Made by a program: the position numbers and the translations under genes. Shown piece by piece: positions 1 to 38,319 of a stretch of DNA of 38,319 nucleotides (position 1 is the first letter of the stretch; each line of letters opens with the position of its first letter). The notes below the pieces were generated by a model. The model did not search any database. It saw only the letters and a program-made list of their open reading frames with translations, and was not told where the DNA came from. Source of the DNA: Clostridiales bacterium (GTDB lineage: Bacteria; Bacillota; Clostridia; Lachnospirales; Lachnospiraceae); the NCBI GenBank assembly GCA_012523775.1, contig JAAYTK010000088.1, positions 1 to 38,319 on the forward strand. The letters run 5' to 3'.

Positions 1-21
1 AAACATTTCATTATTATTAAA

Positions 22-675
22 TCAGAATATATCGACTATATTATGCTTTATGGCATATACGGCTGCCTGTGTTCTGTCAGACACATTTATCTTCTTAAAG
101 ATATTTGATACATGGTTTTTAACTGTTTTCTCACTGATGTTGAGGGTATACGCCACTTCCTTGTTAAACAATCCCTCGGCCAAAAGCTTTAATACCTCAA
201 TCTCCCTTCTGGTTAGCTTCTCCTCAATCAGCTTAGGGCTTGTGGATTTATCCTCAAGTCTCTTCTTTAGAAGTGGTGTCAGCTCCGGTTGAATAAATGA
301 ATCTCCTTTATTGATCGTAAATATGGCCTTCTTTAATACGGTAGAATCAGAGTCCTTGAGTACATACCCATCCACACCGATTTCTACGGCTCTCACAAGA
401 TATTCGACCTCATTATGAATGGTTAATATCAGTACCTTAACATTCGTCTTTTTTTCTCTTAAATACTGAAGCACCTGTAATCCATTCATATTTGGCATAT
501 TAATATCTAAAAGGAGCACATCTGTATTCTTCTCATCCAGGATATCAATACATTCTCTCCCGCTTCCTGCCTCAGCATTTACTTTAATATCTCCATCTAA
601 CTCGAGTATTTGCTTAATTCCTTCTCTAACCATTGAATGGTCATCTGCGACCATAACTTTTATTTGCTTGCTCAT
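22..675 (-). CDS. NarL/DegU-type response regulator
   Basis: This is a 217-residue DNA-binding response regulator. An N-terminal receiver domain (about residues 5-120) has the acidic pair D11/D12, phospho-acceptor D57 in LLLDINMPN, and the conserved Lys in YVLKDSD. A C-terminal LuxR-type HTH (about 148-212) carries LTRREIEVLKLLAEG and ISEKTVKNHVSNIFKK, very close to DegU of Bacillus. I chose the ATG at 675 because a GGGGGG ribosome site lies just upstream; an upstream in-frame extension to 720 would overlap the kinase gene. The kinase stop is 1 nt upstream, so the pair is translationally coupled. The partner at 677-1678 is the obvious phospho-donor. The regulated genes are not evident here; orthology with DegU itself is not proven. 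Confidence 0.93.
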   Translation of the reverse strand: MSKQIKVMVADDHSMVREGIKQILELDGDIKVNAEAGSGRECIDILDEKNTDVLLLDINMPNMNGLQVLQYLREKKTNVKVLILTIHNEVEYLVRAVEIGVDGYVLKDSDSTVLKKAIFTINKGDSFIQPELTPLLKKRLEDKSTSPKLIEEKLTRREIEVLKLLAEGLFNKEVAYTLNISEKTVKNHVSNIFKKINVSDRTQAAVYAIKHNIVDIF

Positions 676-676
676 C

Positions 677-1678
677 TTAATTCCCCCCACTCTTCGTAAT
701 AGGCGCAGTAATGGTAACAATTGTTCCTTTATTTATGGCGGACTTAATCTTCATGGTTCCCGATAATAAATATACCCTTTCCTTCATTATAGAAAGTCCG
801 TAACCTGAGTAATCGGGTGCCACTTGATCCTTCCTATTTTCAGCATCAAATCCTTTTCCGTCATCTGCGATTGATACTTCTATATTTTGCTCATTATAAG
901 TTATATTTATATCAATTGACTTTGCATCCGCATGTTTTATGGCGTTAATACAAGCCTCTTGTATTATTCTAAATATAGAAATTTTAATTACAGGTAATAT
1001 GTCCTCAATTTCATCATTATGAGTTACGTTAATTTTAATATCATGACTCATCATAAGCTGGTTTACGAATCTCTCAACTGTTGTCAAAAGACCTAAATCA
1101 TCCAATGACATCGGTTTTAAATTATATATGATTTCTCGAATTTCACTAATAACCGATTTTAGAGTGTTTGACATGGTGCTTAACTCCAGCTTCGTACGAA
1201 CAGTATCCATATCTACCAATCTGGAGCATAATTCGCACTTATGAATTAAGCCGGTTAAATTTTGTACGGTTGAATCATGAAGGTCTCTGGCAATTCTTTT
1301 TCTGTCCTGTTCCTGAATACTTAATATATTTAGTCCAAGATTAAAATTCGGTGAGTCTGGATCCTGAATAATTCCATATATTTCCTTTAATTGTTTTATA
1401 ATGTTATCCAGTTTGCTTTTTTCCTCTTCTGTTTGGTTTATTTTATTCTTAATGTCTTCCTTTTCATCAAAATATTGCTCAATATTATAATCCTTGCTGT
1501 TAGGTGAAAAAAGATTTGAACTCTTTTTCCTGGTTTGACTCAGGGAGTGAATCAGGGCCTCCTTCTCTGATAATTTGTTCAAGTAGATTTTCATCTGGTC
1601 GATAATTTCGTTACGTCTTTTCTCATATTCTACAATGAGATTAAGTATAAAATGTCTTAAGCTGTCAGGCTGGTTCAT
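677..1678 (-). CDS. DegS-like cytoplasmic sensor histidine kinase
   Basis: This 333-residue kinase has no membrane segment. An N-terminal region rich in charged heptads (about 15-100) is probably coiled coil, as in DegS. A HisKA_3 dimerisation domain follows, with phospho-acceptor H134 in RIARDLHDSTVQNL, then a HATPase_c domain with N-box QEACINAIKHADA, G1 box DDGKGFD and G2 box GYGLSIMKERV. It should autophosphorylate and pass phosphate to the response regulator encoded 1 nt downstream. The start is supported by AAGGG about 10 nt upstream of the ATG. About 230 nt of AT-rich DNA separate it from rsmG, so the pair probably has its own promoter, though I see no convincing one. A soluble sensor suggests an internal signal; which one is unknown. 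Confidence 0.92.
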   Translation of the reverse strand: MNQPDSLRHFILNLIVEYEKRRNEIIDQMKIYLNKLSEKEALIHSLSQTRKKSSNLFSPNSKDYNIEQYFDEKEDIKNKINQTEEEKSKLDNIIKQLKEIYGIIQDPDSPNFNLGLNILSIQEQDRKRIARDLHDSTVQNLTGLIHKCELCSRLVDMDTVRTKLELSTMSNTLKSVISEIREIIYNLKPMSLDDLGLLTTVERFVNQLMMSHDIKINVTHNDEIEDILPVIKISIFRIIQEACINAIKHADAKSIDINITYNEQNIEVSIADDGKGFDAENRKDQVAPDYSGYGLSIMKERVYLLSGTMKIKSAINKGTIVTITAPITKSGGN

Positions 1679-1910
1679 TCTTGTATCATCCCTTCATATT
1701 TGCAAAACTGATATCCTATGGTACAAAAATGCATCTCTTATATTATCCTAACATGAAGCAAGGTTTATAGCAAATATTAACATTATTATCTATAAGTACT
1801 CTATGGATATAATATACCAATTTTTTCAATTTTAAAAGTATTTTTTAATAAATAATCATATAAACCTTAGATTTTGATATAAAACACCAAGAAAATTGTC
1901 GTATAATATA

Positions 1911-2627
1911 TTATAAAGGCTCCTTAGATGGTTTGCCTGCCAGTCTGGGATATTTCTGCGAGGTTCTATTTATTTTCTCAACAACTATTAATGAGCGTTT
2001 TATATCTGTATCAATTAGATTAAACTCTTTAACCGCCGTTATTTTCCCTCCGAGCTCTTGAATTGCTCTATTAGCCTCCTTAAGCTCTTCTGAAATATTT
2101 CCTGATTTGTATGAAATAAATCTGCCTCCCTTTGTCACAAAGGGCAAACAGTATTCTGACAGGGTGGATAGCCTTGCAACTGCTCTTGAAGTACAGATAT
2201 CAAATACTTCCCGATAATTTGCATCCCTTCCGTAATCCTCGGCTCTTCCGTGGATTGCTGATATATTATCCAGCTCTAATCTTTCAATAACCTCATCTAA
2301 AAATTTTATGCGTTTGTTGAGTGAGTCTAATAATACCATAGAAGTGTTTGGAAATGCAATTTTTAACGGTATTCCCGGAAGCCCTGCCCCTGTCCCTAAA
2401 TCAAGCATTCTTTCGTTTGCGGGCTTATATACCTTTACAATTGATAGTGAATCCAGAAAATGCTTGAGTATCACTTCTTTAAAGTCGGTTATTGCAGTTA
2501 AATTCATTACCTTGTTCTTTTCGATCAGCATTTCATAATATACCAAAAAATTATTAAGCTGCTTATCATTAAGATGAATATTTAATTCCTCTAAGCCTTT
2601 TTGAAAGCAAAGTATTCCCTGCTTCAT
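1911..2627 (-). CDS. rsmG: 16S rRNA (guanine-N7)-methyltransferase RsmG (GidB)
   Basis: RsmG methylates N7 of a guanine in the 530 loop of 16S rRNA (G527 in E. coli numbering), using S-adenosylmethionine. The 238-residue product has the Rossmann SAM site MLDLGTGAGLPGIPLKI, the NLTAITDFKEVILKHFLDSL stretch near the N-terminus, and the late CTSRAVARLSTLSEYCLP motif typical of the family. I chose the ATG at 2627 because GGAAGGGAG lies 5-6 nt upstream; the longer reading to 2651 would overlap mnmG and add eight untypical residues. It follows mnmG by 16 nt in the mnmE-mnmG-rsmG order common near Firmicute origins. Loss of this enzyme in other bacteria gives low-level streptomycin resistance. Confidence 0.97.
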   Translation of the reverse strand: MKQGILCFQKGLEELNIHLNDKQLNNFLVYYEMLIEKNKVMNLTAITDFKEVILKHFLDSLSIVKVYKPANERMLDLGTGAGLPGIPLKIAFPNTSMVLLDSLNKRIKFLDEVIERLELDNISAIHGRAEDYGRDANYREVFDICTSRAVARLSTLSEYCLPFVTKGGRFISYKSGNISEELKEANRAIQELGGKITAVKEFNLIDTDIKRSLIVVEKINRTSQKYPRLAGKPSKEPL

Positions 2628-2643
2628 ATTTCTCCCTTCCCGG

Positions 2644-4560
2644 CTAACCATTTTTATTATTATCTCTACTCTTATTGTCTTCTTTCGAATTATATTGCAT
2701 GAGATAAACCATGAGGACAGAAATATCGGCCGGCGACACTCCTGATATTCTGGATGCCTGACCGATAGAAACAGGTCTAAAAGCCTCCAACTTCTGTCTG
2801 GCTTCGATTCTTAGACCTGATATTTTATTATAATCCAAATCCTCAGGGAGTTTTTTGTTCTCCATCTTCTTATGCTGTTCTACCTGTCTTAGCTGTCTTA
2901 ATATATAACCTTCATACTTGATATTTATATTGACCTGCTCAATAACATCATCCGGCAAGTGCTTTCTGTCAGGATCGATGCTTTTAAGCATTTCATAATT
3001 TAGCTCAGGCCTCTTTATTAAATCAGCCAATGTAGTTGCAGTTGCCAGAGGAGCACTGTTATAGCTCTTTAATAACTCCTGAACCTCTTTGCTTGCACCT
3101 ACGGTCACGTTTTCCAGTCGCTTCTTTTCATTAATGATATCCAGTTCCTTTTTAAGAATCGAATTATACCGCTCCTCATCAATTAAGCCTATTTTATATC
3201 CAATCTTAGTAAGCCTTAAATCCGCATTATCCTGCCTAAGGAGTAATCTGTACTCTGCCCTGGATGTCATCATACGGTATGGCTCCTTTGTTTCTTTGGT
3301 TATAAGGTCGTCTATTAACACTCCTATATAAGCCTGAGAGCGATCAATTATTACAGGTTCCCTATTAAGAAGCTTCATGGCTGCGTTAATTCCTGCTATA
3401 AGACCCTGAGCCGCTGCTTCCTCGTATCCGGAGCTTCCGTTAAACTGGCCCGCGCTAAACAAGCCTTCGATATTTTTGAATTCAAGAGTAGGCTTTAACT
3501 GTGCCGGATTGATACAGTCATATTCTATGGCATAAGCATTTCTGACGATATTTGCATTCTCGAGTCCCGGTACCGAGCGATACATCTGTATCTGAACATC
3601 CTCAGGTAAAGAACTGGACATCCCAGAGATATACATCTCATTGGTATACTCTCCTTCGGGCTCAATAAATACCTGGTGCCTGTCCTTATCTGCAAACCTC
3701 ACCACCTTATCCTCTATGGATGGACAGTATCTTGCTCCCGTCCCCTTAATGTCTCCGCTAAATAACGGCGATCTGTCTATATTTGCCCTGATTATCTCAT
3801 GAGTCCTGGGAGTTGTATAGGTAAGCCAGCATGAAACCTGGTCTCTTTTTATATCCTCCGGCTTATTGGTAAAAGAGAAGGGTGTGATTTTTTCATCTCC
3901 CTTTTGCTCCTCCATTTTGGCAAAATCTATCGATCTCTTATCAATTCTTGCCGGTGTTCCGGTTTTAAAACGAAACATCTCCACTCCTAAGCTTTTTAGT
4001 GAATCTGTTAGCTTTAAAGCCGCCTGAAGACCGTTGGGCCCTGTCATGTGCACGGTATCTCCATAGATACATCTGGCATTTAGATAGGTTCCGGAGCATA
4101 TTATAACAGCCCTGCAGTGATATATGGCTCCTGAAAAGGATTTAACACCTATAACCTTATTATCCTTTGTTAATATCTCGGTGATTTCACCCTGCTTTAT
4201 TATTAAGTTAGGAGTATTCTCCATTACCTTTCTCATGGCTGTGGAATATTCCTGCTTATCTGCCTGGGCTCTTAATGAATGAACCGCCGGCCCCTTAGAC
4301 AGATTAAGCATTCTGGATTGAATATATGTTTTATCTATATTCTTACCCATTTCACCGCCTAAAGCATCTATTTCTCTTACCAGGTGTCCTTTTGATGTTC
4401 CCCCTATATTAGGATTACAAGGCATCAAAGCTATACTGTCAATTGACACGGTAAAAACAATTGTACTTAGGGATAGCCTTGCACATGCCAGAGCCGCCTC
4501 ACAGCCGGCATGTCCTGCCCCTATAACAACTACGTCATATTCATCAAATACGTATGACAT
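2644..4560 (-). CDS. mnmG: tRNA uridine-5-carboxymethylaminomethyl modification enzyme MnmG (GidA)
   Basis: MnmG works with MnmE to install the aminomethyl-type group at C5 of wobble uridine 34 in several tRNAs, using FAD, NADH and a folate one-carbon unit. The 638-residue protein shows the N-terminal FAD dinucleotide motif [17 protein letters not shown], the family signature [20 protein letters not shown], the second signature [17 protein letters not shown] and a C-terminal helical MnmE/tRNA-binding region including [18 protein letters not shown]. Length is normal for the family. The ATG at 4560 is the only sensible start. The gene lies 42 nt after mnmE and 16 nt before rsmG, so the three are probably one transcript. 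Confidence 0.98.
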
Positions 4561-4602
4561 ATTAATCCTTATCCTTTCTATAACTAAAAGATTTCATATG
4601 GT

Positions 4603-5979
4603 TTACTTACCCATACAAAATTCACTGAATATCATATTAATTAGGTCTTCATCCACATTCTTACCCAGTATTTTACCAAGCTCCTCATATGCAGACATGA
4701 GATCTATTGAATAAAAGTCCTCGGGCATATTATTCTCTATGCTTTCTTTTACTAAATTCAGGGCTTTTAGAGCATTCCTAAAGGCCTCTAAATGTCTTTC
4801 ATTTGTAATATAGATGTCTTCATTAAATGTTAAATCGCCTTTAAAAAACATCTCCTTTATTAATTGCTCCAGCTCATCGATGCCCTTATGCTCAACAAAA
4901 GAGGTGCTTACGATGGGATGGCCGGATTTATCCTTAATGTCCTCTACTGTTATTCTCGGAGGCAAATCGCTTTTATTTAACAATAATATCGCCTTTTTAT
5001 CACTCGTTAAGGAAAATATTATTTCATCATTCTCATCTAAGGGAGTCGAAGCATCTATAACATATATTATTAAAACCGCTTCACGGGCTACACGCATTGC
5101 TTTATCAACACCGATTTTCTCAACAATATCCTCGGTACTTCTTATACCTGCGGTATCGATTATATTTAAGGTAATATCATTCAAGCATATGGTTTCTTCT
5201 AAAGTATCTCTTGTGGTTCCTGCAATATCCGTAACAATTGCACGATCCTCTCTTACTAATATATTTAAAAGGCTGGACTTACCTGCATTAGGCTTACCTA
5301 AAATTACCGTCTTAATGCCCTCCTTAAGTAATCTTCCTTTCCTTGAGCTGTCTATCAGCCTATTAATACTTTGACAATAATTATTCACCTTTAATAAGAG
5401 CTCGCCAGAAAATCCGTCGATACTGATATGCTCGGGATCATCCAAAGCCGCTTCTATAAATGCTATATCTCTTAAGATGTTGTCTCTTATTTCTTCAATA
5501 ATTTCCAATTCTCTGCCCTTTAATTGATTTAGTGAATTCTTTAGGGCAATATCATTTTTTGCGTTTATTATATCACATACGGCCTCTGCCTGTGAAAGGT
5601 CAATTCTGCCATTTAGAAAGGCTCTTTTAGTAAATTCTCCGGGCTCTGCCAGTCTGATATCCTGCTTTAATACAGCCTCTAAAACCTTCCTTGTCACTAC
5701 GATACCACCATGGCAGTTTATCTCAATTACATCCTCACGGGTATAGGTTGAAGGTGCTCTCATGACCGTAACCATAACCTCGTCTATTATAGTTTCATCG
5801 TCTACTATATGGCCATAATGTATGGTATGGCTTTTTTGCTTTGATAAAAGCTTCTTCCCATCCCTTGACCGATATATTCTGTCAATAACAGAAAAAGCCT
5901 TATCACCGCTGATTCGTATGATGCTTATTCCCCCGGTACTTAGTCCCGTAGCAATAGCAGCTATGGTATCCGTATTCAT
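4603..5979 (-). CDS. mnmE: tRNA modification GTPase MnmE (TrmE)
   Basis: MnmE is the GTPase partner of MnmG in wobble-uridine modification. The 458-residue protein has the N-terminal folate-binding domain (AIATGLSTGGISIIRISG; ... EPGEFTKRAFLNGRIDLSQ), a helical middle domain, and an inserted G domain with P-loop GKPNAGKSSLL, switch region GTTRDTLEE, DTAG and NKSD. It ends in FCMGK, the C-x-G-K terminus that is the hallmark of the family. An excellent AAAGGAGG site precedes the ATG. A strong terminator lies about 20 nt upstream of the start, so either a promoter is squeezed into that gap or transcription depends on readthrough from the rpmH block. Confidence 0.98.
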   Translation of the reverse strand: MNTDTIAAIATGLSTGGISIIRISGDKAFSVIDRIYRSRDGKKLLSKQKSHTIHYGHIVDDETIIDEVMVTVMRAPSTYTREDVIEINCHGGIVVTRKVLEAVLKQDIRLAEPGEFTKRAFLNGRIDLSQAEAVCDIINAKNDIALKNSLNQLKGRELEIIEEIRDNILRDIAFIEAALDDPEHISIDGFSGELLLKVNNYCQSINRLIDSSRKGRLLKEGIKTVILGKPNAGKSSLLNILVREDRAIVTDIAGTTRDTLEETICLNDITLNIIDTAGIRSTEDIVEKIGVDKAMRVAREAVLIIYVIDASTPLDENDEIIFSLTSDKKAILLLNKSDLPPRITVEDIKDKSGHPIVSTSFVEHKGIDELEQLIKEMFFKGDLTFNEDIYITNERHLEAFRNALKALNLVKESIENNMPEDFYSIDLMSAYEELGKILGKNVDEDLINMIFSEFCMGK

Positions 5980-6000
5980 AAGAGTCCTCCTTTCATAAGA

Positions 6001-6040
6001 TAAAAAGGTGTCTTAAAGTAAAACCCATCTTTAAGACACC
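6001..6040 (-). terminator. intrinsic terminator after jag
   Basis: On the minus strand a perfect 12-bp stem (arms 6029-6040 and 6007-6018, 10-nt loop) is followed at once by TTTTTA. It sits between jag and mnmE and would end or attenuate the rpmH-rnpA-yidD-yidC-jag transcript. Confidence 0.87.
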
Positions 6041-6064
6041 CCTTCACATCAGTTTAACAGGGTT

Positions 6065-6811
6065 TTATGAATTTTCACCTGTTGCCCTCGCCTTGCTTTC
6101 CTTATATTCCTTATAATCCTTTTTATAATCTCTGCTGTAATTTTTAGAATAATCCTTACCGTATTTGTACTGCTTATTTTCTTTGTTAGATTTCTTATAA
6201 TTTATTACAACCTTACGATATGGCTCTTCACCTTCGGAATAGGTCTCAACAAATTTATCGTTTTGCAGCGCTGAATGGATTATCCTTCTTTCATATGGAT
6301 TCATGGGCTCTAAAGTAATGGATCTTCTGTTTCTTTTTACCTTGTGAGCTATATTCTTTGCGAGGTTCTCAAGCGTTTCTTTACGTCTTGCTCTGTAATT
6401 TTCTGTGTCCAGCTTGACCTTAATATAATTATCCGTATTCTTATTAATAACAAGACTAACAAGGTATTGTAGGGAATCGAGAGTTTGTCCTCTTTTTCCT
6501 ATAAGAACACCCATTTCCTCTCCCTCGAGATTAATTTCCAGTAAATTATTCTCTTCATCATAAATAGTCTCTATAACAGTCTCAATATTCATTGCATTGA
6601 ACACTTTTTCCAAAAAGTCCTTGGCTATATTCTCCAAGTTCTTCTTTAGCTTTACTTTTATACGTGCGGGCTTTCCAAACATCCCTAAGAATCCGGAGGT
6701 TTCCTTTTCAATAACTTCATAATCTAAGTTATCAGCCGTTGTTCCTATTTCCAGCATTGCATTTGTAAGTGCTTCATCTACCGTCTTTGCTGTGAATTCT
6801 TTCCAATCCAT
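6065..6811 (-). CDS. jag: RNA-binding protein KhpB/Jag (Jag-N, KH and R3H domains)
   Basis: The 248-residue protein has a Jag-N domain (about 1-55, with TSGFLGMFGKPARIKVK), a KH domain with the GKRGQTLDSLQYLVSLVI loop, and an R3H domain (NPYERRIIHSAL...). These are the three parts of KhpB, an RNA-binding protein that acts with KhpA and affects cell elongation and division in other Firmicutes. The C-terminus (about 208-248) is a low-complexity Lys/Tyr/Asp tail with near-repeats such as KDYKKDYKEYK, likely disordered and RNA-binding. The start codon overlaps the yidC stop by one base (TAATG), so the two are translationally coupled. The terminator at 6001-6040 closes the operon. Confidence 0.95.
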   Translation of the reverse strand: MDWKEFTAKTVDEALTNAMLEIGTTADNLDYEVIEKETSGFLGMFGKPARIKVKLKKNLENIAKDFLEKVFNAMNIETVIETIYDEENNLLEINLEGEEMGVLIGKRGQTLDSLQYLVSLVINKNTDNYIKVKLDTENYRARRKETLENLAKNIAHKVKRNRRSITLEPMNPYERRIIHSALQNDKFVETYSEGEEPYRKVVINYKKSNKENKQYKYGKDYSKNYSRDYKKDYKEYKESKARATGENS

Positions 6812-8016
6812 TATTTATCCCCCTTTTCAATATTCTTATTCTTCAGAAGGTTAGCTATCTCAGATATGCTGGTAGGATTGTAAGAATCTTTCTCCTTATT
6901 TGAATTTTCATCTATATCATCATTGCTGGTAATATCTTTATCTGAATCCTTCTTTCTATCTGAAATACTCTCAATTGACTTAGTCTGCTTTCTGGCAAGC
7001 TCCTGAATGGAGGTTCCACCGGTAGCTGCTGATTTCTTAAATAACTTCTTTTTTGCCTTCTCCTGACTCTTTGCAACAAGCTCGTCCATACCCATGCGGT
7101 CCAAATGTCTGTTTACAAAGAACTGTTGAATAATGGAGAATAAGCTGTTAGCAATCCAGTATAATCCTACACCGATTGGAAGCATCAAGCAGAAAAAGCC
7201 TGACATAATAGGCATAACAACATTCATCGAAGACATAGGATTTGGTGCTGCATCCTTCGAATTAGTCTTAACACTCATTTGCTTACTTTGTACAAACTGT
7301 AATCCCATTGATATTAACGGAATAAGAATAGATATTGATTTCCAGCTTGGTGTATTGGTAATACTTAAGCCAAAGAAGTTGTTAACACTCATTATACTTT
7401 CAATAGCCGTGTTTGCATCTGCTCCCAGTCCCTCCTGTAACAACAGATTCCACTGAGAAGTGTTAAATACCGCCAACGCCTTAATAATTTCATCTATTGT
7501 AGTTAACTGAAGCTTTTCAAAATTATTGGCTATTTCTGATAATACGCCTACACCTTCTCCGTGAGATAAAATAGCATTGGCTACGTGAGTATAAGGCTCT
7601 CGTACAAGGTTAACAAAATCAGGAATATTATTGATTACTCTGTATAATGCAAACATTATAGGTAATGTTATCAATAAAGGCAGACATCCGGATGTTGGGC
7701 TTGCACCGTATTTCTGATAAACAGCCTGTGTCTCAGCCTGCTGCTTTCTCATTGATGCCTCGTCTTTTCTTCCTTTATATTTTTCCTGAATTTTCTGTAT
7801 TTCTGGAGTGATTATTGACTGTAATCTGCTAAATCTCTGCTGCTTAATTGTTAAAGGAAACATCAGAGTTTTTACAATAAATGTAAACACAAATATCGAT
7901 AATGCTATGTTCTGTACTCCAAACAAATGAAAAAACTCATAAATACCATTCATTATTAAGCCTAAAAAGCTGGCAATCGGGCTTAATATATTTCCGAATA
8001 AAAATATAACCTCCAA
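6811..8016 (-). CDS. yidC: membrane protein insertase YidC/Oxa1/SpoIIIJ family
   Basis: YidC inserts and folds inner membrane proteins, alone or with Sec. The 401-residue protein has about five hydrophobic segments, the first near residues 5-30, then a cytoplasmic hairpin with charged helices (IQEKYKGRKDEASMRKQQAE) and the GCLPLLITLPIMFALYRVI segment typical of the family. The tail from about 330 is long, charged and Ser/Lys/Asp-rich. At the intramembrane position usually Arg, the sequence IVKTLMFPLTIKQQ has Lys49. The start is TTG, not ATG: AAGGAGG lies 8 nt upstream, and no closer ATG is well placed. Its stop overlaps the jag start. Unlike Gram-negative YidC there is no large extracytoplasmic domain. 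Confidence 0.95.
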   Translation of the reverse strand: MEVIFLFGNILSPIASFLGLIMNGIYEFFHLFGVQNIALSIFVFTFIVKTLMFPLTIKQQRFSRLQSIITPEIQKIQEKYKGRKDEASMRKQQAETQAVYQKYGASPTSGCLPLLITLPIMFALYRVINNIPDFVNLVREPYTHVANAILSHGEGVGVLSEIANNFEKLQLTTIDEIIKALAVFNTSQWNLLLQEGLGADANTAIESIMSVNNFFGLSITNTPSWKSISILIPLISMGLQFVQSKQMSVKTNSKDAAPNPMSSMNVVMPIMSGFFCLMLPIGVGLYWIANSLFSIIQQFFVNRHLDRMGMDELVAKSQEKAKKKLFKKSAATGGTSIQELARKQTKSIESISDRKKDSDKDITSNDDIDENSNKEKDSYNPTSISEIANLLKNKNIEKGDK

Positions 8017-8062
8017 TTTAAATCCTCCTTAGGGCTGGTGATAGCGAAAACCCAGCGTTTTT

Positions 8063-8278
8063 TTAAGGTACCGGATCATATCCTCCCTTATGAAAAGGAT
8101 GGCATCTTAAAATACGCCTAATTGCCATATACATTCCTTTAGCTGCCCCATGTTTATTTACTGCTTCCAAAGCATAATTAGAACATGTGGGATAGTATAT
8201 ACAACTAGAGCTTCTTTTTAAGGGTGATATGAATTTCTGATAAAGACTTATAATAAATATAAAAACCTTCTTAAACAC
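8063..8278 (-). CDS. yidD: membrane protein insertion efficiency factor YidD
   Basis: A 71-residue YidD, thought to assist YidC-dependent membrane insertion. The family core is clear: [23 protein letters not shown], then [18 protein letters not shown], with conserved Cys residues and an amphipathic N-terminal helix. The start codon is GTG, supported by AAGAAGG about 8 nt upstream. It lies between rnpA and yidC, its usual place. Confidence 0.96.
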
Positions 8279-8315
8279 TTCTATACCTTCTTTAATCCTA
8301 ACCGTTCCTATTACA

Positions 8316-8669
8316 TTAATTAGGAGCTGTATGCTTTATCAAAACACCGTGTAGCTTCATAAGATGTAATAAAGAATCTTCGATTTCAATATAATTCTTA
8401 CCCCTGGCACCTATTCTTGCGACAACTACTATGTCCAATCCTTCTAAAATGCTATCTTCATTCAAACGATAACTTTCTCTTATTAATCGGGTTATTCTGT
8501 GCCTAATTACACTGTTTCCCACTTTTTTACTTACTGATATTCCGAGTCTGTTCTCTTTTGATTTATTTCTTTTCATATACATAACCAAATTTTTATTTGC
8601 ATATGATTTCCCGGTACTATATACTTCTCTAAAATCTTCACTTTTTTTTATTGAACTTGTTTTTTTCAT
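8316..8669 (-). CDS. rnpA: ribonuclease P protein component
   Basis: The protein subunit of RNase P, which binds the catalytic RNA and helps 5' maturation of pre-tRNAs. The 117-residue basic protein has the N-terminal [38 protein letters not shown] and RLIRESYR, matching the family's RNR-type basic helix. I prefer the ATG at 8669; an in-frame TTG at 8678 adds three residues and neither has a strong Shine-Dalgarno. It sits 99 nt downstream of rpmH, the near-universal arrangement next to bacterial origins. Spacing to yidD is 37 nt. Confidence 0.95.
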
Positions 8670-8768
8670 ATTTTCCAAACCATCATACTAACAACCCATA
8701 CAATAATTGTTTCGATTTCTTTTCCTGCTGATAGAAGAAAAGGTCACAAACTTGCGACCTAATTGATG

Positions 8769-8903
8769 TTAAGCTGAAAGCCTCTTTCTTCCTTTTGCTC
8801 TTCTGGCGGCAAGCACCTTTCTTCCTCCTGCCGTTTTCATTCTGGCTCTAAATCCATGAACCCTTGATCTTTTTCTTTTCTTGGGTTGAAATGTCATTTT
8901 CAT
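8769..8903 (-). CDS. rpmH: 50S ribosomal protein L34
   Basis: A 44-codon gene. Reading the minus strand from the ATG at 8901-8903 gives a very basic peptide starting [18 protein letters not shown], continuing [20 protein letters not shown] and ending RKRLSA before TAA. This is the classic L34 sequence. The ribosome site AAAGGAGGTG is 8 nt upstream, and a near-consensus promoter lies at 8982-9010. L34 is a small protein of the large ribosomal subunit. It is the first gene of the left arm, facing away from oriC. Confidence 0.98.
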
Positions 8904-8981
8904 TGCTTCGCACCTCCTTTATCGTACCGGCGCTCTTTTCGGCTGAGCTAACTCTCTTTTCAATTTTGGAATATCACGTCT

Positions 8982-9010
8982 ATTATATTCGTATTCATCC
9001 CTCTAGTCAA
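8982..9010 (-). promoter_or_regulatory. sigma-A promoter of rpmH operon
   Basis: On the minus strand: TTGACT (9005-9010), exactly 17 nt, then perfect TATAAT (8982-8987). It is about 80 nt upstream of rpmH and points toward it. Confidence 0.9.
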
Positions 9011-9063
9011 GTGGTTATATTTTATAATATTCTTTCCTTATATATATAAACTAAAACAAAAAA

Positions 9064-9093
9064 TGTGGACAAATATGATATTTATGTGGATAA
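9064..9093 (-). promoter_or_regulatory. pair of DnaA boxes
   Basis: Two DnaA boxes lie in the same orientation, with 12 nt between them: TTGTCCACA (complement of 9064-9072, one mismatch) and TTATCCACA (complement of 9085-9093, perfect consensus). The 21-nt start-to-start spacing is about two helical turns, placing both on the same DNA face. Confidence 0.8.
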
Positions 9094-9222
9094 ACTGTTA
9101 TTCTTTTTTTGGCAACGTTTATCTTTTCTTAGACTATTGACTTTTTATGTCTGTTACTTATGTTGTTATATTTATCCCCATTTCCTCATATTAACTAAAT
9201 GTTTCAAGAGCTATAATAACCA

Positions 9223-9249
9223 TTGAAAAATTGGTGAAATTGTTATAAT
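9223..9249 (+). promoter_or_regulatory. candidate dnaA promoter
   Basis: TTGAAA (9223-9228) and perfect TATAAT (9244-9249), but with a short 15-nt spacer. It is 33 nt upstream of the dnaA ATG. The -10 is convincing, the -35 less so. Confidence 0.45.
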
Positions 9250-9281
9250 ATATTAATATGTGAGTAACAATGGAGGCAGTA

Positions 9282-10634
9282 ATGAAAAATATAATTGAAA
9301 CCAAATGGGACGAGATTTTAAAGTATTTAATAACAGAATATGGAATCACGGAAGTTTCATATAATGTCTGGTTAAAGCCCTTAAAGGTATATGATGTAAC
9401 GGATCGTGTCATAACCATTTTAATTAACGATGAAAAAATCGGGCCACCCAGCTTAAATGTTATCCGTAATAAATATGAGCTATTATTGAAGGTATCTATT
9501 GAAGAGATAATTAATGAGCCTTATGAAATAAATTTTGTTCTTGCCAGCCAGATGGCTACCTCAAATAAAAAATCTGATTCATCTTCTTCAAGAAAGGTTA
9601 GTAATACACCTTCCTTTTTAAACAGCAGGTATACTTTTGATACTTTTGTTGTAGGCGGAAACAATGAATTTGCCAGAGCCGCTGCTTTGGCTGTTGCAGA
9701 AAACCCGGGAGAAATATATAACCCTCTGTTTATTTACGGCGGCGTTGGACTGGGCAAGACACATTTGATGCATTCAATAGCTCATTTTGTCTTAAATCAG
9801 AACCCTGAGACCAAAGTATTATATGTTACCAGCGAGAAATTTACTAACGAGCTAATAGATGCTATTCAGAAGAAAACAACGACACAGTTCAGAGAAAAGT
9901 ACAGAAGCATTGACATTTTATTAATTGATGACATTCAGTTTATTATAGGAAAAGAAAGTACTCAGGAAGAATTTTTCCATACTTTCAATACCTTACATGA
10001 ATCTAAAAGACAAATTATTATTTCTAGTGATCGTCCTCCGAAGGAAATGCTTACTTTAGAGGACAGGCTTCGTTCCCGCTTCGAGCATGGCTTAATGGCA
10101 GATATCCAATCCCCTGATTATGAAACCCGAATGGCAATACTTAAAAAGAAGGAAGAGTTGGATGGATTAAGAATTGATGAGGACGTATTAAAATATATTG
10201 CTACTAATATAAAATCTAATATTAGAGAGCTTGAGGGTGCTCTCACTAAGATAGTGGCTTTTTCAAAGCTTAAAAAACGGGAGCTTAATCTTTCTCTTGC
10301 CGAGGAAGCTCTGCAGGACATCATTTATCCTAATGAGAAAAAAATCATTACCCCCGAGCTGATAGTAGACATCGTGGCAGAACACTACAATATTACTGCT
10401 GCTGAAATTTATTCGAAGGATAAAAGCAGGAACATCTCGTATCCGAGACAGGTTATAATGTATCTATGTAGAAAGCTTACAGATCTCTCTGTAACTGATA
10501 TAGGAAAATCTTTGGGTAACAGAGATCACTCTACTGTATTACACGGCTGTGACAAAATTTCTAAGGATATAGAATCAGATTCGACAGTACATAATACGAT
10601 AGATGTGCTTATTAAAAAAATTAACCCAGAATAA
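9282..10634 (+). CDS. dnaA: chromosomal replication initiator protein DnaA
   Basis: DnaA binds DnaA boxes, melts the origin and loads the helicase. The 450-residue protein has domain I (about 1-85), a Ser-rich linker (KKSDSSSSRKVSN), an AAA+ domain with Walker A GGVGLGKTHLMHS and Walker B ILLIDDIQFI, sensor-II-type NIRELEGALTKI, and domain IV with the DnaA signature GNRDHSTVLHGCDKI. I chose the ATG at 9282 rather than 9270 because GGAGG (9272-9276) lies at the right distance and would be inside the longer form. Boxes upstream suggest autoregulation. A 260-nt AT-rich gap separates it from dnaN. Confidence 0.98.
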   Translation: MKNIIETKWDEILKYLITEYGITEVSYNVWLKPLKVYDVTDRVITILINDEKIGPPSLNVIRNKYELLLKVSIEEIINEPYEINFVLASQMATSNKKSDSSSSRKVSNTPSFLNSRYTFDTFVVGGNNEFARAAALAVAENPGEIYNPLFIYGGVGLGKTHLMHSIAHFVLNQNPETKVLYVTSEKFTNELIDAIQKKTTTQFREKYRSIDILLIDDIQFIIGKESTQEEFFHTFNTLHESKRQIIISSDRPPKEMLTLEDRLRSRFEHGLMADIQSPDYETRMAILKKKEELDGLRIDEDVLKYIATNIKSNIRELEGALTKIVAFSKLKKRELNLSLAEEALQDIIYPNEKKIITPELIVDIVAEHYNITAAEIYSKDKSRNISYPRQVIMYLCRKLTDLSVTDIGKSLGNRDHSTVLHGCDKISKDIESDSTVHNTIDVLIKKINPE

Positions 10635-10894
10635 ATTGGTGATAATATGTTGATAACGGGTTGATAGGGTGTTTATACTCATTTTTATCCTGATTTTCCG
10701 TTTTTTGGATTGTTAATAAAAGAGTCTTTTTCCACACCTCTTTCATTAATTATTTACATACTTATCATTCGTTGAAATCCATGATTTATATGCTCTAAAA
10801 TAGGTTTTCAACAATTACACGACGTATATTATTACGACTTCTATAATTATTTTATATATATATTTATTATATCGGGAAGGGAGTTTATTAACAT
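10635..10894. other. AT-rich dnaA-dnaN intergenic region, possible second oriC part
   Basis: 260 nt without a gene. It contains two DnaA-box-like 9-mers with one mismatch each: TGTTGATAA (10648-10656, minus-strand orientation) and TTTTCCACA (10728-10736, plus). An extended A/T run (about 10841-10871, TATATATA-rich) before dnaN could be a DNA unwinding element. No strong terminator or promoter was recognised. In Bacillus the unwinding site lies in this same interval, which is why I flag it; here it is inference. Confidence 0.5.
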
Positions 10895-11998
10895 ATGAAA
10901 ATTCAAATTCAGAAAGCAGATTTATTAAATAGTGTTAATATAGTACTTAAGGCAGTTTCCGCCAAATCCACGATGCCTATATTAGAGTGCTTGATAATCG
11001 AAGCGACAGCTCTTGGTATAAAGCTAATCGGCAACGATATGGAGTTGGGAATTGAAACAATAGTAAAAGGAAGTATTCAAGAAGAGGGAATGGTTGCCTT
11101 AAATGCAAAGGTTTTTTCCGAAATAGTTAGAAGACTCCCGGAAAATATAATCAGTATATCTACAGATGAAAATTATGTAACAGAAATTATATGTGAAAAG
11201 GCTAAGTTTTCACTTGTTGGAAGATCGGGAGAGGAGTTTCCTGTATTACCAGAGATAGAAAAAGAGAATCCTCTCATTCTGTCTCAATTTACATTAAAGG
11301 AAGTTATTAGGCAGACTGTATTTTCAATTTCGGATAATGAGAGTAACAAGATAATGACCGGTGAACTGTTTGAGATAAAGAAGAATGAGTTAAGGGTAAT
11401 ATCTCTGGACGGCCACAGAATTTCTATCCGAAAAATATATCTGAAGGAAGAGTATGAGGACAGAAAGGTTATTATACCGGGAAAGACATTAAACGAGATA
11501 AGCAAAATATTATCAGGAGAAGCTTCTTCCTTGGTAAACATTTATTTTACAGACAAGCACGCCATGTTTGATTTTGATGATACTGTGGTAGTGACAAGAT
11601 TGATAGAAGGAGAGTACTACAGAATTGATCAGATGCTGTCGTCTGATTATGAGACAAAGGTAGTTATAAATAAAAAGGAATTACTCAGCTGTATAGAAAG
11701 GGCTTCTCTTTTGATAAGAGAATCAGAAAAAAAGCCTATTATTATCAGAATAGGAGATAATAATTTTGAGCTTAATATTAATACAGCGATAGGATCAATG
11801 AAGGAAGATATAGATATTGTCCAGGAAGGAAAGGATATAGTTATCGGCTTTAATCCGAAATTCCTATTGGATGCATTGAGAGTAATCGATGATGAGATGG
11901 TAGATATATATTTAATAAATCCCAAGGCGCCTTGCTTTATTCGTGACAAGGATCAGACCTATATCTACCTAATCCTCCCTGTAAATATCCACGCATAA
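10895..11998 (+). CDS. dnaN: DNA polymerase III beta sliding clamp
   Basis: The beta clamp encircles DNA and tethers the replicative polymerase. The 367-residue protein has the expected three-fold clamp layout: domain 1 starts MKIQIQKADLLNSVNIVLKAVS with STMPILECLIIEA, domain 2 includes FEIKKNELRVISLDGHRIS, and domain 3 ends ICL-type with YIYLILPVNIHA. Length is standard. GGGAAGGGAG lies 11 nt upstream of the ATG. The stop codon TAA (11996-11998) is itself part of a 13-bp inverted repeat that begins the palindromic element described at 11996-12129. Confidence 0.98.
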   Translation: MKIQIQKADLLNSVNIVLKAVSAKSTMPILECLIIEATALGIKLIGNDMELGIETIVKGSIQEEGMVALNAKVFSEIVRRLPENIISISTDENYVTEIICEKAKFSLVGRSGEEFPVLPEIEKENPLILSQFTLKEVIRQTVFSISDNESNKIMTGELFEIKKNELRVISLDGHRISIRKIYLKEEYEDRKVIIPGKTLNEISKILSGEASSLVNIYFTDKHAMFDFDDTVVVTRLIEGEYYRIDQMLSSDYETKVVINKKELLSCIERASLLIRESEKKPIIIRIGDNNFELNINTAIGSMKEDIDIVQEGKDIVIGFNPKFLLDALRVIDDEMVDIYLINPKAPCFIRDKDQTYIYLILPVNIHA

Positions 11999-12129
11999 GC
12001 AGATTAGTCCAAGGAAGAGATATAATTTTTTATGACATGCTTTTTAGTCATAAAAAATTATAGACTCTTTCTTGGATAAGTGCAACGTGAACGAGAAAAT
12101 CTTTGATTTTCGAGTTACTAATCTGCTTA
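11996..12129. repeat. 134-bp palindromic element, copy 1
   Basis: The ends 11996-12008 and 12117-12129 are perfect 13-bp inverted repeats. Inside is a long hairpin: 12008-12019 pairs with 12065-12076 (one mismatch), and 12022-12036 pairs perfectly with 12047-12061 (15 bp). No U-tract follows, so it is not a standard terminator. The shape is that of a small MITE-like or REP-like element inserted exactly at the dnaN stop codon. Confidence 0.75.
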
Positions 12130-12130
12130 A

Positions 12131-12205
12131 AGATTAGTCCAAGAAGAATAGATTTTATGAAACTCTTTTAGTCATAAAAAATTATAGACTCTTACATCTG
12201 CTTAT
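12131..12205. repeat. degenerate second copy of the palindromic element
   Basis: It shares a 13-nt direct repeat with copy 1 (12001-12013 and 12131-12143) and a perfect 28-nt direct repeat (12042-12069 and 12166-12193). Its internal stem has shrunk to 8 bp (12153-12160 with 12172-12179). It ends about 20 nt before the yaaA ribosome site. Confidence 0.75.
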
Positions 12206-12235
12206 TGAATAGTCCAGAAAAGAAATGGAGGCCAT

Positions 12236-12445
12236 ATGGTTCAAATTAAATTAAGGGAAGAATATATAAAGCTGGGTCAGGCTTTAAAGGCAGCCGGCGT
12301 AGTGGGAAGTGGCTCTGATGCAAAAAAAGAAATACAGGAAGGAAGAGTTAAGGTAAACGGACAGGTTGAAACACAAAGAGGAAAAAAGCTCCATGAAGGA
12401 GATAAGATAGACTATGAAGGTCAGCAGATTGAGATAGTTAAGTAG
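12236..12445 (+). CDS. yaaA: S4-domain RNA-binding protein YaaA/RlbA
   Basis: A 69-residue S4-like protein. The S4 fold is visible in IKLGQALKAAGVVGSGSDAKK, then EIQEGRVKVNGQVETQRGKK and DKIDYEGQQIEI. It is the small protein usually encoded between dnaN and recF in Firmicutes and is linked to ribosome or RNA binding. GGAGG lies 5-6 nt before the ATG. The following gene, recF, starts 17 nt after its stop. Confidence 0.93.
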   Translation: MVQIKLREEYIKLGQALKAAGVVGSGSDAKKEIQEGRVKVNGQVETQRGKKLHEGDKIDYEGQQIEIVK

Positions 12446-12462
12446 GAAACGATGGTGCCGGA

Positions 12463-15470
<3,008 letters not shown>

Positions 15471-15519
15471 ATAATCATTTCCGGGGAAACCCGTAAAGAT
15501 TGAAAACGGAGGAAAGTTA

Positions 15520-18126
15520 ATGGATGAATATATCTTCGACAAAGTGCAGGATGTAGATTTGAAGAAGACGATGGAAAAATCTTATATAGATTATGCCATG
15601 TCTGTCATTGCCTCCCGTGCACTTCCTGACGTAAGGGACGGTCTAAAGCCGGTACAGAGAAGAATTTTGTATGCAATGACGGAATTGAATAATGGACCGG
15701 ACAAGCCACACCGGAAATGCGCACGTATCGTCGGTGATACCATGGGTAAATATCATCCCCATGGTGACAGCTCCATTTATGATGCTTTGGTTAAGCTGGC
15801 ACAGGATTTCTCGACAAGATACCCTCTAATAGACGGACACGGTAACTTTGGTTCAGTGGATGGCGATGGAGCCGCAGCAATGCGTTATACCGAGGCCAGA
15901 TTGAGTAAGATTTCTACGGAGATGCTTTCCGATATCAATAAGGATACAGTGGATTTTAATCCGAACTTTGACGAATCAGAGAGAGAGCCAGCCGTATTAC
16001 CTTCAAGATTTCCTAATCTTTTGGTTAACGGAACATCGGGTATCGCTGTCGGAATGGCAACTAATATACCTCCCCACAACTTAAGAGAGGTTATAGATGG
16101 TGTTCTGAAGATAATAGATAACCAGATAGAAGAGAGCAGAGAAACCGAGATAGAAGAAATCTTAGAGATTATAAAGGGGCCGGATTTTCCTACCGGAGCT
16201 GAAATAGTAGGTGTATCCGGAATTGAAGAAGCATATAGAACCGGAAGAGGAAAAATTCGTGTAAGGGCAATTTCGGAGATAGAAACCTTACCTAATGGAA
16301 AGCCACAGATTATTGTTACAGAGCTTCCTTATATGGTTAACAAAGCAAGACTGATTGAAAAAATAGCAGATCTTGTTAAGGAAAAGAAAATAGACGGCAT
16401 TACAGAGCTTAGGGACGAATCTGACAGAAACGGAATGAGAATTGTCATTGAGCTTCGCAGAGACGTGAATGCCAATGTAATGCTTAATAAATTATATAAG
16501 CATACCCAGTTGCAGGATACCTTTGGAGTTATTATGCTTGCCCTGGTTAACAATGAACCCAGAGTACTTAATATACTTCAGATGCTGGATTATTATTTAA
16601 ATCATCAGAAGGAAGTAGTAACCAGACGTACAAAATATGATTTAAATAAGGCAGAGGAAAGAGCACATATCCTACAAGGCCTATTAATTGCGTTAGATCA
16701 TATAGATGAGGTAATCCGTATTATACGTGGATCTCAAAACGGTAATATAGCCAAGGAAAGACTGATCGAACGCTTTGGTCTATCAGAGCCTCAGGCCCAG
16801 GCAATAATAGATATGAGACTTCGTGCGCTGACCGGCCTGGAAAGAGAAAAAATTGAGGCAGAATTTGCAGAGCTTCAGGCAAAGATAGCAGAATATAAGG
16901 CTATTTTAGCGGATGAAATTAAGCTTTTAGGAGTAATTAAAGAGGAAATCACTTTTATTCGGGATAAATACGGTGACGAACGAAGAACGAAAATAAGCTA
17001 TGACGAATTTGATATTTCAATGGAGGATTTGATTCCGAACGAAACCACGGTTGTTGCGATGACAAAGCTGGGATATATTAAGAGAATGACAGTGGATAAT
17101 TTCAGGAGCCAACACCGTGGCGGCAAAGGCATCAGGGGAATGCATACAATTGATGAGGATTTCATTGAGGATTTATTCATGACAAGGAATCATCATTATA
17201 TTATGTTCTTTACCAATTTGGGAAGAGTATATCGTCTTAAGGCATATGAAATACCTGAGGCCAGCAGAACCGCCAGAGGCACAGCCATCATTAATCTTTT
17301 ACAGCTAATGCCGGAGGAAAGAATAACCGCAGTTATTCCGATTAAGAAGTATGTGGAAGACCGGTTCGTATTTATGGCAACAAAGAAGGGCTTAGTCAAG
17401 AAGACTCTGTTTAAGGAATTTGCCAATATCAGAAAATCCGGAATTATCGCAATTAATCTTCGTGAGGATGATGAGCTGATTGAGGTTAAGATTACGGATG
17501 GAAATAAGAATATATTCTTAGTTACTAAGGACGGAATGTGTATTCGTTTTAATGAGCAGGACGTAAGAGATACCGGAAGATCCTCTATGGGTGTTATTGG
17601 AATGTCATTATCTGAGGATGATGAGATTGTCGGCATGCAGTTGGATACCCAGGGCGACTATTTACTCTTCGTTTCTGCAAAAGGTATGGGCAAACGAACC
17701 TCGATTGATGAGTTTAATGTACAGTACCGAGGAGGAAAGGGAGTCAAGTGCTATAAGATAACCGAGAAAACAGGCGCTGTTGTCGGAGTAAAGGCAGTCA
17801 ATGAAGAAAACGAGGTTATGCTTATTACAACTGAGGGAATCGTAATCCGTATATTGGCCAGCGACATCTCTATACTGGGAAGGGTGACTTCCGGAGTTAA
17901 GCTAATCAATCTGGATGACAACAACGTATATGTCGCAAGCATGGCGAAAGTAAGAGAAGACAGTAAAACCACCACCGATGAAGAGGTTATAAAGAACCTT
18001 GAAAAGGAATTACAGGAGGATGCAGCCCTTTCCGATGACGAAGACTTTGAGACCGACTATGAAGAAGGTAATTATGAAGATGATGAGGCAGAGGAAGAAA
18101 AGGAGCCGGACGAAGCAGAAGAGTAG
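15520..18126 (+). CDS. gyrA: DNA gyrase subunit A
   Basis: GyrA carries the DNA breakage-reunion centre. The 868-residue protein has [20 protein letters not shown], the winged-helix region [20 protein letters not shown], and catalytic Tyr123 in [10 protein letters not shown]. Positions equivalent to E. coli Ser83 and Asp87 are Ser and Asp, the quinolone-sensitive state. The C-terminal beta-pinwheel starts after about 500 and contains the GyrA box [10 protein letters not shown], which separates it from ParC; a related YRGGKGVK recurs later. The last 40 or so residues are a strongly acidic tail. It is 49 nt after gyrB; that gap holds a small CGGG-GAAA-CCCG hairpin. GGAGG precedes the ATG. Confidence 0.98.
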
Positions 18127-18157
18127 CATAAAGCTCATATGCGGAGAATAATTTATT

Positions 18158-19003
18158 ATGCGTATTATAAACATCGAAGAGATAATATCAAATATTAAGG
18201 AAATGTGCATAGAAGCCAACATTAAGTTGGCTTCTGATGTAGAGATAGGTATCAGGGAGGCTTATAACAAGGAGTCCTCCTCTCTTGGAAAGCAGGTGCT
18301 TGGTCAGCTTCTTGAAAATCTTGATATAGCAAATAATGAATCCATACCCATATGTCAGGACACGGGAATGACGATAGTTTTTGTTAAAATTGGTCAGGAT
18401 GTTCATATCGAAGGAGGCTCTCTGGAAGAGGCCATTAACGAAGGAATACGAAGAGGCTATAAAGAGGGATATTTAAGAAAATCCGTTGTTTCAGATCCAT
18501 TAATCCGTGAAAATACTAATGACAATACCCCTGGAGTGATTCATTATGAAATAATATCAGGTAATCAGCTTGAAATCACAATTGCTCCAAAAGGCTTCGG
18601 TAGCGAAAATATGAGCCGCATCTATATGCTTAAGCCTGCCGATGAAGCAGACGGAATAAAAAAGGCTGTTTTGGAAACCATAACGCAGGCGGGACCTAAT
18701 GCCTGTCCGCCCATAATAGTAGGCATAGGCATAGGAGGAAGCTTTGAAAAAGCAGCACTTCTTGCTAAAAAAGCCTTAATAAGGGATATTAATATACGTT
18801 CAGACAAGCCTCATATAAGAAAGCTTGAAAACGAGCTTCTCTTCGCAATCAATGAGTTAAATATCGGACCTTCAGGGCTAGGAGGAAGAATCACGGCTCT
18901 CGGTGTTAATATTGAAACATATCCCACGCATATCGCAGGACTACCGGTTGCAATAAATATCGGATGTCATGTTAACAGACATGTTACGAGGATTATTACA
19001 TAA
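18158..19003 (+). CDS. class I fumarate hydratase (or tartrate dehydratase) alpha subunit
   Basis: This is the 281-residue alpha subunit of a two-component, iron-sulfur hydro-lyase that interconverts fumarate and malate (or dehydrates L-tartrate). Signs are PICQDTGMTIVFVKIG, ENTNDNTPG, ITIAPKGFGSENMSR, GPNACPPIIVGIGIGGSFEKAA and the C-terminal GLPVAINIGCHVNRH. Cys66, Cys183 and Cys270 are the likely 4Fe-4S ligands. The beta subunit follows 45 nt downstream. The gene begins 31 nt after gyrA with no terminator between them, so some readthrough from the gyrase genes is possible. Fumarase versus tartrate dehydratase cannot be settled from sequence; fumarase is commoner in anaerobic clostridia. 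Confidence 0.92.
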   Translation: MRIINIEEIISNIKEMCIEANIKLASDVEIGIREAYNKESSSLGKQVLGQLLENLDIANNESIPICQDTGMTIVFVKIGQDVHIEGGSLEEAINEGIRRGYKEGYLRKSVVSDPLIRENTNDNTPGVIHYEIISGNQLEITIAPKGFGSENMSRIYMLKPADEADGIKKAVLETITQAGPNACPPIIVGIGIGGSFEKAALLAKKALIRDINIRSDKPHIRKLENELLFAINELNIGPSGLGGRITALGVNIETYPTHIAGLPVAINIGCHVNRHVTRIIT

Positions 19004-19048
19004 AAAATAAACGGTACATTATATTAATATAACAGAGTTGAGAATAAT

Positions 19049-19591
19049 ATGGAAAAACACATTAATACTCCCCTAAAAAAAGAAAAGATTAAAAATTTAA
19101 AGGTCGGAGATTATGTCTTTATAACGGGCATAATATACTCTGCAAGAGATGCTGCGCACAAAAGAATGTATGATGCACTATCGGCAGGAGAGGAACTACC
19201 TTTTTCTATAGAGAACAATATAGTCTATTATATGGGTCCGTCTCCGGCAAGACCGGGACAGATAATTGGTTCGGCGGGACCTACCACCGCAAGCCGCATG
19301 GACAAGCATACACCAAAGCTACTGGAAATGGGACTGTCAGGGATGATAGGTAAGGGGACAAGAGGTAGGGATGTCATAGAATCCATGAAAAAGAATAAGG
19401 CGGTATATTTTGTCGCAACGGGGGGAGCCGGAGCATTGCTTTCAAAGTGTATAAAGAAAGTAAAGGTAATCGCCTATGATGAGCTTGGAACAGAGGCGAT
19501 TCACGAATTATATGTTGAGAATTTCCCGGTTATCGTTGCGATTGATTCAAATGGCAATAATTTGTTTGAATTACAAAGCCAAATCAGTTGA
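19049..19591 (+). CDS. class I fumarate hydratase (or tartrate dehydratase) beta subunit
   Basis: The 180-residue beta subunit, partner of the gene just upstream. It shows LKVGDYVFITGIIYSARDAA, the substrate-site region GSAGPTTASRMDKHTPKLLE, GMIGKGTRGRDVIESMKK, FVATGGAGALLSKCIK and DELGTEAIHELYVENFPV. Size and order fit the split alpha/beta enzymes rather than the fused FumA of E. coli. Its TGA stop lies inside the -35 box of the tRNA-Ser promoter. Confidence 0.92.
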   Translation: MEKHINTPLKKEKIKNLKVGDYVFITGIIYSARDAAHKRMYDALSAGEELPFSIENNIVYYMGPSPARPGQIIGSAGPTTASRMDKHTPKLLEMGLSGMIGKGTRGRDVIESMKKNKAVYFVATGGAGALLSKCIKKVKVIAYDELGTEAIHELYVENFPVIVAIDSNGNNLFELQSQIS

Positions 19592-19616
19592 CAAAAGAAT
19601 TTGCTTTTGTTATACT
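19588..19616 (+). promoter_or_regulatory. sigma-A promoter of tRNA-Ser
   Basis: Perfect -35 TTGACA (19588-19593), exactly 17 nt, then TATACT (19611-19616). It is about 55 nt upstream of the tRNA. The -35 overlaps the stop codon of the fumarase beta gene. Confidence 0.88.
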
Positions 19617-19676
19617 AATTTTTGTTTCCGCGAGATTTTACGGATAAAAATAAATACAGTTATTAATTCAGAATTT

Positions 19677-19764
19677 GGAGAAATACTCAAGAGGCTGAAG
19701 AGGCGCCCCTGCTAAGGGTGTAGGTCGGGCAACCGGCGCGAGGGTTCAAATCCCTCTTTCTCCG
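19677..19764 (+). tRNA. tRNA-Ser(GCU)
   Basis: An 88-nt class II tRNA. The acceptor arm GGAGAAA (19677-19683) pairs with TTTCTCC (19757-19763), followed by discriminator G19764. The anticodon loop is CTGCTAA with anticodon GCT at 19711-19713, closed by a 5-bp stem. A long variable arm follows, and a T arm GAGGG-TTCAAAT-CCCTC. It reads AGC/AGU. CCA is not encoded. The terminator at 19776-19802 follows at once. Confidence 0.96.
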
Positions 19765-19775
19765 TTCAAGTCAGA

Positions 19776-19802
19776 AAAGGGGAATCACTATGATTCCCCT
19801 TT
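19776..19802. terminator. bidirectional terminator between tRNA-Ser and the zinc-ribbon gene
   Basis: A perfect 12-bp stem, AAAGGGGAATCA (19776-19787) with its complement at 19791-19802, and a 3-nt loop. Short T runs follow on both strands, so it can serve the tRNA (plus) and the convergent gene (minus). Confidence 0.82.
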
Positions 19803-19825
19803 ATCTTATATTCATTTCACATATT

Positions 19826-21118
19826 CTAATAGTAATAATACCAATTATTATGCCAGAACATCTTCGGGTTCCATAGCAATGCGGTTACATCTGAATCAAT
19901 AGGGGTAGGTTTTTTCTTACCGTTATATAGCATGAGATCGCCCTTTTCACGGTCAAATCTATAATCAATCAGATAAGCGATGTCTTTATCATTTATCGGT
20001 ACGAAAAAGCTAACATCATCTGATATCTTGACTACTGAATCGTTATCATACAGACACAGGGTTCCGCTTTGACTTTTGTCGCTGTAATCAATATAATACA
20101 AAAGCTTGTTCTTTCCCTTGAAATTATACAGGCTTGGTATATATACATCGGAAGCCATAAACTTATTATTCATGTATACATCTCCGGCTTCATTCTTAAC
20201 ATCCTTATAATATAGGATGATATTGTTTTCATTTCCGAACTGGTAGCCCATTACGTCATCATCAATTTTTACGGGTTTTTCAACGGCTCCGTTTTTTATC
20301 ACGGCAGACATTAAATCGCCATAATATTTCTCGTCATTGTAGTCATTTAGAAAGTAAATAGCTCCCTCTTTATTTATTTTTAAATTCCTTGCATTATTGC
20401 ATTCCAGGGTTGCTTCCTTTTCTTCTATGGCAACAAATTTATCATCCGATAGACTTCTTGATTCTCTGATTTTATCCTGAAGTTCATATATATAGTAATA
20501 TCCGGAATCATAATCATCATCACCGGAAGTTATCTCAGATAATTTCTTGGTTTCTATAGGGGCCGTATTGTGTTTTTGATAAACGACAGCACTAACATTT
20601 GTAGATGTTGAAAACGAATAAGGGTCTACATCTGAAGCCACAAGAGTTTCTTTTCCCTTGTTCCAATAGTATAATGAATATTGTTGATGTTTTATGGCAT
20701 ATTCATCATCATCGATAACTTCTCTTTTCTTTGATAAATGACTATACTGTAACTCTTTGTCCTTAACATAAATCAGATGTGAGCTACCTTTTGGTTTAAT
20801 TACAAGTGCAATTAGCAAAATTAAGACTATAACAGCAGCAGGAATAACGAGGAATATAGGCTTCTTTAGCATTCCCTTAATATCTTTTTTTGGTTCATTG
20901 TTGTTATTAGAGGTAACAGCCTCGGCATTTTCACGAAGAGGATTACCACATTCCTGACAAAAAGCCAACTCCGCACCGGATGGTTTCCCACATTTTGAGC
21001 AGAATACGTTTTTCTCAGGGGGAGAAGCAACTTCTCTTTTGGTTCCACACATCGGACAAAATACGGTACCTTCATCCAGCGTGGCGTTACAGTTTTTGCA
21101 GGTTGTTTGAGTTGACAT
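19826..21118 (-). CDS. membrane-anchored double zinc-ribbon protein of unknown function
   Basis: A 430-residue protein. Two N-terminal zinc ribbons are plain: C7-x2-C10 with C21-x2-C24, and C40-x2-C43 with C54-x2-C57. After an Asn/Glu linker there is one hydrophobic segment at about 88-108, followed by a roughly 320-residue polar domain with many Tyr and Asp, probably outside the cell and beta-rich (repeated short phrases like 'IYFLNDYNDEKYYG'). The layout suggests a cytoplasmic zinc-ribbon head, a single membrane helix and an external sensing or propeller-like domain, as seen in many Firmicute proteins of unknown role. It is the only clear minus-strand gene on the right arm before 37.9 kb. 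I do not recognise a specific family. Confidence 0.8.
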   Translation of the reverse strand: MSTQTTCKNCNATLDEGTVFCPMCGTKREVASPPEKNVFCSKCGKPSGAELAFCQECGNPLRENAEAVTSNNNNEPKKDIKGMLKKPIFLVIPAAVIVLILLIALVIKPKGSSHLIYVKDKELQYSHLSKKREVIDDDEYAIKHQQYSLYYWNKGKETLVASDVDPYSFSTSTNVSAVVYQKHNTAPIETKKLSEITSGDDDYDSGYYYIYELQDKIRESRSLSDDKFVAIEEKEATLECNNARNLKINKEGAIYFLNDYNDEKYYGDLMSAVIKNGAVEKPVKIDDDVMGYQFGNENNIILYYKDVKNEAGDVYMNNKFMASDVYIPSLYNFKGKNKLLYYIDYSDKSQSGTLCLYDNDSVVKISDDVSFFVPINDKDIAYLIDYRFDREKGDLMLYNGKKKPTPIDSDVTALLWNPKMFWHNNWYYYY

Positions 21119-21331
21119 GATTAATTCCTCCTTATGTAGATTAGTTTTCGATTAGTATTGTTTGCAATTAACCATTTATTACATTGGTATTAAATACTAT
21201 AAATATTAATATATAGCATATTTATATTTTATACAAGCAAATCAAACCGGAGTGCTTATGCTGGACATTGCGGCTTCATTATTTTAAAATGGAAGTTAGA
21301 CGGAAATATATATGTATTGTGGGAGGAGTAC

Positions 21332-22513
21332 ATGAAGCAAATAATAAAACACGCTATTTTGCGGACAGTATGCATTATATTTGTTTTTAGCCTTGTGTCC
21401 TGTGCTAAGGCTGATAATTTAACATCGGATAATAATATTGATACAACGATAAATGAGATTAAGATAGAAGAACCTTTGCCGTTAACGATTAGAGATATCC
21501 CGTCCACTGAGCTTGTAAAGGAGCTTAAAATAGGCTGGAACTTAGGAAACACCCTGGATGCCACCGGTGGAGGGGCTCTGTTAAATACCGAAATGTCATG
21601 GGGAAATCCGGCAACAAAGGAAGATATGTTTATAGCCGTTAAGGAGGCAGGCTTTAATATCATAAGAATTCCGGTCTCGTGGGGAAACCATCTGGGGCCG
21701 GAGCCCGACTATACAATACATACAGTATGGCTTGACAGAGTTAATGAGGTTGTGGATTATGCAATTGAAAATGACTTATTTGTAATACTCAACATGCATC
21801 ATGAGGAATGGCATTTTCCTTCATATGATAACCTGGATAAAGCGGAAGCGATATTAACAAAGGTATGGTCACAGATAGCGGAAAGATTTAAGGATTATGA
21901 TGAGCATCTGATATTTGAGGGAATGAACGAACCCAGAATGAAAGGCACTCCCCAGGAATGGACAGGAGGAAATGCAGAAGCCAGAGATGTCATCAACAGG
22001 CTGAACCGGTCCTTTGTGGATACAATCAGAAATTCCGAGGGTAATAATCCATATCGTCATTTAATGATACCGACTTATGCTGCGTCCTCCGATCCGAAAA
22101 CATGGAAGGATTTTATTATTCCTGAGGATGATAAAATTATCGTATCAATACATGCATACACTCCTTATCATTTTGCCTTAAATAAACATGGGACTGCCGA
22201 TTGGAGTCCGGATAACGTAAATGATACTAAAGATATAGACAGTCTGATGAATAATCTGTATGATTTCTTTATCAGTAAAGGATATCCCGTTATTCTTGGA
22301 GAATTTGGTGCCATGGATAAAGACAATCAGGAGGCAAGAGTTTTATGGGCAGAGTATTATATACGAAAAGCCACTGAAAAAGGAATTCCTTGTATCTGGT
22401 GGGATAACGGAGCCTTTATGGGAAGCGGAGAACTGTTTGGATTACTCGACAGAAGAAAAGGAGAATGGCGACATCCTGAGATAATAGAAGCCCTGATGAG
22501 AGGGCTGGAATAA
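21332..22513 (+). CDS. GH5 endoglucanase, lipoprotein
   Basis: A 393-residue glycoside hydrolase family 5 enzyme, probably hydrolysing beta-1,4-glucans such as cellulose, xyloglucan or mixed-linkage glucan. The signal peptide ends with lipobox LVSC (Cys24), so it should be lipid-anchored on the outer face of the membrane. The catalytic domain (about 60-390) has KIGWNLGNTLDATGG, EMSWGNPATKEDM, HHEEW, the acid/base Glu200 in FEGMNEPR, and nucleophile Glu324 in VILGEFGAMD. These resemble GH5 subfamily 4. There is no dockerin, carbohydrate-binding module or SLH domain, so it is not cellulosomal. I chose the ATG at 21332, with GGGAGGAG upstream, over an in-frame TTG at 21317. A strong terminator follows. 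Confidence 0.93.
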   Translation: MKQIIKHAILRTVCIIFVFSLVSCAKADNLTSDNNIDTTINEIKIEEPLPLTIRDIPSTELVKELKIGWNLGNTLDATGGGALLNTEMSWGNPATKEDMFIAVKEAGFNIIRIPVSWGNHLGPEPDYTIHTVWLDRVNEVVDYAIENDLFVILNMHHEEWHFPSYDNLDKAEAILTKVWSQIAERFKDYDEHLIFEGMNEPRMKGTPQEWTGGNAEARDVINRLNRSFVDTIRNSEGNNPYRHLMIPTYAASSDPKTWKDFIIPEDDKIIVSIHAYTPYHFALNKHGTADWSPDNVNDTKDIDSLMNNLYDFFISKGYPVILGEFGAMDKDNQEARVLWAEYYIRKATEKGIPCIWWDNGAFMGSGELFGLLDRRKGEWRHPEIIEALMRGLE

Positions 22514-22524
22514 ATCATAATATC

Positions 22525-22567
22525 AGACCCGGGATAGAGCATAAAGCTCTATCCCGGGTCTTTTTTT
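22525..22567 (+). terminator. intrinsic terminator after GH5 gene
   Basis: A perfect 16-bp stem (22525-22540 with 22546-22561), 5-nt loop ATAAA, then a run of T. It is one of the strongest terminators in the window and insulates the peptide cluster from upstream transcription. Confidence 0.95.
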
Positions 22568-22663
22568 ATTGAAAATGTAATGATAAATTCTCCTCATCGT
22601 ATTTTTCTGCAAATAATCCTTATAATTTGAATTCATCAAGGGCTTGCCCATCAAATAAAAGAT

Positions 22664-22690
22664 GTTTCATGTAGTATACATGGGTTTCAT
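22664..22690 (+). promoter_or_regulatory. direct repeat upstream of precursor promoter, possible LytTR operator
   Basis: GTTTCAT occurs at 22664-22670 and again at 22684-22690, start-to-start 20 nt, and ends at the first base of the -35 box. LytTR/AgrA regulators bind two short direct repeats about two helical turns apart just upstream of the -35, and a LytTR regulator is encoded in this cluster. The link is inferred from position; the 7-mer is not a textbook AgrA box. Confidence 0.4.
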
Positions 22691-22718
22691 TGAGTCAAAA
22701 AATGGTTATCCATATAAT
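22690..22718 (+). promoter_or_regulatory. sigma-A promoter of the thiopeptide precursor
   Basis: TTGAGT (22690-22695), exactly 17 nt, then perfect TATAAT (22713-22718). It leaves a leader of about 120 nt before the precursor ATG. Apart from this, the direct repeat, the terminator and the 14-bp repeat, the 333-nt gap 22514-22847 holds nothing else I can identify. Confidence 0.78.
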
Positions 22719-22748
22719 GGCATTGTAAATAACATTTCAAGGATAGGT

Positions 22749-22762
22749 ATTGCATTGACCCA
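22749..22762 (+). repeat. left arm of 14-bp inverted repeat flanking the precursor
   Basis: ATTGCATTGACCCA. It is the exact reverse complement of 23062-23075, and similarity extends imperfectly a few bases on both sides. It lies downstream of the promoter and upstream of the precursor ribosome site. Confidence 0.85.
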
Positions 22763-22847
22763 ATTAATAATGAACGTAATAAGATTAAGCATTAATTAAG
22801 AAAAAACCAAAATCCAGACTACATATTAAAAAAGGAGGAAGCAAATT

Positions 22848-23033
22848 ATGAAGAATGAGTTATTTAACGGAATCGAGGATATCGAGATAATCGAAGTATC
22901 AGAGGCATCTTTACTTGGTGAGACTGCTGCAACCAGCGGTTCCAGTTCTTGTGGAAGCTGCTCATGCTGCGGTTCATCATCCTGCATCAGCTGTGGCGGC
23001 GGCAATGCTGCTACAATGGAAGCAGCAAGATAG
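22848..23033 (+). CDS. thiopeptide-type (thiazolyl peptide) bacteriocin precursor
   Basis: A 61-residue RiPP precursor. The leader (about 1-29) is acidic with Ile/Glu-rich IEDIEIIEVSEASLLGETAA, the style of thiopeptide leaders. The core region (about 30-52) is Ser/Cys/Gly only apart from one Ile: Cys at 35, 38, 40, 41, 46 and 49, and Ser at 30, 32-34, 37, 39, 43-45 and 48. Cysteines would become thiazoles and some serines oxazoles or dehydroalanines through the downstream enzymes. After the last Cys there is Gly3 and an unmodifiable-looking NAATMEAAR tail, which is unusual. AAAAGGAGGAAGCAAATT precedes the ATG, a strong ribosome site, as expected for a highly made substrate. Confidence 0.88.
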   Translation: MKNELFNGIEDIEIIEVSEASLLGETAATSGSSSCGSCSCCGSSSCISCGGGNAATMEAAR

Positions 23034-23061
23034 TATTTGATTTATTACCTTCAGAGTTAAG

Positions 23062-23075
23062 TGGGTCAATGCAAT
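23062..23075 (-). repeat. right arm of 14-bp inverted repeat flanking the precursor
   Basis: TGGGTCAATGCAAT, perfect inverse of 22749-22762. It lies in the 78-nt gap between the precursor stop and the ABC ATPase start, so the two arms enclose the whole precursor gene and its ribosome site. Confidence 0.85.
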
Positions 23076-23111
23076 TAACTATATAGGTTTGATAGAGAGG
23101 TGATTGTTGTT

Positions 23112-23834
23112 ATGAGTTTAATCGAAGTTAAAAATGTCTATAAATCGTATGGTGAAAAGAAAGTTTTAAAAAATGTCTCTCTGGAGATTAACAAAGGAGA
23201 AGTCGCTGCAATCATCGGGCCAAACGGCACAGGCAAGACAACTCTTATGGAAATCATGATGACATTACGAAAGGCAGATAACGGCGATATTGAGATTATG
23301 GGTATGAATATAAGTGAGGAAAAGTCAATAGATGCAATACGAAGCCAATTGGGAGTTATCTTCCAGGAAGGCGGAATGTATAACTTTATGAGGCTTAAGG
23401 AGGCATTGGATCTGTTTGCCAGCTTCTATGATGTTCCCAAGGATAAGGTAAACCGTTTGGTCGAAGAGTTTGACCTGGGTCCATATATGAATACCAAGTA
23501 TCATAAGATGTCCGGCGGCTGGAAGCAGAGGTTCCTATTGGCGATAGCTTTTCTTCATGATCCGGAGCTTCTGTTTTTAGATGAGCCTACAACAGGACTT
23601 GATCCAAAGGCAGCACAGACTCTGTGGAACAACATAAAAGGCAGTAAAGATGAGAACAGGACCATTGTACTTACTACACATTCCATGGAGGAAATTGAAC
23701 GGTACTGTGACCGTGTAATTGTACTTAAAGCAGGCGAAGTGGTGGCTAATGATTCACCGAAGAGCTTAATTAAAAAGTACAATAAAGAATTTTTCACTGA
23801 TGTTTATTTTCATTTAGTAGAAGGTGGTGCGTGA
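23112..23834 (+). CDS. ABC transporter ATP-binding protein (exporter of the peptide)
   Basis: A 240-residue ATPase of the drug/bacteriocin exporter type. It has Walker A GPNGTGKTTLMEI, Q-loop FQEGG, signature KMSGGWKQRFLLAIAFLHDP, Walker B ELLFLDEPTTGLDP and the switch His in TTHSMEE. The signature reads MSGGW, a small variant of LSGGQ. I chose the ATG at 23112 because GAGAGGTGA lies about 8 nt upstream; the in-frame GTG at 23100 overlaps that site. Its stop overlaps the permease start (TGATG). It probably exports the mature peptide and may also give self-protection, since no other immunity gene is seen. Confidence 0.93.
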   Translation: MSLIEVKNVYKSYGEKKVLKNVSLEINKGEVAAIIGPNGTGKTTLMEIMMTLRKADNGDIEIMGMNISEEKSIDAIRSQLGVIFQEGGMYNFMRLKEALDLFASFYDVPKDKVNRLVEEFDLGPYMNTKYHKMSGGWKQRFLLAIAFLHDPELLFLDEPTTGLDPKAAQTLWNNIKGSKDENRTIVLTTHSMEEIERYCDRVIVLKAGEVVANDSPKSLIKKYNKEFFTDVYFHLVEGGA

Positions 23835-24580
23835 TGAATAATTATAGCAAAGTTTTAACAAAGCAGGTTAAATATGATTTAATTATTTTCTTTCGGGAGC
23901 CCTTCTTTGCTTTACCGATTTTGCTGTTACCCGGGGTGTTTTTTGTCTTATATGCAGGAATGTATGCCAGAAACGGTATGGATGTAGACACCTTTGGCGG
24001 ATATATTCCAATGTATATGCTTCTTATTTCTTTTTTAACAGTGTTTTTTAATATCGGTACCCAGTATGTGACGGATCGTGAAATTGGAATTATAAAGAGG
24101 CTGATAATGTCTCCAATTAAAATTTATAATGTCATACTGACATATTTGATCCGTGGATTACTTATATCTATCATGGGATTTTTTGAAATGATTTTTCTTG
24201 CGACAGTTGTATTCAGTATACCCTTAAGCAATAACATGATTATATACTTCCTAAGCTTTTGTATAATGGTTGGCGTTATGATGTTGATAAGTCTGGCAAT
24301 CCATGGTTTCTTCAAGAATTCCAGACAAGTCACACCCTTTACAATAATAATATTCCAGTATGTACTGTTTGCATCAGGCATGTTAATTCCGGTATCTAAG
24401 ATGGTCCTGCCTCTCAGGATTCTTGTTTATTTTAATCCGGTATATCATATGAACCAGATTTTAATGAGGGTGTGGTATGGTAAATGGCCTGATATTGTAA
24501 ATATAGCGGCATTGGCTGTTGTGATAATTATATGCGGCATAATCTTTAAGATTCAAAAGCAGTTTAAAACGGATAAATAG
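23834..24580 (+). CDS. ABC-2 type transporter permease
   Basis: A 248-residue membrane protein with about six hydrophobic helices, beginning with a short cytoplasmic segment and FFREPFFALPILLLPGVFFV, the amphipathic start typical of ABC-2 permeases. Later parts include VTDREIGIIKRLIMSPI and the closing helix AALAVVIIICGIIFKI. It would form the channel for the ATPase encoded just before, with which it overlaps by one base. No peptidase domain is fused to either subunit, so leader removal is not done by this transporter. Confidence 0.92.
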   Translation: MNNYSKVLTKQVKYDLIIFFREPFFALPILLLPGVFFVLYAGMYARNGMDVDTFGGYIPMYMLLISFLTVFFNIGTQYVTDREIGIIKRLIMSPIKIYNVILTYLIRGLLISIMGFFEMIFLATVVFSIPLSNNMIIYFLSFCIMVGVMMLISLAIHGFFKNSRQVTPFTIIIFQYVLFASGMLIPVSKMVLPLRILVYFNPVYHMNQILMRVWYGKWPDIVNIAALAVVIIICGIIFKIQKQFKTDK

Positions 24581-24616
24581 AGGAGGAACTGACAATAGAT
24601 AACGGAGGTTAAGCAA

Positions 24617-27139
24617 TTGGAAAGAGTGTTATTTCCCTATTTTATTGAACGGAGTACCAATATTCCCAAAAAAGTAATGGAAAGCTTCTCGAATAAGGAG
24701 CTACCGGAGTATATTGACAGACTCGAAGAGGCGAAGGCTGTGTTAGAGGCGGTCGTGGAGAATACCACAGGAACTCTTGAAAAACAATATGCAAGCTATA
24801 AGAACAATAAGTTACTTAATTATAAGAGAAAGGTCTTTAACCACAAGGACATTAAAGAGATTGACGAAGAGCTGGATTCAATCAGCAGGAATGTCTTGGT
24901 GGAGTATAAATGTGCGTTTGAAAAGCTTGGAAATCTGAAACGGGAGTTTGAGGAAAGCTATCAAAGCACTTATGAAAAGAACAGAATGCAGCTTTATGAT
25001 TTTTTTACCGTCAATCAGGAAATTCCTAAGGCATTTCCCTTAATTAATAAGAATATGGATCATAAATTTAAAAAGTATATCGGGACACCGGTGGAAGAGC
25101 ATAATGCAGATATCCGTAAACTGGATCATCAATTAATCCGGTTACTGAGCAGAGCTACTATGAAGACAAGTCCCTTTAGTTATCTGACATCCATTTGTCT
25201 TTCCAAAAACAATTATCAGTCGGAGACGGGTAAAGAAAGGGAGCCCATTTGTGAGATTAATAACTACATTATTAAACTGATATACGATCATTTGGTGCTA
25301 CTGCCTGCCTTCGCGGTTCAGTGTAATTACCGTATCAGTGCGTATCATCGTTACGAGACCTATTATGTGTTCTTAGGACAGGAGGATTATGAGAAGGGGA
25401 AGGTCTATAAAACCGTAGATTGGAGTAAAACCATAGCCCGTAACAAGCTCTTAGATCTAATTATTGACCGTTACGCAGATAAGAGCTTTTCTTACAATGA
25501 ACTGGGAGATTTTTTAGGCTCTTTGGGTCTTTCTGAAGAAAAAATTCCTACGTATATTCTTAATACCCTCCTGAAGAACCGAATAATCACCAATGCAAAT
25601 ATTATAGATGAGACCCATGGAGATATCTTTGCCGAATTTTATAAGAAGGTAGAGAGCATGAAGGATGATGAGAGCGGTAAGCTGGAGCTTATTTGTAATT
25701 TGGTTCGCAAATTAGAAGTAAGCGTGAAAGACTTTGCATTAGCCGATTGGGAAGAAAGATTTCGAATAATTCATATTATAGATTCTTTAATTAAGGAACT
25801 GTCAAAAGAAATTAACAAGGATTTCGTTCATGACATTCTTCTATATGAGGATACCATATATCGTAATATGAAGAAGCCTGTTGATATTGATGAAAGATTC
25901 TTAGAAAACATATCACAGCTACAAAAATATTCCAGAATCTTTGATCAATCTTATCCTGTATTCCTACGATTCTCAGAAATGTTTTATCAAAGGTTTGGAG
26001 AAGCCGAGATAAGAGCAGACAACCTGGAAGTATATCAGGAGTTTGTCAAAGCAGGAAGCTCTATGACCGAGGTATGGAAAGACACATTGACAGAACAGCA
26101 GGAGAGTAACAATGCCAATATGCAACGGATTTACGAGATGAAGAAAAGATTCAAGGAATTCGTGCTAAATTTAAAAGAAAACAAAGGCTCTGTTAATATA
26201 AAGGAATTTATCGATCGGGAAGTGGCCGAGAACGAGGACCTGATTTCCGAGGATGATAATTCCTCTACTGTGTTTTTCCAGAAGGGACAGGATGGTTATG
26301 TTATTAATAAGATTTATAACGGAAAACTAATTTTCTTTTCACGTTTTATAAAGCTTTTCGAAGAAGTAACAGAAAGTGACGAGTATCGAAGCTATATTGA
26401 TAAGGTATTTGGTAATAAGTCAGTGGAGATTACGGAATGCTTTGGCTTTAATGCAAATGTACATATACCGGCAGCCAAGAAACGGCTGGTCCTTCCATTA
26501 ACGGACAGGAATGATCCAACGCCGGAAGATATTGAACTTTCAAAATGTTATTTCAAATATTGCACTGAGACAGACAGAGTAAAGCTATATCACGATGAGT
26601 TGGGAGAAATCAAAGTAGAATATCTTGGGAGCCTTGCCTACTATCTGCTTCCTACAATAGTAAAGACCTTATTAGGATTAAATCCGTCAACACGTTTTGA
26701 CCCGGCATATATGAACTTCTGGAGTTTGGAGCATGAGGATGGATTGGTAATGGATCGTGTACCTGAAATAGTGTACGACAATATAGTTATAATCAGAAAG
26801 CAATGCTTAATTAGAAATATATTCGATATGAACAAGTCGGCTACGGATTTATATTATGATGTGGTAAAAGAATTTAAGCAACAGGGATTTCCGACCAAGT
26901 TCTTTATTAAGGCATATATTAATAAACCGGGATTTGAGTATCTAAATATGGGCAGGACACAACTAAAGCCGCAGTACATAGACTTGGAGAATGTTCTCCT
27001 GTTCAAGGAATTTTGTACGAAGCTTGAGAAGGAAGAAATAATCATTATAGAAGAAATGATGCCCTACAACGAAGATGAGGATTATATTCACGAATATCAA
27101 ATAGAATACTCATCATTAATAAATCGGACCAAGCAATAA
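24617..27139 (+). CDS. LanB-type dehydratase N-domain protein (tRNA-Glu-dependent Ser/Thr dehydration)
   Basis: An 840-residue protein of the lantibiotic dehydratase N-terminal family. Members of the split type found in thiopeptide clusters glutamylate Ser/Thr side chains using glutamyl-tRNA; a separate C-domain protein then eliminates glutamate to leave dehydroalanine. The marker motif is HQLIRLLSRATMKTSPFSYL (about 167-186). No C-terminal SpaB-C domain is fused, in keeping with the separate candidates at 27154-28242 and 32966-33835. The start is TTG, with GGAGG 8 nt upstream; no ATG is better placed. It ends 14 nt before the next gene. Substrate should be serines in the precursor core. Confidence 0.85.
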   Translation: MERVLFPYFIERSTNIPKKVMESFSNKELPEYIDRLEEAKAVLEAVVENTTGTLEKQYASYKNNKLLNYKRKVFNHKDIKEIDEELDSISRNVLVEYKCAFEKLGNLKREFEESYQSTYEKNRMQLYDFFTVNQEIPKAFPLINKNMDHKFKKYIGTPVEEHNADIRKLDHQLIRLLSRATMKTSPFSYLTSICLSKNNYQSETGKEREPICEINNYIIKLIYDHLVLLPAFAVQCNYRISAYHRYETYYVFLGQEDYEKGKVYKTVDWSKTIARNKLLDLIIDRYADKSFSYNELGDFLGSLGLSEEKIPTYILNTLLKNRIITNANIIDETHGDIFAEFYKKVESMKDDESGKLELICNLVRKLEVSVKDFALADWEERFRIIHIIDSLIKELSKEINKDFVHDILLYEDTIYRNMKKPVDIDERFLENISQLQKYSRIFDQSYPVFLRFSEMFYQRFGEAEIRADNLEVYQEFVKAGSSMTEVWKDTLTEQQESNNANMQRIYEMKKRFKEFVLNLKENKGSVNIKEFIDREVAENEDLISEDDNSSTVFFQKGQDGYVINKIYNGKLIFFSRFIKLFEEVTESDEYRSYIDKVFGNKSVEITECFGFNANVHIPAAKKRLVLPLTDRNDPTPEDIELSKCYFKYCTETDRVKLYHDELGEIKVEYLGSLAYYLLPTIVKTLLGLNPSTRFDPAYMNFWSLEHEDGLVMDRVPEIVYDNIVIIRKQCLIRNIFDMNKSATDLYYDVVKEFKQQGFPTKFFIKAYINKPGFEYLNMGRTQLKPQYIDLENVLLFKEFCTKLEKEEIIIIEEMMPYNEDEDYIHEYQIEYSSLINRTKQ

Positions 27140-27153
27140 TGGAGGGTATGAGC

Positions 27154-28242
27154 ATGGCAAAGCTGGATAAATACAAAAAGGCTAAGATATATTTCTTTGG
27201 AAATGAGGAAGAAAAGCAAAAATTCCTTAAGGAATTTGTGGCTCCTTATTTTAAAAGGAAAATCCCCGGAAGATACTTTATTAACAGAGATTGGAACGGG
27301 GGTCCTAACTATGAAATTATATTCAGCAGCAGGCTTATAGATGAGAAGGAGCTTCAGGAAGAGGTGTTTTCCTTCTGCAAAAAGAAGGGATTTTCATGGA
27401 CCAGGGAGCAGATTGAAGATAATTTGGCTATTTACCGTAAAAATCAACAGAATCTTCTACAGATGGAGCAAAAGAAAGGCATTGGTACCCCTATTGAGAG
27501 AGAGAACCACCTAAGGGTTGTGATAGAGCCGTTAAATGAAGAATATTATCGCAGTACTTATAACTCCTCGGAGCATGTGAAACTGCATTTTAAGAGCAGG
27601 TTCCTATTGCAGCCGTCAATTGAGAAAACACTAAAAAGAATCACCGAAAAGGATGACCTTCTGATTCTCGTCATAAATTTATTCAGAATAACAATGAATC
27701 TGTTTCAATATGGCGAAAAATATGCAAGCGTTATGTATTATTCCAATATTGCAGGAGTGTTTGCTATAGCCAAGCAGTATAACGCTGAAAGCTATCTAAG
27801 GGAGAATTATAAGAAGCTGTATAATAGGCTGAATATTGACCGATTGGATACGCTTTCGGTAGATGAAGAACTCCTAAGTGGTTATCGGAAGGCATGGACT
27901 GCTATATATGAGTTAAGTCTGAAGCTATATCAAAAAGGAGGATTCTCTGAAGAGGGGTATCTCAGCGTAGAAGAACAAGGAAACAGGATGAAAAGCAATG
28001 TATCCGGTATCGGAAGTGAGTTTCATGAGGTATTAATCTCTGAGGAATCCATCGACCGGATGATTACCAGTGAGACACATCTTGTGTTTCGTTCTATCAC
28101 TAATTTGCTATATAATATCCTGCCAACGTTAAATATAAATTTTCTCGAAAAGAATTTCTGCTGTTATGCAATAACGGAGTTCATCGCAAAAAAATACAAC
28201 ACCTCCTGGAAGGAAATTTTCAAAGAAAGGATAATTAGTTGA
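27154..28242 (+). CDS. divergent thiopeptide-type LanB C-domain protein, candidate pyridine-forming cyclase
   Basis: A 362-residue protein. The early RYFINRDWNGGPNYEIIFSS looks like the YWxGGPHxRxRF opening of the LanB C-domain/thiopeptide-ocin family, but the RYGG motif of glutamate-eliminating members is absent. In characterised thiopeptide systems two such proteins act together: one eliminates glutamate, the other (TclM/TbtD type) performs a formal [4+2] cycloaddition between two dehydroalanines to make the central pyridine and release the leader. Since 32966-33835 keeps RYGG, this one is the candidate cyclase by elimination; that is inference. I chose ATG 27154 because GGAGGG lies 7 nt upstream; two earlier ATGs sit inside or too close to it. 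Confidence 0.55.
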   Translation: MAKLDKYKKAKIYFFGNEEEKQKFLKEFVAPYFKRKIPGRYFINRDWNGGPNYEIIFSSRLIDEKELQEEVFSFCKKKGFSWTREQIEDNLAIYRKNQQNLLQMEQKKGIGTPIERENHLRVVIEPLNEEYYRSTYNSSEHVKLHFKSRFLLQPSIEKTLKRITEKDDLLILVINLFRITMNLFQYGEKYASVMYYSNIAGVFAIAKQYNAESYLRENYKKLYNRLNIDRLDTLSVDEELLSGYRKAWTAIYELSLKLYQKGGFSEEGYLSVEEQGNRMKSNVSGIGSEFHEVLISEESIDRMITSETHLVFRSITNLLYNILPTLNINFLEKNFCCYAITEFIAKKYNTSWKEIFKERIIS

Positions 28243-29804
28243 TGAATATTAAATATAAGAAAAATTGTCAGCTGTATTATGATGAGAAAGAAAAGGCAAC
28301 GTTCATAGTTAAAAGGAACGCTAAGTATATGATTAAAAATAATCAAGAGGACTATGATTTGCTACAAAGCATCATCGGAAAGTCAGTGGATAAAATCGCG
28401 GTGGATAATGTCATAGAAAATGATAAAAAAGCACTTCAATATATAAAGCTGTTGCTGGATAGGGGAATTCTGTATGCGGATCAGGATAAATACTATCCGA
28501 TAGAGCATGAATTTCAGGATTATATTATAAGCAACTTTGATGACCATTATAAGGTTCTAGATTTTATCAGCCAAAGTAGAATCGCGATAAAAAACGATCC
28601 GCAACTTACCTCCTTATATAACGGAAAGGGAATCTGGGCAAGTAATGTTGAGGGGGTGTATGATGATATTATCCATGAATTTAATGTGTTTATCGGTGAT
28701 TTTGATGAAAAAGAACTGGGAGTTCTATTGGATAATAACAGGCATGTTCTGCTTCTTAGGAAAATTGGAGGAGCCTGCGCGATCTTATATATGAACAGAT
28801 ACGATGAAAATCTTTTAGACCAATTTAAGAAATTCTATATTAACAGTTCATCGGAATCCCCCTTCGGCAATAAAATACTTCCTATAAATATACTGATGCA
28901 TTTGCTTGAGAATATATTTGTAAAGGGAAGTAAGAATCTTAAATTCATTACGGCGGATGCGACCGTTCAACTGTTTCACTTAAAGGAGATTGACCGTGAT
29001 ACTCTTAAGTATTATGACCGGACGTTGGTAGCAAAAAAGGATAATTTGGCTATAATCCGTGAGATTGAGGAGATGACAAAGACAAACCCGAACTTTGTAA
29101 AGGATACGAATAAAGAAAATGCCACACTATGCCATGCACCTATATGCAATTACGAGGTATGCTTCGGCTATAACCTGAATAACCATAGAAGCTCAAGGTA
29201 TCACGAGGATAATGCGATGGCGGGAATACTGGCAATTACTGATGGAATAGAGCATGCCCTGAGGACGATGAAGCCTTCCGAGCACTGGGTATGTGCGACC
29301 TCTGTGGAAGAATATTATCTTAAGGGATATCTAAGTCTTTTGGCAACGATCGACAAACCTAAACCTGCCAATGAGGTGACCATATCATCGACAGGAATCA
29401 GGTCCTTATTAGATTTCATCCATACCTGCTATGGTCTTGAGCTTAAGTTGTATTTTCAGAATATATATAACAATGTGGTTGGAAACATATATATTACAGA
29501 TCTGAAGGGAGACATTATTTATAAAGCTAAGAATGTATGGCAGTCGGAAAAGGCAATAATGGAAGGTCTCTATGATATCATCGGAAGATGCGAGAACGAG
29601 CAGGACTTAACAAATAAGGAAAGACTATCCTATGTGAATGAGAAAAGCGTTAATATAGAGGATCGAACTACAGAGGAGATGCTTACATTGATTAGCGACT
29701 ATTTTACTTCAAGATCGATACTGGTGGATGAGAAGCCCTGGGCATACCAGAGCTGCTTTGAGACAACAGGATTACATATCGGAAGTTTCTATTTTGTAAA
29801 GTAA
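28242..29804 (+). CDS. large azole-cyclodehydratase partner, RRE plus degenerate E1-like (ocin-ThiF type)
   Basis: A 520-residue protein I recognise only in outline. The first 90 or so residues (FIVKRNAKYMIKNNQEDYDL ... IKLLLDRGILYADQ) look like a winged-helix RiPP recognition element that grips the leader peptide. The middle (GVLLDNNRHVLLLRKIGGAC) resembles a worn ThiF/E1 fold. The C-terminal part contains EDNAMAGILAITDGIEHALR, reminiscent of regions found in 'thiazole-containing bacteriocin maturation' proteins. Cys occur in CHAPICNYEVC, possibly metal-binding. The role proposed is to deliver the precursor to YcaO. ATG 28242 overlaps the preceding TGA by one base. It could instead be a cluster-specific unknown. 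Confidence 0.5.
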   Translation: MNIKYKKNCQLYYDEKEKATFIVKRNAKYMIKNNQEDYDLLQSIIGKSVDKIAVDNVIENDKKALQYIKLLLDRGILYADQDKYYPIEHEFQDYIISNFDDHYKVLDFISQSRIAIKNDPQLTSLYNGKGIWASNVEGVYDDIIHEFNVFIGDFDEKELGVLLDNNRHVLLLRKIGGACAILYMNRYDENLLDQFKKFYINSSSESPFGNKILPINILMHLLENIFVKGSKNLKFITADATVQLFHLKEIDRDTLKYYDRTLVAKKDNLAIIREIEEMTKTNPNFVKDTNKENATLCHAPICNYEVCFGYNLNNHRSSRYHEDNAMAGILAITDGIEHALRTMKPSEHWVCATSVEEYYLKGYLSLLATIDKPKPANEVTISSTGIRSLLDFIHTCYGLELKLYFQNIYNNVVGNIYITDLKGDIIYKAKNVWQSEKAIMEGLYDIIGRCENEQDLTNKERLSYVNEKSVNIEDRTTEEMLTLISDYFTSRSILVDEKPWAYQSCFETTGLHIGSFYFVK

Positions 29805-29832
29805 GTATAATCGGAAATAATGGAGGATTGGT

Positions 29833-31593
29833 ATGAAAGCGGTGCAGATAAATTCATTAAAACAATATAACAGGCTTCGGGAAAATCGAAGGGAGTTTGT
29901 TCCGGTCATCATAAGCGATAATTTAATCTTTGTAGGACCTTCCTACAGACAGGGTCAAACAAACAGCTGTCTAGGTTGTCTGCTAAACAGCTTAAAGGAC
30001 AATGACAGTGCATACTATCCTCTGTTAACGGTGTTATTATCTGATACGCATAAGCCTTACACCAATCGGACTATGACATTGGAAAATGACCTGGTGATGT
30101 CCTACGAGGAGGATACGCAGAACAAGTTTCATATTATAAACAGAGGAAACATGAGTGTTAAAAGCTATCCGGTATATCAGCATCCGGCCTGTGAAATCTG
30201 TGAAAGGAAGGAAAAGGCCGAGGACATATTAAAAAAGATCAGGTATGACTATGTGTTTAATGAGAGATTTCGTGAAAAATCTCCTGAAGACATAATGAAC
30301 GTCATAGATGGTTTTAAGAGCTTAATCAATCCCCATACAGGCATTGGTCAGTATCTGCTTCGGGATGTCGATGCAAAGATTATGCCAATGTATTTTATTA
30401 AATCTGATTTGGCAGGACGGGAATTTTATTCCTACGGTCGCACCTCCGATTTACAGAATTCAAAATATGCGGCTATATTTGAGATGCTGGAAAGATATGC
30501 TTCAATGGTACCCCATAATAGGGATTGTCTTTTTGGCTCATATAATGATCTAATCAAGGACGGACAAGAGGTGATTAGTCCTATGAGGCTTAACATTCCC
30601 GAGAGCATGCTGGCTCCCGGATATGGTAATTACAGTGATGACAGGAAATACAGATGGAAGAAGGTGCTGGAAATAAACTCTGGAAGTTTCGTCTACCTTC
30701 CTGAGCAGGCCATTTATTATGAAAGTCAGTTAATCAGTAAGGAGAAGAGGTTTGTCTACGAGACCTCCAATGGATGTGCCTTGGGTGGCTCCCTTGAAGA
30801 AGCTATTGTCTATGCACTGTTTGAATTGGTGGAAAGGGACAGCTTCCTGGTTCATTGGTACAACCATATCGCACCGATTAAGCTGGATGTAAGCACATTA
30901 CAGAACGACAACATATCCAGACTGGTACGGTATATGGAAAACAAAGGCTTTCGGGTACATATATTTGATATTACCATGGAGACAAACATTCCAACCATCT
31001 GGGCAGCAGTCGTTGATGAAGATTTTAATGGGAAGGTAAAATGCTACAATGCGGCAGGTGCACATATCAATCCTGAGAAAGCACTGGAGGGTGCCTTAGT
31101 AGAAGTGATAACCTCCGTTTTTGTCTATAACAATATATTGGAAAGCGGTAAAAACATAGATCTGACAAAAGCACTGGAGGGTGCACCCGATAAAGTGTTA
31201 AATATGGAGGATCATGTATATTTCTATGCAAATAAAAAGAATTTTTCTTATATTGAGAAGTTCTATGAAAATGATGTAGTACTGGATTTCAAGCAGGCAT
31301 TTGCCTCCTGGTATCAGAGAAAAAACAGTAACTATAACTTTAAGGATATACTGGACAGGGTGTCTTTATATCATAAGGAGATATATGTCTCTTATCTCTA
31401 TACAGAGGTTAACAAAAAACTAGGCCTGGAATGTGTAAAGGTGATTATACCTTCGATGCTTACGATGACCTTTGGCAACGGCAACAAACGCATCAATTAT
31501 GAACGTGTCCAAAAGGGACCGGTTTTGTCGGGAATAAGGTGTAACCCTATTGCGATTGATGATATTTATGATATTCCACATCCGTTTCCGTAA
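29833..31593 (+). CDS. YcaO cyclodehydratase (azoline synthase)
   Basis: A 586-residue YcaO enzyme. Using ATP it activates the peptide amide next to Cys or Ser so the side chain closes to a thiazoline or oxazoline. The N-terminal part (about 1-130) keeps an E1-like remnant: NLIFVGPSYRQGQTNSCLGC and HPACEIC, giving C46-x2-C49 and C120-x2-C123, a likely zinc site. The YcaO domain follows with AIFEMLERYAS and EAIVYALFELVERDSFLVHW, Glu/Arg-rich ATP/Mg2+ motifs. The protein ends in PHPFP, matching the PxPxP terminus needed by azoline-forming YcaOs. GGAGG precedes the ATG. It is the central enzyme for the six core cysteines. Confidence 0.93.
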   Translation: MKAVQINSLKQYNRLRENRREFVPVIISDNLIFVGPSYRQGQTNSCLGCLLNSLKDNDSAYYPLLTVLLSDTHKPYTNRTMTLENDLVMSYEEDTQNKFHIINRGNMSVKSYPVYQHPACEICERKEKAEDILKKIRYDYVFNERFREKSPEDIMNVIDGFKSLINPHTGIGQYLLRDVDAKIMPMYFIKSDLAGREFYSYGRTSDLQNSKYAAIFEMLERYASMVPHNRDCLFGSYNDLIKDGQEVISPMRLNIPESMLAPGYGNYSDDRKYRWKKVLEINSGSFVYLPEQAIYYESQLISKEKRFVYETSNGCALGGSLEEAIVYALFELVERDSFLVHWYNHIAPIKLDVSTLQNDNISRLVRYMENKGFRVHIFDITMETNIPTIWAAVVDEDFNGKVKCYNAAGAHINPEKALEGALVEVITSVFVYNNILESGKNIDLTKALEGAPDKVLNMEDHVYFYANKKNFSYIEKFYENDVVLDFKQAFASWYQRKNSNYNFKDILDRVSLYHKEIYVSYLYTEVNKKLGLECVKVIIPSMLTMTFGNGNKRINYERVQKGPVLSGIRCNPIAIDDIYDIPHPFP

Positions 31594-31614
31594 TGTATAA
31601 AGAGGTGTAAAGGG

Positions 31615-32937
31615 ATGAACTTCTATGAAAGACTAACTAAATATCGATACAATTATAAAAATTCATACAGCTCCTTTAAATTCATAGATTTTATGAATAC
31701 GGATATGGAAGGAACTTACGATTCTTATCCGGATAAAAGCAATGAGAATTCAATTAGGCAAATAGTAAGATCGGTTTTCTCTTATCGAAGATATGAACCT
31801 TGCAATCCTTATGTTTTTCACAAGGTAGTCCCCTCTGCCAGGAATGTTCATCCTAATGAAGCATTTCTGATTGAGGATGGGTTTATAAGCCGGTTTAATT
31901 CCAAGGCAAATCAATTTGAGATGCTGGGATATTCCCGTCATTACGAAGGAAGGCTGTGGATAATTATAGCTTCAGAGCTATGGAGAATCATGAAGTTTTA
32001 CGGAGATTTCGGACTGGCTCTATCGCTTCTGGATGTTGGCCATATACAGGCCCACGTAAAATTAAAGCTTTTGGATTCAGGATATGAGAGGGCCAGATTA
32101 CTATATGGAGTTGACACTAAGAAGCTGATTCAGAGTCTTGGCTTTTCAAAAAACTCTGCCTGTATCGGTGCGGTAATCGATTTATCTGAGTATGTAAGTG
32201 AAATAGAATTCTTGTCAGAAAAGGATCGGGTAAAGACAGGGATACAACAACGTAAATTCAATTATGACGATGAAGTCGGCAGTTATCCGCAGGTGATAGA
32301 ATTCCTTCATTACAGGGACGAGCCTAAGACAAAACCTATTGCGTATCATGAGGGAGCAAATAAACTGTGTAAAGACTTAGCATATGAGATATATAGAAAT
32401 TCCGGACACAACACACCGGGACTATTCAGTACCACAGAAAGACTTCCTACGGCCACAGCTAAACGATATGCGGAAGGAATCGCCGAATATATAAAATACT
32501 TTCTCGGTGACAAGTCAGGGTTTTGGGCAGGTGTATTATACCGTGCATTAGACGGAGAGGACTATCTTATAATTGTTTCGGAGGCCGGGACTGAGAGGAT
32601 TAATAAATGCTGTAAGATTCATAGAGAAGAGTTGCTTCATGATACCTTTGAACATATTAACATGAACAGTATTCCCTTAGATATTTTCCTGATATATTCT
32701 ATTGATCCATATAGCACACAGGAGGAAAATATTCGAAATGCGCATATCGGGGCCGGTGAGATAAGTCAATATATCAGTCTTATGGCAGCTAAGGATGGAT
32801 TTTTTGCAAGGCCCATGAAAAATTTTAATGATAATTATATATCAAAGCTGATTGGTATTGACAGTAACAGAGAAAGCATAGTGTATTCAACGATTATTGG
32901 CAGAGAAAACCATTACAATTATGTTTTAAAGCTGTAA
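31615..32937 (+). CDS. SagB/TbtE-like FMN azoline dehydrogenase, two-domain form
   Basis: A 440-residue nitroreductase-superfamily protein, predicted to oxidise azolines to azoles with FMN. It looks like two tandem nitroreductase folds: an N-terminal half with FSYRRYEPCN, VPSARNVHPNEAFLIEDG and GLALSLLDVGHIQAHVKLKL, and a C-terminal half with LFSTTERLPTATAKRYA, NAHIGAGEISQYISLMAAKD and GFFARPMKNFNDNYISK. Tandem-domain dehydrogenases of this size occur in thiopeptide clusters. The second SagB-like gene (33832-34617) is a single domain, so either they form a heteromer or act on different rings. Confidence 0.8.
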   Translation: MNFYERLTKYRYNYKNSYSSFKFIDFMNTDMEGTYDSYPDKSNENSIRQIVRSVFSYRRYEPCNPYVFHKVVPSARNVHPNEAFLIEDGFISRFNSKANQFEMLGYSRHYEGRLWIIIASELWRIMKFYGDFGLALSLLDVGHIQAHVKLKLLDSGYERARLLYGVDTKKLIQSLGFSKNSACIGAVIDLSEYVSEIEFLSEKDRVKTGIQQRKFNYDDEVGSYPQVIEFLHYRDEPKTKPIAYHEGANKLCKDLAYEIYRNSGHNTPGLFSTTERLPTATAKRYAEGIAEYIKYFLGDKSGFWAGVLYRALDGEDYLIIVSEAGTERINKCCKIHREELLHDTFEHINMNSIPLDIFLIYSIDPYSTQEENIRNAHIGAGEISQYISLMAAKDGFFARPMKNFNDNYISKLIGIDSNRESIVYSTIIGRENHYNYVLKL

Positions 32938-32965
32938 GCAATCATTCTGCGGAAGGGAGGATTAA

Positions 32966-33835
32966 ATGAACTGGAAAGCAATCCATTTTTATATACATGA
33001 TAATAAGTTTCACACAACTTTTCTTACGGAATACTTAAAGCCTTTCATAGAAAGGCAGCAAAAGAAGGGACATCTGAAGAAATTCTTTTATATAATTTAT
33101 TGGCAAGGCGGTAACCATATAAGATTTCGTTATATCTCTGATTGTGAGCAAGAGATTAAAGAAGGACTGATAAACTGCTTTCGTGATTTCAAGAAAATCT
33201 ATAGACCTTCCGAGGTAATGGACAAGGAAACGTATTATAAGATTTTTTCTAATAATAAGGAAGAGGTTACGGAGCTTCAATGGATTGAGGATGGAAATTA
33301 CCTTGAGGTACCATATGAGCCGGAATATTCACGATATGGCGGAACAGAAGCGATTGGTTACTCTGAGAATGTTTTTCAATGCTCCAGCTGTTATGCATTG
33401 GAAATTCTGGAACAGGCAAAGAATAATTATGGATTAAAGCTTTTTGCAGCATTGGACATGATGGGCATTGCTTTAGAAAATATCGAGAAAAAGGAAGAAT
33501 TCTTAAAATATTATTATGATTTTTGGAGGGATTTTAATGAGCAGAAGGAGGAGCCGGGGGCTTATACTAAGGGGTTGTTTGAGAAATATAAACATTACAA
33601 TGAACGGACAAGCGGGAGAAATGTTGAATTTTACAGTGCATGGAAGGAACAGCTGTGTAAGAATCTCGATGAGGCGGTCAGGGTCCAAAATACATTTGAC
33701 AATGGGTGGCAAGCCAAGAATTTAATATTGGCATCCTTATTACATATGAATCATAACCGACTGGGTATTTATCCAAGATACGAAAGCATTATGGCAAAAA
33801 TAATGCTGTTATGCGCAAAGGAGGCGATTGTGTGA
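32966..33835 (+). CDS. thiopeptide-type bacteriocin biosynthesis protein, LanB C-domain (glutamate elimination)
   Basis: A 289-residue SpaB-C/thiopeptide-ocin domain protein. Family marks are the opening MNWKAIHFYIHD, FFYIIYWQGGNHIRFRY, then EPEYSRYGGTEAIGYSENVF with the RYGG motif and following SS, and near the end LASLLHMNHNRLGIYPRYE. In LanB systems this domain binds glutamylated Ser/Thr and eliminates glutamate to give dehydro-residues, here complementing the N-domain protein at 24617-27139. GGGAGG precedes the ATG. Its stop overlaps the next start (GTGA), so it is coupled to the SagB gene. Confidence 0.85.
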   Translation: MNWKAIHFYIHDNKFHTTFLTEYLKPFIERQQKKGHLKKFFYIIYWQGGNHIRFRYISDCEQEIKEGLINCFRDFKKIYRPSEVMDKETYYKIFSNNKEEVTELQWIEDGNYLEVPYEPEYSRYGGTEAIGYSENVFQCSSCYALEILEQAKNNYGLKLFAALDMMGIALENIEKKEEFLKYYYDFWRDFNEQKEEPGAYTKGLFEKYKHYNERTSGRNVEFYSAWKEQLCKNLDEAVRVQNTFDNGWQAKNLILASLLHMNHNRLGIYPRYESIMAKIMLLCAKEAIV

Positions 33836-34617
33836 GTGAATTGTTATGGGATTTTAGTGAGAAAGCAGAGGATAAAGGCAGAATCTATCAATTCTATCAC
33901 ATTAATTCGAAGCATTCGCCCAGAACTCAGAGCTTTCAGGCTCCAAAGATGAACTATTCTAAGGATTATAAAGAGGACAGCAATTATCCAGTGGTAGCCA
34001 AGGTTCCATTACTGGAAGAAACAAAGGATACCGGATATAGTTTGTATTCTGCTCTAATGGAACGTCGGACCTCCTGGAGCTTTCAGAGAGCCACTATGAC
34101 GGATGATGAGATATTAATGTTCTTAGCCTATTCCTTTGGAGTCAGCGATAAGGAACAAAACACTAAGACTTACCCTTCCGGAGGAAGAATGTATCCGGTT
34201 GAGATATATCTGATACCCAATATAAGCATTCAGCAAAGTTCCAAAATATTTAGTAAGGACAAAGTTTTCCGCTATAATGTTGTAACAAGAGATATTGAAA
34301 TTATGGCAGACGGCAATATAAATTTATTGGATTCTCTGACATCCTCAACGGATATCGGCACAATGACCTTTGCGGATACGCAGTTTCTTATTTGTCTGGT
34401 CGGAAATTATACGCACATCAATGAAAAATATCATTCACTTACATATCGGTTGATTCAGATGGAGCTGGGACATATCGGTCAGAATATTATGCTTACGGCA
34501 GCAATGCTGAAGCTGAATACGGTTCCCCTAGGTGGATTTTTTGAGGACAGGGTAAACAGGTACCTAAACATAGATGGTATAACGAAACAGACATTATATA
34601 TATTTGCAGCCGGGTAA
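33832..34617 (+). CDS. SagB-type azoline dehydrogenase (nitroreductase family)
   Basis: A 261-residue single-domain dehydrogenase that should oxidise thiazolines or oxazolines to aromatic azoles using FMN. Motifs are LMERRTSWSFQRATMTDDEI, TYPSGGRMYPVEIYLI and YRLIQMELGHIGQNIMLTAA followed by PLGGFFEDRVNRYLNI, all classic for SagB. The start is GTG at 33832: AAAGGAGG lies 8 nt upstream and the GTGA overlap couples it to the preceding stop. The in-frame ATG at 33811 would put the ribosome site inside the gene. It differs strongly from the longer dehydrogenase at 31615-32937. Confidence 0.92.
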   Translation: MSELLWDFSEKAEDKGRIYQFYHINSKHSPRTQSFQAPKMNYSKDYKEDSNYPVVAKVPLLEETKDTGYSLYSALMERRTSWSFQRATMTDDEILMFLAYSFGVSDKEQNTKTYPSGGRMYPVEIYLIPNISIQQSSKIFSKDKVFRYNVVTRDIEIMADGNINLLDSLTSSTDIGTMTFADTQFLICLVGNYTHINEKYHSLTYRLIQMELGHIGQNIMLTAAMLKLNTVPLGGFFEDRVNRYLNIDGITKQTLYIFAAG

Positions 34618-34639
34618 TATTCTATAATAGGAAGGAAGT

Positions 34640-35680
34640 ATGATTATGGAGCTTGCAACGATTGTAAAATTAAAGGATAAATATCTGTTTTTTAATGACG
34701 GAAATATGATTTGCGTTTATGATATGGATGAAAACCGGGTTAAACTTAAGCTTGCCTGCAAGGATGTAATAGATACATATGCCCTAAAAAGAGAGTTGGC
34801 AAAACCCCATACACTTCACTGGCTAAGTAAGAAAAAATATTTTAGTTGGCTTGGGGTATTAATCAGTAAATATAATGATCTGTTCGAGGTTGTGGGGGAG
34901 GAAAACCTACTGTGGGAACGCACAAAAAATAATCTTACAGATATTATATCAAGAGAGAACTATGCCGAGAATGTGGAGATTTCCATGGATTTTTCTGATA
35001 GTACTCTGGTGCTCTATGGATTGTCCGGAATCAATGTGACTATAGCAGAAGCCGTGAGAGATTTAAACTATAAGAGCATTATATTGATTAATCGTGATGA
35101 GGTGGTGGAGGCAGAGGATATCGAGGACGAAACCGGAATATATACCTATAAGGATGTTTTACAAAAAAAGAAGGATATACTCTCCGATTATTTTAATAAG
35201 AGGAATGAAAAGGTTAAAATCATTAATTTGCAGGATCTAAATGATCTGACTGTAATAGATAAAAGCATTTTTATAATCGAAAACAACAGTCTGAGTAAGG
35301 AGGAGTTACTGGGAATTAATCGATTTGTCACCAAGCACAGAAAATTAGCTCTTTTCTTTCAGATGCAGCCGGATAAATTGATTTTTGGACCGCTTGTGGT
35401 CGGAGGAGAGAGTGCCTGTCTTGAGTGTCTGGAGCATGGAGAACTTTTTGAGAAATGTTATGGGATAAAGAGTGTTCCTGTTGATTCGGTGTTCAGATAT
35501 ATGCTTATGTTCTTAATAAAGAGAACCTTATGCTATGTGAAGGAGAATGATCTTTATATACTGCTTGGGGATGTGCAGATACCGATTAATAAGATATTTA
35601 AGATTGATCGATTTACTATGCGTGGTGAATTTGACTATATATACCGGGATGTTGACTGTACCTGCTCTTTAGATGATTAG
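34640..35680 (+). CDS. E1/ThiF-like cyclodehydratase partner with zinc site
   Basis: A 346-residue protein of the ocin-ThiF/TOMM leader-binding group. The N-terminal 90 residues may be a RiPP recognition element. A Rossmann-like stretch (STLVLYGLSGINVTIAEAV ... IILINRDEVVEAEDIE) follows, and then the hallmark FGPLVVGGESACLECLEHGE, equivalent to the PLVxPGxTACLxCL motif of YcaO partners. The end VDCTCSLDD gives a CxC that, with the CLEC, would make a four-Cys zinc site. The glycine-rich ATP loop of true E1 enzymes is reduced, as is usual here. Start is ATG 34640 or 34646; GGAAGG is nearer ideal for 34646. It is the last biosynthetic gene before a terminator. Confidence 0.78.
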   Translation: MIMELATIVKLKDKYLFFNDGNMICVYDMDENRVKLKLACKDVIDTYALKRELAKPHTLHWLSKKKYFSWLGVLISKYNDLFEVVGEENLLWERTKNNLTDIISRENYAENVEISMDFSDSTLVLYGLSGINVTIAEAVRDLNYKSIILINRDEVVEAEDIEDETGIYTYKDVLQKKKDILSDYFNKRNEKVKIINLQDLNDLTVIDKSIFIIENNSLSKEELLGINRFVTKHRKLALFFQMQPDKLIFGPLVVGGESACLECLEHGELFEKCYGIKSVPVDSVFRYMLMFLIKRTLCYVKENDLYILLGDVQIPINKIFKIDRFTMRGEFDYIYRDVDCTCSLDD

Positions 35681-35706
35681 AATATAATAGTATTCAGACA
35701 GAGATT

Positions 35707-35738
35707 ATCGCCGTAACCGTTTTGGTTATGGCGATTTT
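35707..35738 (+). terminator. terminator at the end of the biosynthetic operon
   Basis: Stem ATCGCCGTAACC (35707-35718) pairs with 35724-35735 (one G:U), 5-nt loop, then TTT. It lies 26 nt after the last biosynthetic gene and before the regulatory genes' own promoter. Confidence 0.78.
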
Positions 35739-35758
35739 GCTAATATTCCCAAAAAGTA

Positions 35759-35787
35759 TTTACAAGAAGGGTTTCCAATGTTATACT
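35759..35787 (+). promoter_or_regulatory. sigma-A promoter of the regulatory pair
   Basis: TTTACA (35759-35764), exactly 17 nt, then TATACT (35782-35787), about 92 nt before the response regulator ATG. The spacer contains GGGTTTC (35769-35775), also found in the second GTTTCAT repeat upstream of the precursor promoter. Confidence 0.75.
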
Positions 35788-35879
35788 TTTACCGAATAAT
35801 AGAGCAAATAAGGATATTATGTATGTCAATGACAGAAATTGGACAAGCCGGTTATTATAGATTATAGGGGAGGCAATAT

Positions 35880-36593
35880 ATGAAATACATAATAGGAGTT
35901 TGTGATGATGAGAAATTGCAGGTCAAAGTAAACGGTCTATACATAAAGGAAATTGCCTTACGTAATAATTGGGATGTAGCTATGGTTCCGTTTAACACGG
36001 GAAGGGCGGTTCTTGAATATTTAGCAACGAGGAAATTGGATGTTTTATTTTTGGATATCGATCTTGGTAATGAATCGGGTATAGGAATCGCGGAAAAAAT
36101 TGCAGTTAAATATCCGGAAGTTGTGGTTATATTTATTACCGGACATCGTGAATTTGCCAATGATGCCTTTGATGTAGATGCGATGGGATACATTGTAAAG
36201 CCGGTAGAAGAGAAGAAGATGGAAAGGGTACTTAAAAAGACCCTGACACATGTCGAAGCAATTCGCTCTAAAAAACCCAGTGAAACCATAGTGGTTACAG
36301 TTGAAAATCTAAAGAAGAAAATTCTTCAGAATGATATTCTCTATATTGAGCGTCAACAGGCGAAAAGCATAATTGTTTTAAAAGGAAAAAAATACGGTGT
36401 GTATGAGACAATTACCTCTCTGGCAGAAAGGCTCACGGACAGCTTTCTAAGAATCAGTCAGAGCTATATTGTGAACAAATCCTTTATTGCAGGCATTGAA
36501 GGAAACAGAGTATTGCTTAAGAACGGAATGGATATTTCCATTGGCAGGACGTATCGCAAGGATGTTCTAGAAGCCTATTACCAGGACAAATAA
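35880..36593 (+). CDS. LytTR-family (AgrA-like) response regulator
   Basis: A 237-residue regulator. The receiver domain (about 3-120) has CDDE with the acidic pair, phospho-acceptor D59 in VLFLDIDLG, and Lys in GYIVKPVEEKKM. The LytTR DNA-binding domain (about 140-237) has NDILYIERQQAKSIIVLKGK, FLRISQSYIVNKSFIAGI and ISIGRTYRKDVLEAYY. LytTR proteins such as AgrA and PlnC commonly switch on bacteriocin and quorum genes. GGGGAGG precedes the ATG. The AgrC-like kinase gene starts 17 nt after its stop. The precursor promoter and perhaps its own are the likely targets. Confidence 0.94.
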   Translation: MKYIIGVCDDEKLQVKVNGLYIKEIALRNNWDVAMVPFNTGRAVLEYLATRKLDVLFLDIDLGNESGIGIAEKIAVKYPEVVVIFITGHREFANDAFDVDAMGYIVKPVEEKKMERVLKKTLTHVEAIRSKKPSETIVVTVENLKKKILQNDILYIERQQAKSIIVLKGKKYGVYETITSLAERLTDSFLRISQSYIVNKSFIAGIEGNRVLLKNGMDISIGRTYRKDVLEAYYQDK

Positions 36594-36610
36594 TAACAGA
36601 GGTGGAATTA

Positions 36611-37921
36611 ATGGAAGAAAATCTCCATTTTATAACGGGTGTCCTTATATTCGTAGTGGATGCTTTCCTATGGCATAAACTGCTTTTCAGCATGTGCAAC
36701 TTTCGCTATGATAAGAAATTAAGAATCATCCCTCCGGCCATATGGTGTTTGGTATTTATATTAAGAAATCTTATTATGGAGATGGTTGACGGAGACACCT
36801 TAATAGAGATATTAAGGATACTGACTTTGCTGACAGGATTTATACTTGCCCTTGTTTTTTATCAAGACAAATTTTCAAAAATACTGATATGGAATATAGT
36901 ACATATATTATTAATGGCGGTATCAGAATTATTTACAATACTGATCTTATGGATTGGCACAAGGCAGCCGGTTGAGATGGTGATAAGTCAGGACAGGGGA
37001 TATTATGTCGGAACATTAATATCCAAGTTGCTGATGTTTGCAATCATATGGTTAATAACGATGAAGAAGGATCGTTACAGCGTGCTACTAAAAAAGGGAT
37101 TTATCGATATTATAATTCTGGGCATTATAATCACCATGGTGTATGCATATTCCGTTTATATAATTCGAAATCAGGAGGTTTTTTCCGGAGTCAGTAAGTG
37201 GTTCTTAAGTGGGTCCCTGATTGCTTTATTTATTATAGTGGCTCTGATTGTAAGAATTATGTTTCATTTGTTTCGGGCTGTAAAGCAGGAATTAGATGCT
37301 CAGCATAGGGTTCAAGAGCTCGAGATGGAACGGCAATTTTATACGGAGATGGAGAATCTGGTGTCTTCGTTAAGGGCGTTACGACATGATCTCAATAATC
37401 ATTTCAGTGTTATCAATGGATTATTAAGTGCAGGCCAGTATCAGGAGTGTCAACGGTATATGCAGGAGGTATATTCTGAAATGGATATGGCAAATTCCTT
37501 TGTATGCGTTGAGAACACAGCGGTTTCGATTTTAATTAATAATAAGATTAGCAAGGCAAAAAGCAAAGGTATAAAAATTGAAAGCCTGATTTCATTTGAT
37601 AATTTTTCTATGCCATATATAACAATCTGCTCTCTGATAGGTAATATTCTGGACAATGCAATCGAAGCTACGGAGAAAACAGAGGATAAATATATTCAGC
37701 TTATTGTTAAAGGAAAGAACGGGGAGTGTAAAATAAGCTGTGAGAACACCTATGCAGACAGGCCGATATTCAGTGACGGAAAATATCAGACATCAAAGAA
37801 GGATAAAAAAAATCATGGGATTGGACTTTCCAAGGTACGGGAAATCGTTAAGGAATATCATGGAACCATGGATATCCAAGTTGATGATACCTTCTTGATA
37901 TCATTAACATTGAAGGCATAA
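36611..37921 (+). CDS. AgrC-like GHKL sensor histidine kinase
   Basis: A 436-residue kinase with an N-terminal membrane region of about six helices (roughly residues 5-220), like peptide-sensing AgrC and ComD. A coiled segment (VKQELDAQHRVQELEMERQF) leads to H-box ALRHDLNNHFSVINGLL with phospho-acceptor His259, then a GHKL ATPase with N-box IGNILDNAIEATEK and G-box NHGIGLSKVREIVKEYHG. The short C-terminal ATPase lacks a classic HisKA domain, as in AgrC. ATG 36611 is chosen because AGAGGTGG is 7 nt upstream. It probably reads the thiolactone peptide encoded at 37992-38177. A shared terminator follows. Confidence 0.93.
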   Translation: MEENLHFITGVLIFVVDAFLWHKLLFSMCNFRYDKKLRIIPPAIWCLVFILRNLIMEMVDGDTLIEILRILTLLTGFILALVFYQDKFSKILIWNIVHILLMAVSELFTILILWIGTRQPVEMVISQDRGYYVGTLISKLLMFAIIWLITMKKDRYSVLLKKGFIDIIILGIIITMVYAYSVYIIRNQEVFSGVSKWFLSGSLIALFIIVALIVRIMFHLFRAVKQELDAQHRVQELEMERQFYTEMENLVSSLRALRHDLNNHFSVINGLLSAGQYQECQRYMQEVYSEMDMANSFVCVENTAVSILINNKISKAKSKGIKIESLISFDNFSMPYITICSLIGNILDNAIEATEKTEDKYIQLIVKGKNGECKISCENTYADRPIFSDGKYQTSKKDKKNHGIGLSKVREIVKEYHGTMDIQVDDTFLISLTLKA

Positions 37922-37924
37922 GAA

Positions 37925-37956
37925 AAAAGCTGAGAATTAGGGTTCTCGGCTTTTTT
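37925..37956. terminator. bidirectional terminator between kinase and AgrD-like gene
   Basis: AAGCTGAGAA (37927-37936) pairs with 37943-37952 (one G:U) around a 6-nt loop. A-run on the left and T-run on the right make it work on both strands, ending the kinase gene (plus) and the AgrD-like gene (minus). Confidence 0.85.
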
Positions 37957-37991
37957 AATGCTCATTGATTTATCATTATGCAAATATCGAA

Positions 37992-38177
37992 TCAGATATT
38001 CTTCGGTAAAACACTCTTAATGCTAATACCATCCATTCCTTCCGGTTTCTTAGGCTCATAAAATAATAAGAAGCAGGGTACCGGACCACTTAATGCGACC
38101 ATAGCAACTAAGGACAATACAGATGTTAAAACGCTGTTAGTAATTTTCTTGCTTAATTTGGTAATGTTTTTCTTCAT
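37992..38177 (-). CDS. AgrD-like cyclic lactone autoinducer peptide precursor
   Basis: A 61-residue peptide with AgrD layout: a basic start (MKKNITKLSKKI), an amphipathic/hydrophobic helix to about residue 30, then GPVPCFLLFYEPKKPEGM, and a charged tail. In C. perfringens AgrD the thiolactone ring is CLWFT followed by HQPEEP; by alignment the ring here would be Cys-Phe-Leu-Leu-Phe, cut before YEPKKP. An AAGGAGG ribosome site lies 7 nt upstream of the ATG. AgrB, the membrane protease that cuts and cyclises AgrD, is not in the window. Upstream DNA (38228-38319) looks foreign, so the original AgrB neighbour may be displaced or lie beyond the edge. Confidence 0.85.
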   Translation of the reverse strand: MKKNITKLSKKITNSVLTSVLSLVAMVALSGPVPCFLLFYEPKKPEGMDGISIKSVLPKNI

Positions 38178-38227
38178 AGTTTAACCTCCTTAAAATAATT
38201 GATGGTCTGTTAACTTAATAATAAAAA

Positions 38228-38319
38228 TGAGACCTGAAACGCCTCTGGTATAATGGAATCGTCAAACACACATTACCTCCCAGAAAGGAGCGTTCAAGTC
38301 TCATGACTATTATACCATC
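38228..38319 (+). mobile_element. possible edge of an insertion element, truncated by window end
   Basis: ATGAGACCTGAAACGCCTC (38228-38246) and the inverse of the sequence near 38287-38306 (ATGAGACTTGAACGCTCC) form an imperfect inverted repeat. TGGTATAAT (38247-38255) is also inverted at 38309-38317. After AAAGGAG an ATG at 38303-38305 opens a frame starting MTIIP that runs off the window. This looks like the left end of an insertion sequence with the start of its transposase, but too little is visible to assign a family. Confidence 0.3.

Follow-up and report, generated by a model that had tools for sequence, protein, structure and literature searches.

A thiopeptide (pyritide) operon with a lactazole-like predicted core, probably under Agr-type quorum control, near the replication origin of a Lachnospiraceae bacterium

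We consider it likely that the window, the whole 38,319-nucleotide contig of a Clostridiales bacterium analysed here, carries a complete thiopeptide (pyritide) operon that is probably under Agr-type quorum control and that operates by the whole scheme proposed below. We are confident that the cluster belongs to the thiopeptide class. Reading of the open reading frames places a precursor gene and, on the same strand, ten genes for enzymes and transport between 22848 and 35680 (Table 1), in the positions and common direction given by an earlier sequence-only reading, from which we depart in one E1-like assignment. That reading had described a thiopeptide-type RiPP cluster with azole, dehydroalanine (Dha) and pyridine machinery near the replication origin, and family and profile matches bear it out. 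The motifs it named (KTSPFS, RYGG, the PHPFP end and PSGGRMYPVE) were all located. The origin is confirmed by dnaA, dnaN, recF, gyrB and gyrA, which lie at 9270-18126, and by a change of sign in the GC skew near 9 kb.

Table 1. Predicted features of the cluster and its flanks, with the matches on which each assignment rests
Feature	Position	Strand	Evidence
Putative regulated promoter	22664..22718	+	direct repeats, -35, -10
Thiopeptide precursor, 61 aa; leader residues 1-33, core from Ser34 (22947) in preferred register	22848..23033	+	NF033400, 45.9 bits (cut-off 30); PF19409, 38 (cut-off 23.5); TIGR03892, 21.7 bits (under cut-off 25); alignment with relatives
Predicted core SCGSCSCCGSSSCISCGGGNAATMEAAR	22947..23030	+	10/14 with lactazole A; proposed register
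ABC transporter ATPase	23100..23834	+	TIGR01188, E 5.5e-62, 209.8 bits (cut-off 312.45)
ABC-2 type permease	23831..24580	+	weak: RbbA (E 7.6e-6), PedC, SagH, DrrB; all below cut-off
LanB N-type glutamylation protein, 840 aa, KTSPFS	24617..27139	+	PDB 6ec7, E 1.6e-5 (single sequence), E 7e-21 (4-sequence profile)
Pyridine synthase ([4+2] macrocyclase), 367 aa	27139..28242	+	NF045556, E 1.9e-9, 37.2 bits (cut-off 325), nearly whole model length; profile to PbtD 5w98, E 1.2e-5, over 67 residues
Protein X, 521 aa	28239..29804	+	no known family matched
YcaO cyclodehydratase, 586 aa, two CxxC in N-terminal part, PHPFP end	29833..31593	+	TIGR03604, 237.8 bits (cut-off 219.25); PF02624
TclN-like SagB relative, 440 aa, PSAR in place of PSGG, candidate pseudo-dehydrogenase	31615..32937	+	TIGR03605, E 4e-12, 45.9 bits (cut-off 78.4); profile match to micrococcin-type and lactocillin-type counterparts; motif loss
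LanB C-type glutamate elimination protein, 289 aa, RYGG and HMNHNR	32966..33835	+	TIGR03891, 98.9 bits (cut-off 48.45); PF14028
SagB FMN dehydrogenase, 268 aa, PSGG and PLGGF intact	33811..34617	+	TIGR03605, 90.9 bits (cut-off 78.4); PF00881
SagC-like E1 protein, 346 aa, CLEC and CTC	34640..35680	+	TIGR03603, E 6e-7, 29.4 bits (cut-off 187.65)
LytTR response regulator (AgrA-like)	35880..36593	+	PF00072, PF04397, over cut-off; AgrA equivalog model below cut-off
GHKL sensor kinase (AgrC-like)	36602..37921	+	PF14501 over cut-off; AgrC model E 8e-18, below cut-off
AgrD-like cyclic lactone autoinducer precursor	37992..38177	-	TIGR04223, 24.8 bits (cut-off 19)

Homology points to the features that define the class, namely the precursor type, a split LanB, a [4+2] pyridine synthase, and a YcaO protein with an FMN dehydrogenase of the SagB type, and likewise to an ABC exporter and to LytTR, GHKL and AgrD-like genes. 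Within the split LanB, TIGR03891 is exceeded by the LanB-C part and the LanB-N part is recognised by profile only. In the Pfam/TIGRFAM comparison suggested by the sequence-only reading, four of the 11 cluster proteins (precursor, YcaO, LanB-C and small SagB) exceed a curated cut-off and seven do not. Five of these seven match models below the cut-off (the ABC ATPase and permease, compared with NCBIfam models only, the pyridine synthase, the large SagB relative and the SagC-like protein), and the LanB-N and 521-aa proteins have no significant match in NCBIfam or Pfam.

Related clusters are found in a genus mate (G224) and in Caloranaerobacter azorensis, in both of which the enzyme set recurs by sequence, and in a more distant genome (G763), where counterparts of the LanB-N protein, pyridine synthase, YcaO, 440-aa protein, LanB-C and SagB are recognisable by sequence. 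The G763 counterparts of protein X and the SagC-like protein were assigned by position and were not reached by BLAST or phmmer queries from the window. The permease gene is 86% identical in G224, and reading of the Caloranaerobacter and G763 clusters shows like genes there. Two further clusters, on pBac115 (L010) and in Lactobacillus paragasseri JV-V03 (L011), are of the micrococcin type and the lactocillin type, respectively, and the Tcl names used here are those of the micrococcin type.

Our results also depart from the sequence-only reading on the predicted core, which it held to be unlike any known thiopeptide. Of the 14 residues from 34 to 47, 10 are identical to lactazole A, compared with 9 in G224 and 11 in Caloranaerobacter. 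Such a match was reached in 2 of 20,000 whole-string shuffles of the core, and in 0.024% when only the Ser/Cys/Gly-rich part was shuffled, values that overstate the match because lactazole was picked after the core had been viewed. In lactazole, no product forms with S1A, S10A, S11A or S12A, and efficiency depends on Cys13 (PMC7210931, available text). The same spacing recurs in the proposed register as S34, S43, S44, S45 and C46, with all five residues present in the window and Caloranaerobacter and Thr at position 11 in G224. This match, including Ser1...Ser-Ser-Ser-Cys, therefore makes a 12-residue, 32-membered ring our best guess, and we prefer, with modest confidence in an argument from alignment, a ring from Ser34 to Ser45 (within S43-S44-S45-C46, 22974-22985). 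Lactazole Trp2, an unmodified residue, is replaced by Cys35 in the window and G224 and by Ser in Caloranaerobacter. G763a, one of two G763 precursor ORFs, scores 5/14 in the same register (27% of shuffles), its best match of 9/14 (55/20,000 shuffles) lying in a different register, and the Streptococcus salivarius core scores 6/14 (73% of shuffles). Relative to the window, core codons carry 8-10 silent and 1-2 amino-acid changes out of 21.

Two other ring closures have to be weighed. A 26-membered micrococcin/thiocillin-type ring, from Ser30 to Ser39 with the pyridine set between azoles from Cys38 and Cys40 and with a long tail, would suit the C38-S39-C40-C41 spacing, which equals C9-S10-C11-C12 of the micrococcin-type core, the position of Ser39 nine residues past Ser30, and the TclN-like protein at 31615-32937. 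The micrococcin-type core is nevertheless dissimilar overall, its 5/14 agreement being at chance level (9,166 of 20,000 shuffles). Moreover, C-S-C is missing from both G763 ORFs and from S. salivarius, whereas G763a and S. salivarius both retain CGS[ST]SC; we regard this ring as rather unlikely. CGS[ST]SC occurs in six of the seven precursors compared, the second G763 ORF being the exception, and its distance to the leader is identical in the window, both G224 copies, Caloranaerobacter and G763a. We find equally doubtful a closure in some other register, such as Ser30 to Ser45 (16 residues, 44-membered) or Ser32/Ser33 to Ser45. The junction S30-G31, invariant in 7/7 aligned precursors, fits both alternatives, and the tolerance of lactazole enzymes for rings of 14 to 62 atoms (PMC7210931) and the pyritide rings of 14 and 17 (PMC9247985) would permit another register, but known thiopeptide rings span 26 to 35 atoms according to the available text of PMC7210931.

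The elimination motif H[ML]xxNR occurs in seven of seven LanB-C-type proteins and in none of six pyridine-synthase candidates, counted outside G224, and a motif pattern search did not find it in the window's pyridine synthase. A linear, goadsporin-like azole/Dha peptide with no macrocycle would accord with the match of the LanB-N profile to goadsporin protein 9jhq (E 5.2e-7) and with a pyridine synthase under its curated cut-off; however, the synthase homologue between the dehydratase and protein X genes is retained in all four clusters and the precursor exceeds two thiopeptide cut-offs, which makes a linear product very unlikely.

The N-terminal part of YcaO weakly resembles the TOMM leader-binding model (TIGR03882, E 9e-4, below cut-off). 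The sequence-only reading counted two E1-like proteins; the one at 34640-35680, which has no Pfam match, is supported, and protein X as the second is not (0.9% probability against the E1 group). No significant match for X was found among family models or in PDB, and no relative was found among the L010 and L011 cluster proteins. Its Caloranaerobacter homologue is 31% identical, and its gene occupies the position of TclI in the micrococcin type, to which profile similarity reaches only 4.6% probability. Protein X is possibly a leader-binding partner of YcaO.

PSGG is lost from the larger and retained in the smaller of the two SagB-like proteins in all four clusters (window, G224, Caloranaerobacter and G763), and the profile of the larger matches its micrococcin-type and lactocillin-type counterparts (96.1%, E 2.8e-9). 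Only the PSGG change carries weight, because the motif patterns also miss the SagB of known clusters (S. salivarius and the lactocillin type) and PLGGF was not found by pattern in the micrococcin-type protein either. That the 440-aa protein could be a pseudo-dehydrogenase beside an active small SagB is, judged from these motifs, a proposition we hold evenly balanced. Motif loss might instead signal a decayed or silent cluster, though nothing direct indicates it. Against decay, the reading frames are open, dN is 0.06-0.29 with silent sites near saturation (10 genes compared with G224), and the loss is common to four clusters; we consider decay extremely unlikely.

Regulation may be read from both flanks. 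Direct repeats GTTTCATGTAGT/GTTTCATTGAGT at 22664-22675 and 22684-22695, 20 bp apart, lead into a putative -35 (TTGAGT, 22690-22695), a 17-bp spacer and a -10 (TATAAT, 22713-22718), and a regulator may bind these repeats. A similar repeat pair with TATAAT lies 5' of the first G224 precursor (L016 2285) and is absent 5' of the second. Promoter-like sites as a class number 76 against a shuffle mean of 60.5 (sd 7.6), only about 2 sd above. An AgrC-like kinase, an AgrA-like LytTR regulator and an AgrD-like peptide are all present 3' of the cluster genes. No agrB match was found in the window's own assembly or in G224, the contig ending 142 bp 5' of the agrD-like gene; in G763, AgrB adjoins the kinase gene. 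From this gene content, quorum control of the operon seems somewhat probable.

In the proposed scheme, the regulator pair would activate the promoter at 22690-22718 at high cell density. YcaO, with protein X and/or the SagC-like protein as leader-binding partners, would convert Cys (and Ser44) to azolines, which the small SagB would oxidise, with the 440-aa TclN-like protein as a non-catalytic partner. The LanB-N protein would transfer glutamate from glutamyl-tRNA onto Ser and the LanB-C protein would eliminate it to give Dha. The pyridine synthase might then join Dha34 and Dha45, releasing the leader as an amide with a calculated monoisotopic mass of 3452.69. The product exported by the ABC pair would be a 32-membered, lactazole-like macrocycle that carries a peptide tail.

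According to the available text of PMC7210931, lactazole-like thiopeptides make up 251 of 508 predicted thiopeptides, close to half, and the group had, as of 2020, one characterised member, with no antibacterial activity and of unknown function. With an exporter and a cell-density regulator beside it, the lactazole-like core found here in the Bacillota would offer a genetic handle on when and why the compound is made. Protein X, and what looks like one active and one inactive dehydrogenase, are changes to the known thiopeptide machinery that can be tested. It is tempting to speculate, with limited credence, that this Bacillota lineage makes lactazole-type macrocycles as quorum-controlled signals or narrow inhibitors, on a synthetase whose composition is new: an ancestral TclN-type dehydrogenase would have turned into a non-catalytic scaffold beside an active single-domain SagB, with the new family X as the leader-binding partner of YcaO.

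A thiopeptide cluster in Clostridium has been published before. Clostridium cellulovorans 743B, an anaerobic clostridium, has a putative cluster with three precursors reported in 2014, for which, in the available text, the authors report no cyclodehydratase (PMC4289311). The laz cluster of Streptomyces lactacystinaeus is alike in core and in described functions (glutamylation, elimination, pyridine synthase, split YcaO and FMN dehydrogenase), a comparison of descriptions rather than of Laz protein sequences. Its enzymes number five, and one of them, LazF, is a fusion of elimination and dehydrogenase functions (PMC7210931), whereas here these are separate (32966-33835 and 33811-34617) and protein X, the TclN-like protein, the exporter and Agr-type regulators are additional. 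L010 and L011 share homologous YcaO, elimination and LanB-N proteins and the TclN-like protein; a further gene, for ribosomal protein L11, is present in L010, and the stretch shown of that cluster carries no annotated Agr-type gene. The thiazolylpeptide cluster of S. salivarius pSaLI10 (L008, L017) has in common the ABC pair, LanB-N, pyridine synthase, YcaO, LanB-C, SagB, response regulator and GHKL kinase; among the annotated proteins that were compared, none was recognised as related to X or to the 440-aa protein. Its precursor shares the [ST]SGS junction and has CGSTSC, and nine precursor copies, a second YcaO and an M20 peptidase distinguish pSaLI10 from the window.

The precursor core in the window, ETAATSGSSSCGSCSCCGSSSCISCGGGNAATMEAAR, is identical to lactazole residues 1-14, taken as named in PMC7210931, at 10 of 14 positions. 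Both precursor copies of a genus-mate genome (G224; ETAATSGSSSCGSCSCCGSTSCISCGSGDTSI and ETAATSGSSSCGSCSCCGSTSCISCGSGTTEVAAQ) reach 9/14 and the Caloranaerobacter azorensis core (ETGATSGSSSSGSCSCCGSSSCASCGGSAQITQR) 11/14; across these cores the ring part is kept and the tail is variable, with codon differences mostly silent. In 20,000 whole-string shuffles the match was equalled twice for the window, 51 and 33 times for the G224 copies and never for Caloranaerobacter, and shuffling the Ser/Cys/Gly-rich part alone gave 0.024% (window), 0.5% (first G224 copy) and 0.007% (Caloranaerobacter), values that would fairly be perhaps tens of times larger because lactazole was picked after the core had been seen. 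The claim of the sequence-only reading that the core matches no known thiopeptide is not supported. Our computed m/z values for lactazole A, Dha4-lactazole and Ser10-lactazole (701.203, 692.197 and 710.208) agree with the published ones (701.20, 692.20 and 710.20; PMC7210931), which checks both the lactazole sequence and the mass formula.

The minimal lactazole scaffold comprises five residues, Ser1, Ser10, Ser11, Ser12 and Cys13, according to PMC7210931, and all five are in place in these cores except that Thr replaces Ser11 in G224. In the more distant genome G763, the precursor ORF G763a carries CGSTSC at the same leader distance and agrees with lactazole at 5/14 positions in this register and 9/14 in another; a Streptococcus salivarius precursor also keeps CGSTSC, with at best 6/14. 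The lactazole matches, the scaffold residues and the kept leader distance of CGSTSC favour closure between Ser34 and Ser45 (lactazole positions 1 and 12), which would give a ring of 12 residues and 32 atoms; a 26-membered ring or another register is less likely. A micrococcin-like core was discarded, its similarity not exceeding shuffles. The second precursor-like ORF of G763 matches no family, has a short core and lacks the CGSTSC motif; it may have degenerated or may encode another kind of substrate.

Thiopeptide clusters of this kind are already known, since one was reported from Clostridium cellulovorans 743B in 2014 (PMC4289311) and a 2026 rumen isolate study tabulates 11 under a thiopeptide rule (PMC13289728). 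Among titles and abstract starts we recognised no literature on this cluster, although a 2018 thiopeptide genome survey may list such clusters, and we found no paper linking Caloranaerobacter with a thiopeptide or treating a lactazole-like thiopeptide in firmicutes. As far as the literature found shows, the pairing of this enzyme composition with a lactazole-like core in Bacillota makes an undescribed variant.

The window is the entire contig G000:C88 (38,319 bases) of a 2.26 Mb assembly in 110 contigs, and the cluster genes form a single run. The proposed nearness to the replication origin is borne out by the dnaA to gyrA genes and by a change of sign in GC skew near 9 kb. The place of the cluster is not fixed, because its left-hand neighbour genes are not alike in the window and G224. 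Among the translations of 20000-38319 we noticed neither an integrase nor a transposase.

Features of the window and of related loci
Feature	Position	Strand	Remarks
Chromosomal origin region	9270-18126		dnaA, dnaN, recF, gyrB, gyrA in that order
ORF with zinc-ribbon-like CxxC pairs (by reading)	19826-21118	minus	matches TcaA type weakly (E 1.8e-4), well under the cut-off
Family 5 cellulase-type glycosyl hydrolase	21317-22513
Terminator-like hairpin	22525-22561		closes the upstream cellulase gene, just before the cluster
Cluster gene run	22848-35680	plus	precursor, ABC ATPase, permease, LanB-N (840 aa), pyridine synthase (367), X (521), YcaO (586), SagB relative (440), LanB-C (289), SagB (268), SagC-like E1 protein (346)
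Pyridine synthase	27139-28242	plus
Protein X	28239-29804	plus
440-aa SagB relative	31615-32937	plus
LytTR response regulator, GHKL kinase			after the run
AgrD-like ORF	37992-38177	minus	follows these two; near the contig end
Second G763 precursor-like ORF	L019:10176-10334	minus
S. salivarius pSaLI10 precursors	L017:4038-5868
Actinomyces oris plasmid precursors	L012:16936-18007

Profile searches upheld part of the proposed enzyme families: the precursor, YcaO, LanB-C and the small SagB lie above curated cut-offs, the ABC ATPase, permease, pyridine synthase, 440-aa protein and SagC-like protein match below them, and LanB-N and X matched no model with significance. A four-sequence LanB-N profile retrieved PDB 6ec7 (E 7e-21) as well as a goadsporin protein, and the pyridine synthase profile retrieved PbtD (E 1.2e-5). 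The motif H[ML]xxNR is present in 7/7 LanB-C-type proteins (window, Caloranaerobacter, G763, S. salivarius, A. oris, micrococcin type and lactocillin type) and in 0/6 pyridine synthase candidates (window, Caloranaerobacter, G763, S. salivarius and the M proteins of the micrococcin and lactocillin types), with G224 left out of the count. This split fits elimination by the former and cycloaddition by the latter. RYGG occurs in five of the seven LanB-C-type proteins. We take the comparator-cluster proteins, most of them called hypothetical in their records, to bear Tcl-type names.

The 440-aa protein matches its micrococcin-type and lactocillin-type counterparts by profile (probability 96.1%, E 2.8e-9). 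At the PSGG position it reads PSAR in the window, G224 and Caloranaerobacter and PKAR in G763, and the small SagB has P[SA]GG and PLGGF intact in all four clusters; the micrococcin-type protein has PSGG and lacks PLGGF. Because these patterns miss the lactocillin-type protein and the S. salivarius SagB, they are not universal, and we place weight on the PSGG change only. The simplest reading is that the 440-aa protein would be a non-catalytic partner beside an active small SagB.

Protein X aligns at 62% identity with its counterpart in G224, 32% in Caloranaerobacter and 17% in G763, and no match to known families was found. An E1-like assignment was dropped for want of any match, so that of the two E1-like proteins proposed earlier the SagC-like one is retained, with its match below cut-off. 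By profile, likeness to TclI is weak (probability 4.6%; 5.4% for the N-terminal part) and survives as a guess from gene position. Since the X gene immediately precedes YcaO, as TclI does, our best guess is a predicted leader-binding protein. A profile including the window and G763 proteins matched three of 391 class genomes and revealed no further X among them: two matches are profile members by construction, and the third (G717) is by reading a chemotaxis-type protein, a false positive.

A putative promoter (TTGAGT-17-TATAAT) ends 130 bp upstream of the precursor, and a pair of direct repeats spaced at 20 bp overlaps it. A similar arrangement precedes the first G224 precursor and not the second, and the repeat pair was found neither at the promoter of the agrD-like gene nor upstream of the response regulator. 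The LytTR regulator, GHKL kinase and AgrD-like ORF (24.8 bits, cut-off 19) downstream make quorum control of the cluster a likely inference. No agrB was found in the own assembly or in G224; the contig ends 142 bp past the agrD-like start, and the expected partner would lie beyond that end.

When the window YcaO was scanned against an 84,980-species collection, 24 stretches matched a pattern and two of them encode relatives: JAGFXQ010000096.1 (72%; 'Bacillota bacterium isolate CTSoil_066'), counted as one locus with G224:C287, where the match lies at the identical place, and C. azorensis (48%), placed in Tissierellia by NCBI taxonomy. Own genome included, YcaO is present in 2/34 genomes of the genus and 1/392 of the order, the pyridine synthase in 1/200 of the family, and the precursor family in 2/34 of the genus, 2/391 of the class and 1/398 of the phylum. 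In a nine-row YcaO tree the window groups with G224 (100/99) and both with Caloranaerobacter (100/98), as do two known comparators with each other (100/99); the remaining forks are open or weak. In Caloranaerobacter the gene set is split over two contigs and a LytTR gene adjoins the precursor.

The second class genome with the precursor family is G763, where one of two precursor-like ORFs exceeds the family cut-off. BLAST located LanB-N, pyridine synthase, YcaO, the 440-aa protein, LanB-C and SagB there, in slightly changed order, with AgrB, a kinase and a regulator near the cluster. A 495-aa protein was assigned from position as the counterpart of X and a 285-aa one as that of the SagC-like protein; the window proteins as queries do not retrieve them.

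No YcaO relative was found in viral contigs, and neither the pyridine synthase nor X matched plasmids, where the 440-aa protein had two weak partial Lactobacillus matches. On plasmid pSaLI10 of S. salivarius, nine thiopeptide precursors that are almost the same in sequence stand in tandem, and there is a second YcaO gene. An Actinomyces oris plasmid has four precursors, with the Ser/Cys part identical in two and of other length or letters elsewhere.
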